From NCBI RefSeq assembly GCF_004331485.1, contig NZ_SJKD01000001.1:124001-188000 (forward strand): 64,000 nucleotides of DNA, read 5' to 3'. A program made the translations under genes and the position numbers. The notes under the pieces were generated by a model. It was not told the DNA's origin. It ran no database searches and saw only the letters and a program-made list of their open reading frames with translations. Below are positions 1 to 64,000 of the stretch, piece after piece. The DNA comes from Kribbella capetownensis (GTDB taxonomy: Bacteria > Actinomycetota > Actinomycetes > Propionibacteriales > Kribbellaceae). The stretch's first letter is position 1; every line of letters starts with the position of its first letter.

Positions 1-203
1 CCCAGGCGATCGAGCGCGGTCATTTCAAGGTCCAACTGCACGGCGTGAAACTCAACGGCGCCTGGGCCTTCACCCGCACCGGTGACGACTGGCTGCTGGT
101 GAAGGTCCGCGACGCGGCGGCCGATCCCGCGGTCGATCTGACCGTGACCGAGCCGCGGTCGGTTCTCAGCGGTCTGACCATCCAGGAGATGGCCGCGTCC
201 TGA
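1..203 (+). CDS. C-terminal end of LigD-type DNA 3'-phosphoesterase domain protein (partial)
   Basis: The frame is open from the window edge to a TGA at 201-203 and gives 66 residues. The piece GHFKVQLHGVKLNGAWAF followed by a WLLVK motif matches the end of the LigD 3'-phosphoesterase domain, which trims 3' ends during non-homologous end joining. The tail SVLSGLTIQEMAA resembles the linker that follows this domain in LigD proteins. The start lies outside the window, so it cannot be seen whether a ligase or polymerase domain is fused upstream. The short tail suggests a stand-alone phosphoesterase or a protein ending with this domain. Confidence 0.7.
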   Translation, partial: QAIERGHFKVQLHGVKLNGAWAFTRTGDDWLLVKVRDAAADPAVDLTVTEPRSVLSGLTIQEMAAS

Positions 204-222
204 CCGTTGCCGTTAGCAACGC

Positions 223-867
223 TTACCAGGTGTCGAGGTGCAGGATGCCGTCGAGCGGCTGCCGCGCCGCGGGCTTGAAGTCGGTGCCGATCGTGTACGC
301 GGTCGGGATCAGCGCGGTCTGGCGGATATCCTCCGGCAGACCGAGCAGTTCGCCGACCTCCTGCTCGTAGTTCAGGTGCAGGGTCGTCCACGCCGTACCG
401 AGTCCGCGGGCGCGTGCGGCCAGGCAGTAGCTCCACGCAGACGGCAGGATCGAGCCCCACAACCCGGCCTGGTTGCCCGCCGGCAGGTTCTTCGCCTCCA
501 GGCACGGGATCACGAGGACGGGGACCTGCCCCATCCGCTCACCCAGATAGGCCACGCCATCGCCGATCCTGCGCTGGATCGGCCCGCGGACCGGGTCGTC
601 GGCGTACAGCTTCCCGGCGGCGCCGGACCCGGCCAGGTACTTCTCGACCGCGAGCCGGTAGTACTCCCCGATCGCCGCCCGCTTCTCCGCGTCCGTGATC
701 ACCAGCCAGTGCCAGGTCTGCCGATTACTCCCCGACGGTGCCTGCAACGCAACCTCGATGCACTCCCGGATCAGCTCTGCCGGAACCGGCTTCTCCAGGT
801 CCAGCCGCTTGCGCACCGTCCGGGTAGTGGTGAGCAGTTCGTCGGGCGAAAGGTCCAGTGTCGTCAC
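223..867 (-). CDS. nitroreductase family protein (FMN-dependent)
   Basis: A 214-residue protein of the nitroreductase superfamily, flavoenzymes that reduce nitro, quinone or enone compounds with NAD(P)H. The N-terminal RTVRKRLDLEKPVP and the QAPSGSNRQTWHWLVI stretch match the FMN-binding start of the family. The C-terminal half has GLGTAWTTLHL and a closing GTDFKPAARQPL. Length is normal. The start is a GTG at 867 with only a weak ribosome binding site. It is a paralogue of the protein at 1988-2635, with the same domain boundaries and the same ending. The substrate cannot be told from sequence. Confidence 0.85.
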   Translation of the reverse strand: MTTLDLSPDELLTTTRTVRKRLDLEKPVPAELIRECIEVALQAPSGSNRQTWHWLVITDAEKRAAIGEYYRLAVEKYLAGSGAAGKLYADDPVRGPIQRRIGDGVAYLGERMGQVPVLVIPCLEAKNLPAGNQAGLWGSILPSAWSYCLAARARGLGTAWTTLHLNYEQEVGELLGLPEDIRQTALIPTAYTIGTDFKPAARQPLDGILHLDTW

Positions 868-879
868 CCGTCCACTATG

Positions 880-1842
880 TCAGCAGGTGTACAGCGAGCT
901 GGGGTGGACCTTCTCGCAGAAGCGGACGTGAAGGTGGTTGTCGTGCGCCGGCCACTCAGTGGTGAGGCCCTCGCTGATCAGAGTCGGGTCGTTGAAGAAG
1001 ATGAGCCGGACGTGGCCCGGAGCGGCGGCGTGGATCGCCTGGATGAGTTGGCGGGTCGCGGCCCGGTCGTACGTCGCCGACTGCCAGGTGATGCGGCCCG
1101 CGGTGCACTGGGCGCTGTCGGTCCGGATCGGCCAGATGTCGATGTCCAGCCCGACGTCGTGACTGCCGTGGCCGGGGATGTCACCACCGTGCTCGAAACC
1201 GGCGTCGCCGTACGGGAGCTGGCCTTGGTTCGTGCTCGCGAAGGATCGGGCCGCCTGCTCGAGTTGGGCGACGGCCGCGGACGTCGCCCAGTTGGCCGCC
1301 GTACCGTTGCCGTCGGGGTCCTGGTCGCAGAGGTTGGCGGTGAAGTCCGGGTAGTCGTAGTGCCAGGCGAGGTTGCGCCAGGTGACCGGACCGACGATGC
1401 CGTCCGCGCCGATCCCGGCATGCGACTGGAACGCGGTCACCGCGTCGCGGACCGCCGTACTGAACACGCCGTCGACCGGGAGACTCAACCGCCGCTTGGC
1501 GTTCAGCTCGACCTGCAACGCCTTCACCGCGGCGTTGCTGTCACCTGACCGGATCGTCGGCGCCAGCGCGGTCCAGGTCTGCGGGCCGACGATCCCGTCC
1601 ACACCGAGACCCTTTGCTGTCTGGAACGCCTTGGCAGCCGCGACAGTCGTCGTACCGAACACTCCGTCGGCAGTCACCGACTGCCCGTTGTGCTGCAGCA
1701 AATACTGGACGGCCAGTACGTCGGCCCCCCGATTCCCACTGCTCTGCGTCGGAAAGAACGCATTCGCATAAGCCTGCGCCGACCCAGGCAGCAACCCGGT
1801 CAAAAGCAGCACAGCCAAGGCAAGCACCACAACACGCTTCAT
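880..1842 (-). CDS. secreted penicillin-insensitive murein endopeptidase-like protein with two peptidoglycan-binding domains
   Basis: A 320-residue exported protein. The ATG at 1842 is preceded by a strong GGAGGGAAC site and opens a signal peptide (MKRVVVLALAVLLLTG, cleavage near residue 24). Two PG_binding_1 repeats follow at about residues 35-95 and 97-158, each ending in DG(I)VGP.TW. From about residue 170 the chain matches the M74/MepA group: HGSHDVGLDID and HDNHLHVRF supply the zinc-binding histidines and aspartate. The predicted role is cutting peptide cross-links in peptidoglycan outside the membrane. The frame is open 19 codons further upstream, but that part has no signal-peptide character. 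Confidence 0.85.
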   Translation of the reverse strand: MKRVVVLALAVLLLTGLLPGSAQAYANAFFPTQSSGNRGADVLAVQYLLQHNGQSVTADGVFGTTTVAAAKAFQTAKGLGVDGIVGPQTWTALAPTIRSGDSNAAVKALQVELNAKRRLSLPVDGVFSTAVRDAVTAFQSHAGIGADGIVGPVTWRNLAWHYDYPDFTANLCDQDPDGNGTAANWATSAAVAQLEQAARSFASTNQGQLPYGDAGFEHGGDIPGHGSHDVGLDIDIWPIRTDSAQCTAGRITWQSATYDRAATRQLIQAIHAAAPGHVRLIFFNDPTLISEGLTTEWPAHDNHLHVRFCEKVHPSSLYTC

Positions 1843-1987
1843 GTTCCCTCCGGGGCGGAAGAGGTAACTGACTAACGTCTCCCCGCCACCATCCGGCATC
1901 CGTTTCCCACCCGCAAGACCCGGCGCAGTACTATGCTTGCAGATAATCCTGAAACGGATGATCTTTTACCGGAAGGGTCGCGCTCTG

Positions 1988-2635
1988 ATGTCACTGAACC
2001 TGTCGGCCGACGAGGTGTTGTCCACAACGCGTGCCGTGCGCAAACGCCTCGATCTCACCCGCCCGGTGCCACGCGAGCTGATCGAGGAGTGCGTCGATCT
2101 CGCCACTCAGGCGCCGACCGGCCGCAACCGGCAGCGCTGGCACTTCCTGATCGTCACCGAGGAGGGGCAGCGGCAGGCCGTGGCTGACGTGTTCAGGCGT
2201 GCGCTGCCACTGGCGACCGGCCACCCGCTGACCGGCCGCGACGTGTCGCGGATGAACTACCACGCAGCCTCGACCGAGCGTGTCTTCGACAGCCTGCGCT
2301 ACCTGGTGGACAACATCCACCGGGTGCCGGCCTTCGTCATCCCGGCCGTCGAGGGCCGCACCGACCGAGCCACGGTCGACGTGCAGTCGGGGGTCTGGGG
2401 ATCGATTCTGCCTGCCGTGTGGAGCTTCATGCTCGCCGCCCGCGAGCGTGGTCTCGGGACAGTCTGGACAACCGCGCAGGCACCGCTCGAATGTGAGCTT
2501 GCCGAGATCCTCGGCGTCCCGTACGACGACGTGATGCTGGCGGCGTTCATCCCGCTCGCGTTCACGCTCGGTACCGACTTCCGGCCGGCCAAGCGGGTCC
2601 CGCGCGACCAGGTCCTGCACTGGAACAACTGGTAG
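1988..2635 (+). CDS. nitroreductase family protein (FMN-dependent), paralogue
   Basis: A 215-residue nitroreductase with the same architecture as the minus-strand gene at 223-867: SLNLSADEVLSTTRAVRKRLDL at the start is nearly the same as LDLSPDELLTTTRTVRKRLDL there, and both end after GTDF(R/K)PA. The ATG at 1988 is chosen because GGAAGGG sits just upstream and because it aligns with the paralogue. An upstream in-frame start would add 17 unrelated residues. Two such genes around one murein endopeptidase suggest a local duplication. The electron acceptor is unknown. Confidence 0.85.
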   Translation: MSLNLSADEVLSTTRAVRKRLDLTRPVPRELIEECVDLATQAPTGRNRQRWHFLIVTEEGQRQAVADVFRRALPLATGHPLTGRDVSRMNYHAASTERVFDSLRYLVDNIHRVPAFVIPAVEGRTDRATVDVQSGVWGSILPAVWSFMLAARERGLGTVWTTAQAPLECELAEILGVPYDDVMLAAFIPLAFTLGTDFRPAKRVPRDQVLHWNNW

Positions 2636-2638
2636 TTC

Positions 2639-3256
2639 CTACTCGAACAGCTTGGGGTCTCCGGCGCCGACTCGGACTATTTCGGGGAAGTCTTCGGAGA
2701 AGTCGATGACTGTGGTGGGTTCGGTGCCGGCTTCGCCGTCGACGACGGCGTCTACCTGGTGGTCGAGTTCTTCCTTGATCTCCCAGCCTTGCGTCATCGG
2801 CTCCTCGTGATCGGGCAGGAGGAGGGTGCTGGAGACCAGTGGTTCACCGAGCTCGGTGACCAAGGCCTGCGCCACGACGTGGTCGGGGATGCGTACGCCG
2901 ACCGTCTTCTTCTTCGGGTGCAGCAACCGGCGCGGCACCTCCTTGGTGGCCGGCAGGATGAACGTGTAGCTGCCCGGCGTCGCCGCCTTGATCGAGCGGA
3001 ACACCGCGTTGCTGATGTGCACGAACTGCCCGAGTTGGGCGAAGTCCTGGCAGACCAGCGTGAAGTGGTGCTTGTCGTCGAGGTGCCTGATGGCCCGGAT
3101 CCGGTCGATCCCGTCCCGGTTACCGAGCTGGCAGCCGAGCGCGAAGCAGGAGTCCGTCGGGTACGCGATCAGCCCGCCCTCACGGACGAGGTCCACCACC
3201 TGACCGACCGCCCGCCGCTGGGGATTCTCCGGATGTACGTCGAAATACCTGGCCAT
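2639..3256 (-). CDS. Sua5/YciO/YrdC family L-threonylcarbamoyladenylate synthase-like protein
   Basis: A 205-residue YrdC-fold protein. The fold is seen from GGLIAYPTDSCFALGC through IRAIRHLDDKHHFTLVCQD to KKTVGVRIPDH and the STLLLP loop. Family members make threonylcarbamoyl-AMP for the t6A37 tRNA modification. This one looks more like the YciO branch, whose role is less settled, than TsaC/Sua5 proper. The ATG at 3256 starts MARYFDVHPENPQRRA, typical for this branch, whereas the longer open frame upstream is antisense to the ROK gene. It ends three bases after the convergent nitroreductase. Confidence 0.8.
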   Translation of the reverse strand: MARYFDVHPENPQRRAVGQVVDLVREGGLIAYPTDSCFALGCQLGNRDGIDRIRAIRHLDDKHHFTLVCQDFAQLGQFVHISNAVFRSIKAATPGSYTFILPATKEVPRRLLHPKKKTVGVRIPDHVVAQALVTELGEPLVSSTLLLPDHEEPMTQGWEIKEELDHQVDAVVDGEAGTEPTTVIDFSEDFPEIVRVGAGDPKLFE

Positions 3257-3267
3257 GACCGCCGAGC

Positions 3268-4467
3268 CTAGCGCTGAAGAGCAAGCAGGTACCCGTCGAC
3301 CGCAGCTGGTTGGAGGGCATGCTCGACGACCATCATGGCCGCGCCGTACAAACCGGCGTCCGGCCCCATGGTCGCGGGCTCGATCCGTACGTCGCCCGCT
3401 GGGCCGGACTGCGCCGACTTGGCGATGCTCTCGCGGATGCCGGCGATCAGCTGCTCCTCGGCTTCGGCGAGGTATCCCCACAAGCTGATCACTCCAGGGT
3501 TGAGCAGATTGACCACACCGGCCAGGACTTCGCCGATGTCGCGACCTGCGATCCGAACCGCGTGCCCCGCCTCGACATGCGCGGACCGGGCCAGGGTTGC
3601 GACGGCGCGAGCGTTCGGCGCATCCACCCCCTCGGCCCGCAACCGACGAGCGAGGGCGCCACCACTCGCGACGGCGTTCAGGCAGCCGAGATTGCCGCAG
3701 CTGCAGGGCACTTCGGACGCACCGACCCGGGTGTGACCGATCTCCCCGGCCAAGCCGGAGACACCTTGGATGACCTTGCCATTGACAACGACCCCGCACC
3801 CGATCACCGTGCCGACCTTCACGCAGACCAGCACCTCGGGCTCGTCAGTACGCGCGCAGTGCTCGCCGAACGCGAGCAGGTTGACGTCATGGTCGACGAA
3901 GATCGGCACGTCCATCCAGCGATTCAGCACCTCACACACCGACTCTGCCGTCCAGTCCGCGCCGCCACCCTGCGACGCCAGCTCGACCCGCGCCGGCATC
4001 CCGAAGCCGATGCCGTGCACCCGGGCCGGATCCGCGTCCAGTTGCTCGAGCATCCCGTCGTACGTCCGGGTGACCTCGGACAGCACCGCCTCCGGGCCGT
4101 CGGCCAGGTCGATGTCGATCATCGTGCTGGTGAGGATCTCGCCGGCCAGGTCCGTCGCGGCCAGGCGGATGCCCGAGATACCCAGCTGCGCGGCCAGCGT
4201 GAGACCAGCCCGCGGGCTGAAGCTCAGCGTCGCCGCAGGACGTCCGCGGGATCCGTCCGCGGCCGGTCCGTCCAGGGACAGCAGCCCAGCGGCCAGCAGT
4301 ACGTCGACCCGGTCGTTCACGGTGGACCGCGCGATGCCGAGCTCGTCGGCCAGCTGACCGGTCGTGTTCGCCCGGCCGTGCCGGACCAGCTCGAGGATCT
4401 CGCCGGACCGCGCGATCCGGGACTGGGATGCCGGACGGCGGCGGGAGCGTAGTGGCGCGGTGGTCAT
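3268..4467 (-). CDS. ROK family transcriptional regulator
   Basis: A 399-residue repressor-type ROK protein. The N-terminal winged helix is at about residues 20-80, with the recognition helix in GIARSTVNDRVDVL. The ROK domain follows, with EIGHTRVG and the zinc motif CSCGNLGC. Such proteins bind a sugar or sugar phosphate and control a neighbouring transport operon. The ATG at 4467 has GGGGGATC upstream and is preferred over an in-frame start at 4509. It is divergent from the ABC importer at 4598, and two direct repeats lie in the shared intergenic region, so control of that operon is the natural reading. Confidence 0.85.
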   Translation of the reverse strand: MTTAPLRSRRRPASQSRIARSGEILELVRHGRANTTGQLADELGIARSTVNDRVDVLLAAGLLSLDGPAADGSRGRPAATLSFSPRAGLTLAAQLGISGIRLAATDLAGEILTSTMIDIDLADGPEAVLSEVTRTYDGMLEQLDADPARVHGIGFGMPARVELASQGGGADWTAESVCEVLNRWMDVPIFVDHDVNLLAFGEHCARTDEPEVLVCVKVGTVIGCGVVVNGKVIQGVSGLAGEIGHTRVGASEVPCSCGNLGCLNAVASGGALARRLRAEGVDAPNARAVATLARSAHVEAGHAVRIAGRDIGEVLAGVVNLLNPGVISLWGYLAEAEEQLIAGIRESIAKSAQSGPAGDVRIEPATMGPDAGLYGAAMMVVEHALQPAAVDGYLLALQR

Positions 4468-4519
4468 CGTGATCCCCCTCGTGGTCCGACGCTGCTCACA
4501 CAGTATCAATTAGAACTTC

Positions 4520-4564
4520 GGTCGACATCTTTCTGTTGACGGTCGACATTAAAGACCATACGCT
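4520..4564 (+). promoter_or_regulatory. promoter with direct-repeat operator for the first ABC/Tm-1 operon
   Basis: TTGACG at 4536-4541 and TACGCT at 4559-4564 are 17 bases apart and form a good vegetative promoter 34 bases before the binding-protein start. GGTCGACAT occurs at 4520-4528 and again at 4541-4549, exactly 21 bases apart (two helical turns), flanking and overlapping the -35 box. This is where a repressor such as the divergent ROK protein would bind. The promoter and repeats are seen directly; the regulator is inferred. Confidence 0.6.
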
Positions 4565-4597
4565 CGCCGAAAAGCCTCCCGGGACCAAGGAGTTCGC

Positions 4598-5980
4598 ATG
4601 ACCAGTTCAGGACTGACCCGGAGACAGTTGCTCCGGACCGGCGGGGTGGCCGTCGCTGCCGCCGGACTGGGGCCGGCCGTGCTGGCCGGGTGCGGCGGCT
4701 CGGACGACGCCGGCGGGACCGGCGGCCCGCTCAGCTTCATGTACTGGGGATCGGCCTTCGAGAAGAAGGCGATCGACGAGATGCTGAAGAAGTACGGCAA
4801 GGAGCACGACGGCGCGAAGGTCGACCCGATGTACGTGCCGGTGTCGAACTACCCGACCAAGGTGTCCAGCCTGGTCGCCGCGAACACCCCGCCCGACCTG
4901 GCCTACCTCGGCACCGGGCAGATGTACGACCTGGCCCAGAAGGACCTGATCCTCAACCTGTTCCCGTACCTGGACAAGTACCCCGAGCTGAAGGACCGGC
5001 TGCCGAGCAGCTACTTCTGGTACGGCAAGGACAAGCTCGCCGCGAACCAGTTGGCGATGGGCGTGCAGATCCTCTACTACAACACCGACGCGTTCAAGGC
5101 GGCCGGTATCGACCCGGCGCCGTTCACCGCCGACACCGCCTGGAGCTGGGACGACTTCGTCCAGGCGGCCGACAAACTGACCGTCGACCAGAACGGCAAG
5201 CACCCGTCCGAGGACGGCTTCGACTCCGGCAAGGTGAAGCAGTTCGGCACCATCGCGCCGATCGGCGGTGCCCCGCTCTACAGCCTGCTGCGCTCCAACG
5301 GCGGCGACATGGTGAACGAGGACGGTACGAAGTTCGCGCTCGACTCGGCGGCAGCGATCGACGTACTCAAGAAGGTCCAGGACCTGATCTACGTGCACCG
5401 GGTGGCGCCGAGTCCGGCTCAGCTGGGCAAGAACGCGCCGACCACGTCGGTGCAACTGCAGACCAAGCGGGTCGGGATGATCATCGACGGCAACTGGACG
5501 CTGCTCGACCTGATGGAGAGCAAGGTGCCGTTCGGCGTCGCCGTACTGCCGAAGTTCAAGGAGCCGCTGACGATGACCGGCGGTGCGGCCGGCGCGATCT
5601 TCGCCAAGACCAAGCACCCGGAGGAGGCGATCGAGCTCTACCTGTACTACAACGACCCCGAACATGTGGACCTGTTCAAGGACGGGCTCTGGGCGCCGCT
5701 GCAGAAGAAGTACTACACGGACCAGGCCGAGATCGACAAGTGGGTGCTGAAGGACAAGTACCCGGCCAACTTCAAGACCGCGGTGGTCGACACGACGCTG
5801 AAGAACGGCGTCACCGACTGGGGCCAGCAGATCAAGAACGCGGACCGGATCCACCAGGTCCTCGACCCGGCGCTCGAGCAGATCAGTCTGAACAAGGGCG
5901 CGCCGGTCGACATCGTCAAGGCGCTGAAGCCGAAGATGCAGGCGCTGCTGCAGGGCAAGTGGCCCCTCCAGGAGCTGTGA
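4598..5980 (+). CDS. sugar ABC transporter substrate-binding lipoprotein (Tat-exported)
   Basis: A 460-residue family 1 extracellular solute-binding protein. The N-terminus has a twin-arginine motif (TRRQLL) and a lipobox LAGC with Cys32, so the folded protein is probably exported by Tat and anchored as a lipoprotein. The body has the usual binding-protein features (LSFMYWGSAFEKK, TPPDLAYLG, GMIIDGNWTLLD). AAGGAG at 4587-4592 is the ribosome binding site. It is the first gene of a seven-gene operon with stop-start overlaps, so it is the import receptor for whatever the downstream oxidoreductase and Tm-1 pair process. Confidence 0.9.
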   Translation: MTSSGLTRRQLLRTGGVAVAAAGLGPAVLAGCGGSDDAGGTGGPLSFMYWGSAFEKKAIDEMLKKYGKEHDGAKVDPMYVPVSNYPTKVSSLVAANTPPDLAYLGTGQMYDLAQKDLILNLFPYLDKYPELKDRLPSSYFWYGKDKLAANQLAMGVQILYYNTDAFKAAGIDPAPFTADTAWSWDDFVQAADKLTVDQNGKHPSEDGFDSGKVKQFGTIAPIGGAPLYSLLRSNGGDMVNEDGTKFALDSAAAIDVLKKVQDLIYVHRVAPSPAQLGKNAPTTSVQLQTKRVGMIIDGNWTLLDLMESKVPFGVAVLPKFKEPLTMTGGAAGAIFAKTKHPEEAIELYLYYNDPEHVDLFKDGLWAPLQKKYYTDQAEIDKWVLKDKYPANFKTAVVDTTLKNGVTDWGQQIKNADRIHQVLDPALEQISLNKGAPVDIVKALKPKMQALLQGKWPLQEL

Positions 5981-6876
5981 TGGCTTCGTCTCCGATGAAG
6001 CAGGAGGCACGCTGGGGCGTGCTGCTGGCGCTGCCCGCGATCATCGGCTTCGTCGCGTTCACGTTCCTGCCGATGATCGCCTCGGCGGTGATCAGCCTGA
6101 CCGACTGGACCATCGGCGCGGCACCGAAGTTCGTCGGTTTCGCCAACTACACAAGGATGTTCACGGCCGATGACAGCTTCTTCAAGTCGCTGTGGGCCAC
6201 GCTGTACTACACGCTGGGCGCCGTACCGCTGCTGCTGATCGTCGCGTTCGCGGTCGCGCTGCTGCTCAACCAGCCGGTCCGCGGGCAGGGCGTTTTCCGG
6301 GTGATCTACTACCTGCCGGCGATCGTGCCGATCGTGGCCAACTCGATGCTGTGGATCTGGCTGTTCAACCCGGACTTCGGGCTGCTGAACACGCTGACCG
6401 AGAAGGCCGGGTTGCCCCGGTCGCAGTGGATCTTCGACGAGAGTACGGCGATCCCGTCGCTGATCCTGATGTCGGTGTGGGGCTTCGGCAACGTCGCTGT
6501 CATCTTCCTGGCGGGACTGCAGGGCGTGCCACGGCAGCTCTACGAGGCGATCGCGGTGGACGGCGGCGGGGCGTGGCGGAAGTTCCGGCACATCACGTTG
6601 CCGATGATGACACCGACGATCTTCTACAGCCTGGTGACGAGTGTGATCGGTGCGTTGCAGGTGTTCGTCCAGGCCGCCGTGATGACCGAGGGCGGCCCGA
6701 ACGACTCGACCCTGTTCTACATCTACTACCTGTACCGGACCGCGTTCACCAACAACGAGATGGGATACGCCAGCGCGTTGGCCTGGGTGCTGTTCCTGGT
6801 GATCATGGCGGTCACCGTGGTGCTGTTCCGCAACTCCAGCCGCTGGGTCTACTACGAGGCCGGGAGTACCCGATGA
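5980..6876 (+). CDS. sugar ABC transporter permease (MalF-type)
   Basis: A 298-residue inner-membrane protein with about six transmembrane helices, starting with LLALPAIIGFVAFTFLP. The cytoplasmic EAA loop is clear (EAIAVDGGGAWRKFRHITLP), which contacts the ATPase. The ATG at 5980 overlaps the stop of the binding-protein gene by one base (TGATG), which points to translational coupling. The ATPase itself is not encoded in the operon, as is common in actinobacteria that share one MsmK-type subunit. It pairs with the next gene to form the channel. Confidence 0.9.
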   Translation: MASSPMKQEARWGVLLALPAIIGFVAFTFLPMIASAVISLTDWTIGAAPKFVGFANYTRMFTADDSFFKSLWATLYYTLGAVPLLLIVAFAVALLLNQPVRGQGVFRVIYYLPAIVPIVANSMLWIWLFNPDFGLLNTLTEKAGLPRSQWIFDESTAIPSLILMSVWGFGNVAVIFLAGLQGVPRQLYEAIAVDGGGAWRKFRHITLPMMTPTIFYSLVTSVIGALQVFVQAAVMTEGGPNDSTLFYIYYLYRTAFTNNEMGYASALAWVLFLVIMAVTVVLFRNSSRWVYYEAGSTR

Positions 6877-7766
6877 CGGCCGTACTGGAGAAACCCGAGG
6901 TGGCGGCGACCGCGCCACCGGCATCGCGGCCGCTCGCGCCGCGGGGCGTGGGGAAGAAGCTTCTCGTCTACCTGTTGCTGATCGCCGGTGCGATCCCGAC
7001 GCTGCTGCCGTTGGTCTGGCTGGTCCGCAGTGCGTTGATGGACTCGGGGCAGATCTTCGTCTCGCCGCCGCAGTGGATCCCGAAACCCTTTGCCTGGGAC
7101 AACTTCTCCGGCGCGCTCACGCAGGTGCCGTTCGCACGGTACTTCCTGAACACACTCATCATCGAGGCCGGCGTACTGGTCGGGACTGTGCTGTCCTGCT
7201 CGCTGGCGGCGTTCTCCTTCGCCCGGCTGCGCTGGAAGCACAAGAACCTGGTGTTCGGCATCCTGATGTCCGGGGTGATGCTGCCGTACGCCGTGACGCT
7301 GATCCCGACGTTCCTGTTCTGGCAGAAGCTCGGCCTGGTGAACACCTACGTGCCGCTGATCCTGCCGCACTGGTTCGGTACCGGGGTGTTCAACATCTTC
7401 CTGCTCCGCCAGTTCTTCCTGTCCATCCCGTACGAGCTGGACGAGTCGGCGTACATCGACGGAGCGACGCCGCTGCAGGTGTACTGGCGGATCATCCTGC
7501 CACTGTCGAAGCCGGCCCTGGCCGTGGTCAGTGTGTTCACATTCCTCGGGGTCTGGAACGACTACCTCGGTCCCCTGATCTACTTGAACGACTCGGACAA
7601 GTACACGCTGGCAATGGGGCTGGCGTCGTTCCAGGGCACCTACACCGCACAGTGGGGGTACCTGATGGCCGCGGCCGCCGTGGTGCTGCTGCCGATCGTG
7701 CTGTTGTTCGCCTTCGCACAGAAGTACTTCGTCGAGGGCATCGCGCTGACCGGACTGAAAGGCTGA
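6873..7766 (+). CDS. sugar ABC transporter permease (MalG-type)
   Basis: A 297-residue permease with six predicted helices and a 30-residue cytoplasmic N-terminus rich in Ala and Pro. The EAA loop reads DESAYIDGATPLQVYWRII, as in MalG-type subunits, and the C-terminus ends with the usual FAQKYFVEGIALTGLKG. Its ATG overlaps the upstream permease stop by four bases (ATGA). It forms the translocation channel with the protein at 5980-6876. Confidence 0.9.
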   Translation: MTAVLEKPEVAATAPPASRPLAPRGVGKKLLVYLLLIAGAIPTLLPLVWLVRSALMDSGQIFVSPPQWIPKPFAWDNFSGALTQVPFARYFLNTLIIEAGVLVGTVLSCSLAAFSFARLRWKHKNLVFGILMSGVMLPYAVTLIPTFLFWQKLGLVNTYVPLILPHWFGTGVFNIFLLRQFFLSIPYELDESAYIDGATPLQVYWRIILPLSKPALAVVSVFTFLGVWNDYLGPLIYLNDSDKYTLAMGLASFQGTYTAQWGYLMAAAAVVLLPIVLLFAFAQKYFVEGIALTGLKG

Positions 7767-7767
7767 C

Positions 7768-8085
7768 ATGTACAAGGTGACCGTGCTCTACGGGCCGCCG
7801 GACTCGACCGAGGAGTTCGACCGGTACTACGACCAGACGCACATCCCGCTGGCCCAGGAAATGACCGGACTCAAGCGGTGGACCGTGTGCCGCTTCGAGC
7901 CCGCGCCGGACGGGACGCCGCCGGAGTACCACTACCAGGCCGAGCTGTACACCGACAGTCGCGCCGACCTCGAGCTCGTGCTGGAGTCCCAAGCGGGCAA
8001 GGCGGCCAACGAGGACGTCGCGAACTTCGCCAGCGGCGGCGCGGTGTTCCTCTTCGGTGAGGAGCGGGAGGTGCCGGTCCGATGA
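7768..8085 (+). CDS. EthD domain-containing small protein
   Basis: A 105-residue protein of the EthD/dimeric alpha-beta barrel group. The start MYKVTVLYGPP followed by FDRYYDQTHIPLAQ is the EthD signature (Y..THxPL). EthD-type proteins are small dimers found with oxidative catabolic enzymes, and their biochemical roles are mostly unknown. It starts one base after the permease stop and overlaps the next gene by four bases, so it is co-produced with the importer and oxidoreductase. In the sister operon its place is taken by a cupin, although that gene sits after the oxidoreductase. Confidence 0.8.
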   Translation: MYKVTVLYGPPDSTEEFDRYYDQTHIPLAQEMTGLKRWTVCRFEPAPDGTPPEYHYQAELYTDSRADLELVLESQAGKAANEDVANFASGGAVFLFGEEREVPVR

Positions 8086-9167
8086 GCATCGATGTGATCG
8101 TGGTCGGCCTCGGCTTCGGCGCCGACTTCGCCCCCATCTACCAGGCCCATCCCGACGTCGGCCGCGTCGCGGTCGTCGACGCGGATCCCGTCCGTACGAC
8201 GGCCGTCGCGGACCGGCTCGGGATCACCGACAGGTTCCCGAGTTTGGACGAGGCGCTGGCCGCACCCGGCTGGGACGCGGTGCACTTGCTGACGCCAGTT
8301 CGCTTCCATGCCGAGCAGGTCCAGCAGGTGCTGAAGTCCGGCCGGCACTGTGCGTCGGCGGTGCCGATGGCAACGACCCTGGAGGACCTGGACGCACTGA
8401 TCGCGGCCCAGGACGATGCCCAGCGCAACTACATGATGATGGAGACCGCGGTGTACTCCCGCGAGTTCTTCCACGCGCGGAGCCTTCTGGACAGTGGCAA
8501 GCTCGGACGGCTCGCCTACTTCAAGGGCGACCACTTGCAGAACCTCGACGGGTTTCCGGACTACTGGCTTGGCTACCCACCGATGCACTACGTCACGCAC
8601 GCCCTCTCACCCGCCCTCGCGCTCGCGAACACCCGGGTCGAGTCCGTCCGCTGCCTCGGCTCCAGCAAGCTCACGCCGGACCACATCGGTGTCGCGGGCG
8701 CAGGGTTCGGCACCGAGGCGGCGCTCTTCAAGCTGGCCGGCGACGATCTGGTCGCGAACGTGACGATGTCGTTCTTCCAGCTGGGCCGCAGCTATCTCGA
8801 AGGCTTCTCTGTGTACGGCGACGAGGGCGCGCTCGAGTGGCCGCAGCTCGAAGGCGGTCCGATGAAGGAGTTCAAACTCGAGCAACTCCCCGACGGGCGC
8901 CGGGGCCGGCCGGTGACCGAGGCCGACGTCCGGCCGCCCGGCGCACCCGAACTGTTGCCCGAGGCACTGAAGCGCTTCGCCGATGGCGGGCATGGCGGCT
9001 CGCATCCGCATCTCGTCCATGAGTTCGTGTCCAGCATTGTCGAGAACCGCAAGCCGAGGGTCGACGCCCGGACCGCGGCGACCTGGACCGCACCCGGGAT
9101 CTGCGCCCACCAGTCCGCCCTGCAGGGCGGCGCCGAGATCCAGGTGCCGGACTACGGGGCTCGCTGA
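8082..9167 (+). CDS. Gfo/Idh/MocA family oxidoreductase-like protein (catalytic EKP motif altered)
   Basis: A 361-residue protein with an N-terminal Rossmann fold (VVGLGFGADF, VVDADP) and the C-terminal alpha/beta domain of Gfo/Idh/MocA NAD(P)-dependent sugar dehydrogenases. Members normally carry an EKP motif after strand 5 that supplies a catalytic lysine. Here the same position reads ASAVPMATT, so the Lys is missing. The protein may use another residue, do a different reaction, or bind ligand without oxidising it. It lies between EthD and Tm-1-like genes with four- and one-base overlaps. Confidence 0.8.
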   Translation: MSIDVIVVGLGFGADFAPIYQAHPDVGRVAVVDADPVRTTAVADRLGITDRFPSLDEALAAPGWDAVHLLTPVRFHAEQVQQVLKSGRHCASAVPMATTLEDLDALIAAQDDAQRNYMMMETAVYSREFFHARSLLDSGKLGRLAYFKGDHLQNLDGFPDYWLGYPPMHYVTHALSPALALANTRVESVRCLGSSKLTPDHIGVAGAGFGTEAALFKLAGDDLVANVTMSFFQLGRSYLEGFSVYGDEGALEWPQLEGGPMKEFKLEQLPDGRRGRPVTEADVRPPGAPELLPEALKRFADGGHGGSHPHLVHEFVSSIVENRKPRVDARTAATWTAPGICAHQSALQGGAEIQVPDYGAR

Positions 9168-10378
9168 TGGCCGTCATCGCGCTCGTCGGTGCCCTCGACA
9201 CGAAGGGAGCGGAGTACGCCTTCCTGGCCGATCGGGTCGCTGCACTCGGTGCCACGCCGCTCCTGATCGACGTCGGGGTGCTCGGCGTACCGGCGCTGAC
9301 GGCACGGATCGGTCGTGACCTGATCGCGGAGCTCGGCGGTGGTTCGCTCACCGAGCTGCGTGGTCGCGGCGACCGGAATGCGGCGATGACGGTGATGGCG
9401 CGTGGTGCAGCGTCGGCCTTGTCGGATCTCGTTGCGTCCGGCGATGTTGACGGCGTACTGGCGGTGGGCGGGTCCAATGCGGCGTACGTGATGGCGGAGA
9501 TCTGCGGGCGACTGCCGTTCGGCTTCCCGAAGGTCCTGGTCTCGACCATCGCGGCCGGCGACACCCGGTCGTACGTCCGCGAGACCGACCTGACCCTGAT
9601 GTACCCGGTCGTCGACATCAACGGCCTGAACCGGCTCAGCCGGCCCGTCCTCGCCAACGCCGCACAGGCCTGCGTCGGGATGGCAACGAGCCCGTACGCC
9701 GAACCCTTCCGCAGCGCACCGTTGGTCGGAGTGACCATGTTCGGGGTGACGACCGGCTGCGGGTCGTCCGTCGTCCGTGGCATCGAGGACCGTGGCTTCG
9801 AGGCATTGACGTTCCACTGCACCGGCGTTGGCGGCCGCACCTTGGAGGCGCTCATCCGCGGCGGCACGATCCAAGGTGTCGCCGACCTGACCACCACCGA
9901 GCTCGCCGACGACCTGGTCGGCGGGGTCTGCTCGGCCGGTCCCGACCGCCTCACCGCCGCCGCCGAGGCCGGCGTACCTCAGGTCGTCAGCGTCGGCGCG
10001 CTCGACATGGTCAACTTCTACGAGACCGTGCCGCCGGAGTTCTCCGGACGGCTGCTCCACCCGCACAACCCGGCCGTGACGCTGATGCGCACCACGGCCG
10101 CCGAGTGCGCCGAGCTCGGCCGAGGGATCGCGGCCCGGCTCAATCCCTCCATCGCACCTGCTGCCGTCCTGTTCCCGCACCGCGGACTGTCCCAGCTGTC
10201 CACGCCCGGCGGGGTCTTCCACGACCCGGCCGCGGACGACGCGCTGTACCAGGCCTTGCGGGACGGGCTGCGGCCCGGCATCGACCTGCACGACTTCGAC
10301 ACCGACATCAACGACCCGGCGGTGTCTGCCACCGCTGTGGATCTGCTGGCCACCTGGCTGGAGAAGGAGACACCGTGA
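9167..10378 (+). CDS. Tm-1-like ATP-binding protein (UPF0261 family)
   Basis: A 403-residue UPF0261/Tm-1-like protein. The start MAVIALVGALDTKGAEYAFLAD and the block [29 protein letters not shown] are hallmarks of the family. Its N-terminal half corresponds to the ATP-binding first domain of the tomato antiviral protein Tm-1. The bacterial reaction is not known to me. The stop overlaps the start of the partner TIM-barrel gene, and in Tm-1 the two domains are one chain, so the pair very likely forms a complex or acts in sequence. The paralogue is at 17219. Confidence 0.85.
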   Translation: MAVIALVGALDTKGAEYAFLADRVAALGATPLLIDVGVLGVPALTARIGRDLIAELGGGSLTELRGRGDRNAAMTVMARGAASALSDLVASGDVDGVLAVGGSNAAYVMAEICGRLPFGFPKVLVSTIAAGDTRSYVRETDLTLMYPVVDINGLNRLSRPVLANAAQACVGMATSPYAEPFRSAPLVGVTMFGVTTGCGSSVVRGIEDRGFEALTFHCTGVGGRTLEALIRGGTIQGVADLTTTELADDLVGGVCSAGPDRLTAAAEAGVPQVVSVGALDMVNFYETVPPEFSGRLLHPHNPAVTLMRTTAAECAELGRGIAARLNPSIAPAAVLFPHRGLSQLSTPGGVFHDPAADDALYQALRDGLRPGIDLHDFDTDINDPAVSATAVDLLATWLEKETP

Positions 10379-11202
10379 ACACTTTGACCCGCGCCGAACT
10401 GCTGGCCGGCTTCCGCCGCAAGGTCGCCGAGGGCCGCCCGATCATCGGCGGTGGCGCCGGCACCGGGCTGTCGGCCAAGTGCGCCGAGGCCGCCGGCCTC
10501 GACTTCGTGGTGATCTACAACTCCGGCCGCTACCGGATGGCCGGCCGTTCCTCCATGGCCGGCTTGATGCCGTACGGCGACGCGAACGCGATCGTGATGG
10601 AGATGGGCACCGAGGTCCTGCCGGTGACCGACAAGCTGCCAGTCATGGCCGGAGTGTGCGGGACCGACCCGTTTCGCGACATCCCGCGGTTCCTGGACCA
10701 GGTGAAAGCGGCCGGGTTCGCGGGGATCCAGAACTACCCGACCGTGTGCCTGTTCGACGGGATCATCCGGGCAAACCTGGAGGAGACCGGCCTGGGTTTC
10801 TACCGCGAGGTCGACCTGGTCCGGGCCGCCCGGGAGCGCGACCTGGTGACGCTGGCCTACGTACACAGCGAAGCGGAAGCGGCCGCGATGACGGAGGCCG
10901 GCGCGGACGTCCTGGTCCCGCACATGGGGCTGACCACGTCCGGGATGATCGGTGCGCAGACAAGCCTGAGCCTGGACGACTCTGTCGACCTGGTGTCCCG
11001 GCTCCGCGACGCGATCTTCGCCGTCAATCCCGATGCGCTGGTGATCTGCCATGGCGGACCGATCGCGACCCCTGAGGACGCCAAGCACATCTTGTCGAAG
11101 GTCGACGGCGTGGTCGGCTTCCTCGGTGCCTCCAGCATGGAACGGCTGCCGACCGAGGTCGCCATGGTCGATCACATGCGGAGCTTCCACGCGATCAGGT
11201 GA
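10375..11202 (+). CDS. phosphoenolpyruvate hydrolase-like TIM-barrel protein, Tm-1 partner
   Basis: A 275-residue TIM-barrel protein of the family named after phosphoenolpyruvate hydrolase (PF09370 type), matching the C-terminal half of plant Tm-1. Signature stretches are [38 protein letters not shown] and [11 protein letters not shown]. The GTG start at 10375 overlaps the Tm-1-like stop (GTGA). With the sister at 18439 it shares both length and motifs. By fold it could act on a phosphoenolpyruvate-like or beta-keto acid intermediate; that is inference. It ends the first operon, overlapping the convergent MocR gene by eight bases. Confidence 0.85.
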   Translation: MNTLTRAELLAGFRRKVAEGRPIIGGGAGTGLSAKCAEAAGLDFVVIYNSGRYRMAGRSSMAGLMPYGDANAIVMEMGTEVLPVTDKLPVMAGVCGTDPFRDIPRFLDQVKAAGFAGIQNYPTVCLFDGIIRANLEETGLGFYREVDLVRAARERDLVTLAYVHSEAEAAAMTEAGADVLVPHMGLTTSGMIGAQTSLSLDDSVDLVSRLRDAIFAVNPDALVICHGGPIATPEDAKHILSKVDGVVGFLGASSMERLPTEVAMVDHMRSFHAIR

Positions 11203-12664
11203 CCGCCGAGGTGAGGGTGACGTCGACGGTCGCGCGGTTCAGGTAGTCGGTCCAGGCCTGGGCCAGCCGGGTGACGCCTTGACTCATGGTGGTTGTGGGC
11301 AACGAGTACGGCAGCCGGGTGTGGTCGTCGGTGCTGCCGTCGGCCGAGAAGACCGCACCCGGCAGCAGCGCAACGCCGTACCGCAAGGCGATCTGGGCGA
11401 AGTGGGTCGCGTCGCCTTGCGGCAGCCGGACCCACAGCGAGGCACCGGCCTCCGGTTCGCGCCAGGTCCAGTCCGGCAGGTGCCGGCCGAGCAGCTCGGT
11501 CAACGCGCGCAGTCCGGCCGGCAGCGCCGTACGTCGCTCGGCCTCGGCGGCATCACGGTGGTCCATCAACCGCAGTGCGACCTCCTGGGCGACGAGGGAG
11601 CTGCCGAGGTCGGTAATGCCACGGACCTGCGCGAACCGCGAAACCGCCTGCGGGACTGCACGAATCCAGCCCAGCCGCAGGCCACCCCAGAACAGCTTGC
11701 TCATCGACCCGATGGTGACGAGCCGGTCGTGGGTGGCCAGCGCGGGCGCGGTCGGTCGGCCGTCGAACGACGTACCGGACAGCGACGTGTCGTCGACGAG
11801 GACGACCTCGTGCTGGTCGAGCAGCCGCGCGAGCCGTTGCCTGCGGTCGTCGGACAGGACGACGCCGGTCGGATTGTGCGCGGCCGTCTGGACATAGACC
11901 AGCCGCGGCGACTCGGTGGCGAGGAGCTTCTCCAACGCGATGACGTCGAGCCCTTCGTCGTCGATCCGCACAGTCCGCAACCGACTGCCCGTCCGCCCGA
12001 AGGCCTCCAACGCGCCCCGGTACGTCGGTTGCTCGACGACCACGCCGTCACCTGGCTGCAGGCAACCACGGGCGACCAACTCCAAGGCTTGCTGGGCGCC
12101 GGAGGTGATCAGGATGTCCTCGGGTGCGGTCGGCATCCCCGCATCGCTGTACCAGCGAGCGATCCGCTCGCGCAGCGCCGGCAGGCCGCGCAGGTGGTAA
12201 CCGTGATGCGTGCCGGTCAGGCGGAGGTAGTCGTCCCGGGTCAACCCTGCCGCGACGTCGGCGACCAGGTCGAGACTGGGCAGTGCCGCGGTCGCGAAGT
12301 CGATTGTTGCCAACGGCCCGTTCAGGAACTGGCTCGCCGCGTGATCGCCGGCCAATCCGGAAACGGTCTCCCGCGCCCGGTCGGCACTGACCCTGGTCCC
12401 GCTCCCCTGCCTGCGCTCCAGCAGCCTCTGCTCCCGGAGTGCCTGGTACGCCGCGACCACCGTCGTCCGACTCACGGTCAGCGCCTGCGCCAGTGCCCGC
12501 TCGGGCGGCAGCGCGGCACCCTGCGGCAGCTCGCCACGCTCGATCAGCTCCGTGAGGCTCTGGCTCAACTGGCGGTAGAGCGGACCGGACCGGGCGCCGG
12601 TGCCGACGAGCATCCGGGCGAGATCATCGGCCGAGAATCTGAGGCCATTGGCGTCCTGAATCAC
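11195..12664 (-). CDS. MocR-type GntR/aminotransferase transcriptional regulator
   Basis: A 489-residue fusion of an N-terminal GntR winged helix (about residues 25-95; LPPERALAQALTVSRTTVVAAYQAL) and a fold-type I aminotransferase domain (about 115-465). The PLP lysine lies in TIGSMSKLFWGGLRLGW, and the NPTG motif is present as HNPTGVV. MocR proteins use PLP as effector and usually control the divergent gene. Here that is the binding-protein gene at 12775, 110 bases away. Its end overlaps the end of the first Tm-1 operon, so it physically separates the two sister operons. Confidence 0.85.
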   Translation of the reverse strand: MIQDANGLRFSADDLARMLVGTGARSGPLYRQLSQSLTELIERGELPQGAALPPERALAQALTVSRTTVVAAYQALREQRLLERRQGSGTRVSADRARETVSGLAGDHAASQFLNGPLATIDFATAALPSLDLVADVAAGLTRDDYLRLTGTHHGYHLRGLPALRERIARWYSDAGMPTAPEDILITSGAQQALELVARGCLQPGDGVVVEQPTYRGALEAFGRTGSRLRTVRIDDEGLDVIALEKLLATESPRLVYVQTAAHNPTGVVLSDDRRQRLARLLDQHEVVLVDDTSLSGTSFDGRPTAPALATHDRLVTIGSMSKLFWGGLRLGWIRAVPQAVSRFAQVRGITDLGSSLVAQEVALRLMDHRDAAEAERRTALPAGLRALTELLGRHLPDWTWREPEAGASLWVRLPQGDATHFAQIALRYGVALLPGAVFSADGSTDDHTRLPYSLPTTTMSQGVTRLAQAWTDYLNRATVDVTLTSAVT

Positions 12665-12670
12665 AAACAG

Positions 12671-12759
12671 AGTCCAATTTCGTCGATGTGGCTCTAGAGA
12701 TCACCACTGTATGGAGGCCAATCTATCGGCCATTGAGCTTCGTGGGAACAAATTGGTCT
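12671..12759. promoter_or_regulatory. possible MocR operator half-sites
   Basis: AGTCCAATTT at 12671-12680 and AAATTGGTCT at 12750-12759 are inverted copies differing at one base, placed close to the two divergent starts (12664 and 12775). An additional CCAAT and CCATT pair lies between them (12718-12734). Such spaced half-sites suit a MocR dimer with a looped operator. This is pattern evidence only. Confidence 0.35.
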
Positions 12760-12774
12760 GTGAGGTGAGGCGCA

Positions 12775-14064
12775 ATGAAGTGGAAGCTTGGTGCCTTGCT
12801 GCTCGCCGCCACCACCGCGGTCGCGCTGCCGGGATGTGCCACGGTCGCCGCACCGGGCACCGGATCGCTGAACGCCGGCGGCCCGCAGGACACGTCCCGC
12901 TCGCTGCGCATCATGGGAGCCGACTTCCCCTACACCGATGCCACCGTCGCGGCGTTCGAGCAGCAGCATCCCGACATCAGCGTCGAGTACGTGAAAGGAG
13001 CGATCTCGTTCGAGGCGGGCAGTGTGCAGACGCTGCTGCGATCCGGCAGCGGACCGGACCTGTTACTGGTGAACTCAGGTCCGGGCCGGGTCGGCCTGCT
13101 CGCCGACGCCGGGCTGATCTGGCCGCTGGACGAGGTGTTCGCGACCAACGGCCTGGCCGGGCGGTTCGACCCCGAGGTGGTCCGGCAGACGAAGGCCGGC
13201 ACCGACGGCAAGGTCTACGAGATCGTCGAGGGCCTGGACGTGTTCCAGGTCTATTACAACAAGAAACTCTTCGCCGCCCACGGTCTGCAGGTCCCGACCG
13301 ACTGGCGGGGGTTCCTGGACACCTGCCAGACGTTGCACGACGCCGGGGTGAAGCCGATGCTGGCCGGCGCGCGCGACAACTTCGCCGGTGGCTGGCTGCT
13401 CGGCGCGCTGGTGCAGGCGTCGGCGGGCCGGGACAAGATGAGCGACATCATCAACGGCTCCGGCTCGTTCGATGATCCCGCCGTCGTCCAGGGCGGCCAG
13501 ATGCTGGCCGACCTGATCCAGCGCGGCTGCCTCGACGGCGGGCAGGCGGCGGCTCTCGACGGTGGTCAGGCCGAGTCCGCGTTCTGGAAGGGTGGCGGCG
13601 GCATGATCGTCGTACCGCAGGGATCAATGGCGAACGCGCGGCAGGACGGTGTGGACGTGTCCGGGTTCGGCTCGTTCCCGATGCCGCCGCGGGAGCCAGG
13701 CGCCGAGGCACTTCCGACGTCCGGGCTGGCGCTGAGCTGGGTGGTGAACAACAGCACCAAGTCCCGCTCCGCGGTGATCGAGTGGCTGCGCTGGCTGGCG
13801 AGTCCGGAGTACCTGGCACTGACTGCCGCGAAGGGCCGCACGCTCGTCCCGGCCCAGGTCGTGCCGGCCGGGACCAAGCTCGACCCCGCGGTCGAGGACG
13901 GTTTGGAGAAGGTTGCCAAGGGCACCGGATTCAATCCGAGCGTGTACCTTCCCGACGCTGCCAAGGAAGCGTGGTACCAAGCCGTGCAGGGGATCCTGAC
14001 CCGGCGACTGTCACCGGAGCGCGCGATGCAGGGCGTGCAGGACAAGCTGGCGGCGGGCCGATGA
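12775..14064 (+). CDS. sugar ABC transporter substrate-binding lipoprotein
   Basis: A 429-residue family 1 solute-binding protein. The signal peptide MKWKLGALLLAATTAVA ends in the lipobox LPGC, so it should be a membrane-anchored lipoprotein exported by Sec. The core has LRIMGADFPYTDATVAAFEQ and LLRSGSGPDLLLVN. GAGGTGAGG just upstream acts as ribosome binding site. It opens the second sister operon (binding protein, two permeases, oxidoreductase, cupin, Tm-1-like, TIM barrel). It differs clearly from the Tat-type binding protein of the first operon, so the ligands may differ. Confidence 0.9.
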   Translation: MKWKLGALLLAATTAVALPGCATVAAPGTGSLNAGGPQDTSRSLRIMGADFPYTDATVAAFEQQHPDISVEYVKGAISFEAGSVQTLLRSGSGPDLLLVNSGPGRVGLLADAGLIWPLDEVFATNGLAGRFDPEVVRQTKAGTDGKVYEIVEGLDVFQVYYNKKLFAAHGLQVPTDWRGFLDTCQTLHDAGVKPMLAGARDNFAGGWLLGALVQASAGRDKMSDIINGSGSFDDPAVVQGGQMLADLIQRGCLDGGQAAALDGGQAESAFWKGGGGMIVVPQGSMANARQDGVDVSGFGSFPMPPREPGAEALPTSGLALSWVVNNSTKSRSAVIEWLRWLASPEYLALTAAKGRTLVPAQVVPAGTKLDPAVEDGLEKVAKGTGFNPSVYLPDAAKEAWYQAVQGILTRRLSPERAMQGVQDKLAAGR

Positions 14065-14948
14065 CCAGCACACGTCGTACGGCGTTGATCGCCGTCATGC
14101 TGCTGCCGTCGCTGCTGCTGCTCGCGGTGTTCCTGTTCCTGCCGCTGCTGCGTGGGATCGAGCTCAGCTTCTACACCTGGAACGGCGTCGCGCCGGTCAT
14201 GCACCGGGCCTGGCTGGACAACTACGCCCGGGTCTGGTCGGATCCCGCGTTCCTGAAGGCGTTGAGCCGGACGGTGATCTGGTGGGCCATGCATCTCGGT
14301 CTCGCTGTTGGCGGCGGTCTGGTGCTGGCCGCGCTGATCAGCGAGATCCGTTGGCGCCGCGCACAGACCCTGTTCCGCGGTCTGGTGTTCGTGCCGCACA
14401 TCATGTCGCTGGCCGTCGTCGGCGTGATCTGGAGCCAGCTCTACCACCCGACCATCGGGCTGCTGAACGGGTTCCTCGACGCCATCGGCCTGGACAAGCT
14501 CGCCGAACCGTGGCTGGGCAGTACGGGGCTCGCCCTGCCGGCGGTCGGGGTCGCGAGTGCCTGGCAGGCGTACGGCTTCTACCTGGTGATCTTCCTGGCG
14601 GCGATCCAGGCGGTTGATCCCGCACTGCATGAGGCCGCCGCGATCGACGGCGCCGGCCCGTGGCAGCGGTTCCGCAACATCACCGTGCCGTCGCTGCACA
14701 ATGCGATCAGCCTGGTCGTCGTACTCGCCTTCATCAACGCTCTCAAGGGATTCGGCACGGTCTGGTCGATGACCGAGGGCGGACCGGACCGATCCACCGA
14801 GCTCGTCGCGGTCTATGCGTACCGGCAGGCGTTCAGCCTCGGCGACATCGGTGCGGCGAGCGCGGCCGGCCTGAGCATCGCCGTGATCGCCGTCGTCATC
14901 ACCGTCGGCTTCAACCGCTGGCGCGACCGCGCCGCAGTGGGGAGGTGA
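14061..14948 (+). CDS. sugar ABC transporter permease (MalF-type)
   Basis: A 295-residue six-helix permease beginning ALIAVMLLPSLLLLAVFLFLP, with the EAA loop HEAAAIDGAGPWQRFRNI. The ATG overlaps the upstream stop by four bases. It is the first channel subunit of the second importer. No ATPase gene is next to it. Confidence 0.9.
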   Translation: MTSTRRTALIAVMLLPSLLLLAVFLFLPLLRGIELSFYTWNGVAPVMHRAWLDNYARVWSDPAFLKALSRTVIWWAMHLGLAVGGGLVLAALISEIRWRRAQTLFRGLVFVPHIMSLAVVGVIWSQLYHPTIGLLNGFLDAIGLDKLAEPWLGSTGLALPAVGVASAWQAYGFYLVIFLAAIQAVDPALHEAAAIDGAGPWQRFRNITVPSLHNAISLVVVLAFINALKGFGTVWSMTEGGPDRSTELVAVYAYRQAFSLGDIGAASAAGLSIAVIAVVITVGFNRWRDRAAVGR

Positions 14949-14953
14949 GCACG

Positions 14954-15778
14954 ATGCGTACCGTCACCCGTTGGCACCACGCCCTGGTCGTACTGGTCGC
15001 CGTCATCGCCGGAGCCACGATGGTCCCGGTGGTGTGGGCCGTGTTCAGCGCGTTCAAGAACGACACCGAGATCTTCGGCGAACCGCTCGGCCTGCCGGGT
15101 CAGTGGCGGTGGGAGAACTTCCGCACCGTCTGGACCAGCGGCGACTTCAGCACGTACTTCGTCAACAGCGCGGTGATCGCGATCGCGGTCACCGCACTCA
15201 CCGTCGCCGTCACCTGCCCGGCCGGCTACGTCTTCGGCAAGCTGGCTACCGGCCGGAGCAACGGCATCTTCTACGCCTACCTGCTCGTGATGACGCTGCC
15301 CGGCGAGGCGATCATGGTGCCGACCTTCTACCAACTGCGGGAGATGTCGCTGGTCGACAGCCGGGTCGGCCTCGGGCTGATCCTGGTCGCCGGCGGCGTA
15401 CCGCTCGGTGTCTTCATCGCCCGGAACTTCTTCCGGGACCTGCCGAACGAGTTGATCGAGTCCGCCCGGGTCGACGGTGCCGGTGACTGGCGGATCTTCC
15501 GCAGTGTGATGCTGCCGCTGGCCAAGCCGGCCGTCCTGGCGGTCGGCGTGTTCAGCTTCCTCGGCGCCTGGAACGAGTACCAGCTGGCGCTGTTGCTGCT
15601 GTTCAGCCAGGAGAAGCGGACGATCCCGCTCGGGCTGGTGCAGTTCCAGGGGCAGTACAGCGCCGACTCAGGCGCGTTGTTCGCCGGCATCGTGCTGGCG
15701 ATGATCCCATCCATCCTGGTGTATGTCGTGTTGCAGCGATCCTTCACCCGTGGCCTCGTGGCTGGAGCCTTGCGATGA
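14954..15778 (+). CDS. sugar ABC transporter permease (MalG-type)
   Basis: A 274-residue permease with six predicted helices and EAA loop IESARVDGAGDWRIFRSVMLP. Two starts are possible: GTG at 14945, overlapping the previous stop, or ATG at 14954. The ATG is preferred because GGGGAGG at 14939-14945 is spaced eight bases from it. The C-terminus (LQRSFTRGLVAGALR) is typical for MalG-type subunits. It pairs with the preceding permease. Confidence 0.88.
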   Translation: MRTVTRWHHALVVLVAVIAGATMVPVVWAVFSAFKNDTEIFGEPLGLPGQWRWENFRTVWTSGDFSTYFVNSAVIAIAVTALTVAVTCPAGYVFGKLATGRSNGIFYAYLLVMTLPGEAIMVPTFYQLREMSLVDSRVGLGLILVAGGVPLGVFIARNFFRDLPNELIESARVDGAGDWRIFRSVMLPLAKPAVLAVGVFSFLGAWNEYQLALLLLFSQEKRTIPLGLVQFQGQYSADSGALFAGIVLAMIPSILVYVVLQRSFTRGLVAGALR

Positions 15779-16860
15779 CCGTGACCTATCAGTTCGAGTA
15801 CTCCGAGCGGCTGCGCTGTGCCTTCATCGGCGCGGGCGGGCACTCGTACCGCAACGTCTATCCCACCTTCCAGTACGCGCCGGTCGAGCTGGTTGCCGTC
15901 TGCGACGTCCAGCTCGAGCGCGCCCAGACCTACGCCCGGGGCTTCGGCGCACCCTCGGCGTACGACGATCACCACGAGATGCTTGCTCGGGAACGGCCAG
16001 ACGCGGTCTTCATCGTCACCTCCTACACCGCGGAGGGCGACGTACAGGCGACTGCGCTCGCGGAGGACTGTCTGCGCGCCGGAGCGCATGTCTGGATGGA
16101 GAAGCCGACGGCAGCCGGGATCGCGCAGCTCGACCGCCTGCAGGCGGTGGCCGACGAGACCGGGCTGACGGTGATGACCGGGCTGAAGAAGATCTTCACG
16201 CCGGCGATGGAGAAGGTGAAGGCGATCCTGAGTACGCCGGAGTTCGGCACGGCGAGCTCGATCTCGGTGCGGTACCCCCAGTCGCTGCCCGCACCGGACG
16301 CCCGGTCCGACGACGTCGCGATGATCGGGTTCCTGGACCACATCTTCCATCCGGGCGCGATCCTGACCTACCTGATGGGACCGGTACGCCGCATCGGCTA
16401 CGAATGGGAGCCGCGGACCGGGTCGAGCGTGTCGAGCCTGCTGTTCGAGTCAGGAGCCGTCGGGACACTGCACCTCGCGGCCGGCTCCGCGACCGGAGCA
16501 CCACTCGAACGTGTCGAAGTGATCGGCAGCGGAGCCAACGTGGTGGTCGACAACGGCGTACGGATGACGTACTACCGAGCCGGTGCGGAGTCGCCGTACG
16601 GGCGATCAGCCTCATTCATCACCGGCGACGACGTGGCGCCGTTGCATTGGGAGCCCGAGTTCTCCCTCGGCCAGCTCTACAACAAGAACCTGTTCTACCT
16701 CGGCTACGTGCCCGAGGTGGTGCACTTCTGCGAGAGCGTGCTGGCCGGCAAGCCACCGGAGAAGGGCACACTCGCCGATGTCCGGGAGATTCTCAAGCTG
16801 TACGAGTTGTACCGCCGACTGCCGGCCGGCGAACCGGCAACGATCGAACCAAGGAGCTGA
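15775..16860 (+). CDS. Gfo/Idh/MocA family oxidoreductase
   Basis: A 361-residue NAD(P)-dependent sugar oxidoreductase. The Rossmann motif AFIGAGGHSYRNVYP opens at about residue 16, and the canonical EKP motif is present (HVWMEKPTAAG), unlike the homologue in the first operon. DHIFHPGA supplies the expected active-site histidine region. It overlaps the upstream permease by four bases. Its likely role is oxidation of the imported sugar or sugar acid to a keto derivative, before the cupin and the Tm-1 pair act. Confidence 0.88.
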   Translation: MTVTYQFEYSERLRCAFIGAGGHSYRNVYPTFQYAPVELVAVCDVQLERAQTYARGFGAPSAYDDHHEMLARERPDAVFIVTSYTAEGDVQATALAEDCLRAGAHVWMEKPTAAGIAQLDRLQAVADETGLTVMTGLKKIFTPAMEKVKAILSTPEFGTASSISVRYPQSLPAPDARSDDVAMIGFLDHIFHPGAILTYLMGPVRRIGYEWEPRTGSSVSSLLFESGAVGTLHLAAGSATGAPLERVEVIGSGANVVVDNGVRMTYYRAGAESPYGRSASFITGDDVAPLHWEPEFSLGQLYNKNLFYLGYVPEVVHFCESVLAGKPPEKGTLADVREILKLYELYRRLPAGEPATIEPRS

Positions 16861-16863
16861 CGG

Positions 16864-17217
16864 ATGGGACAGATGACCCCGGCCGACGAGGTGCTGGTCG
16901 AGGACCAGCCGTGGGGACGACTGGAGTGGATGGTTTCCGGTGCCCTGGGCAACTCCACCACGATGACCATCGGCCGGTGCTACATCCGGCCCGGCGAGCA
17001 GAACCCACGGCACTACCACCCGAACTGCGACGAGGTGCTGCACATCCTGCAGGGCACCATCGAGCACAGCGTCGACGACGAGCGGGTGACGATGGGTCCG
17101 GGCGACACCATCAGCATCCCGTCGGGAGCGCTGCACAACGCCCGCAACATCGGCACCGACGAGGCGGTCTTCGTCATCTCGTTCTCGGCGCCCGACCGGC
17201 AGACGGTGGGTGAGTGA
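16864..17217 (+). CDS. cupin domain protein
   Basis: A 117-residue single-domain cupin. The metal-binding motif 1 is visible as HYHPNCDEVLHILQG, giving two His and a Glu, and motif 2 as GDTISIPSGALHNARN, giving the last His. Small cupins of this kind act as isomerases, epimerases, decarboxylases or dioxygenases on sugars and keto acids, and sequence alone does not decide. It sits between the oxidoreductase and the Tm-1-like gene, three bases after the first, so it probably handles the oxidised intermediate. Confidence 0.85.
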   Translation: MGQMTPADEVLVEDQPWGRLEWMVSGALGNSTTMTIGRCYIRPGEQNPRHYHPNCDEVLHILQGTIEHSVDDERVTMGPGDTISIPSGALHNARNIGTDEAVFVISFSAPDRQTVGE

Positions 17218-17218
17218 G

Positions 17219-18436
17219 ATGCCGTCCGTGGTGCTGCTCGGCACGCTGGACACCAAGGGCGACGAGTACGCCTTCGTCCGCGACCGCCTGATCGCCGCCG
17301 GCCTCACGGTCGTCGTGGTCGACGCCGGCGTCCTGGGTACGCCGGGACTGACCGCCGACGTCACCCGGGACGAGGTGGCCGCCGCGGCCGACGTCGATCT
17401 GGCCGCGTTGCGTGACGCGGCCGATCGTGGTGCGGCCGTGAGCGCCATGGCGGCCGGTGCGGCTGACGTCGTACGGCGGTTGTACGACGAGGGCCGGTGT
17501 GATGGTGCACTGGCGCTTGGAGGGACCGGCGGTACGTCGATCGCGGCCGCGGCGTTCCGTGGTCTGCCGTTGGGCGTGCCGAAGGTGATCGTGTCGACCG
17601 CGGCGGCCGGCGCGACGTCGGCGTACCTGCGGGAAACCGATCTGGTCCTGATGCCGAGCGTGGTCGACGTGGCCGGGGTGAACCGCTTGTCCGCCCGGAT
17701 CCTCGCCAACGCGGCTGCCGCGGTCGCGGGGATGGTGACCGCCGAACCGGTGCATGATGCTGCGGACCTTCCGTTGCTGGCGGCAAGTATGTTCGGAGTG
17801 ACGACGCCGGCCGTGGACATGGCGCGCGGTCGGCTGGCAGACCTGGGCTACGAGGTCCTGGTGTTCCACATGACCGGGACCGGTGGGCGGACGCTGGAGT
17901 CGCTGGCTGGATCGGGCCAGCTGGCAGGGGTTCTCGATCTCACCACCACCGAACTGGCCGACGAGTTGGTCGGCGGGGTGTTCTCGGCCGGACCGGATCG
18001 GCTCACGGCAGCAGGTTGCGCCGGGATTCCGCAAGTGGTCTCGGTCGGGGCCCTGGACATGGTCAACTTCGGCCCGCGCGACACCGTGCCGCCGCAGTTC
18101 GCCGACCGGAACCTCTTCGTGCACAACCCGAGCGTCACGCTGATGCGGACGACGCCCTCCGAGTGCGCGGAGCTCGGCTGCCGCCTCGCCACCAGGCTGA
18201 ACGGGTCGACCGGCCCAGTGGCGTTGCTCCTGCCGTTGCGCGGGATCTCGGCGATCGCGGTCGAGGGCGGCCCCTTCTACGACCCCGCGGCCGATGCCGC
18301 CCTGTTCGACGCGATCCGTGACACTGTGGACCGCTCGGTCGTCGAGGTGGTGGAGCTCGACGCCGCCATCAACGACGAGAGTTTCGCGCACGCGGCGGCC
18401 GATGCACTGAACGCCTTTCTACGGAAGGAAAGTTGA
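17219..18436 (+). CDS. Tm-1-like ATP-binding protein (UPF0261 family), second copy
   Basis: A 405-residue paralogue of the protein at 9167-10378, sharing the N-terminal [14 protein letters not shown] and the [30 protein letters not shown] block. The ATG at 17219 aligns with the first copy. A GTG at 17210 would add three residues and overlap the cupin stop. With the next gene it rebuilds the two halves of plant Tm-1. The chemical role is unknown, but ATP or a related nucleotide is the expected ligand by analogy with the Tm-1 structure. Confidence 0.85.
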
Positions 18437-18438
18437 GG

Positions 18439-19266
18439 ATGGAGCGCGACACGATCCTGGACCGGCTGCGGGCCAAGCGCGCGGCCGGTGAGCTGATCGT
18501 CGGCGGCGGTGCGGGCACCGGGCTGTCCGCCAAGTGCGAGGAGGCCGGCGGCATCGACCTGATCGTCATCTACAACTCCGGCCGCTACCGGATGGCGGGC
18601 CGCGGCTCGCTGGCCGGATTACTTGCCTACGGCAACGCCAACGACATCGTGCTGGACATGGGTCGCGAGGTGCTCCCGGTCGTCAAGCACACCCCGGTGC
18701 TCGCCGGGGTGAACGGCACGGACCCGTTCTACCAGCCGACCGAGTACCTGCGCCGCCTGATCGATCTCGGCTTCTCCGGGGTGCAGAACTTCCCCACGGT
18801 CGGCCTGATCGACGGCACCTTCCGGGCGAACCTGGAGGAGACCGGGATGGGGTACGCCGAGGAGGTCGCGATGATCGCCACCGCACACGAGCTCGGCCTG
18901 CTCACGACGCCGTACGTGTTCTCCGCCGAGGACGCGACCGCGATGACCGAGGCTGGTGCCGACATCGTCGTCGCCCACCTCGGCCTGACCACCGGCGGCG
19001 CGATCGGCGCCGGGACGGCGCGGACGCTCGAGGAGTGCGCCGTACTGATCGACGAGTGGACGGCCGCGGCGCGGGCGGTCCGGCCGGATGTGTTCGTGCT
19101 GTGTCATGGTGGCCCGATCGCCGAGCCGGCCGACGTACAGCGGATCCTCGAGTTGTGCCCGACGATCGACGGCTTCTACGGCGCTTCGTCGATGGAGCGG
19201 TTGCCGACCGAGCAGGCGATCACGGCCACCACGAACACGTTCGTGAACCTGCGACGCAGGTCGTAG
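18439..19266 (+). CDS. phosphoenolpyruvate hydrolase-like TIM-barrel protein, second copy
   Basis: A 275-residue TIM-barrel protein, the same length as its sister at 10375 once the ATG at 18439 is used; a TTG at 18433 overlapping the previous stop is possible. GGAAGG upstream serves as ribosome binding site. It repeats the signatures [38 protein letters not shown] and [13 protein letters not shown]. It closes the second operon and runs directly up to the convergent sortase gene, whose stop codon abuts its own. Confidence 0.85.
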
Positions 19267-19938
19267 CTACTTGGCCAGGCCGATCGCGGTGGCCATGACG
19301 ACGAGGTTGTCGGCGTACCCGCCGCGGGAGGCGTTGTACGGACCGGTGCAGGTGATCAGCACCAGGCGGTGGTCGACCTTCTGGTCGAACGCGCCGCTCT
19401 CGGTGGCGAGCGCGTTCTTCGGCACCGACACGATCGAGCTGACCCGGTACGACGCCGCGTGGCCGGCACCGTGGAGTACGACGGTCTCACCCGGCTGGAT
19501 GTGCCGCAGCCGGGCGAAGAAGCCGAGGCCCTCGGTCTTGGTGTCGACGTGGCCGGCCACGACCACCGAGCCGAACGGGTCTCCGGCCTCGGCACCGCCG
19601 TCCCACCAGCCGACATTTCGTGCCCCTTCGGGCACTATCAACTGCCCGGAAACCGTGCTGGCGGGCAGTACCGGAGCATGCGCACCACCCGGCAGCACGA
19701 CCTGGGTCGGCACGAACCGGATCCGTTGACTCGGTGCGGGCGTGCCGATCCGGGCCGGCGGCGCGGAGGCCGCGCCGTCCGGACCGGAAGGAGTCGGGAT
19801 CGTCGGTGTGATCACCGTCGAGAACCCGGGAACGCCCGGGAGGGACGACGGCGTCGACGCGCCGCCGTCCGACCCGGGGCCCGGCGATGCACCGTCGGCC
19901 TGCGCGGAGCACCCCTCCAGGCCCACGCAGAACATCAA
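19267..19938 (-). CDS. class F-like sortase
   Basis: At least 223 residues. After an Ala/Pro/Gly-rich linker, the sortase beta-barrel starts near residue 75. The catalytic His is in VVVAGHVDT, the Cys in LVLITCTGPY, and the Arg probably in NASRGGYADN. Sortases join or anchor surface proteins at the cell wall. The start is uncertain: the frame stays open upstream through CTG and TTG codons that give a hydrophobic LLPGLLLLMFCVG stretch, and GGAGG lies right after the stop of the upstream DUF4397 gene, so a CTG start near 19947 is possible. The DUF4397 protein is a likely substrate. Confidence 0.78.
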   Translation of the reverse strand: MMFCVGLEGCSAQADGASPGPGSDGGASTPSSLPGVPGFSTVITPTIPTPSGPDGAASAPPARIGTPAPSQRIRFVPTQVVLPGGAHAPVLPASTVSGQLIVPEGARNVGWWDGGAEAGDPFGSVVVAGHVDTKTEGLGFFARLRHIQPGETVVLHGAGHAASYRVSSIVSVPKNALATESGAFDQKVDHRLVLITCTGPYNASRGGYADNLVVMATAIGLAK

Positions 19939-19964
19939 CAGCAGCAGTCCGGGCAGGAGCCTCC

Positions 19965-20867
19965 TCAGCGGCGGACCACCTTCCGGACCGTCACCACAGC
20001 GGCCAGCAGACCGACCAGCAGTGCAACGACCCAGAGACCGGACTCGTCAGCGGCAGAGCTTTGCGCCTGGTCAAGCCCTGCTGCCTGTCCGCCGGTCCCG
20101 GTGTTGACCAGACCCGGCTTGCCGGATCCCGTGCCCGGGAGTTTGATCGTCCCGGCCGCCACCGTCATCGTCTTCTGCGTCGGAGCACCGACCGCGAATA
20201 CCCGGGTCAGATATCCGGCCTTGATCGGCAGATCCATCGGACCGAGAACAACAGGTGAACTCGCCCCGGCCGGCACGATGTCGACCTTGTAAGTCGCCGC
20301 CGGAACCACCGCTTCGAGCGATTCTCCGTTGGCCACGTTGGCGAACGCCACCTTGCCGTTCACCCGGATGTCGGCCGGGCCGACGGCCGCATCGTGCGCG
20401 ACCCGCAGCCCACCCTTGTCGGCCGGCACCGCGTCCAGCTTGTTCGCGTACGTCGTGATCAGCGGCGCGCCCGTCGGCGACACCGGCTGATGGATGACGA
20501 CGTCGATGCTGGCACCCGGGCCGACCGTCACCTCACGCTGGATGACCAGCTTTCCGCCTTGCTTGGCAGTGACCATCCGCTTGCCTGCAGCAACACCGAA
20601 CGGCCCGACCAGCTTCGCGCCCGCCACCGCGCCGGCCACCGGCTTGCCGTCGATGCTGATGTCCAGCGACTTCCCCGGCAGTCCCTGGACGACGTACAGA
20701 TTCCCCCCGGCGGCAGCATCGGCGGGTGCCGTCAGCACTGCCGGTGCGGCCGCGACCGTCACCGCCAGCAGCAACGGAATCACCCTTCGAATTACCGGAC
20801 CCCGAATTCTCGAAAATATCCCTTGGGATACTGCCCGGAATTTTCCGGACACGCTCTGTTCCTGCAT
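19965..20867 (-). CDS. DUF4397 domain surface protein with C-terminal membrane anchor
   Basis: A 300-residue exported protein. The signal peptide lies within residues 20-52 (RVIPLLLAVTVAAAPAVL), followed by a DUF4397 beta domain (NLYVVQGLPGKSLDISIDGK) that seems to be repeated from about residue 150 (GLRVAHDAAVGPADIRVNGK). The C-terminus has a small GL-VNTG-TGG segment, a spacer, one helix (LWVVALLVGLLAAVVTV) and a basic tail, the layout of a sortase sorting signal although the LPxTG core is degenerate. The sortase gene follows at once in the same direction. Confidence 0.75.
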   Translation of the reverse strand: MQEQSVSGKFRAVSQGIFSRIRGPVIRRVIPLLLAVTVAAAPAVLTAPADAAAGGNLYVVQGLPGKSLDISIDGKPVAGAVAGAKLVGPFGVAAGKRMVTAKQGGKLVIQREVTVGPGASIDVVIHQPVSPTGAPLITTYANKLDAVPADKGGLRVAHDAAVGPADIRVNGKVAFANVANGESLEAVVPAATYKVDIVPAGASSPVVLGPMDLPIKAGYLTRVFAVGAPTQKTMTVAAGTIKLPGTGSGKPGLVNTGTGGQAAGLDQAQSSAADESGLWVVALLVGLLAAVVTVRKVVRR

Positions 20868-21001
20868 TCCGAACCCCCTCGAAGTGCGCCTGAAAAATAC
20901 GGCAGTAATTGCCGCACCCCACTAATTTCGGCGTATCGTAAGCGCAAGTCCGATCCGGCGCCAGAGGAAGCGCCCGGATCCGTTGTGGGGGGCGGTGGCT
21001 C

Positions 21002-21793
21002 ATGTCAGGACGGCGTTCTCCGAACACAGCACCGGCGGTGGGCCAGGAGTTCCTCCCGAGCGACGCATCGGGGGTGGAGGACCTCCGCCGACGGCACCCA
21101 GGGATACGGGGCCTGGTTGCGGTCGCGCTGACCCTCGGGCTCGGCGCGACCGCTGCATGTTCAGGCACCGGCGGCACACCGGTCGCCCCCAGTCCAGGGC
21201 TGACCGGATCCGTCAGCGTCAGCCCGGCCGACGGCGTACCGGTGACTCCCGGTCCCGGAGTGACCATGCCAGGGATCCGGCTGACCGCCGTACCGCGCAA
21301 CGACGGGTCGTTCGACGTGACCGAGGACGTGATGTTGCCTGAGGCCACAGACATCGTCCAGCTGCAGCTGCCGGACTCCGGTGAGCACCTGCCCGGGTTG
21401 ATGGCCAAAACGGAACCGCGGGCGACGAACCTGCAGGTCGTCGCCGACGGCGAGCAGGTGCCGGTGGAGCAGACCAGTCTCGCCGCACCCTTGGACCTTC
21501 CGTTGACCGTGGCCGCGTCCAAGCTCCGACTGAGCTACCGGCTGTCCGGCTCGTCCGTGCAGCGCACGCCGTCCACCTCCCGCCGCGCCGGCGCGGCGAT
21601 CCGGCCACTCACCGCGGGCGCCGACGGCACCCTGCCGACCACTCTCACCGTCACCCAGGGACTACTGAACGCCGTCTGTCCGCTGCTGACCGAGACCCGA
21701 TGCGCCGTCGGCAATCCCCCGAAACTCGGCATCCTGCCTGACATCCCGGCCAACAAGGCACTCGTCGTCCTGCAACTGGATCTGCCCAACTGA
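21002..21793 (+). CDS. putative secreted lipoprotein of unknown function
   Basis: A 263-residue protein that I do not recognise. After about 35 polar residues comes a hydrophobic segment (GLVAVALTLGLGATAAC) ending in a possible lipobox, then a Gly/Pro/Ser-rich linker and a beta-rich domain (VTEDVMLPEATDIVQLQLP). The 35-residue extension before the signal segment is unusual and may mean a later start, but no better ribosome site is seen; GGGGGGCGG precedes the ATG. It is divergent from the DUF4397-sortase pair and may be part of the same surface system. Confidence 0.55.
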   Translation: MSGRRSPNTAPAVGQEFLPSDASGVEDLRRRHPGIRGLVAVALTLGLGATAACSGTGGTPVAPSPGLTGSVSVSPADGVPVTPGPGVTMPGIRLTAVPRNDGSFDVTEDVMLPEATDIVQLQLPDSGEHLPGLMAKTEPRATNLQVVADGEQVPVEQTSLAAPLDLPLTVAASKLRLSYRLSGSSVQRTPSTSRRAGAAIRPLTAGADGTLPTTLTVTQGLLNAVCPLLTETRCAVGNPPKLGILPDIPANKALVVLQLDLPN

Positions 21794-21824
21794 TTCCGGA
21801 CCACGCAAGGCCTACGCTGAGCTC

Positions 21825-23294
21825 ATGACGGATGAGCGGATCGCGTTCGGCACCGCCCGGGCGCGGTGGGTGCTGGCGGCCACGGCCCTCGGATCCGGGA
21901 TGGCGTTCCTGGACGGAACGGTGGTGAACGTCGCACTGCCGGCGATGGGCGAGGACCTGAACGCCGGCATGGGCGGGCTGCAGTGGATCGTCAACGGCTA
22001 CATGCTGCTGCTCGCGTCGCTGATCCTGCTCAGTGGTTCGCTCGGCGACCGGCTCGGCCGGCGCCGGATGTTCGTCACCGGGGTGATCTGGTTCGCGCTC
22101 GCCTCGGTGATCTGTGCGGTCGCGCCGAACCTCGAGGTGATGATCGCCGGCCGCGTCCTGCAGGGCATCGGCGGCGCGCTGCTCACCCCGGGCAGCCTGG
22201 CGATCCTGCAGACCACGTTCCAGCACTCCGATCGCAGCAAGGCCGTCGGCACCTGGTCCGGCCTCACCTCGGTCGCCGCGGCGGTCGGCCCGTTCGTCGG
22301 CGGCAGCTTGGTCGACAGCGGCTCCTGGCGGCTGATCTTCGTGATCAACGTGCCGATCGCACTCGTCACCGTTCTGGTCACGGTGCGGCACGTCCCCGAG
22401 ACCCGCGACGAGACCGCGGCCGGGAAGCTCGACCTGGCCGGCGCGGCAGTGGCGACGATCGGTCTGGCCGGCCTGACCTTCGGCCTGATCCAGGCCGGCG
22501 AGGACGGCCTCGGCAGCCCGCTCGTCCTGAGCACGCTGGCGATCGGCGTACTCGCCTTCGTCGCGTTCGTCGAGGTCGAGCGCCGCAGTTCGCACCCGAT
22601 GCTGCCACCCGGCATCTTCAAGAACACCCAGTTCACCGGCGCCAACCTGGTCACGGTGGTGGTGTACGGCGGGTTCGGCACGGTGACGTTCCTGCTCGTC
22701 GTCTATCTCCAGACCGCGCTCGGGTACGACGCCCTCTGGGCCGGGGCCGCGCTGTTGCCGATGACCATCCTGATGCTCGCCCTGTCCGGGTACTCCGGTG
22801 CGCTCTCGGAGCGGATCGGCGCCCGGCTGCCGATGACCATCGGGCCGGCACTGATGGCGGTGGGCTTGCTGTTGATGCTGCGGATCGAGCCGGGTTCGTC
22901 GTACGTCGAAGCGGTCCTGCCGGCCGTCGTCGTCCTCGGATTCGGTCTGGTCGCGACGGTCGCGCCGCTGACGGCGACCGTGCTGTCGTCGGTCGAGGAC
23001 CACCACGCCGGGATCGCCTCCGGCGTGAACAACGCGGTCGCCCGGTCGGCGCAGCTGATGGCGGTCGCCGCGATCCCGATGGCGGCCGGGATCACCGGCG
23101 ACTCCTACCGCGACCCGAGCGCCTTCCAGGAGGGGTTCGATCGGGCGGTGTGGATCTCAGCGATCCTGACCGCCTCCGGCAGCGTGGTGGCCTGGTTCAC
23201 GATCGGCGACCGGGCCGCGCAGCGGGTCCATCTGCACCACCACCGGCACTGCGCGGTGGAGGCCCCGCCGTACGCCCAGACCCGCGAAGGCTGA
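21825..23294 (+). CDS. MFS transporter, DHA2 (EmrB/QacA) drug exporter family
   Basis: A 489-residue membrane protein with about 14 predicted helices. The DHA2 signature MAFLDGTVVNVALPAMGEDL sits in helix 1, and SLGDRLGRRRMFV is the conserved loop 2-3 motif. Motif C (GPFVGGSLVDSGSWRLIF) marks an antiporter. Members use the proton gradient to export drugs or lipophilic compounds. It stands alone, 31 bases after the lipoprotein gene, with no adjacent regulator. Confidence 0.88.
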   Translation: MTDERIAFGTARARWVLAATALGSGMAFLDGTVVNVALPAMGEDLNAGMGGLQWIVNGYMLLLASLILLSGSLGDRLGRRRMFVTGVIWFALASVICAVAPNLEVMIAGRVLQGIGGALLTPGSLAILQTTFQHSDRSKAVGTWSGLTSVAAAVGPFVGGSLVDSGSWRLIFVINVPIALVTVLVTVRHVPETRDETAAGKLDLAGAAVATIGLAGLTFGLIQAGEDGLGSPLVLSTLAIGVLAFVAFVEVERRSSHPMLPPGIFKNTQFTGANLVTVVVYGGFGTVTFLLVVYLQTALGYDALWAGAALLPMTILMLALSGYSGALSERIGARLPMTIGPALMAVGLLLMLRIEPGSSYVEAVLPAVVVLGFGLVATVAPLTATVLSSVEDHHAGIASGVNNAVARSAQLMAVAAIPMAAGITGDSYRDPSAFQEGFDRAVWISAILTASGSVVAWFTIGDRAAQRVHLHHHRHCAVEAPPYAQTREG

Positions 23295-23308
23295 TACCTG
23301 TTCCCAGT

Positions 23309-23343
23309 CTGTCTGTTGCCGGCCTGTCTGTTGCCGCCGGCAA
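23309..23343. repeat. tandem 15-base repeat forming a terminator-like hairpin
   Basis: CTGTCTGTTGCCG occurs at 23309-23321 and 23324-23336, a 15-base tandem unit. The repeat also builds a perfect 8-base stem, TTGCCGGC at 23316-23323 with GCCGGCAA at 23336-23343. It fills the gap between the convergent MFS and M23 genes, so it may end transcription from either side. There is no U-tract. Confidence 0.55.
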
Positions 23344-24147
23344 TCAGCAGGCCGGGATGTCGCGGCCGGAGTTGTCCTTGGCCTCGTCGTTGCCCCAGCG
23401 GGACAGGTAGTAGGCCGACACCCACTGGTTCGCCGGGCCGACGTCCAGGTCGGTCTTCAGCCACCAGTGGTTGAACGCCGTGCCCACGCGGACCTCCGGG
23501 CCCCAGACCCGGCAGAACACATAGTTGGTGCCCTTGTTCAGCGTGCCGGTCTGCGTACCGCCAGGGGTGCTGTAGCCGGGCGCGTTGGCGAACGTGTCGA
23601 CCCAGAACTTGCCGTCGCCCGCGCCGCAGTTGGCGCTGGTCTCGTAGTGCTGGTTGTACGACCAGGTGAGCGGCACCGCATGACCGTTGAAGAACGCCTG
23701 CTGCACGACTCCGTTCAGCTTCTGCTCGAAGTGCAGGTGCGGTCCCGTGCTGTCGCCGGTACTGCCGACGATGCCGAGCTGCGTGCCCTGGCCCACTGTG
23801 TTGCCGACGGCAACATCACGCCGATCCATGTGCAGGTAGCGGGTCTGCCAGCCGCCGCCATGGTCGATGACGACCATGTTTCCGCCGGTGGAGGACAGCA
23901 GTGACGCACTGACCGTCCCGCCGGCCGACGCAAGGACCGGCGTACCGCGGGTGTGGCCGCCCGGGTCGACCATGTCGATCATCCACTGGCTGGCGTGACC
24001 GCTGTGGCTCGCGGTGGTCCAGCGCAGTCCGCACGGGATCGGCATCTGGAAGCCGGGCGCCGCCATCGCGGTCGTCGGTACGGCGATCAGCCCGGTGGCG
24101 ACGAGTGTTGTCAGAACCAACGACATGAGGATGCGCTTGAGGTTCAT
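23344..24147 (-). CDS. secreted M23 family metallopeptidase
   Basis: A 267-residue exported protein. The signal peptide MNLKRILMSLVLTTLVATGLIAVPTTAMA is followed by an M23/LytM core at about residues 40-165: HSGHASQWMIDMVD carries the first zinc ligands, YLHM and GPHLHFEQ the rest. The C-terminal 100 residues form a beta-rich domain with paired cysteines (ETSANCGAGDG, YVFCRVWG, DIPAC) that may bind the cell wall. Predicted role: cleavage of peptidoglycan cross-bridges, or lysis of other bacteria. Confidence 0.87.
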   Translation of the reverse strand: MNLKRILMSLVLTTLVATGLIAVPTTAMAAPGFQMPIPCGLRWTTASHSGHASQWMIDMVDPGGHTRGTPVLASAGGTVSASLLSSTGGNMVVIDHGGGWQTRYLHMDRRDVAVGNTVGQGTQLGIVGSTGDSTGPHLHFEQKLNGVVQQAFFNGHAVPLTWSYNQHYETSANCGAGDGKFWVDTFANAPGYSTPGGTQTGTLNKGTNYVFCRVWGPEVRVGTAFNHWWLKTDLDVGPANQWVSAYYLSRWGNDEAKDNSGRDIPAC

Positions 24148-24231
24148 CGGGGCGGCCCCTTCGCGAGCGGTTGGGCTCAGGGTAGGACCGCGTCCCCAGG
24201 TCCGGCACGCCTTTCGACCTGCACTGAAACG

Positions 24232-24960
24232 TCAGCGCAAGGCTCGGTAGCGCCGGCGAACGTCGGGAGCGAAATGCTCGGTCGCGTAGCTGAGCATGGT
24301 CCGCGGCATCGCCGCCGCGTACTCGTCCAGGAAGGCGCGCAACTCTTCGTCCGAGACCCGTTTGCCAGCTTCGCGCAGCATCCAGCCGGAGGCCTTGTGG
24401 ATCAGGTCCTGCGGATCGTCGAGCACTTGCGGCGCAAGCGCGTAGATGTCCGCGCTGTCGCCTCGCCTGATGAACCATTGCGTCGCGACGAGCGCGATCC
24501 GCCGCTCCCATAACGACGACGACCGGATCAGGGTCTGCAGTTCGTCCCGCGGCTTGTCGGACAGGTACCCGCCGACGATGTCCGCCGCACTGCAGTCGAC
24601 CAGATCCCAGTTGTTGATGTACGCCGTACTGCGCAGGTAGAGATCGTGGATCGCGGTGACTTCCGCGGGGTCCGCCGTACGCGGCTTGACAGCGCGAGCC
24701 GACCGATCGGCCAGCAGGCAAAGGATCGCCAGCCGGTGCTCGTGGACCGGGCTGGTCAGCGCCTGCTCGAGCTCGGGCAGCGGGAGGCCTGCGCGGAGGT
24801 ACGGCTTGAGCAGTCCGCGGATCGTGGACAGCTTCACCCCGATCATTTGGTCGCCGTGGCCGTACCCACCGGGCTGCAACTTGAAGTACCGCGACAGCAC
24901 CTCCGCCGCCGCGGGATCAGCCGCGGCGTCGATGTCGGCGAGCAGGTCTTTGGTACTCAA
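24232..24960 (-). CDS. DNA alkylation repair protein (AlkD-like HEAT repeat)
   Basis: A 242-residue all-alpha protein of the AlkC/AlkD group. AlkD removes N3- and N7-alkylated purines without flipping the base. Recognisable segments are GVKLSTIRGL near residue 40, NWDLVDCSAADIVG near 115, RRIALVATQWFIRRGD near 152 and HKASGWMLREAGKR near 190, which carry the Asp and Trp residues of the AlkD active surface. Length is normal. It is the second gene of a pair, overlapping the SDR gene upstream by four bases. Confidence 0.87.
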   Translation of the reverse strand: MSTKDLLADIDAAADPAAAEVLSRYFKLQPGGYGHGDQMIGVKLSTIRGLLKPYLRAGLPLPELEQALTSPVHEHRLAILCLLADRSARAVKPRTADPAEVTAIHDLYLRSTAYINNWDLVDCSAADIVGGYLSDKPRDELQTLIRSSSLWERRIALVATQWFIRRGDSADIYALAPQVLDDPQDLIHKASGWMLREAGKRVSDEELRAFLDEYAAAMPRTMLSYATEHFAPDVRRRYRALR

Positions 24961-25700
24961 ATGAGGAGGCCGCCGGTGGCACGGAGGTTCTGGCCGGTCA
25001 TCCAGCGGCTGTCGGGGCCGGCCAGGAACGCGACCACGTCGGCGACCTCGGCCGGCTCGCCCATCCGGCCGAGTGCGGTGATCCCGACCAGCTTGTCCTT
25101 GGCCTCCGGCGGGTTCTCCCGGTGGAACATGTCGGTGTCGGTCGCACCCGGCGACACCGCGTTGACGGTGATCCGGCGGGCGCCGTACTCGCGAGCGGCG
25201 ACCTTGACGAAGAGCTCCAGCGCCGCCTTGCTGCCGGCGTACAGGGAGATGCCCGGGCCGGGGACCGCGGTGTTCAGCGTGGACAGGGCGATGATCCGGC
25301 CGCCGTCGGGCAGCACCTGGCCGGCCCGCTGGATCGCGAAGAACGGACCCTTCAGGTTGGTCGCGACGGTCTCGTCGAAGTCGGCCTCGGTCACGTCCGC
25401 GATCCGCTGCACCTTCGCCTGCGCCGCGTTGCAGACGAAGATGTCGAGAGTGCCGGTCGGCTCTGCTGCCCGCTCGAAGAGCTCGTCCACACCAGTCAGG
25501 TCGGCCTGATCGGCTTGGACCGCAATCGCCTCACCGCCGGCCGCCTTCACCTCCGCGACCACGTCCGCGGCCGCGGCCTCGCTGCTCAGATAGGTGAACG
25601 TCACCACGGCACCGTCGGCGGCCAACCGCCGGACGATCGCCGCTCCGATTCCGCGCGAGCCGCCGGTGACCAGTGCCGCCTTGCCGTCGAGTACGCCCAT
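24957..25700 (-). CDS. SDR family oxidoreductase
   Basis: A 247-residue classical short-chain dehydrogenase. It has the dinucleotide motif TGGSRGIGAAI at residues 12-22, NAAQ after strand 4, the catalytic YAGSK, and the PGATDTDM motif after strand 6. The fold resembles 3-oxoacyl-ACP reductases (FabG-like), but the substrate is open. It overlaps the AlkD-like gene by four bases and is probably co-transcribed with it, without an obvious functional link. Confidence 0.88.
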   Translation of the reverse strand: MGVLDGKAALVTGGSRGIGAAIVRRLAADGAVVTFTYLSSEAAAADVVAEVKAAGGEAIAVQADQADLTGVDELFERAAEPTGTLDIFVCNAAQAKVQRIADVTEADFDETVATNLKGPFFAIQRAGQVLPDGGRIIALSTLNTAVPGPGISLYAGSKAALELFVKVAAREYGARRITVNAVSPGATDTDMFHRENPPEAKDKLVGITALGRMGEPAEVADVVAFLAGPDSRWMTGQNLRATGGLLI

Positions 25701-25978
25701 GTCCGCTCCTTCAACCGTGTGTTTTCCTCCTGTCTACCACCGGCCCGGGGGCTGTCGGCTTCGTCGGGCGGACTGTCCGGATCGCCGCGCGGCTTGACGC
25801 TTCGGATAGGCACACCTACGTGCTGGCAGCGCTTACATCCGGTCAAGGTCACGCTCCGAGGTCATCCGCGTCAGACCCGTTGTGACGTTAAGCCGTTGGG
25901 GCATACGGTGAGAGCAGGGCAGTTCCATCCCGCCAGGACCGACCGGCGTTCGTGGCGCTACCCGGGGGAGAGACCGGC

Positions 25979-26362
25979 GTGACAAGCCACCCAGAGCCGC
26001 GGGACGGCGAGATGATCAGAACGACTTTCGACGCTGTGACCGTGGAGCTGGAAGCCGGCGTACTGCTGGTCCGGATGTCAGGTGAGATCGACATCGCCAC
26101 CACCGACTTCGCCTCCGAGTCGATCCGGGCCGCGGTCGCACCGCCGGCCCGGCTGATTCTGATCGACGTGTCAGCCGTCACGTTCTGCAGCTCCGCCGGC
26201 CTCGGCAACCTGGTCGAAGCCCGCAACCTGGCCGGCCAGCACAACATCACGCTGGCCCTCGTCGGCGTCGGCCGTCCGGTCGACCGCCCGCTCGCCGTCA
26301 CCGGCCTGGGCGGTCAGTTCCGGATCTACTCCACGGTCGCCGAGGCCCTCGCCGACATCTGA
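25979..26362 (+). CDS. STAS domain protein (anti-sigma factor antagonist)
   Basis: A 127-residue SpoIIAA/RsbV-like protein. The GTG start at 25979 is preferred because GGGGGAGAG lies seven bases upstream; an in-frame GTG at 25952 has no such site. The phosphorylatable serine is in TFCSSAGLGNLV, the strand before it is LILIDVSAV, and MSGEIDIATTDF is the opening of the fold. Such proteins release a sigma factor by binding its anti-sigma kinase. No partner kinase or sigma gene is adjacent. Confidence 0.85.
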   Translation: MTSHPEPRDGEMIRTTFDAVTVELEAGVLLVRMSGEIDIATTDFASESIRAAVAPPARLILIDVSAVTFCSSAGLGNLVEARNLAGQHNITLALVGVGRPVDRPLAVTGLGGQFRIYSTVAEALADI

Positions 26363-26391
26363 TCCGGTCGCGGCCGGATCATCGGCAGGGG

Positions 26392-26405
26392 TGGAATCGA
26401 TTCCA
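26392..26405. promoter_or_regulatory. LacI-type operator before the metallo-beta-lactamase/glycosidase genes
   Basis: TGGAATCGATTCCA is a perfect 14-base palindrome with the central CG step typical for LacI-family operators. It lies 14 bases before the GTG at 26420. The same core, with one or two changes, appears at 31052-31065 before the third ABC operon and at 43507-43520 and 31481-31494, so it is probably bound by the LacI protein encoded at 29878. Confidence 0.65.
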
Positions 26406-26419
26406 GTTCACCGTCTAGG

Positions 26420-28174
26420 GTGCTGCGTGTGATGCTCGGCGACGACCTCCACGCCATCGAGGACACCTGTGTGGTCTACCTGCTGGTGGACCACACCACC
26501 CGGTCCGCGGTGGCGATCGACGCGGGCAGCGGGCAATGGCTCGACCACTTGGCGTCGTACGGCGCCGACCGCGTGACCGACGTCCTCGTCACGCATCATC
26601 ACCGCGATCAGGTCGAAGGACTGCCGCGGCTCGCGGCCGGCGGCACGCGCATCTGGGTGCCGGAGAACGAAGCGGACCTGATCGCGGACGTCGGCCGTCA
26701 CTGGCAGCAGCGACGCGTAGTCAACAACTACGACCTGCACACGGACCGGTTCTCGCTGCTCGAGCCCGTCCCGATCGCCGGCGTGATGAAGGACTACAGC
26801 AGCAGTCGCATCGGTCACGTCGACATACGGACCCTGCCGTCACCCGGCCACACACCTGGCAGCGTGACGTACCTGGTGGACGGCTACGCCTTCACCGGCG
26901 ACCTGCTGCACAGCCCGGGCAAGGTGTGGTCGGCCGCAGCGCTGCAGTGGTCGTACGTCGGCATGCAGGGAGCCGCCATGACCATGGCGTCGCTGATGCA
27001 ACTGCTCGATCATCAACCGCGGGCCCTGCTGCCCAGCCACGGTTCGCCGATGACCGATCCGGCCGAGGCAGTCCGGCGTACGTGCGATGCACTCGGCGAA
27101 CTGGTCACGGTCCGGATGGGCAATCCGACCGGTTTGCTGGACAAACTCGAGGATCCGTACGTCGAGCTCAGTCCGCACCTGTTGATGAACCGCACCAGCG
27201 AGTCCCGCAGCTATGTCCTGCTCAGCGATTCCGGTACGGCGCTGCTGATCGACTACGGCTACGACCTGACCACGGACATTCCGACCGGTGGTGGGCGGCA
27301 CACGGTCCGTCCGTGGCTGCCGAGCCTGCGGGCATTGCAGCGCGACTACGGGATCGAGCGGGCCGAGGTTGCGATCCCGACGCACTACCACGACGACCAC
27401 GTTGCCGCGTTCAACCTGATGCGCGATGTCCACGGCACCGAGGTGTGGGCCTCGGCGCCGGTGGCGCATGTCCTGGAGAACCCGACGCACTACGACCTGC
27501 CGTGTCTGTGGTACGAGCCGATCCCCTGCGCGCAGCACATTGCCGACGGCACCGGAGTCCGCTGGCGCGAGTACGAGATCGATCTGCACGCTCTGCCCGG
27601 TCACACGCTCTACGCGTCGGCCATCGGGTTCGAGGTGGACGGACGGCGCGTGCTGGCGACCGGTGACCAGCAGACCGGCTCCTGGGTGCCGGGCGAATCG
27701 GCGGAGATCCCGAACTTCCAGTACGCGAACGCCTTCAGTGCGGACGACTATGTCGCGTCGGCCGCGCTCTACCAACGGCTCCGGCCCGAGCTGATGATCT
27801 CGGGTCACTGGGACCCGCGGACCGTGTCGCAGGACTACCTGGACGAGCTCAGCCGCCTGGGCGACGAGGTCGCGCGAGTGCATCGCTCGGTGTTCCTGCC
27901 GGAGGATCCGGTGTTCACCGGCGCCGTGCGGATCACACCGTACCGGGTCTCTGCTGTGGACGGACGGCCGTTCGAGGTGCGGGTCAGTTGCTTGGGTGCA
28001 CAGCTGGTGGTGCCGCCGGGCTGGGACTGCGAGCAGGCCGACGAGCACACCTTCGTCGTCGTGCCGCATGTGGATCAACCGGTACGGCGGGCGCGCATCG
28101 CGGCCGCTGTCACCCGGAACAGCCGGTACCTGGGCCAGTTGGCCGAGGCACTGGTCGACGTACGCCTTTCCTGA
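26420..28174 (+). CDS. two-domain metallo-beta-lactamase-fold hydrolase
   Basis: A 584-residue protein that seems to contain two metallo-beta-lactamase domains. The first (about 1-230) has VTHHHRDQ, where the last His of HxHxDH is Gln, and a HTPGSVTYLVDGYAFTGD segment. The second (about 255-500) has the complete THYHDDH, PGHTLYASAIGF and ATGDQ, with ISGHWD near the end. The second site therefore looks catalytic and the first altered. The start is uncertain: GTG at 26420, 26429 or ATG at 26432, none with a good ribosome site. It precedes a glycosidase gene by ten bases, so a lactone or ester of a glycan is a reasonable but unproven substrate. Confidence 0.75.
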   Translation: MLRVMLGDDLHAIEDTCVVYLLVDHTTRSAVAIDAGSGQWLDHLASYGADRVTDVLVTHHHRDQVEGLPRLAAGGTRIWVPENEADLIADVGRHWQQRRVVNNYDLHTDRFSLLEPVPIAGVMKDYSSSRIGHVDIRTLPSPGHTPGSVTYLVDGYAFTGDLLHSPGKVWSAAALQWSYVGMQGAAMTMASLMQLLDHQPRALLPSHGSPMTDPAEAVRRTCDALGELVTVRMGNPTGLLDKLEDPYVELSPHLLMNRTSESRSYVLLSDSGTALLIDYGYDLTTDIPTGGGRHTVRPWLPSLRALQRDYGIERAEVAIPTHYHDDHVAAFNLMRDVHGTEVWASAPVAHVLENPTHYDLPCLWYEPIPCAQHIADGTGVRWREYEIDLHALPGHTLYASAIGFEVDGRRVLATGDQQTGSWVPGESAEIPNFQYANAFSADDYVASAALYQRLRPELMISGHWDPRTVSQDYLDELSRLGDEVARVHRSVFLPEDPVFTGAVRITPYRVSAVDGRPFEVRVSCLGAQLVVPPGWDCEQADEHTFVVVPHVDQPVRRARIAAAVTRNSRYLGQLAEALVDVRLS

Positions 28175-28184
28175 GAGGACCTTC

Positions 28185-29867
28185 GTGAAGATCGGCGACT
28201 ACACAGTCGACATGCAGGACGCCAAGGCCTACGCAGCGGTGGAGGGCCTCGACGGGCGGCGCTGGTTCAGGCTCCGCCTGTTCGCCTCACTCGACACCAC
28301 GAGCGGGTACGACGAGAGCTACGGCGACCTCGTCGTGGAGTCCGCTGAGGAAGACGGCGGGCTGGTGGTCACGGCGACGGCCCACAGCAGTGTGTGGGAA
28401 AGCCGGGTGACCACCACCCGGTTCCTGCCGGACCGGATCGAGACGCAGACGGTGGTGACCGGGCAGGGCCGGCTCACGGAGGTGCATCTGCTCGGCGGTC
28501 GGCGTACGCCGCGTGGGTTCCTGCCCAGCGGGTCGGAACTGCAGAAGGCGTACTCACCGAACCCGGATCATCCGACCCGGGTCATCCGGGACGCGCTCGA
28601 GCCGGCGACGATCAGTGTGTGCGGTGAGGGCGGCGAGCCGGGGATCCAGCGCTGGCTGTTCACTCCGGCGCCCTGGTGCTTCGCGGCGGCGGTCGACGGC
28701 CAGTGGGCCGGCTTCAGTGTCGTGGCGCCGATCGAGGAGCAGAACTTCACCAGCTATCACTACCTGCCCGTGACGGGCGGATTCAGTCTGCGGCTCGACT
28801 ACGAAGGGCAGACCGTCGTCGACGGGACGTTCCGGACGCCACAGCTTGTCGTACACCTCGGTGGTGACGGGCCGGAGGACGTGCTGGTCCGACACCGGGA
28901 GCTGCTCGACGCGGCCGGCGTCGTACCGCTGCGGACTGCGGAGAAGGCGGAGTGGTGGTCGGGCACGATCTTCTGCGGATGGGGCGCACAGTGTGCCCTC
29001 GGCGTCCGGACGGACCAACCGCCGCAGCCGCTGGCGACCGAGGAGAACTACGACCTCTTCCTGGAGCGCCTCGCTGCGCAGGGGATCGTGCCGGAGACCG
29101 TGGTGATCGACGACAAGTGGCAGGAGTCGTACGCGACCTGCCGGCCGGACCCGGCGAAGTGGACCGACCTCAAGGCGTGGATCGCCGCACGACATGCGGC
29201 GGGTCAGCGGGTGCTGCTGTGGTGGAAGGCATGGGATCACGAAAGCGCACCAGTGGACGCCTGCGTCACGGATGCCGGAGGCGACCCGGTCGCACTGGAT
29301 GCCCAGGCGCCGGCCTGCGTCGAGCTCATTACCGAAGCGGTCGAGTACATGCTGTCTGCCGACGGACTGGACGCTGACGGGTTCAAGGTCGACTTCAGCG
29401 CCCGTACGCCGTCCGGATCGTCGCTGCGGCACAGCGGGTCGCGTTGGGGCACCGCCTTGCTGCACGAGCAGTTGCGCCTCGTCCATGACACCGCCAAGCG
29501 GGTCAAGCCGGACGCTCTGGTGATCACCCACACCCCGAACCCGGCATTCCTCGACGTGACCGACGTGATCCGGCTGAACGACGTACTGCGCGACGACACC
29601 GCGGACCCCGGGTACGTCGCTCGCCACATGATGTACCGGGCCGGAGTCGTGCAGTCGGTCGTCCCCGAGCTCGGTGTGGACACGGACGGCTGGATGATGC
29701 CCAGCCATGCGGAGTGGCGCGAGTACCTGACCGTGCAGGACCGTCTCGGCGTACCTGCCTTGTACTACGTGGACGGAACGGACACGGACCGCTACGACTT
29801 CGGTCCGGAGGACTACGAGGCCGTCAGGGAGACGTGGAACCGGTACAGGTCTGCAGGCAACCTTTAG
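28185..29867 (+). CDS. TIM-barrel glycoside hydrolase, clan GH-D-like (alpha-galactosidase/GH36-like)
   Basis: A 560-residue protein with an N-terminal beta-sandwich region (about 1-250) and a TIM barrel (about 265-550). VVIDDKWQ and RVLLWWKAWD match the barrel start of GH31/GH36-type retaining alpha-glycosidases, and DGFKVDFS carries the likely nucleophile Asp. It is cytoplasmic, as no signal peptide is seen. The GTG at 28185 with GAGAGGAC upstream is taken as start, ten bases after the metallo-hydrolase stop. The exact sugar is undetermined; alpha-galactoside or alpha-glucoside are both possible. Confidence 0.72.
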   Translation: MKIGDYTVDMQDAKAYAAVEGLDGRRWFRLRLFASLDTTSGYDESYGDLVVESAEEDGGLVVTATAHSSVWESRVTTTRFLPDRIETQTVVTGQGRLTEVHLLGGRRTPRGFLPSGSELQKAYSPNPDHPTRVIRDALEPATISVCGEGGEPGIQRWLFTPAPWCFAAAVDGQWAGFSVVAPIEEQNFTSYHYLPVTGGFSLRLDYEGQTVVDGTFRTPQLVVHLGGDGPEDVLVRHRELLDAAGVVPLRTAEKAEWWSGTIFCGWGAQCALGVRTDQPPQPLATEENYDLFLERLAAQGIVPETVVIDDKWQESYATCRPDPAKWTDLKAWIAARHAAGQRVLLWWKAWDHESAPVDACVTDAGGDPVALDAQAPACVELITEAVEYMLSADGLDADGFKVDFSARTPSGSSLRHSGSRWGTALLHEQLRLVHDTAKRVKPDALVITHTPNPAFLDVTDVIRLNDVLRDDTADPGYVARHMMYRAGVVQSVVPELGVDTDGWMMPSHAEWREYLTVQDRLGVPALYYVDGTDTDRYDFGPEDYEAVRETWNRYRSAGNL

Positions 29868-29877
29868 ACTGCGGCCC

Positions 29878-30942
29878 ATGAGTCCCCGGGCGCAGGCAGC
29901 AAGGGCGTCGGTACCTGCACCGACACCACAGCCGGCTGTACGACGTCCGACGGTGCAGGACGTGGCGCGGGAGGCCGGCGTCTCGCCGTCCACCGTGTCG
30001 CGCGCACTGCACACCCGTGGGTACGCCTCCCCCGCGGTCCGGGCCCGGGTGCGGGCAGCGGCCGAGCGGATCGGGTACGTGGCCGACCACAACGCCCGGA
30101 ACCTGCGCAGTCGCACGTCCACCTCGATCGGTGTGCTGATCTCCGACCTCCGCAACCCGTTCTACGCCGACCTTGCGGCCGGGATCGAGGAGGAGCTGCG
30201 GGCAGCGGAGTACCAGATGGTGCTCGTCAACGACAACGCTGACCCTGCCGAGGAGATGCAGGCGGCGGAGACGCTGCTCGCGATGCGCGTACCCGGTGTG
30301 ATCGTCACACCGGTGACGGCCAAGTGCCCACAGGTCCTGCAGGACAACGGTGTCCATGTGGTCTGCGCCGACCGCGAGCTCGGCCGCTCCAACGGTGACG
30401 TCGTCCTGAGCGACAACAAGGCCGGCGCGCGCGAGCTGACCGAGCACCTGCTCAACCTCGGCCACACCCGGATCGGACTGCTGATCGACGAGACCAAGTG
30501 GTCGACGGGTGCGGGCCGGCTGGCGGGCTTCCGCGCTGCCCACCTGGACAACTTCGTCGATCTCGACGAGGACCTGGTCGCCTACACCAGCTTCGACGCC
30601 GGCGCTGCCCGGCAGACGACCCGCAAGCTGCTGAACGACCACGAGGTCACCGCGATCATCTCCGCGAACAACGTGCTCGCCCAGGGCGCACTGACCGAGC
30701 TCAAGGAACGGCGGCTGAAGATCCCGCGCCAGATCAGCCTCGCCGCCTACGACGACGTGCCCTGGATGTCGCTGGTGCAGCCGGCACTGACGACCGTCGA
30801 CCAGAGCACGGTCGAGATGGGCCGCAGCTGCGCGCGGTTGGTGCTGGCCCGGATCCGCGGCGAGCTCCCGCCGCGCCGGCGGATCGTCCGGGTGCCGGCC
30901 CGGCTGATCGTCCGCGGCTCCACCGGCCCGGCCCCGCGCTGA
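29878..30942 (+). CDS. LacI family transcriptional regulator
   Basis: A 354-residue repressor. The helix-turn-helix is at residues 22-48 (TVQDVAREAGVSPSTVSRALHTRG), the hinge follows, and a periplasmic-binding-protein-like ligand domain fills the rest (SIGVLISDLRNPFYADLAAGIEE). It lies ten bases after the glycosidase stop and upstream of the third ABC operon, in the middle of the set of TGG-N8-CCA palindromes, so it is the best candidate for their regulator. The inducer is probably a mono- or disaccharide from the glycan. Confidence 0.9.
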   Translation: MSPRAQAARASVPAPTPQPAVRRPTVQDVAREAGVSPSTVSRALHTRGYASPAVRARVRAAAERIGYVADHNARNLRSRTSTSIGVLISDLRNPFYADLAAGIEEELRAAEYQMVLVNDNADPAEEMQAAETLLAMRVPGVIVTPVTAKCPQVLQDNGVHVVCADRELGRSNGDVVLSDNKAGARELTEHLLNLGHTRIGLLIDETKWSTGAGRLAGFRAAHLDNFVDLDEDLVAYTSFDAGAARQTTRKLLNDHEVTAIISANNVLAQGALTELKERRLKIPRQISLAAYDDVPWMSLVQPALTTVDQSTVEMGRSCARLVLARIRGELPPRRRIVRVPARLIVRGSTGPAPR

Positions 30943-31003
30943 TCCCTCCGCTGATCGTGCGCTGGTCGTCGCGCCGTTCGTCCACAGGGCACACCGCGAC
31001 GCC

Positions 31004-31069
31004 TTGACGATCCCCGAGTCACGACCGTACGGTTCCTCCAACCTGGAAATGTGGCATCGATGCCACATT
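31004..31069 (+). promoter_or_regulatory. promoter and 22-base palindromic LacI operator before the third ABC operon
   Basis: TTGACG at 31004-31009 and TACGGT at 31028-31033 (18-base spacer) form a promoter. Downstream, 31048-31069 is a perfect 22-base palindrome with core TGGCATCGATGCCA at 31052-31065. The operator would cover roughly +8 to +30 of the transcript, a normal place for steric repression by a LacI protein. The sequence is seen directly; the binding is inferred. Confidence 0.7.
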
Positions 31070-31106
31070 CCGGCACTCGTCCCCTGTCGAGGTTAGGAGC
31101 AACCCC

Positions 31107-32477
31107 ATGAAGCACCTGCGCCTTCCCGTGGTGCTGGCCGCCGGCGCGCTGGCGCTCACCGCCTGTGCCGGCGTCGGGAACAAGGACGCCGGCGGTGGGA
31201 GCAGCGGTCAGGACTCCGCCGAGTCGACACCGTCCGGGACCCTGAGCGTGATGGGTTTCAGCGGTGAGGACGAGGTGGCGCAGTCCCGGATCGCCGCGTT
31301 CAAGGCGGCGTACCCGGGGGTGACAGTGAAGAACAACAAGGGCGACTTCGACGCCCAGCAGTTCCTCACCGCGGTCTCCAGCGGCAACGCGCCGGACGTC
31401 GTCTACATGGCCCGCAACCTGATCGGCACCTACGCGGCCAAGGGTGCGATCGTGCCGCTCGACGACTGCATCGCGACCGGTGGAATCGATACCACACAGT
31501 ATCGGGACGCCGCGATGAACGAGGTGAAGTTGAAGGACAAGACCTACGGCATCCCGGAGTTCTACACGGTCTCGGCGAACCTGATCAGCGGCAAGGCGCT
31601 GACGTCGGCCGGAGTCGCGGTCAGCGACATCCAGACCGCCGACTGGGACAAGTTGGAAGCGACCGCCAAGAAGCTGTACGTCGCGAAGAACGGCCGGCCG
31701 GCCCGGATCGGCTACGACCCGAAGGTGTCGGACCTGTTCCCGCTCTGGGCGATGGCCAACGGCGCCGAGCTGGTCAAGCCCGGCGGCGAGCCGAACCTGA
31801 ACGACCCGAAGGCGGTCGAGGCGCTGGAGTTCACGATCAAGCTGATCAACGACCAGGGCGGCTGGTCCAATTTCAAGACCTTCCGCGACACCTTCGACCT
31901 GTTCGGCGCGAAGAACCAGTTCACCAAGGACCAGCTGGCCGCGTTCCCGATCGAGAACTGGTACGTGAACGTCCTGCTCGACTCGCGCTCCAGCGGTCTG
32001 CAGCTGCAGTCGACGCCGTTCACCGACCGCCAGGGTCAGCCGATCAGCACCATCGGCGGCTCGGCCTGGGTGGTGCCGAAGGGCGCGAAGAACGCGAACG
32101 CCGCCTGCCAGTGGGCCAAGACGATGACCTCGCTGGAGACCTGGCACAAGGCGGCCGAGGCACGCATGCAGACCGTCACCAAAGACAAGAGCTTCTTCAC
32201 CGGCCTGTTCACCGGCAACAAGAAGGCCGATGAGGAGATCAAGGCGAAGTACCTCAAGCCCACCGGTGACGCCGGCTTCGACCAGGCGATCAACAACTAC
32301 TACGACGTGCTGGACAAGGCGAAGTCGATCAACCCGTCGGCGGCCGGTGCGGAGATCGACGCCGCCTGGAAAGCCGCGGTGGGCAAGGCCCTGGCGGGTT
32401 CGGCGACGCCGAAGGCCGCGCTCGACCAGGCGCAGAGCGAGGCCAAGGCGGCCTTCGACAAGGCTCCCCAGGGCTGA
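31107..32477 (+). CDS. sugar ABC transporter substrate-binding lipoprotein
   Basis: A 456-residue family 1 solute-binding protein. The signal peptide MKHLRLPVVLAAGALA ends with the lipobox LTAC (Cys20). The core has LSVMGFSGEDEVAQSRIAAF and NAPDVVYMARNLIG. TTAGGAG upstream is the ribosome binding site. It is the first gene of a likely seven- to eight-gene operon with mannosidases, so it probably binds mannose-containing oligosaccharides. A variant of the LacI palindrome, TGGAATCGATACCA, lies inside the gene at 31481-31494. Confidence 0.9.
   Translation: MKHLRLPVVLAAGALALTACAGVGNKDAGGGSSGQDSAESTPSGTLSVMGFSGEDEVAQSRIAAFKAAYPGVTVKNNKGDFDAQQFLTAVSSGNAPDVVYMARNLIGTYAAKGAIVPLDDCIATGGIDTTQYRDAAMNEVKLKDKTYGIPEFYTVSANLISGKALTSAGVAVSDIQTADWDKLEATAKKLYVAKNGRPARIGYDPKVSDLFPLWAMANGAELVKPGGEPNLNDPKAVEALEFTIKLINDQGGWSNFKTFRDTFDLFGAKNQFTKDQLAAFPIENWYVNVLLDSRSSGLQLQSTPFTDRQGQPISTIGGSAWVVPKGAKNANAACQWAKTMTSLETWHKAAEARMQTVTKDKSFFTGLFTGNKKADEEIKAKYLKPTGDAGFDQAINNYYDVLDKAKSINPSAAGAEIDAAWKAAVGKALAGSATPKAALDQAQSEAKAAFDKAPQG
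31481..31494. promoter_or_regulatory. possible intragenic LacI operator variant
   Basis: TGGAATCGATACCA inside the binding-protein gene differs from a perfect palindrome at one position pair and from the 26392 site at one base. It is about 430 bases downstream of the main operator, a distance seen for auxiliary operators that form loops or roadblocks. It could also be chance, because it encodes the ordinary peptide GIDT. Confidence 0.3.
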
Positions 32478-32478
32478 T

Positions 32479-33450
32479 ATGACGACGACCGTCGAGCGTG
32501 CGGCGGCACCCGGGCAGGCTGAGCCCGAGCGCCGCCGGCGCCGCCCGAAGCGGAGTCCGCTGACCCGGCGCGAGGACCGTGCCGGCTGGATGTTCATCGG
32601 GCCGTGGGTGCTCGGGTTCCTGATCTTCACCGCCGGCCCGATGATCGCCAGCCTGGTGCTGTCGTTCACCGACTACCAGATGATCCAGGCGCCGCGCGCG
32701 GTCGGCCTGGACAACTACCGGGAGCTGTTCGACGACCCGCGGGTGCTGAAGTCGCTCAGCAACACGTTCGTCTACGCCGCCATGTTCGTCCCGCTCGGCA
32801 CGATCTTCGCGCTGGTCCTCGCGTTGATGCTGCAGCGGGTCGGCCGGGCCGGCGGGTTCTTCCGGACCGCGTTCTACCTCCCGGAGATGACGCCGGCGGT
32901 GGCCGCGGGTGCGATGTTCCTGCTACTGCTCAACGGCCAGCAGGGCCTGGTGAACAAGGTCCTCGGCTGGGTCGGCATCAACGGCCCGAACTGGACGGCC
33001 GACCCGAACTGGCTGAAGCCGTCCCTCGCGATCGTGAGCCTGTGGACGCTCGGTGGCACCGTGGTGATCTACCTGGCCGCGCTGAACGGCGTACCGCGGC
33101 AGCTGTACGAGGCGGCCGAGCTGGACGGTGCCGGGCCGGTGACGCGGTTCTTCCGGATCACGGTGCCGATGATCTCCGGTGCGCTGTTCTTCACCGTCAT
33201 CACCAACACGATCGCGTCGATGCAGATGTTCGACCAGGCGTACACGATGTTCTACGGGCCGCAGCAGAAGGCGGCGGCCTCGGAGGAGTCGCTGGTGTAC
33301 ATGGTCTACCTGTTCCAGAACGCCTTCCAGTTCTTCAAGATGGGCTTCGCCTCGGCGATGGCGTGGCTGCTGTTCGTGATCATCCTGACGATCACCTTCC
33401 TGCAGGTGCGGATCGGCAACCGGTACGTCTACTACCACGGGGAGCGCTGA
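32479..33450 (+). CDS. sugar ABC transporter permease (MalF-type)
   Basis: A 323-residue permease with a basic, Pro/Arg-rich cytoplasmic start (about 35 residues) and six predicted helices. The EAA loop reads YEAAELDGAGPVTRFFRITVP. The ATG is one base after the binding-protein stop. It forms the import channel with the next gene. As in the other two importers of the window, no ATPase gene is present. Confidence 0.9.
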   Translation: MTTTVERAAAPGQAEPERRRRRPKRSPLTRREDRAGWMFIGPWVLGFLIFTAGPMIASLVLSFTDYQMIQAPRAVGLDNYRELFDDPRVLKSLSNTFVYAAMFVPLGTIFALVLALMLQRVGRAGGFFRTAFYLPEMTPAVAAGAMFLLLLNGQQGLVNKVLGWVGINGPNWTADPNWLKPSLAIVSLWTLGGTVVIYLAALNGVPRQLYEAAELDGAGPVTRFFRITVPMISGALFFTVITNTIASMQMFDQAYTMFYGPQQKAAASEESLVYMVYLFQNAFQFFKMGFASAMAWLLFVIILTITFLQVRIGNRYVYYHGER

Positions 33451-34280
33451 TGACCATCCCTTGGCGGCGGCTGCCGTTCCTGTTCTTCCTGACGCTGGCG
33501 ACGTTCGCGTTCGTCTATCCCCTGGTGTGGCTGGTCTCGGCGTCGCTGAAGCCGCGCGCTCAGGTGTTCGACAACCGGCTGATCCCTGAGGTGTTCCAGC
33601 CGTCGAACTACGCGCGGGTGTGGGACACAGCGCCCGTACTGCGCTGGCTGACCAACTCGCTGACGGTCGGGTTCATGGCCGCCGCGACCGTGACACTGTC
33701 GAGTGCGCTGGTGGCGTTCGGGTTCGCGTACTTCCGGTTCCGCGGCCGCAACATCGCCTTCGGCGTGCTGCTGTCGACGATGATGCTGCCTGGCGCGGTG
33801 ACGATGATCCCGGTGTACCTGATCTGGAACAAGCTCGGCATGATCGACACCCAGATCCCGCTCTGGGCACAGAACATGTTCGGCTCCGCCTTCTACGTGT
33901 TCCTGCTGCGGCAGTTCTTCCTCGGCATCCCGCGGGAGCTGTTCGAAGCGGCCCGGGTCGACGGGTGCAGCTACTTCGGCATGTTCCGCCGGGTGGCGTT
34001 CCCGCTCTGCAAGCCGGCCCTGGTGATCGTGTTCGTCTTCGAGTTCAAGGCGAGCTGGTCGGACCTGATGAGACCCCTGATCTACCTGCAGACCCCGGAG
34101 TACTTCACGATGCCGCGCGGCCTGAAGCAGATCATCGACGCCTTCGCCCTGTCGGGCCACTACGAGTGGGAGATCGCGGTGGCCGCCAGCGTGATCGCCG
34201 TCGTGCCGATGATCATCCTGTTCGCCTTCGGCCAGCGGTACATCCTCGACGGCGTGGCGACGACCGCGCAGAAAGGCTGA
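33450..34280 (+). CDS. sugar ABC transporter permease (MalG-type)
   Basis: A 276-residue six-helix permease with EAA loop FEAARVDGCSYFGMFRRVAFP and the typical end GQRYILDGVATTAQKG. Its ATG overlaps the upstream stop by one base (TGATG). It is the second channel subunit of the glycan importer. Confidence 0.9.
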   Translation: MTIPWRRLPFLFFLTLATFAFVYPLVWLVSASLKPRAQVFDNRLIPEVFQPSNYARVWDTAPVLRWLTNSLTVGFMAAATVTLSSALVAFGFAYFRFRGRNIAFGVLLSTMMLPGAVTMIPVYLIWNKLGMIDTQIPLWAQNMFGSAFYVFLLRQFFLGIPRELFEAARVDGCSYFGMFRRVAFPLCKPALVIVFVFEFKASWSDLMRPLIYLQTPEYFTMPRGLKQIIDAFALSGHYEWEIAVAASVIAVVPMIILFAFGQRYILDGVATTAQKG

Positions 34281-34282
34281 GC

Positions 34283-35263
34283 GTGAGCTCGCATCCCCCA
34301 TCGCAACCCGTCCTGGCCCTGGACGTCGGCGGCACCAAACTCGCCGCCGGCGTCGTCGCTCCGGACGGGATGCTGCGCTCGCTGTGCCAGGTCGAGACCG
34401 GCGTCGGCGAGGGGCCGGCCGCGGTCGTCAAACGCCTGATGGAGCTGGGCGAACAGGCGCTCGCCGAGTCGGGTGTGCAGACCGGGCCGTCCGGCGAACA
34501 CGTGGTCGCTGTCGGGGTGGGGTGTGGTGGTCCCCTCGATCCGCGGACCGGGGTGATCCTCGGGCCGCCCGGGCTCCCGGGCTGGGACGAGGTCCCGCTG
34601 GGCCGGATGGTGGCCGAGCGCTTCGGACTACCGACGTACGTCGAGAACGACGCGACCGCGGCCGCCCTCGGTGAGTACCGCTGGAGCGGCTGGGACGTGC
34701 GGAGCCTGGTCTATCTCACCGTCTCGACCGGGTTCGGCGGCGGTGTCGTTGCTGACGGCAAGCTGTTCCGCGGCGCGGCCGCCCAGGGTGGCGAGCTCGG
34801 CCACGTCGTCGTCGACTGGCAGGGCCGCGCCTGCGGTTGCGGTGCCCGCGGCTGCGCCGAGGCCTACGTCTCCGGTACGTCGATCGCCCGGCGAGCCACC
34901 GAGGCCGTCGCGGATCGACCGGACTCGAGCCTCGCGAAGCTGACCGCGATCACGGCCAAGGACGTGGCCGACCATGCCCGCGCCGGCGACGATGTCGCCC
35001 GGGCGACCTGGGACGAGACGACCGCGATGCTCGGCCGGATGGTCGCCGTACTGATCAACGTCTGCGAGCCGGAGCTCGTCGTCCTCGGTGGAGGGGTGAC
35101 GCGGGCCGGGAGCGAGCTGCTCGATCCGGTCCGCGAGGCCGCGCTGCGGCAGGCGATGCCGCCGGCCGCGAAGGCCTGCGACGTGGTGCTGAGTCGTCAT
35201 GGCGACGCGGTCGGAGTGCTCGGCGCCGCCGCCATCGCCTACGAGCGTCTGGGGGCATTGTGA
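34283..35263 (+). CDS. ROK family sugar kinase
   Basis: A 326-residue ROK kinase without a DNA-binding domain. The ATP site is at LALDVGGTKLAAGV near the start; ENDATAAALGE carries the catalytic Asp; and the zinc motif is CGCGARGCAE. It phosphorylates a hexose or N-acetylhexosamine such as glucose, mannose or ManNAc. GTG at 34283 is the start, two bases after the permease stop, and it overlaps the SIS gene by four bases. In this locus mannose released by the mannosidases is the most likely substrate. Confidence 0.85.
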   Translation: MSSHPPSQPVLALDVGGTKLAAGVVAPDGMLRSLCQVETGVGEGPAAVVKRLMELGEQALAESGVQTGPSGEHVVAVGVGCGGPLDPRTGVILGPPGLPGWDEVPLGRMVAERFGLPTYVENDATAAALGEYRWSGWDVRSLVYLTVSTGFGGGVVADGKLFRGAAAQGGELGHVVVDWQGRACGCGARGCAEAYVSGTSIARRATEAVADRPDSSLAKLTAITAKDVADHARAGDDVARATWDETTAMLGRMVAVLINVCEPELVVLGGGVTRAGSELLDPVREAALRQAMPPAAKACDVVLSRHGDAVGVLGAAAIAYERLGAL

Positions 35264-35853
35264 CGACCGGACTCGGCGGACTGCTCGACGGGCAACTGGA
35301 GCGGCATTCCGAGGTGGCGGCGGCGATGCGGGAGCAACTGCCGAATGTCCAGGCGGTCGCTGACGAACTGATCCGCCGCCTCGCCGGCGGCGGTGTGCTG
35401 TACACGTTCGGCAACGGTGGGTCCGCCGCCGACGCCCAGCATCTGGCCGGTGAGCTGATCGGGCGCTACCTGCGCGAGCGGCGCCCGCTCCCAGCGGTCG
35501 CCCTGATCGGCGACTCCGCTGTGGTGAGCTGTATCGCCAACGACTACTCATACGACGACGTGTTCTCGCGGCAGGTCACCGCACTCGCGCGCCCGCAGGA
35601 CATGGTGGTGGGGTTCAGTACGTCGGGGACCTCGCCTACGGTGGTGAACGGGCTCGCAGCGGCGCGGGCCAACGGAGCCTGCTCCGTCGCCTTCACCTCG
35701 ACGCGTGGGAAAGACCTCGCGGCCGCGGCCGACCTGGCCGTCGTCGTACCGGCCGAGGAGACGGCCCGGATCCAGGAGATGCACGTCCTCGCCCTGCACC
35801 TGGTCAGCGAACTCGTGGACCGCTGGGCGTCCGACACCGGGGAGAACCGATGA
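35260..35853 (+). CDS. SIS domain sugar-phosphate isomerase (GmhA-like)
   Basis: A 197-residue SIS protein. FGNGGSAADAQHLAGEL and VGFSTSGTSPTVVNGL are the two phosphosugar-binding loops, and the arrangement matches D-sedoheptulose 7-phosphate isomerase (GmhA) and its relatives. With the kinase just upstream it could isomerise the phosphorylated sugar, for instance aldose to ketose. The GTG overlaps the kinase stop by four bases, and the next gene overlaps its own stop in the same way. Confidence 0.82.
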   Translation: MTTGLGGLLDGQLERHSEVAAAMREQLPNVQAVADELIRRLAGGGVLYTFGNGGSAADAQHLAGELIGRYLRERRPLPAVALIGDSAVVSCIANDYSYDDVFSRQVTALARPQDMVVGFSTSGTSPTVVNGLAAARANGACSVAFTSTRGKDLAAAADLAVVVPAEETARIQEMHVLALHLVSELVDRWASDTGENR

Positions 35854-38312
35854 CACAGCCGGCGGCCAGAGGCCCGCTGCACATGATCGGCAACGCCCAC
35901 ATCGACGCGGTGTGGCTCTGGCAGTGGCAGGAGGGGTACCAGGAGGTGCGTGCCACGTTCCGCTCCGCACTGGACCGGATGGACGAGTATCCGGACTACG
36001 TCTTCACCGCGGATTCGGTCGCGTACTTCAGCTGGGTCGACGAACACGACCCTGAGTTGTTCGAGCGGATCCGCAAGCGGGTCTCCGAGGGCCGCTTCGA
36101 GATCGTCGGCGGCTGGTGGGTCGAGCCGGACTGCAACATTCCCGGCGGGGAGGCGTACGTCCGGCACGCGCTGTACTCGCAGCGCTGGCTCGCCGAGCAC
36201 CTCGGCGTGATCGCGACGGTCGGGTGCAACGTCGACCCGTTCGGACACAACGCGGCGCTGCCGCAGTTGCTCAGCAAGGCGCGGCTGGACTCCTACGCGT
36301 TCCTCCGGCCGCAGCGCCACGAACGCGAGCTGCCCGGCCAGAAGTTCTGGTGGGAGGCTCCCGACGGTTCCCGGGTGCTGGCCTACCGCATCCCGCACGA
36401 GTACTGCTCGCCGGGCGGTGAGATCTCCGGCCACGTCACCAAGGCGGTCCAGCAGTTGCCGGTGACAACGGAACCGCTGATGGTGTTCTACGGTGTCGGC
36501 AACCACGGCGGCGGTCCGACGATCGAGAACATCGAGTCGATCAAGCAGCTCGCCGAGCGCGATCTGTTCCCCGAGATGTTCCCGTCCACGATGCGCCGCT
36601 TCTTCGACGAAGCCCGGAGCTTCGACGGCATCCCGGTGCACGCGACCGAGCTGCAGCCGCACGCGATCGGCTGCTACGCCGCGCACTCAGGGGTGAAGCG
36701 GCAGAACCGGTTGGCCGAGCAGGCGTTGCTGGCCGCGGAGAAGTGGTCGACTGTCGCGGCCGAGGTGAGTGGCATGCCGGACGCCACCGCGGAGCTCGCG
36801 CATGCGTGGAAGCAGGTGCTGTTCAACCAGTTCCACGACATCGCGGCCGGCACCGCGATCGAGCCGGCGTACGACGATGCCCGCGACCAGCTCGGTGAGG
36901 CGAAGTCGATCGCGGCGCGGCTCGCGAACCGGTCGATCCAGTCGATCGCGCGGCAGATCGACATCCCGGCCGAGACCGCGATGGTCCCGGTCGCGGTCTT
37001 CAACCCGCACGCGTGGCCCGTGACAGCGACGGTAGAGCTCGAGCTCGGGTACCCGGCGCCGCTGCGCGGTGCGATCGCGCTGTCGGAGGGACGCGACGGG
37101 CATCTGGTCGACGTCCAGGAGGTGCGGTCGGCCGCGACGGCGAACGGGCGTCGGCGGATCGCCTTCAAGGCAACGGTTCCACCACTCGGGTACCAGCTCT
37201 ACACGATGCGTCCGGGCGACACGTCGTACCACCTGGGCCGGCCGTCGGGAGGCCGGCTGACGCTGGACAACGGCGTAGTCCGGGCGGAGATCGATCCGGC
37301 AACCGGCTGGCTCAAGGCGCTGGGGACGGCCACCGGGCCGAACCTGGTGGCGTCCGGAGTCGCGCATGCCCAGGTGATCGATGACGACACCGACACGTGG
37401 AGCCACGGCGTCCGGTCGCTGTGGAAGACGGCCGGTGCGTTCGAGGTCACTGGGGTGCGGCGTCTCGCCGATGGGCCGGTCCGACAGATGGTCCGGGTGG
37501 AATCGGCGTACCAGGACTCCCGGCTGGTGGAGGAGTTCGTGCTCGACGCGGAGTCGGACGCGATCGAGATGCGGGTGACGGTCGACTGGCGCGAGCGGTT
37601 GAAGGCACTGAAGTTGTGCTTCCCGTTCGCTCTGCGGCAGTCCGAGGCGACGCACGAGATCCCGTACGGGCACCTCGTCCGGGAGCAGAACCGGGAAGAG
37701 GTGCCGTCACACGCCTGGGTGGACGTGTCGGGTGACGGCGGTGGGGTCGCGGTGCTGAACGACGGCAAGTACTCGTTCGCGGTCGACGGCTCGTCGGCCG
37801 GACGGCCGGTGCTGGCGATGACTGTGGTGCGGTCGCCTGTCTACGCGTGGCACGATCCGCGCCGGTTGGACGACGACGGCGTCTACGAGTACCTCGACCA
37901 GGGCATCCAGCGGTTCACGTACCGCCTGCAGCCACACGAGGGCGACTGGCGCGCGGCCGGGGTGGTGCGCCGGGCGGCTGAGCTCAACCAGCCGGTGACG
38001 CCGCTGGTCGAGTGCTTCCATGCCGGACCGCTCCCGGTGTCGCAGTCCTATCTCGCGGTGACCGGGGCGGACCACGTGGTGTTCTCGGTCGTCAAGCGGG
38101 CGGAGGACAACGACGGGACCGTGATCCTGCGCGGGTACGAGACCGCTGGGCGACCGGCCGAGGTGACGGTGGACGTGCTGGGCCGCAGCTTCGACACCGC
38201 CTTCCGGCCGCATGAGGTGAAGACCCTCAGGCTGTCCCGCGAGACCGAGGCCGGACCGGTGGAGCTCGACCTGCTCGAGTGGGACCCGGCCGCTCCACCA
38301 CCCATTCCTTGA
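35850..38312 (+). CDS. glycoside hydrolase family 38 alpha-mannosidase
   Basis: An 820-residue GH38 enzyme. NAHIDAVWLWQW holds the zinc-binding His and Asp, NVDPFGHNAALPQ carries the catalytic nucleophile Asp, and GVGNHGGGPT is a further active-site motif. The C-terminal half (about 410-820) is the beta-sandwich typical of the family. No signal peptide is seen, so it acts on imported oligosaccharides inside the cell, removing alpha-linked mannose. It overlaps the SIS gene by four bases and is followed by the beta-mannosidase one base after its stop. Confidence 0.92.
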   Translation: MTQPAARGPLHMIGNAHIDAVWLWQWQEGYQEVRATFRSALDRMDEYPDYVFTADSVAYFSWVDEHDPELFERIRKRVSEGRFEIVGGWWVEPDCNIPGGEAYVRHALYSQRWLAEHLGVIATVGCNVDPFGHNAALPQLLSKARLDSYAFLRPQRHERELPGQKFWWEAPDGSRVLAYRIPHEYCSPGGEISGHVTKAVQQLPVTTEPLMVFYGVGNHGGGPTIENIESIKQLAERDLFPEMFPSTMRRFFDEARSFDGIPVHATELQPHAIGCYAAHSGVKRQNRLAEQALLAAEKWSTVAAEVSGMPDATAELAHAWKQVLFNQFHDIAAGTAIEPAYDDARDQLGEAKSIAARLANRSIQSIARQIDIPAETAMVPVAVFNPHAWPVTATVELELGYPAPLRGAIALSEGRDGHLVDVQEVRSAATANGRRRIAFKATVPPLGYQLYTMRPGDTSYHLGRPSGGRLTLDNGVVRAEIDPATGWLKALGTATGPNLVASGVAHAQVIDDDTDTWSHGVRSLWKTAGAFEVTGVRRLADGPVRQMVRVESAYQDSRLVEEFVLDAESDAIEMRVTVDWRERLKALKLCFPFALRQSEATHEIPYGHLVREQNREEVPSHAWVDVSGDGGGVAVLNDGKYSFAVDGSSAGRPVLAMTVVRSPVYAWHDPRRLDDDGVYEYLDQGIQRFTYRLQPHEGDWRAAGVVRRAAELNQPVTPLVECFHAGPLPVSQSYLAVTGADHVVFSVVKRAEDNDGTVILRGYETAGRPAEVTVDVLGRSFDTAFRPHEVKTLRLSRETEAGPVELDLLEWDPAAPPPIP

Positions 38313-38313
38313 G

Positions 38314-40770
38314 ATGCGCATCCCGCTCGACCGCGCTGCCTGGAGAGTCCGAGGGTTCCTCGGCGACGAGTGGCAGCATCACCGTGTCTGGGGATCGCTC
38401 CGCGAACCGGACGCGTGGATGCAGGCCCGCGTCCCCGGGAGCGTCGTCGACGATCTGTGGAATGCCGGCGTCGTACCGGATCCGTACGTCGGGCTGAACA
38501 CACGCGCGATCGAGTGGGTGCCGGATCGGCACTGGGTCTACCGGCACGAGTTCCGGATGTTCCCACCGACGGCTGATCGGCGGGCTTGGCTGTGCTTGGA
38601 CGGAGTGGATCACAGCGGTGTCGTCTACCTGGACGGGCAGGAGCTCGGCCGGGTCGACGGGATGTTCGTGGCCGCACGCTTCGACGTCACCGAGTTGTTG
38701 CTCGCGTCAACGGATCACGTGCTGGTGGTCGTGGTGGAGCCGGTGCCGGTGAGTGAGCCCCAGGTCGGTCACACGGCGAAGGTGCGGGTGCACAAGTCGC
38801 GGATGACGTACGGCTGGGACTTCTGTCCACGGCTCGTGCATCAGGGGATCTGGCAGTCGGTGTACGTCGAGGTTACCGGTCCGGTCGTGCTCGGCGACAT
38901 CGACGTACGAACCTCCTTCATCGACGGCGACGCGGTCGTGACCGTTCCCGGCGCTTCGGCGCTGGCCCTCCTCGAAGCCGACGGCGAAGTGGTTGCTTCA
39001 GGCAATCAGAGACTGACCGTGCCGGACCCGCGGCGCTGGTGGCCGAACGGATACGGTTCGCCGTACCTGTATCACCTGGTCGTCACCGCGTACGCCGACG
39101 GCACGGTCAGCGACCGGCGGGAGCTCGACATCGGGCTTCGTGAGTTGCGGTTCCATCGGGCCGAAGGGGCCGGCGAGGACGCGGCGCCGTACGGGATCGA
39201 GGTCAACGGGCAGCGGATCTTCGGCAAGGGCTGGAACTGGGTGCCGATAGACCTCAGCTACGGCGTACCGCGGCCTGATCGGTTGGAGCACCTGCTGGAT
39301 CTCGCGGCCGACGCCGGGGTGAACCTGCTCCGGGTGTGGGGCGGCGGGCTGATCGAGACGCCCGAGTTCTATGCCGCCTGTGACCGGCGCGGGCTGCTGG
39401 TGTGGCAGGAGTTCGCACAGTCCAGCTCTGGGATCTCGTCCACGCCGGCGGATGACGACGCGTTCGTCTCGATGATGCGGGCGCAGGCCGAGCAGATCGT
39501 GCCGCGGTTGCGCTCCCATCCGTCGCTCGCGATCTGGGGTGGCGGCAACGAGTTGCAGGCGGGCGAGGGCGAACCGCTCGACGATCGCACGCCGGTGCTC
39601 GCCGCGCTGGCCGACGTCGTGCAGCGGCTCGATCCCGAACGACTCTGGCTGTCCACATCACCGACCGGACCGGCGTTCCTGAACCGGCTCGACCTGATCC
39701 AGCAAGCACCGGACGACCAGCACGACGTACACGGCCCGTGGGAGCACCAGGGACTACGGGACCACTACGCGTTGTACGACGCCGGGACGGCGCACCTGCT
39801 GAGTGAGTTCGGCGTCGAGGGCCTGACGATGCCACGCACCCTGGCCCAGGTCGTCCCCGAGCTCGAACGGCGGTTGCCGACCCGCGGTCGGCCGGTGTGG
39901 GATCACCTCGGCCGCTGGTGGAACAACGAGTCACTCGTGCAAGCCTCCTTCGGCGGCCGCGTCGCGGACCTCACCACGATGGGTCTGGCCAGCCAGTTCC
40001 TGCAGCGCGACGGCCTCTCGTACGCCGTCGAGGCCCATCGCCGCCGGGCCCCTCGCTGCGTCGGGACACTACCGTGGCAGTTCAACGAGCCCTATCCCAA
40101 TGCCTGGTGCACGTCTGCCATCACTCACGCCGGCGAACCGAAGCCGGCGTACTTCGGTGTCGCGGCGGCGTACCGGCCCGTGCTCGTCGGCGCGATCTGC
40201 TCGCGCCAGAGCTGGGCGGGACATCCGGAAGTCCGGCTTCCGCTCTGGGCTCTGTCTGAGCGTCCGCTCGTCGACGCCACGCTCACTGCGCGCCTTGTGT
40301 CCTACTCCGGGGACGACCTGGCCGTCCTGACCGTGCAGGACATCTCGCTCGGACCGGTCGCGGCGGCAGTCGGCGAACTCCGGGCGCCGACACCTGCCGG
40401 CGCGTTCATCGTCGACCTCCGGCTGACGGCCGGCGAGGTCGACATCACCCGCCGCTACCTTCTGAGCGGCGCCGACGATCTGTCCGAACTCCTCGACGCA
40501 CAGACCACGCTGGACGTCTCGTCGCACGGCTCTGATCTGACAATCCGCCACATGGCCGGCCCTGTCGCTCCCTTCATCCGCATTCGCGACGACCGACCGC
40601 TGCGCGACTCGCCCGGCTGGCTCCGTCCCTCGGACAGCGGCTTCATCCTTCTCCCAGGCGAAGAACGCGTCATCACCCTGGACTGGCCCAACGCCGACGG
40701 CGCGGAGAGCTGGGTCGCGGTCGACGGACTTGGACTCCACTCGACCGAAAGGCTCATCCGATGCAGGTGA
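38314..40770 (+). CDS. glycoside hydrolase family 2 beta-mannosidase
   Basis: An 818-residue GH2 protein. An N-terminal jelly roll (about 1-165) and Ig-like domain lead to a TIM barrel (about 290-590). GGGNELQ contains the acid/base Glu, and HLLSEFGVEG the nucleophile Glu. The barrel entry GKGWNWVPIDLSYG fits the mannosidase branch rather than beta-galactosidase. It would remove beta-linked mannose, as at the core of N-glycans or from mannans. No signal peptide. It overlaps the next gene by ten bases. Confidence 0.88.
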   Translation: MRIPLDRAAWRVRGFLGDEWQHHRVWGSLREPDAWMQARVPGSVVDDLWNAGVVPDPYVGLNTRAIEWVPDRHWVYRHEFRMFPPTADRRAWLCLDGVDHSGVVYLDGQELGRVDGMFVAARFDVTELLLASTDHVLVVVVEPVPVSEPQVGHTAKVRVHKSRMTYGWDFCPRLVHQGIWQSVYVEVTGPVVLGDIDVRTSFIDGDAVVTVPGASALALLEADGEVVASGNQRLTVPDPRRWWPNGYGSPYLYHLVVTAYADGTVSDRRELDIGLRELRFHRAEGAGEDAAPYGIEVNGQRIFGKGWNWVPIDLSYGVPRPDRLEHLLDLAADAGVNLLRVWGGGLIETPEFYAACDRRGLLVWQEFAQSSSGISSTPADDDAFVSMMRAQAEQIVPRLRSHPSLAIWGGGNELQAGEGEPLDDRTPVLAALADVVQRLDPERLWLSTSPTGPAFLNRLDLIQQAPDDQHDVHGPWEHQGLRDHYALYDAGTAHLLSEFGVEGLTMPRTLAQVVPELERRLPTRGRPVWDHLGRWWNNESLVQASFGGRVADLTTMGLASQFLQRDGLSYAVEAHRRRAPRCVGTLPWQFNEPYPNAWCTSAITHAGEPKPAYFGVAAAYRPVLVGAICSRQSWAGHPEVRLPLWALSERPLVDATLTARLVSYSGDDLAVLTVQDISLGPVAAAVGELRAPTPAGAFIVDLRLTAGEVDITRRYLLSGADDLSELLDAQTTLDVSSHGSDLTIRHMAGPVAPFIRIRDDRPLRDSPGWLRPSDSGFILLPGEERVITLDWPNADGAESWVAVDGLGLHSTERLIRCR

Positions 40771-42584
40771 ACGTGTCCGTCGAAGGCGCCGTACTGATGG
40801 CTGGGGCCGACTGGGAATTCGAGACGGTCGAAGGCAAGGACGAGGTCAGGGTTCGGGTCCGGTACGACGGGACCGAGGCCGTGGACGCCCGGGTGCGGGT
40901 CGAGGTGCCTGTATCGGCCGGCGAGCATCCGCACTGGTTGATTCCGGGGTTGTTCTACGGCGACAACCGGGATCCTGAGTGTGCACGGCTGTACCCGCGC
41001 TACGCGCCCGGTGAGGTCGATGCCGCGACGCTGGTGTCAGATCATTGGGCGTTCCGGGCCGACCGCGCCGCGACTCCGGTTGTCTTCGCGTGGGGTCCGG
41101 AAGGTGGCGTCGCGCTCGAGGTCGAAGCGAACACCCCGCTGGGGCTCAGCGGGCTGGGCTTCGGCCCCGCGTCGGTTTGGGTCTCCTTGCCGTACCGCGA
41201 GGAGCCCTTCAGCTACGTCGGTCAGCCCGAGGCGGTCGCTGCACTGGCCGAGTCGTATCGCTGGTCGCCCGGCGAGGCCCACGAACTGCGTCTCGGCCTG
41301 TGGAAACTCCCATCCGATCGAACCAGCTACGTCCCGATCTTGCGGCGGCTGCGCGAACGCCACGCAGAGCCACCGGTCCAACCCTGGGTCGACCTGGCCG
41401 AGGCAGCCGAGCTCACGTCGTACGGGCTGTGGCGATGGCACTACCGCGAAGACCCAGCGGTTCTGATCGAGACAGCCCTCTTCGACCGCGAACTCGCCGG
41501 CGATCTCGGCCCGCGCGGCGATCGGCTGGCGATGCACGTCGCCTGGGTCAGCGGCATCCCGTACGCCCACGCCCTGCTTCGCCACGGCCGCCGCGTCAAC
41601 AACCCGGCGTACGTGAGCGCAGGTACGGCGGTCATCGACACCATCACCGGCACTCTCACCCCCGCCGGCACGTTCTGGGGTTGCTGGTACGCCGAACACG
41701 GCTGGCGCGGATCCTGGACACCGGTCGAACGCGGTCTGCACGCCCGCACACTGGCCGAGGCGACGCTGTTCACCCTCCGGGCGATGGCGGCCGAGCCGGT
41801 CGAGCACCCGTCGTGGCGAGCCGCGGCGCTGAGCAATCTCGAGTTCGCCCTCGCAGCACAAGATGCCGAGGGCAACTTCGGCAGCATGTACCACCTCGAC
41901 TCCGGCAAGGTCCTCTCACGCCGCGGCGCAGCCGGCCTCACCTGGGTTGCGGCGATGGCCGAGGCCTACGAACTACTCGGCGACGAGCGCTACCGCGACG
42001 CGGCCCGACGCGGCGGCGGGTACTACGCGTCGTTCGTCCACGAGGGCACGCTCTGCGGGGCTCCGGAAGACGTCGACCTGGCACCAACGTCCGAGGACGG
42101 GTACGCCGCGGTCATCTCGTACGTCGCCCTGCACCGCATCGATCCCCACTGGATCTCGACCGCCCGGGCGGCAGCCGACTGGATGCTCACCTTCCGCTAC
42201 ACCTACGACGTCCACTTCTCGCCGCAGACCCTCCTCGGCGCCTACAACTTCCGCACCCGCGGCGCGGACCAGGCAAGCCCCTCCAACCAGCATCTCCACA
42301 ACTACGGCCTGATCTGCACGCCCGAACTCGTCGCCCTCTCCGCCCTCACGAACGACGAGACCTACGCCACCGCAGCCGTCGACCATCTCCGTTTCGCCCG
42401 CCAGTTCGTCGCCCGCGAAGACGGCGACTTCAACGCCCGCCGAGGAATGGTCACCGAACGCTACTACCACACCACCTGCTTCGGCCCACCCGGCGCAGTC
42501 CTCACCCTCTCCCACTCCTGGTGCACCGGCCTCCTCCTCCTAGCCTCCGAACAGGCCCTGACCCTCCCCTCGATCAACTGGTGA
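40761..42584 (+). CDS. unassigned protein with predicted alpha/alpha-barrel, glycan locus
   Basis: A 607-residue cytoplasmic protein that I cannot place in a named glycosidase family. The first 200 residues look beta-rich (VRVRVRYDGTEAVDARVRVEVP); the rest reads like a six-hairpin alpha/alpha barrel, with pairs such as WRAAALSNLEFALAAQD, LTWVAAMAEAYELLGDERY and GLICTPELVALSALTNDETY spaced about 50 residues apart. Such barrels occur in glucuronyl hydrolases, mannosidases and polysaccharide lyases. It overlaps the beta-mannosidase gene by ten bases and ends the operon, so an enzyme for the same glycan is likely. Catalytic residues are not identified. Confidence 0.6.
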   Translation: MQVNVSVEGAVLMAGADWEFETVEGKDEVRVRVRYDGTEAVDARVRVEVPVSAGEHPHWLIPGLFYGDNRDPECARLYPRYAPGEVDAATLVSDHWAFRADRAATPVVFAWGPEGGVALEVEANTPLGLSGLGFGPASVWVSLPYREEPFSYVGQPEAVAALAESYRWSPGEAHELRLGLWKLPSDRTSYVPILRRLRERHAEPPVQPWVDLAEAAELTSYGLWRWHYREDPAVLIETALFDRELAGDLGPRGDRLAMHVAWVSGIPYAHALLRHGRRVNNPAYVSAGTAVIDTITGTLTPAGTFWGCWYAEHGWRGSWTPVERGLHARTLAEATLFTLRAMAAEPVEHPSWRAAALSNLEFALAAQDAEGNFGSMYHLDSGKVLSRRGAAGLTWVAAMAEAYELLGDERYRDAARRGGGYYASFVHEGTLCGAPEDVDLAPTSEDGYAAVISYVALHRIDPHWISTARAAADWMLTFRYTYDVHFSPQTLLGAYNFRTRGADQASPSNQHLHNYGLICTPELVALSALTNDETYATAAVDHLRFARQFVAREDGDFNARRGMVTERYYHTTCFGPPGAVLTLSHSWCTGLLLLASEQALTLPSINW

Positions 42585-42619
42585 GGACCTGATTCACTCA
42601 GACAGATATCTGTTGCGAC

Positions 42620-43471
42620 TCAGGTGGCTTCGGTCCAGGGGCGGGCGTGGTGGTGGACCGTGGCGGCGATCAGGGTCAGGCGGTCGCGGCAGGTTGTGGC
42701 GAGAGTTGGGTTGGGGTCGTCGGACTCGAGGGCTGGGGTCCAGAGGGCTCGGCCGGCCAGGGTGCCTGAGGCTCCGCCTCGGCAGGCCAGCTCCACGGCG
42801 CGGGGAAAGTCGTCGCGGGCTACCCCGTTGGAGAGGACGACCCAGGGGCTGTCGAGGGTGGTGGTGAGTTGTTCGCAGGTCTTGATGATGGCCGCGGGAT
42901 CGCCCAGCCCGCGGCTCGGGACCTGGGCCTTGTACAGGTCGGGGCGGGTCGGGCCAAGCGCCTCGGCTGCGGCCACGATCGCCGCATCCAGGTCGAAGTC
43001 GTCCTCGCCAGGCGCGGGTTGGGCGACGGGCTCGAGTACGGACAGCAGACCGGCCTCCGCGCATCGATCGACGAACTGCGCGGACATCTCGAGGCGGCGC
43101 GCTTCCTGACCGTCGTGTTTCCAGATCACGAGGAGCTTGAGCGCAACCGCGCCGGCCTCGCGCGCGGCGAGAGGGTCCACGGTCTCGTCGATGTGCGTAT
43201 CGGTGACCGGTCCCCCGCGCTGCTGCGTCAGCGCGTCGGCCGCGAGGATCCACCCGGGGCCGGGCGGGACGTCGTACCCCTGCTCGATCAGGAAACCGGA
43301 TGCGAGCGGCCCGAGGTGCCGGCCGACAGCGGCCTTGAACGCGGTGATCGCCTCGGGTCCGTCCGGGCGGCCGTGGTCGGCGAGCATCGTGCGCAGGCTC
43401 TCGCGCTGGTCCATCGCGACCATCGCGAAGGTGCCGTCCGGGTACGCGAGGGCGTCGAGCGTCGGTCTCAT
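42620..43471 (-). CDS. class I aldolase, LacD/tagatose-bisphosphate aldolase-like
   Basis: A 283-residue TIM-barrel protein. DGTFAMVAMDQRESLRTML and AVALKLLVIW (with the probable Schiff-base lysine) match the LacD and sulfofructose-1-phosphate aldolase group, and LDSPWVVLSNGV is the conserved barrel end. The ATG at 43471 has GAGGAGG in front; a longer frame upstream lacks one. It lies ten bases after the kinase gene at 43482-44840, so kinase and aldolase form a two-step route to triose phosphates. The true substrate (tagatose, sulfofructose or other phosphates) is not settled by sequence. Confidence 0.72.
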   Translation of the reverse strand: MRPTLDALAYPDGTFAMVAMDQRESLRTMLADHGRPDGPEAITAFKAAVGRHLGPLASGFLIEQGYDVPPGPGWILAADALTQQRGGPVTDTHIDETVDPLAAREAGAVALKLLVIWKHDGQEARRLEMSAQFVDRCAEAGLLSVLEPVAQPAPGEDDFDLDAAIVAAAEALGPTRPDLYKAQVPSRGLGDPAAIIKTCEQLTTTLDSPWVVLSNGVARDDFPRAVELACRGGASGTLAGRALWTPALESDDPNPTLATTCRDRLTLIAATVHHHARPWTEAT

Positions 43472-43481
43472 CAGGGCCTCC

Positions 43482-44840
43482 TCAGGCGGTTCGCGACACC
43501 ACCCTATGGAATCGATGCCAGAAATGGCTATCCCACGTCTCAGCAACCTGTGGACGAACCGCGATCGGCCTTGCCTGCAAAGGCTCCACCGGACGACCCG
43601 TGACCACCTCGGCCGCCATCAGGGCAGCGCCCTCCGCCGCAGTCGCCGCACCCCGCAGTACGGCGAAGTCCCGGCCGCCGGACGCGTACGCCTTCCGCTC
43701 CATCCACCCCGCGAGCCGAGTCGGACCGCCGAAAGCCACCGTGCTCCGCCATTCGATCCCGAGCAGCCGCGTCTGCTCCTCCGCCATCCACCGCGCGTGG
43801 AAGCTCAACCCGTCCACCAATGCCCGCATCTCCTCGCCGTGATCGTCCACAGGCCGGGTGACGTCGTACGTCGGCGTCGAGTCCGGCAATGGCGCCTGAC
43901 GACCCTGTGGATAAGGGGCCACGTGCAGCTCGCTCGGCGCGCGAACCGCGTTCAGCGCCTCCGACAGCCACCCGTAGTCACGCCCGAGCGCGGCCAGCCG
44001 CTGCTCGACCAGACCGCCGGCAGCGCCGTGACCGGAGATCGCGCAGCCGTGCCGCCCATCGACGTACCAGCCAGTGCTGATGCCTTGCTGCCGCAGTACG
44101 TCGTCCATGACCGGGGAGTGGCTCGGTGTGATGACCGCCTCTGACGTCCCCAGGGAGTCCGCCACCTGACCGGGCTCCCTGACCCCCGCCGCCCAGGCGC
44201 CGACCAGATGGTCGTGGCCGCACAGCACCACCGGTACGCCGGCCGCAGTGGTTGCCGTCACAGTCATCGGTTCGGTCACCGGCGGAAGACGGTCCAGCCC
44301 GCCGAAGGTGAGGAGCTCCGGGTCCCACGCTCTGGTGTGGAGGTCCAGTGTTCCCAGGCGCTGCGCGTGGGTGAGGTGGGTGGCGTACGTGCCGGTCAAC
44401 GCGGCGAGTGCGAGATCGGGCGCGCCGGCCCAGATCCGGGTGCGGGCGACCGTCGCGGGCTGGGTCTCACGGAGCCAGCGCCAGGTGACGACGGGGAGCT
44501 TCGGACTCAGGCGGAGACCGGTCCGGGCGAACACCCCGCACTCACCAACCTCGGCCCGCAGCCGCTCGGCCTGCGCGACCCCGGGCTGATCACGCCAGGT
44601 GATCAGCTTGGTGAGTGGCTGGAGTCCGCGATCCAGCGGCGCCCCCGTCTCGGCCATGCCTGCGATCCCGATGCCGTCGACCCGCTCCCCGTCCGACAGC
44701 TCGCCCACCAACCGCCGTACGGCGCCCTGCAGCGCGAGCGCATCATCCGGGGTCGGTACCGATCGCGTTGTACCGCCGGGAACTCGGCACACCTTCAGAT
44801 TCGTCGTACCGACATCGACACCCAGCCAGGTCACCGTCAC
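43482..44840 (-). CDS. FGGY family carbohydrate kinase
   Basis: A 452-residue kinase. GVDVGTTNLKVCRV at the start is the FGGY ATP-binding opening, and the C-terminal domain has TVAFGGPTRLAGWMERKAYASG. The family phosphorylates pentoses, hexuloses, glycerol and related sugars. It is transcribed away from the mannosidase operon and is followed ten bases later by an aldolase. A LacI-type palindrome lies in its last 40 bases, just ahead of the aldolase start, which may link the pair to the same regulator. Confidence 0.83.
   Translation of the reverse strand: MTVTWLGVDVGTTNLKVCRVPGGTTRSVPTPDDALALQGAVRRLVGELSDGERVDGIGIAGMAETGAPLDRGLQPLTKLITWRDQPGVAQAERLRAEVGECGVFARTGLRLSPKLPVVTWRWLRETQPATVARTRIWAGAPDLALAALTGTYATHLTHAQRLGTLDLHTRAWDPELLTFGGLDRLPPVTEPMTVTATTAAGVPVVLCGHDHLVGAWAAGVREPGQVADSLGTSEAVITPSHSPVMDDVLRQQGISTGWYVDGRHGCAISGHGAAGGLVEQRLAALGRDYGWLSEALNAVRAPSELHVAPYPQGRQAPLPDSTPTYDVTRPVDDHGEEMRALVDGLSFHARWMAEEQTRLLGIEWRSTVAFGGPTRLAGWMERKAYASGGRDFAVLRGAATAAEGAALMAAEVVTGRPVEPLQARPIAVRPQVAETWDSHFWHRFHRVVSRTA
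43507..43520. promoter_or_regulatory. LacI-type palindrome at the kinase-aldolase junction
   Basis: TGGAATCGATGCCA differs from the 26392 site by one base and from the 31052 core by one base. It lies inside the last codons of the kinase gene, 36 bases before the aldolase ATG on the minus strand. It could give separate control of the aldolase, or be chance coding sequence (it encodes W-H-R-F). Confidence 0.4.
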
Positions 44841-44892
44841 AGGCTAGACGGCCCGATACGGTAGCGTCCGGTGTCTCCGAAGAAGGAATGTC

Positions 44893-45624
44893 ATGGGTGA
44901 GCTAGCGAAGATCGTGGTCGTGGTGCCGACCTACAACGAGCGGGAGAACCTGCCCGTTCTGGCCGGGCTGCTGTCCGACCTGAACCTGCCCGGCCTGCAG
45001 ATGCTGGTCGTCGACGACAACTCCCCGGACGGCACCGGCGACGTCGCCGACGAGCTGGCGAAGGCGTCGCCGGAGCAGGTCTCGGTGCTGCACCGGACCG
45101 AGAAGAACGGCCTCGGCCGCGCCTACATCGCCGGCATCAGCCGCGCCCTGGACGACGGCGCCGACATCGTCATCCAGATGGACGCCGACCTGTCCCACCC
45201 GGCCTCGGTGGTCCCGATCATGGTCGAGACGCTGCGGACGACCGACGCCGGCGTGGTGATCGGGTCGCGGTACGTCGAGGGTGGTTCGGCCGCCGCGGAG
45301 TGGGGCTGGCACCGCCGGGCGCTGTCGGCCTGGGCGAACTTCTACGTGAACGCGATCCTGCGCCTGCACGTGAAGGACGCGACCGCCGGCTTCAAGGCCT
45401 GGAAGGCGGACACGCTCCGCTGGATCGACGTCACCACCATCCAGAGCAACGGGTACTCGTTCCAGGTGGAGATGAACTACCGCACGGTCCGCCGTGGGCT
45501 GCACATCGCCGAGGTACCGATCCGGTTCGAGGAGCGGACGGCGGGTGCGTCGAAGATGAGCCTCAAGGTGCAGCTGGAGTCGGCGCTGATGCCTTGGAAG
45601 CTGTTGTTCAAGCGGTCTTCTTAG
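44893..45624 (+). CDS. polyprenol monophosphomannose synthase
   Basis: A 243-residue GT2 enzyme. VVVPTYNERENLPVL and VVDDNSPDGTGD form the nucleotide-binding start, and IQMDADLSHP carries the DxD metal motif. It moves mannose from GDP-mannose to a polyprenyl phosphate, the donor for lipoglycans and protein O-mannosylation in actinobacteria. Only the catalytic domain is present, with no C-terminal GtrA or Lnt-like membrane domain, so the membrane partner is encoded elsewhere. It lies next to the mannoside locus but reads as a separate unit. Confidence 0.9.
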   Translation: MGELAKIVVVVPTYNERENLPVLAGLLSDLNLPGLQMLVVDDNSPDGTGDVADELAKASPEQVSVLHRTEKNGLGRAYIAGISRALDDGADIVIQMDADLSHPASVVPIMVETLRTTDAGVVIGSRYVEGGSAAAEWGWHRRALSAWANFYVNAILRLHVKDATAGFKAWKADTLRWIDVTTIQSNGYSFQVEMNYRTVRRGLHIAEVPIRFEERTAGASKMSLKVQLESALMPWKLLFKRSS

Positions 45625-45634
45625 AGCCTGTGGC

Positions 45635-45985
45635 TCAGCCGTAGCCGAGCTCGTGCAGGCGGGCGTCGTCGATACCGAAGTGGTGCGCGATCTCGTGCAC
45701 CACGGTGATGTTCACCTCGTCGACGACGTCGTCCACGGTGTCGCAGATCGCCAGCGTCGGGTTGCGGTAGATCGTGATCCGGTCCGGCAGTACGCCGCCG
45801 TAGTAGTGCCCGCGCTCGGTCAGCGGGATGCCCTCGTAGATCCCGAGCAGCGCCGGGTCCCCGGCCGGCGCGTCGTCCTCGACGAAGATCGCGACGTTGT
45901 CGATCAACGCCGCCAGCTCCGGCGGCACCTCGTCCAGCGCCTCGGACACCAGCACCTCGAAGTCCGCCCGGCTCATCTCGATCAC
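45635..45985 (-). CDS. metallopeptidase family protein (minimal zincin)
   Basis: A 116-residue protein of the small actinobacterial zincin family. VVHEIAHHFGIDDARLHELGY near the C-terminus gives HExxH plus the third ligand Asp region. LPDRITIYRNP is the usual conserved strand. The start is GTG at 45985, with an ATG three codons later. Function of the family is uncertain. The stop lies 11 bases from that of the convergent mannose synthase gene. Confidence 0.82.
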   Translation of the reverse strand: MIEMSRADFEVLVSEALDEVPPELAALIDNVAIFVEDDAPAGDPALLGIYEGIPLTERGHYYGGVLPDRITIYRNPTLAICDTVDDVVDEVNITVVHEIAHHFGIDDARLHELGYG

Positions 45986-46002
45986 GCTGCCAGCGTAGTG
46001 AG

Positions 46003-46580
46003 TCAGAGCCAGCCCTGACGGGACGCCTGGACGCCGAGCTGGAACCTCGTCTGGGCGTCGAGCGCCTCCTGCAGCCGGCCGATCCGGCGCGCGACCGCAC
46101 CATGTGCAAGGTGTTGGCGTCCTGGAGGACGTGGGCTCCGTAGATGACCTCGTACCTGACGCCTCGCTCGAGCGCGTCGAACATGCCCTCGACGATCCGG
46201 ATCTCGCGGGCCGCCAGGTTGCCTATGGTCATGGCCCGGACCTGGCTGTGCGTGTCCGACTGGACCGAGTTCAGGACGGCCTGCGCGGCGGCGTACGTCG
46301 GCAGGATCTCCAAGTAATCGTGGCGGCCTGCGGCCGACTTCCAGAGCTCGGTGAGGACATCGGCGCTCTCGTGGGCCAGGGCTGCCTGCTTGGTGTGCCG
46401 CTCCGCGAGCGCGTCCATCGCCAGCCGCGGCGGACGGACCACCAGGCCGTCGTCGATTCGTTCGACCAGGCCGAGCCCGATGCGGTCCAGAGCGCCGTAC
46501 CACAGCAGTTGTCCCCCGAGATCCAGCAGATCGTCGACAATCTGCCGGCGATGCGGGCACGGGCGGACGCCGTACGCGCA
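46003..46580 (-). pseudogene. LuxR-type transcriptional regulator, internal deletion and frameshift
   Basis: Read on the minus strand, one frame gives a sensor half (LDLGGQLLWYGALDRIGLGL through TELWKSAAGRHDYLEILPTY to GAHVLQDANTLHMV) that stops making sense near 46105. A second frame then gives VARRIGRLQEALDAQ plus TRFQLGVQASRQGWL and a stop at 46003, the exact end of a LuxR-like DNA-binding domain. The two pieces meet within about 15 bases, so most of the middle and of the helix-turn-helix has been deleted with a frame change. The N-terminus runs back to a TGA near 46610 without a good start. No intact product is possible. Confidence 0.75.
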
Positions 46581-46625
46581 CAGCTCGGTCTGCCGGACGA
46601 CCCGGTCCGTTCACCTGCGGCGCCC

Positions 46626-47368
46626 ATGGAGAGTTCACCAACCAGGTCACGCACGATCAAGGACCTGCGCCGCTTCTGGGACATCCCGTCCAGCGACATC
46701 GAGCTGGTGCCTGCCCACGGCCGCTCCATGCTCGACCCAGAGGTGAACTACCGGGTCTTCACCGCCGTCTACGGCTTCAACGCGGAGCAGTCCCGGGTGT
46801 CCGCCGACCTGGTCGCCCGTGAGCTCAACAGCGCGACCCTGGGGTACGGCGATCTGCGGATCTTCACGTTCAACGCGTACGCGGCTTCCGGTGGCGAGAC
46901 CATCCCCGGGTACGGCATCGCTCCGAAGCGGATCGCGTTCGGCGACGGCGTGATGGAGGGCTTTGCCCAGGTCGGACTCGGCGATGTGGCACCGCAGGCG
47001 ATCCTGGCTTATGAGTTCGGTCACCACGTCCAGTACGCCGGCGGCCTGATGCGGGACGACCTGCCGGCGCCCGAGGCGTCGCGCTGGGCCGAACTGATGC
47101 CGGACGCGTTCAGTGCGTACTTCCTCACCCATGCTCGCGGTGCCTCGATGAACTGGAAGCGGGTCCAGTCGTTCGGCCAGATGTTCTACCAACTGGGCGA
47201 CTGCGGCTTCACCGCCGCCGGCCACCACGGCACACCGAACAGCGGATGCGCTCGGCCCTCTGGGCGTACGGCGTCGCCGACTCGGCCCGTCCACAGGGTC
47301 ACATCCTGCCGTCCCGCAGCTTCTACGACCTGTTCGCAGCGCAGTACCCCGACGCTGATCGCCCCTGA
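46626..47368 (+). pseudogene. zinc metallopeptidase-like gene, active-site change and frameshift
   Basis: The frame from ATG 46626 reads LRRFWDIPSSDIELVPAHG and later AILAYEFGHHVQYAGG and WKRVQSFGQMFYQLGDCGF, a secreted neutral zinc metallopeptidase-like sequence. The expected HEFGH is YEFGH, so the first zinc ligand is lost. After HHGTPN the frame turns to nonsense, while another frame continues with QRMRSALWAYGVADSARPQG and FYDLFAAQYP to a TGA at 47366-47368, showing a frameshift near 47232. The signal peptide and N-terminal part are also missing. I take this as a decaying gene. Confidence 0.75.
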
Positions 47369-47415
47369 CGCGACCGCCTGACCCAGGGCCGCGCGATCCC
47401 GGCTCTCTCCGGCCA

Positions 47416-47455
47416 GGGCGCCGTACGCCGACCTCCTCCCCGGCGTACGGCGCCC
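47416..47455. terminator. strong 15-base-pair hairpin
   Basis: GGGCGCCGTACGCCG at 47416-47430 and its exact complement at 47441-47455 enclose a 10-base C-rich loop. It lies about 50 bases after the metallopeptidase remnant and before the tRNA promoter, so it is probably the old terminator of that gene. No U-tract follows. Confidence 0.6.
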
Positions 47456-47471
47456 CGCTCCGGAACTCGTT

Positions 47472-47500
47472 TTGGAGCGCGGGGACAAACCCTCTATGCT
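47472..47500 (+). promoter_or_regulatory. promoter for the tRNA cluster
   Basis: TTGGAG at 47472-47477 and TATGCT at 47495-47500 are 17 bases apart. The start of transcription would be near 47507, about 32 bases before the tRNA-Glu gene. Confidence 0.55.
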
Positions 47501-47538
47501 TACGGCTGTCCCTGGAGCTTCGGCTCCCGCGGGTCCGA

Positions 47539-47611
47539 GTCCCCATCGTCTAGTGGCCTAGGACGCTGCCCTTTCAAGGCGGTAACGCGGGTTCGAATCC
47601 CGTTGGGGATA
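47539..47611 (+). tRNA. tRNA-Glu (anticodon TTC)
   Basis: A 73-base cloverleaf. The acceptor stem GTCCCCA pairs with TGGGGAT (one G-T pair), the anticodon arm is CTGCC-CTTTCAA-GGCGG giving anticodon TTC, and the T arm is GCGGG-TTCGAAT-CCCGT. CCA is not encoded. A GAAA-tetraloop hairpin (CGGCC/GGCCG) follows at 47612-47625. Confidence 0.95.
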
Positions 47612-47671
47612 CGGCCGAAAGGCCGGTGTCAGAACCACCTCGGAGATGCTGTACGATCGTCGAGTCAATCT

Positions 47672-47748
47672 GGCCCAGTGGCGCAGTTGGTTAGCGTGCC
47701 GCCCTGTCACGGCGGAGGTCGCGGGTTCGAGTCCCGTCTGGGTCGCCA
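47672..47748 (+). tRNA. tRNA-Asp (anticodon GTC)
   Basis: A 77-base cloverleaf including encoded CCA. GGCCCAG pairs with CTGGGTC, the anticodon arm is CCGCC-CTGTCAC-GGCGG giving GTC, and the T arm is GCGGG-TTCGAGT-CCCGT. Confidence 0.95.
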
Positions 47749-47792
47749 GGAGAAGGCGGCGGTGTTCACACACCGCCGCTTACTTTCTCCCC

Positions 47793-47868
47793 GGTCAGGT
47801 AGCTCAGCTGGTAGAGCGTCCGCCTGAAAAGCGGAAGGTCGGCGGTTCGAGACCGCCCCTGACCACCA
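47793..47868 (+). tRNA. tRNA-Phe (anticodon GAA)
   Basis: A 76-base cloverleaf including encoded CCA. GGTCAGG pairs with CCTGACC, the anticodon arm is TCCGC-CTGAAAA-GCGGA giving GAA, and the T arm is GGCGG-TTCGAGA-CCGCC. Confidence 0.95.
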
Positions 47869-47871
47869 CCA

Positions 47872-47905
47872 CCCTCTCCGCTCAACCGGGGAGGGATTTT
47901 CTTTT
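47872..47905 (+). terminator. Rho-independent terminator of the tRNA cluster
   Basis: CCCTCTCC at 47872-47879 pairs with GGGGAGGG at 47888-47895 around an 8-base loop and is followed by ATTTTCTTTT. It directly follows the CCA end of tRNA-Phe. Confidence 0.85.
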
Positions 47906-48389
47906 CCCAGCGTGCTCCCGCCCACCCGACGTAGCCTGCGGCTCATCGCCGCACTTGTGCGCTTGTCGCGCGCATTCGACCCCACACGCTGGCCGTCTCC
48001 TCCAAGTGACCGTGGTCACGCCGATCGCGTGGCTCCGAACACCCAGGCTGCCCGACATCAGCCAGGACGCAGGATCCCATCGGGCGATGGTCATCGAGTG
48101 CAGCGCACCTGCGAGCGGCCGGCGAGGCGGCAGATGCTTCTGGCAACGATTGCTGTGTGGGACATCATCCGGGGCTGAGCGGATGCCGCAGGCGCTCGAT
48201 GCCTGAATCGGCGCGCGCTCAGGGCTGCGTCAAAAACTTACCTGATCTTGTAACGCGTGGGTGGTCTGGACCGATGTAGGTCTCGAACGGGTGGGGATCG
48301 ACTATTCACGCGCGCCCGGGCCCGGCCCGGATGTGAGGCGTGTGCGGAACCGCTGACCCGGACTGTCGAGCAAGTCTGGAAGGGTTGAG
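47906..48389. other. gene-free stretch after the tRNAs
   Basis: No convincing coding region is seen in these 484 bases; the open frames here lack a ribosome site and family-like sequence. The last 150 bases are likely 5' leader and promoter of the next gene, with a GC-rich inverted run (CGCGCCCGGGCCCGG) near 48311. AAGGGTTGAG just before 48390 is the ribosome binding site. Confidence 0.5.
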
Positions 48390-50654
48390 ATGTTCCGCAA
48401 GCTGATGACGTCTGCTGTCGTTCTTGTGGTGGTGGCGTCCGCCACGTTGTTCGTTTTGCGGTCCGCGGACGCGGCCGGCGCCAATGTGACCATCACGGCG
48501 ACCACAGCCTCGAACGGTACGACGACCTTGACCTACCGGGCGAGCGTGCTCCGGGCCGGGTCCCTGCGGGACATCGTGGTCTCGATTCCTTCCGGCTCGA
48601 CCGGGCGGATTACCTCGGTCAACGGGACAGTGAGCACGGCGTCACCCGGCGTGCTCACGTGGCGGCCCAGTAAGACCGTGAACGTTGCCGTCGGCGCTCG
48701 TTTCTCTATCCCGCTGTACGGGCTGCGGTTGCCCGCCGGTGGGCCGTGGACGCTCAGCTTCAAGGCGACCGGAACGGCCGGGCAGGTCCTGACCTCCGGC
48801 ACCGGGGTCCTTCAGCCGCTCAAGACCTACAAGCCCGATGTGCGCATCACCGCGACCAAACCGATTCCTGGTCAGACCACGACGCTGACCTACGCAGGTA
48901 CGGTGACGCGGGCTGGGGTTCTGTCGTCTGTGCGCATGCAGCTGCCGGGGGGATCGCGCGGTGCGATCACCAGCGTGAACGGGACACTCAGGACATTGAG
49001 CGGCTATGTGACTTGGACGCCCAAGGCTCCCATCAGCGTTGCCGCCGGCGCACGCCTGGCGATTCCGATCTACGGACTGGTGCTGTCCAAGTACGGCGGT
49101 GTCCTCACCCTCGGGATGTCTGCCCAGACGTCGACAGGAACGTTGCTGCTGTCCGGGACCGGCTCCATCGCGTTGATCGCTCCGCCGGTCGCGATGCCGG
49201 CGGTGTCGGCGGCGGGTTTCGCGGCCGTTCCGGAGGGGTGCCCGACCAGTTGGCCGACGACCGCCGCGGAGAACGCGAAGCCCGGCGACGACGAGTGGGT
49301 CATCCCGACGTCGATGAACGGCCCGCTGTCGGCGTACCTCACCGAGGTCTCGGCGACGTGCGGCGACGCCGTTGACCTCAAGGTGACCTCCGGCAAACCG
49401 GTCAGCGTGGTGGCGTACCGGATGGGCTACTACCAGGGCCTCGGTGGCCGTGAGGTCTGGCGGCAGGACGACGTACCGACCGTCGTGCAGCCGGCACCGA
49501 CCACGGGCGGCACCGCCAACGGCAAAGAGTTGCGGATGACGTCCGCGGCGACCTGGACCAAGACGCTGACCATCCCCGTGGACAAGGACTGGATTCCTGG
49601 CACGTATCTGATCAAGGTCAGTGATGGCCAGTATGCGTCGTACGCACCGCTGACCGTCAGGGACGACACCGGGATCAAGCACGACCTGCTGATCCAGCAG
49701 GCGACCGCGACCTGGCAGGCCTACAACTCCTATGGTGGCTTGGGCTTCTACTCCGGGGGTGTGGCCGGAGGTTCCGGTCGGCTGACCTCCGATCGCCCGT
49801 ACAACGACGGCCAGGGATCGGGGCAGTTCCTCTCGCTGGAGCAGGGGCTGGTGTTCTGGGCCGAGTCGAAGGGTCTCGACGTCACGTATTGGACCAACAA
49901 CGATCTGGACGAGTTCGGCGGTCAGCTACCGGCGCGGGCCGGGACGATTTTCCTGCCCGGGCACGACGAGTACTACTCGCTCCGGATGCGCGCGGCGCTG
50001 AGTCAGGCGATCAATCGTGGCGTGAATGTGGCGAACCTCGGCGCGAACACGGCGTACCGGCTCATCACCTTCACCGACGCCAGTCGGCGGGCGTGGGATA
50101 TCGACCGGTACACCGACGGCTACAACTCGACGACGTGGCGGTACCAGGGCGATGCCTATGCTTCGCAGCCGTTGCTCGGTGCGGAATACATCTGCCCGGT
50201 GCTGGGGCAAACGCTGACCACGGGGACCAGCTGGATGTTCGACGGCATCCCGGCAGGCACTGCACTGCCAGGGTTCATCGCGGGCGAGGTCGACTACGTC
50301 TGGCCAGGGCTGTACAAGCACCCGGGGCTGACCACGATCGCGAGCGGTACCGGCAACTGCCACTCGAACAACCAGGCCGTGCCAATGCACACGACCGCGT
50401 ACACCGCACCGTCCGGTGCCCGGGTGGTCAACGGCTCGACGTTCGCCTACGGCTGCTTCCTCGTCCGCCGCTGCCCTTCCAACTGGACAGTTCCCGCACC
50501 GTCCCTGGCCTCGCAGCAGGCCGTCGGCACGATCGTCGGCAACATCACCGAGTGGGTCAGCAAAGGCACCATCCAGGTACCGGCCGACACCACAGCGGCC
50601 GCGATACGCGTCGCCCCACCAAAGCACACCCTCCAAACCAACACCCAACCCTGA
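48390..50654 (+). CDS. secreted N,N-dimethylformamidase-beta-like protein with two N-terminal repeat domains
   Basis: A 754-residue exported protein. A signal peptide (MFRKLMTSAVVLVVVASATL) is followed by two copies of one about 105-residue beta domain, at roughly 32-135 and 142-245. Both have TLTYxxxVxRAG, GxITSVNGT and VGA/AGAR(F/L)xIPxYGL. From about 265 the sequence matches the C-terminal region of the dimethylformamidase large subunit group (VVAYRMGYYQGLGGR, WQAYNSYGG, GHDEYYSLRMR, NLGANTAYRL). Actinobacterial proteins of this type are mostly uncharacterised. No small subunit gene is adjacent, so amide hydrolysis is unproven. Confidence 0.78.
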   Translation: MFRKLMTSAVVLVVVASATLFVLRSADAAGANVTITATTASNGTTTLTYRASVLRAGSLRDIVVSIPSGSTGRITSVNGTVSTASPGVLTWRPSKTVNVAVGARFSIPLYGLRLPAGGPWTLSFKATGTAGQVLTSGTGVLQPLKTYKPDVRITATKPIPGQTTTLTYAGTVTRAGVLSSVRMQLPGGSRGAITSVNGTLRTLSGYVTWTPKAPISVAAGARLAIPIYGLVLSKYGGVLTLGMSAQTSTGTLLLSGTGSIALIAPPVAMPAVSAAGFAAVPEGCPTSWPTTAAENAKPGDDEWVIPTSMNGPLSAYLTEVSATCGDAVDLKVTSGKPVSVVAYRMGYYQGLGGREVWRQDDVPTVVQPAPTTGGTANGKELRMTSAATWTKTLTIPVDKDWIPGTYLIKVSDGQYASYAPLTVRDDTGIKHDLLIQQATATWQAYNSYGGLGFYSGGVAGGSGRLTSDRPYNDGQGSGQFLSLEQGLVFWAESKGLDVTYWTNNDLDEFGGQLPARAGTIFLPGHDEYYSLRMRAALSQAINRGVNVANLGANTAYRLITFTDASRRAWDIDRYTDGYNSTTWRYQGDAYASQPLLGAEYICPVLGQTLTTGTSWMFDGIPAGTALPGFIAGEVDYVWPGLYKHPGLTTIASGTGNCHSNNQAVPMHTTAYTAPSGARVVNGSTFAYGCFLVRRCPSNWTVPAPSLASQQAVGTIVGNITEWVSKGTIQVPADTTAAAIRVAPPKHTLQTNTQP

Positions 50655-50839
50655 CCTTGGATGGACGGATTCGAGGCGCTCGCGGGACTGATGTGATCTC
50701 TCGGCGGCTAGGTTGGCGGCGCGTTCGGCGGCAACCTTCTCCACCGAGAGTCCGCGCGAGCTCGTACCGCCCAACATCGGGGACCGGTCACGGTTCCTGT
50801 CCTTCATCTTCTTTGTTCTCGAAGCAAGCTGAGTCGCCG

Positions 50840-51328
50840 TCAGGTCTGTTCGAACGTGCGCGGCTTGTCTGGTAGGTCTTCGACGAAGGGGATCTTGCTG
50901 ACGGACTGGTGGTACTGCTCGGCTGCCTCTTCCACGGAGAGGTGGCCGAACTGGAGGGAGGTCGCCACACCCTCGAGCTCGGTGCTGCAGACCTCGGCGG
51001 CGGTGACGCGTGCGGCGAGATCCTGCGATTTGCTCAGGTTCGCGGAAATCACCGACACCAAAGAGACGATCAATGCGGCCACGCAGAGCGGTCTCCAAAC
51101 GCCCGCAGCGGTGGCGATTGACAGTTCTTCTTTTACGCTGTTTGTGAATGCCAGACCGCCGACGGCCGGACCTGCCACCAAAACCGCCGCTAGCGCGCTG
51201 CTGACGATGCTGATATTGGTGAGGCGGTTGCGGCGTGGGCGGACGTCGTGCAGAAAGGCGGTGATACCCGCCCGCCGTGTTTCGATTTGGGCGCGCAACT
51301 CTGCGCGCACTGCAGGATCATCGGACAT
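50840..51328 (-). CDS. small membrane protein with two transmembrane helices, unknown function
   Basis: A 162-residue protein. A charged N-terminus (about 40 residues) is followed by two helices, ISIVSSALAAVLVAGPAVGGLAF and PLCVAALIVSLVSVISANL, then a soluble C-terminal stretch of about 65 residues that is probably helical (LAARVTAAEVCSTELEGV). ATG at 51328 is chosen because the region upstream is Arg-rich with no family-like character. The two-helix layout recalls SLATT-type effectors, but I see no diagnostic motif. No partner gene is recognisable. Confidence 0.5.
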   Translation of the reverse strand: MSDDPAVRAELRAQIETRRAGITAFLHDVRPRRNRLTNISIVSSALAAVLVAGPAVGGLAFTNSVKEELSIATAAGVWRPLCVAALIVSLVSVISANLSKSQDLAARVTAAEVCSTELEGVATSLQFGHLSVEEAAEQYHQSVSKIPFVEDLPDKPRTFEQT

Positions 51329-51672
51329 CCTGCGCCTGCCTTCCCCCGGGCCGGTCGGCCGTGGTCTGCGGCGACCGGCAGATGGTGCCAGGTCGCGCAA
51401 CAGGCACAGGGCCTTCGCTGAGGCTCGGCGGCCCGAGGCACGGCCACTTCGTGTCCGCCGGCCGAAGGACTCGCACCCGCGGATTAATGTTTCGCCTGAT
51501 CCAATAATACCGCTGCGCTGACGTCGGCACACAGGCATTTTAATGAGCGTCACATCGACGACCTTGAGTGGTCACCCAAACCAACTGCGGCAATGATCAA
51601 ATGCTTGCTGGATATGCGGAGACCATGAGCAAATCCGATGCGCAGAGGCGGGTGCCTGGCATGCTGGGCGGC
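51329..51672. other. gene-free stretch before a GNAT remnant
   Basis: These 344 bases show no convincing gene. They include the upstream region of the minus-strand membrane protein and a slightly AT-richer patch at 51485-51600. Nothing repeated or structured was recognised. Confidence 0.4.
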
Positions 51673-52018
51673 ATGGCTGATGATCGGTCGGTTCGGGGTG
51701 CTGGGGCAGGTGATCGGGACGAGGTCTGGAAGCTGGCGCGGGAGACGGAGGTGCCCGGGCAAGGTGTTGCCGGGTATCTGCTCGCCGACAGTCATACGAC
51801 CTTCTCGCCAACGGATCTGTCGCCTGGGTTGAGGAGTGATGGTCGACGAGGGTGCCCGTCGGATGGGCGTCGGACGACGGCTGATGGAGCATGCCGAGGA
51901 GTGAGCACAGTCGGTCGGCGCTTCCTACCTTGCGATCGCCAGTCGGCGCGCCGGGGACTCTTATGTTGCCCTGGGCTACGAAGACCCGGCCACGTTCTAC
52001 AAGAAGACGTTCAGGTAG
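51673..52018 (+). pseudogene. GNAT acetyltransferase remnant, several lesions
   Basis: Pieces of one GNAT protein appear in changing frames: VRGAGAGDRDEVWKLARE, then VAGYLLADSHTTF with about 40 central residues missing before it, then ANGSVAWVEE after a one-base loss near 51804, then MVDEGARRMGVGRRLMEHAEE after another one-base loss near 51836. An in-frame TGA at 51902-51904 stands where family members have Trp, and AQSVGASYLAIASRRAGDS plus LGYEDPATFYKKTFR follows to the TAG at 52016. The order and content are those of one acetyltransferase, so this is a clear pseudogene. Confidence 0.8.
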
Positions 52019-52019
52019 G

Positions 52020-52448
52020 TCAGGAGAACGCGCGGGCTGCGGCGGCTACCACTTCTTCGTGGGGTACGTCGTGCAGGTGTTGGTCGATGTTCCAGACGTG
52101 GCCGAAAGGGTCGGCCAGTTGGCCATGGCGGGCGCCCCAGAACGTGTCCTGCAGTGGCTGGCGGACCTCGGCGCCGGCGGCGAGCGCCTGGGCGAAGACT
52201 GCGTCCGCGTCGGCGACGTCGAGCGCGAGTACGACGGGAGTGCCGCCGATGGTGGGCGGGGCCAGGACGTTCATCTCGGGGAACTCGTCGGCGAGGTGGA
52301 GCAGGGAGTCGCCGATACGGAGCCGGACGGACATGAGTCGGCCGTCCGGCGTCGGGATTCGTTCCAGTTCTTCGGCGGTGAAGGCCTCGCGGTAGAAGGC
52401 CGCAGCGCGGTCGGCGCCCTGAACGACGAGGTGTGGGGTGATCGACAT
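52020..52448 (-). CDS. VOC family protein (glyoxalase/PhnB-like)
   Basis: A 142-residue vicinal-oxygen-chelate protein. MSITPHLVVQGADRAAAFY and the end FWGARHGQLADPFGHVWNI mark the two beta-alpha-beta-beta-beta units, with the final DPFGHVW typical of PhnB-like members. Family roles include glyoxalase, antibiotic binding and dioxygenase, and this one cannot be assigned. The ATG at 52448 is preferred because the longer frame upstream is antisense to the AraC gene. It is divergent from that regulator, 68 bases away, and could be its target. Confidence 0.82.
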   Translation of the reverse strand: MSITPHLVVQGADRAAAFYREAFTAEELERIPTPDGRLMSVRLRIGDSLLHLADEFPEMNVLAPPTIGGTPVVLALDVADADAVFAQALAAGAEVRQPLQDTFWGARHGQLADPFGHVWNIDQHLHDVPHEEVVAAAARAFS

Positions 52449-52516
52449 GTCGATCAACCTAGGTCGCCACTGTCGAGGGTGTCTTGAACGTTCTTGCGCG
52501 TGCCTAGCATGGCGGG

Positions 52517-53332
52517 GTGGAGCAGGTTCGGATGTGGCGCGCGCCCGGCGAGGGACGGGTGCTGCTGATGGCAGGGCGGACCACTCGGTACGCCGTGGAT
52601 CCGCGAGGTGAGTACGTGTTCGGCGTCGTCGGTGGCGAGCCGATGCGGTCGTGGCGGGGGCGGCAGAAGCGGGTGGTACGGCCGGGGCAGTTGGTTGCCT
52701 GGGATCCGTCGTACCCGCACTCGGGGCGATCGGTCGATGAGAGTCGGCCGTGGGATGCGCGGTTGATGGTGATCGAGGTGGCTGATCTGGCGGCGCTGGC
52801 TGAGGATGCGGAGGCTGATCCACTCGCCGACGTACTGTTCCCGGAGCCGGTGTTGAATGATCCGGAGTTGGCTGCAGGGTTCCTGCGGTTGCATGCCACG
52901 CTCGAGGCGCCGAGTTCACGGCTCGAGCAGGACGAGCGGCTGGTCGAGTGGCTACGCCTTCTCATCGACCGAACCTCAGCCATCCGCTCGGCACGCCCAG
53001 CGATCACCTCACAAGACGATCGCGCTCTTCGCAGTGCCTTGGAGTACCTCGCTGATCAGCCTGAGCGGAACGTCGGCCTGGACGAGCTTGCCGGGGTCGC
53101 GGGCATCGGGAAGTTCCGGCTTATTCGGCTCTTCAGGCAACGGACCGGGCTTCCACCGCATGCGCTGCAGCTTGCTCACCGGATCCGGGCGGCGCGACGT
53201 CTACTCGAGGCGGGAGTACCAATCGCCGAAGCCGCCGAAGCCACGGGGTTCGCTGATCAGAGCCATCTGCACCGGCACTTCCAGCGGAGCCTCGGCATGA
53301 CACCGGCTGAGTATCAGCACCGCTTCGGCTAG
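52517..53332 (+). CDS. AraC family transcriptional regulator
   Basis: A 271-residue AraC protein. The N-terminal 140 residues form a cupin-like ligand domain (RKRVVRPGQLVAWDPSYPHSG). The C-terminal 100 residues carry the two helix-turn-helix units: LDELAGVAGIGKFRLIRLF, then the signature PIAEAAEATGFADQSHLHRHF and HRFG at the end. It is probably a regulator of the divergent VOC gene. Its end overlaps the convergent hydrolase gene by four bases. Confidence 0.88.
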   Translation: MEQVRMWRAPGEGRVLLMAGRTTRYAVDPRGEYVFGVVGGEPMRSWRGRQKRVVRPGQLVAWDPSYPHSGRSVDESRPWDARLMVIEVADLAALAEDAEADPLADVLFPEPVLNDPELAAGFLRLHATLEAPSSRLEQDERLVEWLRLLIDRTSAIRSARPAITSQDDRALRSALEYLADQPERNVGLDELAGVAGIGKFRLIRLFRQRTGLPPHALQLAHRIRAARRLLEAGVPIAEAAEATGFADQSHLHRHFQRSLGMTPAEYQHRFG

Positions 53333-54060
53333 TGCGTCAGCGTGCGGTCGAGTAAGGCGAAGAGCTCGGTGAAGTGGCGTTCGGCGGCGGGTTCGTCGTA
53401 CGCCGTGGTATCGGCCATGGTGTAGCCGTGGGCGGCGCCCGGGTAGACCTCGGCGCGGTGCCGGACGTCGGCGTCGGTGAGGGTCCGGTCGAGTTCGGCG
53501 ATCTGCTCAGGGGTCGCGTTGCGGTCGTTGTCCGCAAAGCCCAGGTAGACGTCGGCCGTGAGGTTCCCGGCGGTCAGGTGCGGGCTGTCGTCGCCGTCGG
53601 CGACCAGGCCGCCGACGTGGAAGCCGGCGAGCGCGGCGACGCGGTCCGGGTACGCCGCGGCGATCCGCCAGCCAACCCGTCCACCCATGCAGTAGCCGGT
53701 GATCGCGACCGGTCCGGGCGCGACGCGCTCCAAGGTGTCCAGGTAGACGCGGCCGTCACTGACAATCCGCTCGGGCGTCAGTTCGTTCATCATCGGCCGG
53801 ATCCGCGCGAACAGGCCCGGATCGCTGATCTCGTCCAGCGGGACCACGGGAGACCGGCCGGAGCGGTAGAAGACGTTCGGCGCGAGTACGACGTACCCGC
53901 GCTCGGCGATCCGATCCGCCATCCGCTCGATCTGCGGCCGCACGCCGTACGCGTCCATCACGAACAACACGCCTGGATGTTCTCCGCCGCCCGAGGGCCG
54001 AGCGAGGTAGGCGTCAGCAACGCCGTCGGACATGGTGATGTCGATCGTCTCGGACGCCAT
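53329..54060 (-). CDS. dienelactone hydrolase family protein
   Basis: A 243-residue alpha/beta hydrolase. The nucleophile is Cys in ITGYCMGGRVGW, the acid is probably Asp in LGFADNDRNATPEQ, and the His is in YPGAAHGYTMAD, the Cys-Asp-His triad of dienelactone hydrolases. Such enzymes open lactones from chlorocatechol breakdown or other lactones. It is the second gene after the phosphatase, nine bases apart, without aromatic-degradation genes nearby. Confidence 0.85.
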   Translation of the reverse strand: MASETIDITMSDGVADAYLARPSGGGEHPGVLFVMDAYGVRPQIERMADRIAERGYVVLAPNVFYRSGRSPVVPLDEISDPGLFARIRPMMNELTPERIVSDGRVYLDTLERVAPGPVAITGYCMGGRVGWRIAAAYPDRVAALAGFHVGGLVADGDDSPHLTAGNLTADVYLGFADNDRNATPEQIAELDRTLTDADVRHRAEVYPGAAHGYTMADTTAYDEPAAERHFTELFALLDRTLTH

Positions 54061-54069
54061 ATCCGCACC

Positions 54070-54729
54070 TTAGCCCTGCCGATCCGCCTGACCGAGGCGG
54101 GTGGTCAACGACGTCAGGTGGGTGGTGGTTGCGCCGGCTTGGATGACGTACGCGACGGGGCCGCCGTACTTGGTGTCCAGGTGGGCGAGGACCCGAAGGA
54201 TGGTTTCGGCGGTGGGGAGGTCGAAGCCGGGGCGGGATTCGGTGAGGTTGGTGATGGCGTAGTCGGCGGCGATGGCGTCGCGCGGTACGCCGATCAGGGC
54301 AAGCGTGAGGGCGGTGACGAGGCCGGTGCGGTCTTTGCCGGCGTGGCAGGTGAGTACGACTCCGCCCGGTGGAGCTTCGGCGATGGCTGTGATCGCGGAG
54401 GCGAAGCGGTCGGGGTAGTCGTCGATGAGGATCCGGTATTGCTCGAACAGTTCCGACGTGGAGACGTCCGGGTCGGCGGGGTCGGTGAGGGGGACGTTGA
54501 GCCAGCGGTCGTCGTGGGTGAACGGGGACGGGAACGTCTCGCACTCCCAGACACTGCGCAGGTCGACGATGCGACTCACACCTGCTGCACGCACGGCGGC
54601 GACGCCTGCGTCGGTGAGCTGATCGAGGTTGTCGCTGCGCACGAGTGCGCCGGCGCGGATCCGGCCGCCGTCGGTCAACGGCAGGCCGCCGAGGTCTCGT
54701 ACGTTGGTGCAGTTCGGCCAATCGAGCAC
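54070..54729 (-). CDS. tyrosine-protein phosphatase
   Basis: A 219-residue protein of the Tyr phosphatase family related to mycobacterial PtpB. TCHAGKDRTGLVTALTL holds the C(X)5R active-site loop. The start MLDWPNCTNVRDLGGLPLTDGG is the typical N-terminal NxRDLGG motif, and IVDLRSVWE is the Asp-containing segment. It may act on phosphotyrosine or on phosphoinositides, as shown for some relatives. It ends nine bases before the dienelactone hydrolase gene and starts five bases after the sigma factor stop. Confidence 0.88.
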   Translation of the reverse strand: MLDWPNCTNVRDLGGLPLTDGGRIRAGALVRSDNLDQLTDAGVAAVRAAGVSRIVDLRSVWECETFPSPFTHDDRWLNVPLTDPADPDVSTSELFEQYRILIDDYPDRFASAITAIAEAPPGGVVLTCHAGKDRTGLVTALTLALIGVPRDAIAADYAITNLTESRPGFDLPTAETILRVLAHLDTKYGGPVAYVIQAGATTTHLTSLTTRLGQADRQG

Positions 54730-54734
54730 GGCCG

Positions 54735-55748
54735 TCAGTCTAGGGTCCGGGGCAGGCCGAAGTACGGCGCGAGGGTTGTTTCGAAGTGGGTCAGTTCGTG
54801 GATGCGGGTGCCGGTGATGCCGATGACGAGCACGCCGACGATGTGCAGGGCTCCGGTGACCGGGTCGCGGATGTATTCGCCCCAGGCGGGTTGGCGATTC
54901 GCACCAACCGGGACCATCTTCGCGATCTCGCGGCGGTGTCCGGCGAGGACGGTGAAGAAGCGGTGGACGGCTTCGGTGCCGCCGTACTCGAACGGGAGCG
55001 GTGGCATCCGCACCCAGACGTCGTCGGTCATGAGTGCGAGCAGTGCGTCGACGTCCTGCGCGGTGAAGGCCGTGACGAAGCGCTCGACCAGATCAGGATC
55101 CTCGGGACCGCGCGTCGGCCGACCGGTCGACTGAGCGTCCATCGTCGTACGGGCTCGTTTGAGTGCGCTGTTGACGGCCGGCTCGGTCAGGCCAAGGATC
55201 TCAGCGGCTTCGCGAGCCCGATACCCGAGTACGTCGCGCAGCAGCAACACCGCGCGCTGGTTCGGCGGCAGCAGTTGTACGGCGGTCACGAACGCGAGCG
55301 AAATCGCCTCGCGGGACTCGTAGCGGGCCTCGGGCCCAGGGTCGTCGCCAGGCAGACCGTCGAGCAGCAGGTCGGGATACGGCTGCAGCCACGGGACCTC
55401 ACCCAGCCGCGAGGGCTCCGGTGGCGGCGTGACCGGGAACGGTGTCGCGGCCGGCGGTCGGCGTGACGACGATCGCAGTACGTTCAGGCAACGGTTGGTC
55501 GCGATCCGGTACAGCCAGGTCCGGATCGACGACCGGCCCTCGAACCCGTCCAGCCCGATCCATGCCGAGAGCAACGTTTCCTGCAACGCGTCCTCGGCGT
55601 CCTGCAACGATCCGAGCATGCGGTAGCAATGCACCTGCAACTCCCGGCGATGCGGCTCGACCAGCTCCGTGAATGCGTCCCGGTCCCCTGCCCGCGCGCG
55701 CTGCAACAACACTTTGTCCACCTCCATGTCGATACTGACACCGGCCAT
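54735..55748 (-). CDS. ECF sigma factor with C-terminal SnoaL-like domain
   Basis: A sigma-70 family protein of about 337 residues. Region 2 is visible (AFTELVEPHRRELQVHCYRMLG, DAEDALQETLLSAW), and region 4 (LPPNQRAVLLLRDVLGYRAREAAEILG). After about residue 205 comes a SnoaL-like domain (FVTAFTAQDVDALLALMTDDVW), which in this group regulates activity in place of an anti-sigma protein. The start is uncertain (ATG 55748, ATG 55727 or a TTG at 55787), none having a good ribosome site. The phosphatase and hydrolase genes follow closely, so they may be co-transcribed. Confidence 0.83.
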   Translation of the reverse strand: MAGVSIDMEVDKVLLQRARAGDRDAFTELVEPHRRELQVHCYRMLGSLQDAEDALQETLLSAWIGLDGFEGRSSIRTWLYRIATNRCLNVLRSSSRRPPAATPFPVTPPPEPSRLGEVPWLQPYPDLLLDGLPGDDPGPEARYESREAISLAFVTAVQLLPPNQRAVLLLRDVLGYRAREAAEILGLTEPAVNSALKRARTTMDAQSTGRPTRGPEDPDLVERFVTAFTAQDVDALLALMTDDVWVRMPPLPFEYGGTEAVHRFFTVLAGHRREIAKMVPVGANRQPAWGEYIRDPVTGALHIVGVLVIGITGTRIHELTHFETTLAPYFGLPRTLD

Positions 55749-55837
55749 GGACAGAACTGGTCGCTTCCCCAGCGACCACTTTCCCAAGCCCGCCCTGTCT
55801 GTCTCCTCAGCAGCCTCAACAAGCCCAACCAGACACC

Positions 55838-56035
55838 ATGCCGGAAGACCCCATCGCGGACCGGACCGTCCTGATCACCGGCGCCAATCGAGGCATCGGA
55901 CAGGCCCTGGTCGAGGAGGCGCTGCGCCGCGGCGCCTCCCGCGTGTACGCCGCACTTGCCGGACCGGTGGACACGCTCGCTGAGCTGGCCGGGCAGGGCA
56001 CAGCCCCGGCTGGGATGGCCGGGGCTGTGGAGTGG
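55838..56035 (+). pseudogene. short-chain dehydrogenase remnant
   Basis: ATG 55838 opens TVLITGANRGIGQALVEEAL, the cofactor-binding start of an SDR, and 30 residues later the sequence reads ALAGPVDTLAEL, which resembles the very end of many SDRs. About 200 central residues, including the catalytic Tyr-Lys, are absent. The frame then runs into the terminator hairpin and the convergent MFS gene. I read it as a gene whose core was deleted; the C-terminal match is from memory. Confidence 0.6.
55999..56029. terminator. perfect 12-base-pair hairpin between convergent units
   Basis: CACAGCCCCGGC at 55999-56010 and GCCGGGGCTGTG at 56018-56029 enclose a 7-base loop. It lies seven bases from the stop of the minus-strand MFS gene and probably ends its transcript. 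No U-tract is visible. Confidence 0.65.
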
Positions 56036-57460
56036 TTAGGCGGCGGCGGTGGCTTCGGTTAGTTGTTCTGAGGTGGGCTGGAGCTGGGGGGATGCCAGGG
56101 TCAGCAGAACGTTGGCTACGGCGAAGGCCGCGGCTACCAGGAGGCCGCGTTCGAAGCCGGCTTCCAGGGCCTGTTGCTGAGTGGCGCCGTGGGTCAGTTC
56201 GTTGGTGGTGTGGGTGATGGACAAGGTCGTGACGATGGCCAGACCCAGTGCACCGCCGACCTGGTACATCGCGTTGACCACACCGGAAGCTGCACCCGCC
56301 TCCTGCGGCTGTACTTCGGAGACAGCGGTGATCTGACCAGGTACGCCGACGCCGATGATGCCGAAGCCGAAGATGATGAACCCGGGGAGTAACTGGGAGA
56401 CGTAGCTGCCGGACGCGTCGGCCTGCGAGAGAAGCAGCAGACCAACCACACTCAGTACGGCGCCGGAGAGCTGCACGGTCCGCGTACCAACGCGCTGCAC
56501 GAGCTGCGAAGCCAGCACTGCCCCGACGATCGCCGCACCACCCATGGGCAGGAAGTGAACACCGGCGTCGAGCGCACTGTCTCCACGGACCTGCTGCAGG
56601 TAGATAGCAGTCAGGAAGAACATGGAGAGGAACCCAGCACCGTTCAGGGCAAGCGATGCGCTCGAAACACTCAACGCACGCGACCGGAACAGCCGCAGTG
56701 GCACCAGCGGAGCAGCAGACCGCCGTTCCACCACGACGAAGGAGATCAGCAGCGCCACTCCGGCGACCAGCACGCCGACCACCTCAAACGAGCCCCAACC
56801 AGCAGGCTCGGACCGCACCACGCCGTACACGATCGCCATCAGGCCAGCCGTACCGAGCACTGCGCCCAGCGTGTCGAACGTACGCCGTCCGGAGTGGTGC
56901 CGTACGTCGGGCACGAACACCGGAATGAGTGCGACCAGTGCGAGCACGATCGGCACGTTGACGAAGAACACCCACTGCCAGCTGAGCGAGTCGACCAGCA
57001 GACCGCCGGCCACGACGCCGAGCGTTCCACCGAGGCCGGCAAGACCGCCCCACACGCCCATCGCGATGTTCCGCTCCCGCCCGTGCGCGAACGTCATCGT
57101 CAGGATCGCCAGCGCCGCCGGCGACAGCAGCGCACCGCCGAGACCCTGTACGGCGCGCGCACCGATCAGGAACTCAGGCGAGTTGGACAACCCGGCCACC
57201 AGCGAGGTGACACCGAACAGCAGCAGCCCGCCGACGAACACCCGGCGCGGCCCGAGCAGGTCGGCCATCCGCCCGCCGAGCAGCAGGAAGCCGCCGAAGA
57301 GCAGGGTGTAGGCGTTGATGACCCACTGCAGGGAGTCGGCGGAGAAGTTCAGGTCCGCCTGGATGTGCGGCAGCGCGACGTTCACGATCGTCACGTCGAG
57401 CACCACGATGAACTGCGCTAGGGCCAGCACCGCCAGGGTGGCCCAGGGACTGCGTCGCAT
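56036..57460 (-). CDS. MFS transporter, DHA2 (EmrB/QacA) drug exporter family
   Basis: A 474-residue, about 14-helix exporter. FIVVLDVTIVNVALPHIQ in helix 1 and GGRMADLLGPRRVFVGG in loop 2-3 are the family signatures, and GGTLGVVAGGLLVDSLSWQW is motif C of antiporters. It is divergent from a TetR gene across 91 bases containing a palindrome, so it is almost surely controlled by that repressor and induced by its substrate. It is distinct from the exporter at 21825. Confidence 0.9.
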   Translation of the reverse strand: MRRSPWATLAVLALAQFIVVLDVTIVNVALPHIQADLNFSADSLQWVINAYTLLFGGFLLLGGRMADLLGPRRVFVGGLLLFGVTSLVAGLSNSPEFLIGARAVQGLGGALLSPAALAILTMTFAHGRERNIAMGVWGGLAGLGGTLGVVAGGLLVDSLSWQWVFFVNVPIVLALVALIPVFVPDVRHHSGRRTFDTLGAVLGTAGLMAIVYGVVRSEPAGWGSFEVVGVLVAGVALLISFVVVERRSAAPLVPLRLFRSRALSVSSASLALNGAGFLSMFFLTAIYLQQVRGDSALDAGVHFLPMGGAAIVGAVLASQLVQRVGTRTVQLSGAVLSVVGLLLLSQADASGSYVSQLLPGFIIFGFGIIGVGVPGQITAVSEVQPQEAGAASGVVNAMYQVGGALGLAIVTTLSITHTTNELTHGATQQQALEAGFERGLLVAAAFAVANVLLTLASPQLQPTSEQLTEATAAA

Positions 57461-57482
57461 GCCTACCTCACTCAGAACGAGA

Positions 57483-57544
57483 GTCTACGTTGTATGTATA
57501 CGCTGTATGCGTACCCTGTAGACGGTAGGTCTACGGTGTAAACT
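57483..57544. promoter_or_regulatory. TetR operator and divergent promoters
   Basis: GTAGAC-N5-GTCTAC at 57518-57534 is a 17-base inverted repeat lying just upstream of TAAACT at 57539-57544, the probable -10 of the TetR gene. GTCTACG occurs at 57483-57489 and 57529-57535, and TGTATG twice between them (57491 and 57504). On the minus strand TATACA near 57494-57499 can be the -10 of the exporter. One repressor could thus block both promoters. Confidence 0.6.
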
Positions 57545-57551
57545 TGTCAAC

Positions 57552-58223
57552 GTGATTGCCAAAGAACCCGTTCGCCGCCTGGATCCGGACAAGGTCGTCG
57601 ACAGCGCGCTGGCCCTCGCCGACGTGGAGGGACCGGCCGCGGTGACGCTCCGCCGTCTGGCGACCCAGCACAGCGTCACGCCGATGGCGCTGTACCGGCA
57701 CTTCAAGGACAAGGACGATCTGCTGGCCGCGCTCGGCGACCGGCTGCTCGCGGACGTCGTGCTGCCGGAGCCGACCGACGAACGGTGGGACCTGCAGCTG
57801 ACCGAGGTGCTGATGGCGTTCGTGACGGCGCTCCGTGCGCACCCGAAGCTGGCGGACCTCACGCTGACCCGGATCCTGGCCTCCGAGGCTGGGCTGGCGA
57901 TGTCCGAGCGGATCATGGAACTGCTCACCGAGGGCGGATTCTCGGCCGACGACGCGGCCGAGGTCGGCCGGCAGTCCGTCTGCTCGCTGATCTCCCTGGT
58001 GACCACCGACCCGATCACCCGCGAGGTGACTGACCCGGTCGCGCGCGAGGATTCCCTGCGGATGAAGCGTGCCGCCCTGGCCGCCCTGTCACCGCGGAAG
58101 TATCCGCTGATCACGGCCGCCGCCGACACGCTGATCTGCCCGACCTCGACCGACCGTTACTACGCCCTGGGGATCGACCTGGTGGTCGCCGGCATCTGCG
58201 GCGTACTGAAGAAGGAGCAGTAG
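57552..58223 (+). CDS. TetR family transcriptional regulator
   Basis: A 223-residue repressor. The helix-turn-helix is at about residues 24-60 (AVTLRRLATQHSVTPMALYRHFKDKDDL). The C-terminal ligand domain is of the TetR_C type (LTEVLMAFVTALRAHPKL). The start is GTG at 57552, and with a -10 box at 57539-57544 the transcript would begin at or next to it, so the mRNA is probably leaderless. It is divergent from the drug exporter that it should control, and is followed without gap by a GNAT gene. Confidence 0.88.
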   Translation: MIAKEPVRRLDPDKVVDSALALADVEGPAAVTLRRLATQHSVTPMALYRHFKDKDDLLAALGDRLLADVVLPEPTDERWDLQLTEVLMAFVTALRAHPKLADLTLTRILASEAGLAMSERIMELLTEGGFSADDAAEVGRQSVCSLISLVTTDPITREVTDPVAREDSLRMKRAALAALSPRKYPLITAAADTLICPTSTDRYYALGIDLVVAGICGVLKKEQ

Positions 58224-58817
58224 TTGGCACTCAGCGTCATGACCTACCTGCAGCAGCACAGCCCGGACGAGTTGATCGCGGCGCGGGAGCAGCCGGTGGA
58301 GATCAGGCGGGTCGAGGAGGTGTCACCGGAGTTCGCGCGGTACCTCTACACCGCGGTCGGCGGTCACTGGCACTGGATCGGCAAGCTCGGCTGGAACTGG
58401 GACCAGTGGGTCGACTGGCTGAGCCGCCCCGGCTTCGAGACCTACGTCCCGTGGGCCGGCGGCATCCCGGCCGGGTACGTCGCGATGCGCGGGGTCGGCA
58501 GCGAGGTCGAGATCGAGAACTTCGGACTGCTGCGCGGATTCATCGGCCGCGGGCTCGGCGGCCACCTGCTGACGGTCGGCCTGCGGAACGCCTGGACCCT
58601 GCACGAGCGGCACGAGAGCGTCGACCCGATCACCCGCGTCTGGGTGAACACGAACACGCTCGACGGTCCGGCCGCGCTGGCCAACTACCAGGCCCGCGGC
58701 CTGAAGCCGTACAAGACAGTGGAAGAGGAACGCCCCGACGGCGACGGCCCGTCGCCCGGTCCGTGGCCGGGCTGGTCCGGCCCGCCCGGCGTGGTGCGCG
58801 AGGTTCCGGCGGGCTGA
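58224..58817 (+). CDS. GNAT family N-acetyltransferase
   Basis: A 197-residue acetyltransferase. VPWAGGIPAGYVAM and FIGRGLGGHLLTVGLRNAW carry the acetyl-CoA loop (GxGxGGxL-like), and VNTNTLDGPAALANYQARGL is the usual C-terminal segment. It starts with TTG at 58224 directly after the TetR stop, with AAGGAG at 58212-58217 at good spacing. It is co-transcribed with the repressor, so it may modify the same toxic compound that the MFS protein exports. Confidence 0.83.
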   Translation: MALSVMTYLQQHSPDELIAAREQPVEIRRVEEVSPEFARYLYTAVGGHWHWIGKLGWNWDQWVDWLSRPGFETYVPWAGGIPAGYVAMRGVGSEVEIENFGLLRGFIGRGLGGHLLTVGLRNAWTLHERHESVDPITRVWVNTNTLDGPAALANYQARGLKPYKTVEEERPDGDGPSPGPWPGWSGPPGVVREVPAG

Positions 58818-58871
58818 CGGCGTTACGCTCCCGGCACGGACAGTGATACCGATCCTCACGGAGGTAGACCG

Positions 58872-59057
58872 ATGGCGGGGAAGTTCGAGCTGTACAAGGA
58901 CAAGTCGGGCGAGTTCCGGTTCCGGCTCAAGGCCGGCAACGGCGAGGTGATCGCGACCAGCAGCGAGAGCTACTCGAGCAAGGCCGCGGCGATGAACGGC
59001 ATCGAGTCGATCAAGAAGAACGCCGCCGAGGCGAACGTCGACGACCAGACGTCCTGA
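58872..59057 (+). CDS. YegP family protein (DUF1508)
   Basis: A 61-residue protein of one DUF1508 unit: FELYKDKSGEFRFRLKAGNG with SESYSSKAAAMNGIESIK. The family is widespread and of unknown role; larger members have two units. ACGGAGGTAG supplies a strong ribosome binding site. A long terminator hairpin follows at once, so it is probably a single-gene unit with a high transcript level. Confidence 0.85.
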   Translation: MAGKFELYKDKSGEFRFRLKAGNGEVIATSSESYSSKAAAMNGIESIKKNAAEANVDDQTS

Positions 59058-59070
59058 AACCCACAGAAAC

Positions 59071-59103
59071 AAGGGGTTCTCCACACCCTGTGGAGAACCC
59101 CTT
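59071..59103. terminator. bidirectional terminator
   Basis: A perfect 15-base stem, 59071-59085 with 59089-59103, has a 3-base loop. It is extended by CCACAG (59061-59066) and CTGTGG (59105-59110) outside. It separates the YegP gene from the convergent YciI gene. Confidence 0.8.
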
Positions 59104-59117
59104 GCTGTGGGCAAGCG

Positions 59118-59480
59118 TCAGAGGCCTTCCTCGAACACGACCGGCCGGACCTCGACGCCCAGGCCCTCGATCGCGGCGTCCGGGATCATCGCGGCCAACT
59201 CGTAGGCCCGCTCCGCCGACGCGACGTCGACCAGGTAGTAGCCGCCGAGGAACTCCTTCGCCTCGACGAACGGCCCGTCCGTCACCGCCGGTACGCCGCC
59301 GCGGACCGTGACCACCGCGGACTTGGGCGGCTCGGCCAGCGCGACCGTGCTGTGGAACTCGCCCGACGCCTTCATGGCCGCCATCACCTTCTGGTGCCCG
59401 GCGCCGATCGCCTGCTGCTCCTCTTCACTCAGCGCGGCGAGAACGTCGGGGTTGATGTTCATGATCAGCAGGTACTTCAC
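59118..59480 (-). CDS. YciI family protein
   Basis: A 120-residue protein with the YCII/DGPF fold: MKYLLIMNINPDVLAALSEEEQQ at the start, and VTDGPFVEAKEFLGGYYLVD with the DGPF motif. Members are small dimers, sometimes fused to sigma factors, of unknown activity. GTG at 59480 has GGAGAG upstream. The frame continues upstream without family-like sequence. It is divergent from the PLP lyase gene. Confidence 0.85.
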   Translation of the reverse strand: MKYLLIMNINPDVLAALSEEEQQAIGAGHQKVMAAMKASGEFHSTVALAEPPKSAVVTVRGGVPAVTDGPFVEAKEFLGGYYLVDVASAERAYELAAMIPDAAIEGLGVEVRPVVFEEGL

Positions 59481-59574
59481 AATCTCTCCTTCACCACAGC
59501 CCCCGGTGCGGGAGCCTCTCGTCGATGAGTACGGAGCCGCCCGGACGATCTTGACATCGCGATAGCGTCGCCCC

Positions 59575-60537
59575 ATGGCCGAGCTGAGTCTCACAGATGT
59601 CCGGGCCGCCGCCGAGCGCATCGCCGGGGTCGCCCACCGTACGCCGGTCCTCACCTCGAGGACACTGGACGAGCGGGTCGGAGCGCACGTCTTCCTCAAG
59701 GCGGAGAACTTCCAGCGGATCGGCGCGTTCAAGTTCCGCGGCGCCTACAACGCGGTCAGCCGGTTGTCCGCCGACCAGCTCCAGCACGGCGTGGCGGCGT
59801 ACTCGTCGGGGAATCACGCGCAGGCCGTCGCCCTCGCGGCCCGGATCGCGGGGACGGCCGCGGTGATCCTGATGCCCGAGGACGCTCCCCCGACGAAGCT
59901 CGCGGCCACCCGTGGGTACGGCGCCGAGGTGGTCACGTACGACCGGTACACGCAGGACCGGGCCGCCCTGGCCAAGGAGTTGGCCGCCGAACGCGGACTC
60001 ACGCTGATCCCGCCGTACGACCACTACGACGTGATGGCCGGGCAGGGGACGGTCGCACTGGAGCTGATCGAGGAGGTCGGCCGGCTCGGCGCGCTCCTGG
60101 TGCCGGTCGGCGGCGGTGGGTTGATGGCCGGCTGCGCGACCGCGGCGTCACAGCTGTCGCCGGGGATCCGGATGATCGGCGTGGAGCCGGAGGCCGGCGA
60201 TGACCATGCCCGTTCCCTGACCGCGGGCGAGCGGGTGGAGATCGACGTACCGCGGACGATCGCTGACGGGCAGGCGATCTCCTCACCCGGCGAGCTGACG
60301 TTCGCGGTGAACCGGCGGCTGGTGGACCGCTTCGAGCTGGTCAGCGACGACGAGATCGTGGCCGCGATGGCGTTCGCGTTCGAACGGCTGAAGATCGTGC
60401 TGGAGCCGAGCGGGGCCAGCGCGCTGGCGGCCTTGCTGGCCGGGCGGATCCAGGGGCTGCCCGAGCGCGTCGGGGTGGTGCTGTCCGGCGGGAACGTGGG
60501 GCTGGACCGGTTCCGCGAGCTGCTCGGAGATAGCTGA
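59575..60537 (+). CDS. threonine/serine dehydratase-like PLP enzyme
   Basis: A 320-residue fold-type II PLP enzyme. FKFRGAYNAV carries the PLP lysine, SSGNHAQAVALAARIAG the phosphate-site Asn, and VPVGGGGLMAGCATAA the glycine-rich phosphate loop. Length and lack of a regulatory ACT domain fit serine racemase or threo-3-hydroxyaspartate dehydratase more than biosynthetic threonine deaminase. Substrate preference is not determined by the motifs. It is a single-gene unit. Confidence 0.85.
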   Translation: MAELSLTDVRAAAERIAGVAHRTPVLTSRTLDERVGAHVFLKAENFQRIGAFKFRGAYNAVSRLSADQLQHGVAAYSSGNHAQAVALAARIAGTAAVILMPEDAPPTKLAATRGYGAEVVTYDRYTQDRAALAKELAAERGLTLIPPYDHYDVMAGQGTVALELIEEVGRLGALLVPVGGGGLMAGCATAASQLSPGIRMIGVEPEAGDDHARSLTAGERVEIDVPRTIADGQAISSPGELTFAVNRRLVDRFELVSDDEIVAAMAFAFERLKIVLEPSGASALAALLAGRIQGLPERVGVVLSGGNVGLDRFRELLGDS

Positions 60538-60604
60538 ATGCGCAAGCATCTTAGGCTGCCCTGTGTACTCGCTGTGCCCGTTGTCACAGAAAGCCACGAT
60601 GGAA

Positions 60605-60620
60605 TGTGACCGGGGTCATA
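60605..60620. promoter_or_regulatory. CRP-like binding site upstream of the riboswitch
   Basis: TGTGACCGGGGTCATA matches the TGTGA-N6-TCACA consensus at nine of ten positions. In other actinobacteria cell-wall lysis genes with c-di-AMP riboswitches are also under CRP control. It is about 150 bases before the possible -10 box (TATACA at 60769-60774), which is rather far. Confidence 0.4.
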
Positions 60621-60816
60621 TCAAGCCGCTGATTTGGCGTCTGCGCCCCGCTCAGACACGCTCAGGACGCCTGGTGTTCACGCCAACTCCCTGATCCGTC
60701 AGAGAGCCACTGAGGGCCTTTCCGGAGGGTGTCTGTGGATCTGAGGGTTTGCGTCGTGATCGTTCTGTTATACAGTCGTCGGCGGTTCGGTAAACAACAC
60801 GGACCGCACATGTGTC

Positions 60817-60992
60817 AACGCCGAGCTCTGCCAGGCACTTGTGCTCCCCTCGAAGAACCATGGCAGAGGTGGGGGACCCAGGAAGTTGGGTCTCGACCGT
60901 GAGTGGTCGAAACCCTGGGGTGAAGTCCGCGGGAGCGGACCGGGCGATGATTCCCAGCCCGAACCCGACAGCTAACTTCACAGGCGTCGGGA
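60817..60992 (+). promoter_or_regulatory. ydaO-type cyclic di-AMP riboswitch
   Basis: The region reads like the ydaO aptamer: a start helix near ACGCCGAG, a GC stem with TGGCAGAGG and GGGGGACCCAG, then CTGGGGTGAAGTCCG, a second arm with GGGCGATGATTCCCAGCCCG, and the closing CCGACAGCTAACTTCACAGG-CGTCGGG. These are the conserved blocks of the class and it lies directly before the NlpC/P60 gene. Binding of c-di-AMP usually turns expression off. TATACA at 60769-60774 is the likely -10 box. Confidence 0.88.
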
Positions 60993-60999
60993 GACAACC

Positions 61000-61854
61000 A
61001 TGCCCGTCACTGCCCGACGGACGTCGCTTTCGCGCGCCGTCAGCCAGCCCAGCGAGGCCAGTATCGTCCGGCCCACCGGCCGGACCCTCGCCAAACACCG
61101 CAAGCCCACCAAGTCCGGCGCACCCCGGGCGGCCGCAGCAGTTCTGTCGGTCGGTCTTGCTGTCGGCGGTGGAGCCGCGATCAGCGTCACCACCAGCCCG
61201 GCGCCCGCTTCGGCGGCCACCACCACCCTGACCCCGGCCCAGATCCGCGGCAACGCGCCGATCAACAGCCACCCGTACCTCCGGTTCAGGGACAAGGGCA
61301 AGACGGTCTCGTACGTGCAGCGTGCCCTGCACCTCGGACCGGATGGCTACTTCGGCACCAGCACGGTCAACACCCTGGCCAAGTTCCAGCGCTCCTGGGG
61401 CATTCGTGTCACCGGCTACACGGACCCGAAGACCTGGGGCCGGCTCACCTGGGCCGCGAAGCACAAGGTCCTGTGGGGTCCGTACGGCAAGAGCACCACG
61501 ACGACCTTCCGGGCCAAGGTGCTCAAGGAGGCCGCGAAGCTGAAGGGCACCCCGTACCGCTACGGCGGCACCACCCCGCGCGGCTTCGACTGCTCCGGCT
61601 ACACCGGCTACGTCTACAAGAAGGCCGGCAAGAAGCTGCCGCGTACGTCGCGAGCGCAGTACTCCGCGACCAAGCACATCAGCCGCAAGTCCGCGAAGCC
61701 GGGTGACCTCGTCTTCTTCAAGAGCGGTGGCGGCAGCGTGTACCACGTCGGCATCTACGCCGGCGGCAACCTGCTGTGGCACGCCTCGAAGCCGGGCCGC
61801 CCGGTCGCCAAGGCGAAGATCTGGACCAGCAGCGTGGCCTTCGGCCGCGTCTGA
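61000..61854 (+). CDS. NlpC/P60 family peptidoglycan endopeptidase with peptidoglycan-binding domain
   Basis: A 284-residue exported protein. The signal segment (AAAAVLSVGLAVGGGAAI) follows an unusually long basic N-terminus of about 45 residues. A PG_binding_1 domain (about 90-145; GPDGYFGTSTVNTLAKFQ) leads to the NlpC/P60 domain with Cys in FDCSGYTGYVY and His in YHVGIYAGG, and WHASKPG near the end. It cuts stem peptides in the wall. It is under a c-di-AMP riboswitch, as are resuscitation and lytic enzymes in related bacteria. GGGAGAC is the ribosome site. Confidence 0.9.
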   Translation: MPVTARRTSLSRAVSQPSEASIVRPTGRTLAKHRKPTKSGAPRAAAAVLSVGLAVGGGAAISVTTSPAPASAATTTLTPAQIRGNAPINSHPYLRFRDKGKTVSYVQRALHLGPDGYFGTSTVNTLAKFQRSWGIRVTGYTDPKTWGRLTWAAKHKVLWGPYGKSTTTTFRAKVLKEAAKLKGTPYRYGGTTPRGFDCSGYTGYVYKKAGKKLPRTSRAQYSATKHISRKSAKPGDLVFFKSGGGSVYHVGIYAGGNLLWHASKPGRPVAKAKIWTSSVAFGRV

Positions 61855-61900
61855 GTCCGACCCGTCAGCGTCTCCTCCCCCACGGGCGCCGCTGACCCCG

Positions 61901-61952
61901 AAACCGGTCCGGGCCGTCGATCCCCCACCCCTCCGACGGCCTGGGCCGGTTT
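61901..61952. terminator. shared terminator of NlpC/P60 and response regulator genes
   Basis: Positions 61901-61919 and 61934-61952 form a 19-base stem with two imperfect pairs (AAACCGG...CCGGTTT at the outer ends) and a C-rich loop, then TTTCTCT. It lies between convergent stops at 61854 and 61955 and can serve both. Confidence 0.75.
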
Positions 61953-61954
61953 CT

Positions 61955-62611
61955 CTATCCGTCCAGCAGACCGGCCTCGTAGGCGAGGATCGCGACCTGG
62001 ACCCGGTTGGTGGCGTCCAGCTTCACCAGCGCCCGCGACACGTGCGCCTTGACCGTCGCCTCGCTCATGAACAGTGCCTTGCCGATGTCGGAGTTCTGCA
62101 GCCCGCGGCCGACCTCCACCAGCACCTCGCGCTCGCGGTCGGTGAGCTTCGCGATCCGCTCCTTCGCCGCCCGCCGGCGGTCCGTCAGTGGATCGGCGGC
62201 GAAGTGCCCGATCAGCCGCCGGGTCACCGCGGGCGACAGCATCGCGTCCCCTGCCGCCACCACCTTGATCGCTTGCACCAACTCGCGCGGCGGGGTGTCC
62301 TTCAGCAGGAATCCGCTCGCCCCGGCCTGCAGCGCCCGGAAAACATAGTCGTCCAGGTCGAACGTCGTCAGGACGACGATCTTCGGCGGATCCGGCAGGG
62401 CCTGGACCTCACGGGTCGCGGCCAGGCCGTCCAGCCGCGGCATCCGGATATCCATCAGTACGACGTCCGGCCGGTGTTCCTTCACCATCCGCGCGGCGTC
62501 GGCACCGTCCTCGGCCTCGGCGACCACCTCGAGCTCGTCGTCCGACTCCAGGATCATCTTCAGCCCGGCCCGCACCAGCGCCTCGTCGTCCACGATCAGC
62601 AGCCGCGTCAT
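61955..62611 (-). CDS. NarL-type response regulator
   Basis: A 218-residue regulator. The receiver domain has the acidic pair in LLIVDDEAL, phospho-Asp in DVVLMDIRMP and the Thr of VVLTTF. The C-terminal LuxR helix-turn-helix is clear: LTDREREVLVEVGRGLQNSDIGKALFMSEATVKAHVSRAL. It overlaps the sensor kinase gene by four bases, so the two are made together. Its likely target is the divergent ABC transporter gene at 63942. Confidence 0.92.
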   Translation of the reverse strand: MTRLLIVDDEALVRAGLKMILESDDELEVVAEAEDGADAARMVKEHRPDVVLMDIRMPRLDGLAATREVQALPDPPKIVVLTTFDLDDYVFRALQAGASGFLLKDTPPRELVQAIKVVAAGDAMLSPAVTRRLIGHFAADPLTDRRRAAKERIAKLTDREREVLVEVGRGLQNSDIGKALFMSEATVKAHVSRALVKLDATNRVQVAILAYEAGLLDG

Positions 62612-63798
62612 CGTTCCCCTTCGTCCACATGCACAGGCTCGGCACTCTCCCGGCTGTCCGGCCAGGGCAGCCAGCCCTCGACCCGCCAGCCGCCTTCGGG
62701 CGTCGGTCCCGTCGACAGCCGCCCGCCGGCCAGCTGGACCCGCTCACGCAGTCCGACCAGTCCGGCACCGGCGCCCGGGAGCAGTGAACCAGCAGCCACA
62801 GGGCGCACGTTCGTCACCCTCACCGTCACGCCGTCGCCGCGGTCGCCGTACACGAGGACCTCGGTCGAGGCACCGCGGGCGTGCTTGTGCACGTTGGTCA
62901 GTGACTCCTGGACCACGCGGTAGACCGTCCGCCCGATCGATACCGGTACGTCGTCCGGCAGGTTGAACTCGCCCGCCACACTCACGCCCGCATCCCGCGA
63001 CGCCATCACGAGGCGCTCGAGGTCAGCGGCCCGCGGCACCGGAGTCAGGTCGGCACCGTCGACGCTGACGTCGGAACGCAGTACGCCGAGAACTTCGCGG
63101 AGATCCTCCATCGCCTGCCGCGCGGTCTCCCGGATCAACCGGGCCGACCCCTCGACCTTGTCCGGACCGACGGCCGGGTTCACCTCGAGGCCGCCGGCGT
63201 GCAGAGCGATCAGCGAGACCTTGTGCGCCAGTACGTCGTGCATCTCCTGGGCGATCCGGGCCCGCTCGCCCAGCCGCGCCTGCTCGCTGCGCAACTCGCG
63301 TTCGGCCTCGGCGCGCTCGGCCCGATCCCGCAGCGACACCATCAGGTCCCGGCGGGCGCCGATGTAGGCACCGGCCGCGATCCAGCTCCCGATCAGGAAC
63401 GGTCCGCTGAAGACCGACACCCAGAACCCGCCGCCCTCACTCCAGATGTTGAGGACGTAGGCGGCGTACGCGGACAGGCCGAGGATCGCGAGGACGAGGT
63501 CGCGGCGGCGGATCGCCAGGGTCAGCAGGGCGAGACCCATCGGGACGACGAGGCCCGCCGTCAGCATCGCGAGTACGCCGATCGCGGTCACGACGGCCGG
63601 GAACCGCCGGCGCCAGAACAGCGCGACCGACGCCACCCCGCCGGCGGCCAGGACGTACCAGTCCTTGATGTCCCAGCCGCCGTCACCGGAGGCCGCCTGG
63701 AGAACGATCGTGAGCAGGCTGAAGCCGACGTACAGGAAGTCGCGCAGGCGCGGGGCATGCCTGACCCACCAGGCGTACCACCGGCGCAACCGTCGCAT
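62608..63798 (-). CDS. sensor histidine kinase (HisKA_3)
   Basis: A 396-residue membrane kinase. Five to six hydrophobic segments in the first 155 residues form the sensor region with very short extracytoplasmic loops. The phosphorylated His is in AQEMHDVLAHKVSLI, the N box in VVQESLTNVHKHA, and GAGLVGLRERVQLAGG the ATP lid. Such intramembrane-sensing kinases often sit next to an ABC transporter and report membrane or antibiotic stress, and here one begins at 63942. Confidence 0.9.
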   Translation of the reverse strand: MRRLRRWYAWWVRHAPRLRDFLYVGFSLLTIVLQAASGDGGWDIKDWYVLAAGGVASVALFWRRRFPAVVTAIGVLAMLTAGLVVPMGLALLTLAIRRRDLVLAILGLSAYAAYVLNIWSEGGGFWVSVFSGPFLIGSWIAAGAYIGARRDLMVSLRDRAERAEAERELRSEQARLGERARIAQEMHDVLAHKVSLIALHAGGLEVNPAVGPDKVEGSARLIRETARQAMEDLREVLGVLRSDVSVDGADLTPVPRAADLERLVMASRDAGVSVAGEFNLPDDVPVSIGRTVYRVVQESLTNVHKHARGASTEVLVYGDRGDGVTVRVTNVRPVAAGSLLPGAGAGLVGLRERVQLAGGRLSTGPTPEGGWRVEGWLPWPDSRESAEPVHVDEGER

Positions 63799-63941
63799 TC
63801 TGTCAGCGTAGTTGCCCGCAGTACGCCGTCTCGTCCCCCATCCGGTGGGGGTCGGGGATGTCCCCGACAGACTTTCGTAGGGGGCTGGTCGAGCCTGTCG
63901 TCCGATGTGCCGAGGGGGTCGGCGACGGTTGACTCGACGTC

Positions 63942-64000
63942 ATGATCACCGTCGAGAACCTGACCAAGCGGTACGGCAGCACCACTGCCGTCCAGGACGT
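63942..64000 (+). CDS. ABC transporter ATP-binding protein (partial, start only)
   Basis: The first 19 residues, MITVENLTKRYGSTTAVQD, are a typical opening of an ABC ATPase (ENLTKRYG). The gene runs off the window edge. It is divergent from the sensor kinase, 143 bases apart, the usual layout of kinase-regulator systems that control ABC exporters. Confidence 0.8.
   Translation, partial: MITVENLTKRYGSTTAVQD

Follow-up and report, generated by a model that had tools for sequence, protein, structure and literature searches.

Among the described systems closest to the locus reported here are the N-glycan loci of Cutibacterium acnes, in which, according to the available part of the published account (PMC6160142), a GH38 enzyme is combined with a beta-mannosidase (GH5_18) and with either GH20 and GH18 enzymes or a GH125 enzyme. 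As in those loci, the genes for a cytoplasmic GH38 protein, a beta-mannosidase, and an ABC importer lie together in the window that we analyzed (64,000 nucleotides of the soil actinobacterium Kribbella capetownensis, positions 124,001 to 188,000 of contig NZ_SJKD01000001.1; coordinates below are positions within this stretch). In contrast to them, the annotated genes of the Kribbella operon include no GH20, GH18, or GH125 gene, and GH125 lies on another contig. The operon ends with a gene for a 607-residue protein (40761 to 42584, forward strand), and the same part of the C. acnes account names no protein like it. We read this protein, with moderate confidence, as a cytoplasmic exo-acting glycoside hydrolase from a family without a curated model in Pfam-A or NCBIfam.

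The sequence-only reading had described a GH38-GH2 operon; both neighbors are confirmed by Pfam and PDB matches, but the operon is larger than described. On the forward strand, it opens with a tandem metallo-beta-lactamase-fold protein (26420 to 28174; Pfam Lactamase_B over two stretches, E value of 4.1e-17), whose family recurs in 20 of 80 loci of relatives. This gene is followed by a GH31-like protein (28185 to 29867, start codon uncertain) with 37 to 46% identity to relatives in other loci, one of which matches Glyco_hydro_31_2nd at an E value of 3e-5. Then come a LacI-type regulator (29878 to 30942; Pfam/NCBIfam), an ABC substrate-binding protein (31107 to 32477; no Pfam match and weak NCBIfam matches to GanS/MalE), and, assigned by family searches, two ABC sugar permeases (UgpA/MalF-like, 32476 to 33450; UgpE/MalG-like, 33453 to 34280) and a ROK sugar kinase (34280 to 35263). 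An SIS-fold isomerase (35263 to 35853; GmhA-like, below the NCBI cutoff) precedes the GH38 alpha-mannosidase family protein (35850 to 38312), which matches Glyco_hydro_38N at an E value of 1.6e-61 and whose six best PDB matches, including Ams1, are all alpha-mannosidases. The GH2 protein (38314 to 40770) is of the beta-mannosidase type by Pfam and by its six best PDB matches, all beta-mannosidases (top match 5n6u, E value of 1.2e-67). Converging on the operon from the reverse strand are a LacD/DeoC-type aldolase (42620 to 43546, true start probably further in) and an FGGY sugar kinase (43482 to 44840), both assigned by family searches.

The open reading frame of the 607-residue protein begins with an ATG at position 40761, and the DNA at the junction gives a 10-base overlap with the end of the GH2 frame, in agreement with what had been read from the sequence. 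The start is supported by a relative from Kribbella sp. ALI-6-A, whose alignment spans residues 1 to 607. That the frame is more than chance follows from its relatives in named genomes, its orthologues in five further genomes of the genus (74 to 77% identity; the G032 copy is split into two frames), and pairwise dN/dS values of 0.157 to 0.269 against four orthologues.

The protein had also been said to carry no known family motif, and searches of Pfam, NCBIfam, and PDB sequences bear this out, giving no clear match to any carbohydrate-related or other family. The best Pfam match was Pec_lyase (E value of 0.14, 11.9 bits against a cutoff of 22), the best NCBIfam match had an E value of 0.17 (9.6 bits against 304), and no PDB sequence was matched at an E value of ≤1. 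Individual glycosidase families were likewise absent from its Pfam matches: PF03663 (GH76) at an E value of ≤1, PF06824 (GH125), PF07470 (GH88/GH105), and the GH94 and GH65 models. By hhalign, the family reached a probability of 51 (P value of 1.5e-4) against 27 GH76 sequences, a relation at the level of the helical repeat with helices out of register, and 0.06 against 25 GH125 sequences. The profile of our family alignment (A1) returned six PDB rows at an E value of ≤10, among them YteR (E value of 0.055), a GH88/GH105 comparison, and no PL27 chain.

The beta-rich start and paired helices noticed earlier are reproduced by an AlphaFold2 model of high confidence (pLDDT 93.0, pTM 0.93), with strands within residues 2 to 183 and twelve long barrel helices within residues 212 to 600. 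The N-terminal beta supersandwich domain (codons 1 to 183, 40761 to 41309) is shorter by about 60 residues on its N-terminal side than that of Bacillota relatives; the longer version of one relative (L046, 249 residues) has a galactose-mutarotase/GH94/GH31/GH38-type fold. Structural matches of the beta domain include GH94, GH31, GH36, and GH38 supersandwiches as well as the PL26 exo-rhamnogalacturonan lyase. The remainder (codons 205 to 607, 41373 to 42581) forms an (alpha/alpha)6 barrel, by the model and by structure alignment. Nearly all of the 50 VIA-align matches listed (Z 24.6 to 30.3) extend across about residues 202 to 607. The order of supersandwich and twelve-helix barrel is that of six-hairpin glycosidase-like enzymes of the GH15/GH65/GH94 type and of PL27. 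The modeled fold is typical of carbohydrate enzymes. An assignment as a glycosidase-type protein, as first proposed, thus agrees with the fold, the mannosidase operon, and the missing family match, but the same fold serves lyases, phosphorylases, and epimerases.

Of these, the least improbable, though still unlikely, is an exo-acting lyase (or an unsaturated-uronyl hydrolase) that takes off a uronic acid or a neighboring cap in the manner of PL27 or the related GH88/GH105 barrels. The PL27 L-rhamnose-alpha-1,4-D-glucuronate lyase BACCELL_00875 (5no8/5nok) fills the first two Foldseek rows for the whole model (E values of 5.9e-11 and 6.9e-11), and 5no8_A aligns over both domains (Z 26.0, model residues 1 to 602). 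Identity is, however, 9 to 10%, the rmsd is 5.5 over 420 residues, and the profile search missed this family, whose members act outside the cytoplasm, in polysaccharide loci. For the uronyl hydrolase variant, hhalign gave a probability of 1.5 in a weak test (three GH88/GH105 sequences, 167 columns). In Paenarthrobacter, a xanthan locus that carries GH38, manA, and an N-acetylglucosamine kinase contains no GH88, and the enzyme that removes the uronyl residue there has yet to be identified, which would leave room for such an activity, but the available part of that report (PMC12772297) names no protein of this kind among the xanthan-locus genes.

An AGE/cellobiose 2-epimerase/YihS-type epimerase or isomerase, converting the imported or released sugar ahead of the ROK and SIS steps, appears improbable. 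The barrel superposes on such enzymes (Z 24.6 to 28.1) as well as it does on the GH76 alpha-1,6-mannanases (Z 24.6 to 28.4) and the methylmannose polysaccharide hydrolase MmpH (7qsj, Z 28.1), both of which act on mannosides. For all of these, the matched structures cover the barrel only, from residue 204 onward in the AGE case. The protein lacks the AGE domain PF07221 while adding a supersandwich, and the AGE profile relation is weak and off register (hhalign probability 23.7, five sequences). An inverting phosphorylase like those of GH94 or GH65, which would release a sugar 1-phosphate, is less credible still. It would share the two-domain architecture, GH94-type phosphorylases occur among both the whole-model matches (cellobiose phosphorylase, alongside GH116) and the beta-domain matches, and phosphorylases usually occur in the cytoplasm together with a sugar kinase pathway. 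Against it, neither Pfam nor the A1 profile search of the PDB gave a sequence relation to GH15/GH65/GH94-type enzymes, and no sugar-1-phosphate mutase gene was recognized among the annotated neighbors.

Conservation was counted over 79 family rows from several phyla, plus four paralogues in alignment A1. Forty-two polar or aromatic positions never vary in the 79 rows, and the model places several of the invariant carboxylates and histidines on loops at a single barrel end. This pattern speaks against a carbohydrate-binding protein that is noncatalytic or regulatory despite an enzyme-like fold, a very improbable reading, although none of the relatives found has a known activity. Residues E436, D437, E445, and D446 (42066 to 42098), all invariant, lie on the loop preceding helix 8, and we propose them as an acid/base cluster. 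N509 and H511 (42285 to 42293) are proposed as substrate-binding or catalytic residues and are shared by the four paralogues and three additional distant proteins. E566 (42456 to 42458), on the loop preceding the last barrel helix, is a candidate second catalytic carboxylate. Like N509 and H511, E445 and E566 show no variation in the 79 rows and are retained in the four aligned paralogues. In distant relatives, the register of residues 436 to 446 is uncertain: MAFFT gives the Kribbella paralogues E436/D437, whereas the paralogue from the same genome has other residues at these positions by HMM alignment. By HMM alignment of the three distant proteins, E436 is lost in all, D437 is kept in two, and E445, the best kept of the cluster, is present in all; E566 falls outside the aligned part in two.

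These positions also bear on the rival enzymes. Several invariant carboxylates fit hydrolysis better than elimination, although N509, H511, and the arginines would suit a lyase, and a phosphorylase needs only one. GH15/GH65/GH94 enzymes presumably carry their acid in the helix 5-6 loop, in contrast to the carboxylates ahead of helices 8 and 12 here. We take the GH76 motif to be an adjacent Asp pair at helix 4; by model and alignment, no Asp or Glu conserved at ≥95% lies near the start of helix 4 (residues 297 to 330), and the invariant E436-D437 pair sits ahead of helix 8. The invariant H585 at the start of helix 12 stands where AGE enzymes presumably have a catalytic His, which would favor an epimerase, but it is Pro in the four paralogues, and helix 8 begins with E445/D446 rather than His (again by model and alignment).

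Relatives were encoded in 85 of 92 pattern-matched stretches, chiefly from Actinomycetota and Bacillota; 80 of their loci were kept for context counts, 64 of them with >6 kb on both sides. In the available DNA, GH38 is present in 63 of the 80 (same strand in 60), SIS in 57, and ROK in 48, and one or more of these three genes occur in 61 of the 64 full-flank loci. An ABC sugar importer is likewise a recurring member of these operons. The link to mannosides is loose, because 11 of the 64 lack GH38, 8 of which keep SIS. Other glycosidases vary around the gene (GH2 in 13, GH1 in 13, GH31-like in 12, and GH36-like in 2 of 80). Bacillota operons also hold DUF1537-kinase genes and a uronate-isomerase-like amidohydrolase (24 of 80 loci); together, these exceed what mannose alone needs. 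The amidohydrolase would suit a lyase, but none was found in Actinomycetota loci at the threshold used.

Within the genus, a GH38 orthologue occurs in 10 of 38 genomes, where the 607-residue gene is intact in five, frame-broken in one, a remnant in two, and not found in two. The four genomes with GH38 but without the gene are separate tips of the GH38 tree, from which we infer at least four losses. ROK, SIS, and GH38 are retained where the gene is gone, a pattern more in keeping with an accessory glycosidase than with a central metabolic step such as an epimerization. GH38 is stop-free in all nine genomes compared with the window, and its pairwise omega of 0.11 to 0.20 averages the whole branch and so is no proof of selection on the operon after gene loss. 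A role on the same glycan as GH2, suggested by the overlap, is possible: the two disappeared together in three of the four inferred losses, but G255 has lost the gene and keeps GH2, and G032 keeps the frame-broken gene without GH2. The suggested link to N-glycans is weakened, as GH125, tied to N-glycan trimming, gives one match per genome in all 25 same-genus genomes searched (own genome included, G000:C26), while the 607-residue gene is patchy.

The exo-glycosidase reading draws together the model fold, the GH38/SIS/ROK context, the accessory losses, the neighbors of sister proteins, and the invariant residues. A mannose-containing oligosaccharide would be imported by the ABC sugar importer, GH38 would take off alpha-linked and GH2 beta-linked mannose, and ROK and SIS would convert mannose to fructose 6-phosphate. 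The 607-residue enzyme probably cleaves one additional bond in the imported sugar, removing a further residue beyond the reach of both mannosidases. Hydrolysis might be direct (inverting), in a pocket on the loop side of the barrel, with carboxylates from the helix-8 loop (E445 foremost, with E436/D437/D446) and E566 ahead of the last helix; the sugar would be held by H511, N509, R329, and, from the beta domain, the R102 loop.

With 85 confirmed relatives, a confident fold, a conserved context, and no curated model, the family points to a step still missing from the picture of how bacteria use mannose-containing sugars. Its substrate, once named, would explain operons of Actinomycetota and Bacillota that hold other unplaced genes, and defining its activity would establish a family that has sister branches in further glycan-degrading loci. 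More tentatively, the protein may belong to a new superfamily of carbohydrate enzymes that comprises at least two branches and breaks a linkage without a known intracellular enzyme, by its own catalytic arrangement of acids ahead of helices 8 and 12 and a conserved S-x-x-N-x-H motif before helix 10. One branch would comprise the mannoside operons of Actinomycetota, Bacillota, Kryptonia, and Armatimonadota, and the other would serve different glycan loci in Kribbella, Streptomyces, and Bacteroidota. Where the neighbors of these distant sister proteins were read, they are GH28 and apiosidase-like GH genes and, in a SusC/D-type locus, GH43.

The open reading frame at positions 40761 to 42584 of the forward strand comprises 607 codons with an ATG start, as the sequence-only reading had it, and this ATG overlaps the stop of the preceding beta-mannosidase-type ORF (GH2; 38314-40770) by ten bases. 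The frame encodes a real gene, because dN/dS values against four same-genus orthologues are 0.187, 0.157, 0.180, and 0.269. Relative to Bacillota homologues, the encoded protein (P0001) is shorter by approximately 60 N-terminal residues, and no ATG, GTG, or TTG occurs further upstream within the open frame. The closest relatives among the named genomes are from Kribbella (71 and 74% identity).

P0001 gave no match in Pfam (best, Pec_lyase, E 0.14) or NCBIfam (best E 0.17) and none among PDB sequences at E≤1, bearing out the earlier suggestion of an orphan family. A profile built from the 83-sequence protein alignment retrieved six PDB rows at E≤10: a LanC-like protein 2 (E 1.2e-4), two rows for YteR (GH105; E 0.055 to 0.056), and three others with E values of 0.19 to 0.27. 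In profile-profile comparison with hhalign, GH76 reached a probability of 51 (P 1.5e-4); because the helices are out of register, this score would reflect likeness at the level of the helical repeat. The corresponding probabilities were 23.7 for AGE (a template of five sequences), 1.5 for GH88 (a weak test, with a template of three sequences and 167 columns), and 0.06 for GH125. A literature search, with most subscription journals outside its scope, found no description of the family, and a Nonomuraea record that contains a homologue carries no annotated feature across that stretch. Compared with Pfam, NCBIfam, and PDB sequences, with CAZy outside the comparison, P0001 represents a new family within a known superfold. 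Our preferred reading, held with modest confidence, is that it is an intracellular exo-glycosidase of a family that has no curated description.

AlphaFold2, supplied with the 83 sequences, yielded a model of P0001 with a pLDDT of 93.0 and a pTM of 0.93. In this model, residues 2 to 183 are predicted to form strands followed by a linker helix, and twelve long helices (212-227 to 586-600) form an (alpha/alpha)6 barrel, in agreement with the beta-rich start and alpha/alpha barrel previously guessed from sequence. Foldseek returned 196 PDB matches at E≤0.001, with lower ranks that include cyclic glucan synthase, GH76, cellobiose 2-epimerase, YihS, cellobiose phosphorylase, and GH116; phosphorylase activity for P0001 itself strikes us as quite improbable. 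The first two ranks are the PL27 protein BACCELL_00875. Because PL27 tops this list across both domains, the main competitor of the exo-glycosidase reading is a lyase or uronyl hydrolase, albeit an unlikely one. VIA-align was run on the Foldseek top 1000, and its lists therefore contain Foldseek-ranked chains only. Its best row, the uncharacterized protein 7tem (Z 30.3), covers approximately residues 205 to 607, as do GH76 (Z 28.4), MmpH (28.1), and epimerases (up to 28.1), whereas the PL27 structure 5no8 spans residues 1 to 602 (Z 26.0, rmsd 5.5). We consider it rather improbable that P0001 is an epimerase. Neither GH125 nor GH88 appears in the best 50 VIA-align rows, an absence that, with the list drawn from Foldseek-ranked chains only, excludes neither family. 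Because many rows fall within a few Z units, the predicted fold by itself would single out no family.

The N-terminal domain was modeled separately in its longer form, from a Neobacillus relative (locus L046; 249 aa, pLDDT 89.5). It is predicted to be a galactose-mutarotase-like supersandwich, with VIA-align rows listed at Z 11.0 to 15.8. The same supersandwich occurs in GH94, GH31, GH36, a GH38 domain, PL26, and an alpha-galactosaminidase, and the first Foldseek rows also include nonenzymes that share this fold, for example, the periplasmic domain of YidC and a subunit of NDH-PSI; a noncatalytic role for P0001 appears very improbable. Overall, the model would assign P0001 to the plan of GH15, GH65, and GH94, a supersandwich followed by a barrel.

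Conserved residues were sought in the 83-sequence alignment, which consists of P0001, 76 of the 80 kept loci of relatives, loci L003 and L004, and four paralogues (L010, L011, L013, and L019). L094, L095, L098, and L100 were omitted as partial or divergent, and for many actinobacterial ORFs, no more than 55 codons were kept ahead of the match. A second alignment, of N-terminal stretches, contains 36 of 47 prepared stretches plus those of the window and L021. Across all 79 family rows (P0001 and 78 loci), 42 polar or aromatic positions are invariant, including the acids E436, D437, E445, D446, E566, E237, D242, D503, and E522 as well as H227, H259, H511, H585, N509, R102, R255, and R329. The four paralogues retain E436/D437, E445, N509, H511, E566, R102, and R329 in the MAFFT alignment, but not H585. 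An HMM alignment took three more distant proteins, from Segatella, Streptomyces, and the source genome (best-domain E values of 3.4e-36, 7.7e-37, and 1.8e-19, respectively). Here, E445 and the N-x-H motif are kept in 3/3, D437 in 2/3, and E436 in 0/3; the Glu-Asp pair of the source-genome paralogue is placed opposite E445/D446, not E436/D437, and for Segatella and Streptomyces the alignment does not extend to E566. On these alignments, E445, N509, H511, and E566 are the firmest candidates. In the model, all four lie on or beside loops at one end of the barrel, and they may have a catalytic role.

The operon of the window begins with genes for a tandem metallo-beta-lactamase-fold protein (26420-28174, +), a divergent GH31-like protein (28185-29867, +), LacI, a substrate-binding protein (31107-32477, +; no Pfam match, weak GanS/MalE NCBIfam matches), and two permeases. 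It continues with ROK, a GmhA-like SIS isomerase (35263-35853, +), GH38 (35850-38312), GH2, and the query gene, and it faces two convergently oriented genes, for a LacD-like aldolase and an FGGY kinase. The best PDB matches of the GH38 protein are alpha-mannosidases, and the six best of the GH2 protein are beta-mannosidases. Neighbors were counted with tblastn at 1e-12 over the 80 loci: GH38 occurs in 63 (62 under a stricter coverage rule), SIS, often near ROK and GH38, in 57, ROK in 48, permeases in 54 to 55, LacI in 41, the metallo-beta-lactamase-fold family in 20, GH2 in 13, GH1 in 13, the GH31-like family in 12, and a GH36-like family in 2. GH38 lies on the same strand in 60 loci and ≤4.5 kb away in 61. 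In the 64 loci with >6 kb on each side, GH38 is found in 53, SIS in 50, ROK in 43, and any of the three in 61; SIS is kept in 8 of the 11 that lack GH38. ORF clustering had suggested GH1 as a frequent neighbor (43 loci), a count inflated by shadow ORFs of the query gene. The GH31-like protein may itself represent an undescribed glycosidase family; in one relative only, there is a borderline Pfam match (E 3e-5).

Bacillota operons additionally encode a uronate-isomerase-like amidohydrolase, an Asp/Glu-racemase-like protein, two types of class II aldolase, and a DUF1537 kinase (23 to 29 of the 80 loci each), and mannose alone does not explain the substrate of these added genes. L046 (1983-17586) and similar Bacillota loci constitute an uncharacterized catabolic operon with LacI, an ABC importer, the amidohydrolase, the P0001-family gene, the racemase-like protein, a class II aldolase, GH38, OtnC-like and OtnK-like (DUF1537) proteins, SIS, and ROK. 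In Kryptonia (L099 and L092), the family member is flanked by a divergent GH38 (24 to 25% identical) and by a protein with a Meth_synt_2 domain, assigned by Pfam in L099. Two further flanking proteins, of 525 and 785 aa in L099, lack Pfam matches.

Within the genus, 10 of 38 genomes have a GH38 orthologue, adjoined in all ten by ROK and SIS, with permeases and the substrate-binding protein also present except in G001, whose contig begins inside ROK and thus cuts that gene. Nine GH38 copies compared with that of the window have no stops and pairwise omega values of 0.11 to 0.20, a measure blind to selection after a loss. Five genomes (the source genome G000, G006, G012, G013, and G016) carry intact copies of the query gene and of GH2. 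G032 has no GH2 match, and its query gene, although full length, is split over two frames, for which a sequencing error is an alternative explanation. G255 retains an intact GH2, with the query gene reduced to a remnant of residues 29 to 60. In G001 (locus L158, 3670-4130), a single deletion fuses GH2 residues 1 to 36 with query-gene residues 493 to 607 (the last 115). Neither gene was found in G020 and G034. In the tree of GH38, the genomes that lack the query gene occupy four separate tips, and G020, G034, and G255 adjoin intact relatives. Loss is proven by the remnants in two genomes and inferred in the other two. The ROK-SIS-GH38 pathway thus appears to work without the query gene, and a core step, such as isomerizing the released sugar, would hardly go so freely. 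In this small sample, where neighboring genes can vanish in one event, repeated loss would fit an enzyme for an optional linkage. Strict co-loss with GH2, suggested by a 58-genome set in which G032 was already an exception, is contradicted by G255; action on the same glycan as the beta-mannosidase, proposed earlier, stays plausible with exceptions in these two genomes. Separately, a SIS copy (79 to 82% identical) occurs in eight same-genus genomes without a GH38 orthologue, including G008, where it forms an orphan LacI-SIS pair.

A main role in N-glycan degradation is weakened: a search of 25 same-genus genomes, the source genome included, found a single GH125 match in each, and the query gene is present in few. 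The annotated operon genes include no GH18, GH20, or GH85. Xanthan breakdown was considered because a Paenarthrobacter xanthan locus encodes manA and an N-acetylglucosamine kinase together with GH38 and has no known uronyl hydrolase (PMC12772297). The part of its gene list covered names no P0001-like protein, GH88 and PL8 are both missing among the annotated genes of the window operon, and xanthan breakdown was rejected. The kinase of the xanthan locus would be of the ROK kind, and from its presence with manA near GH38 there, our guess by analogy is that SIS could be a mannose 6-phosphate isomerase. Manno-heptose catabolism, which the GmhA likeness of SIS would suggest, was set aside: SIS scores 157.5 bits, under the NCBI gmhA cutoff of 209.45, and none of the titles listed by the literature search concerned heptose breakdown.

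A pattern scan of the named genomes matched 92 stretches, of which 85 encode relatives and 80 were kept (best-segment identity, 38 to 74%), from Actinomycetota, Bacillota, Kryptonia, Armatimonadota, and one MAG labeled Steroidobacteraceae. In a phylum sample of 198 genomes, matches at E≤0.001 occurred in 5, own genome counted, and full-length ones in 2 (own genome and one other). Distribution in the genus is patchy: 6 of 37 genomes, including that of the window, have a match that covers most of the protein with an identity of at least 74%, the one in G032 being split over two frames, and G001 holds a remnant.

The source-genome paralogue (contig 3; L101, 7315-9372), which has no Pfam match, scores 475.6 bits to the 83-sequence model, which includes four similar paralogues, and 60.8 to a family-only model. 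Its gene lies between those for a DUF5060/DUF5605 protein and a polygalacturonase-type GH28. Upstream of a further Kribbella paralogue (L104) is an apiosidase-like glycoside hydrolase and downstream a DUF1537 kinase, with an ORF in between that resembles the GH28 ORF, and the Segatella hominis relative (669 aa, hypothetical protein) adjoins GH43 and SusC/SusD-type genes. Relatives of P0001 therefore sit among polysaccharide-degrading loci.
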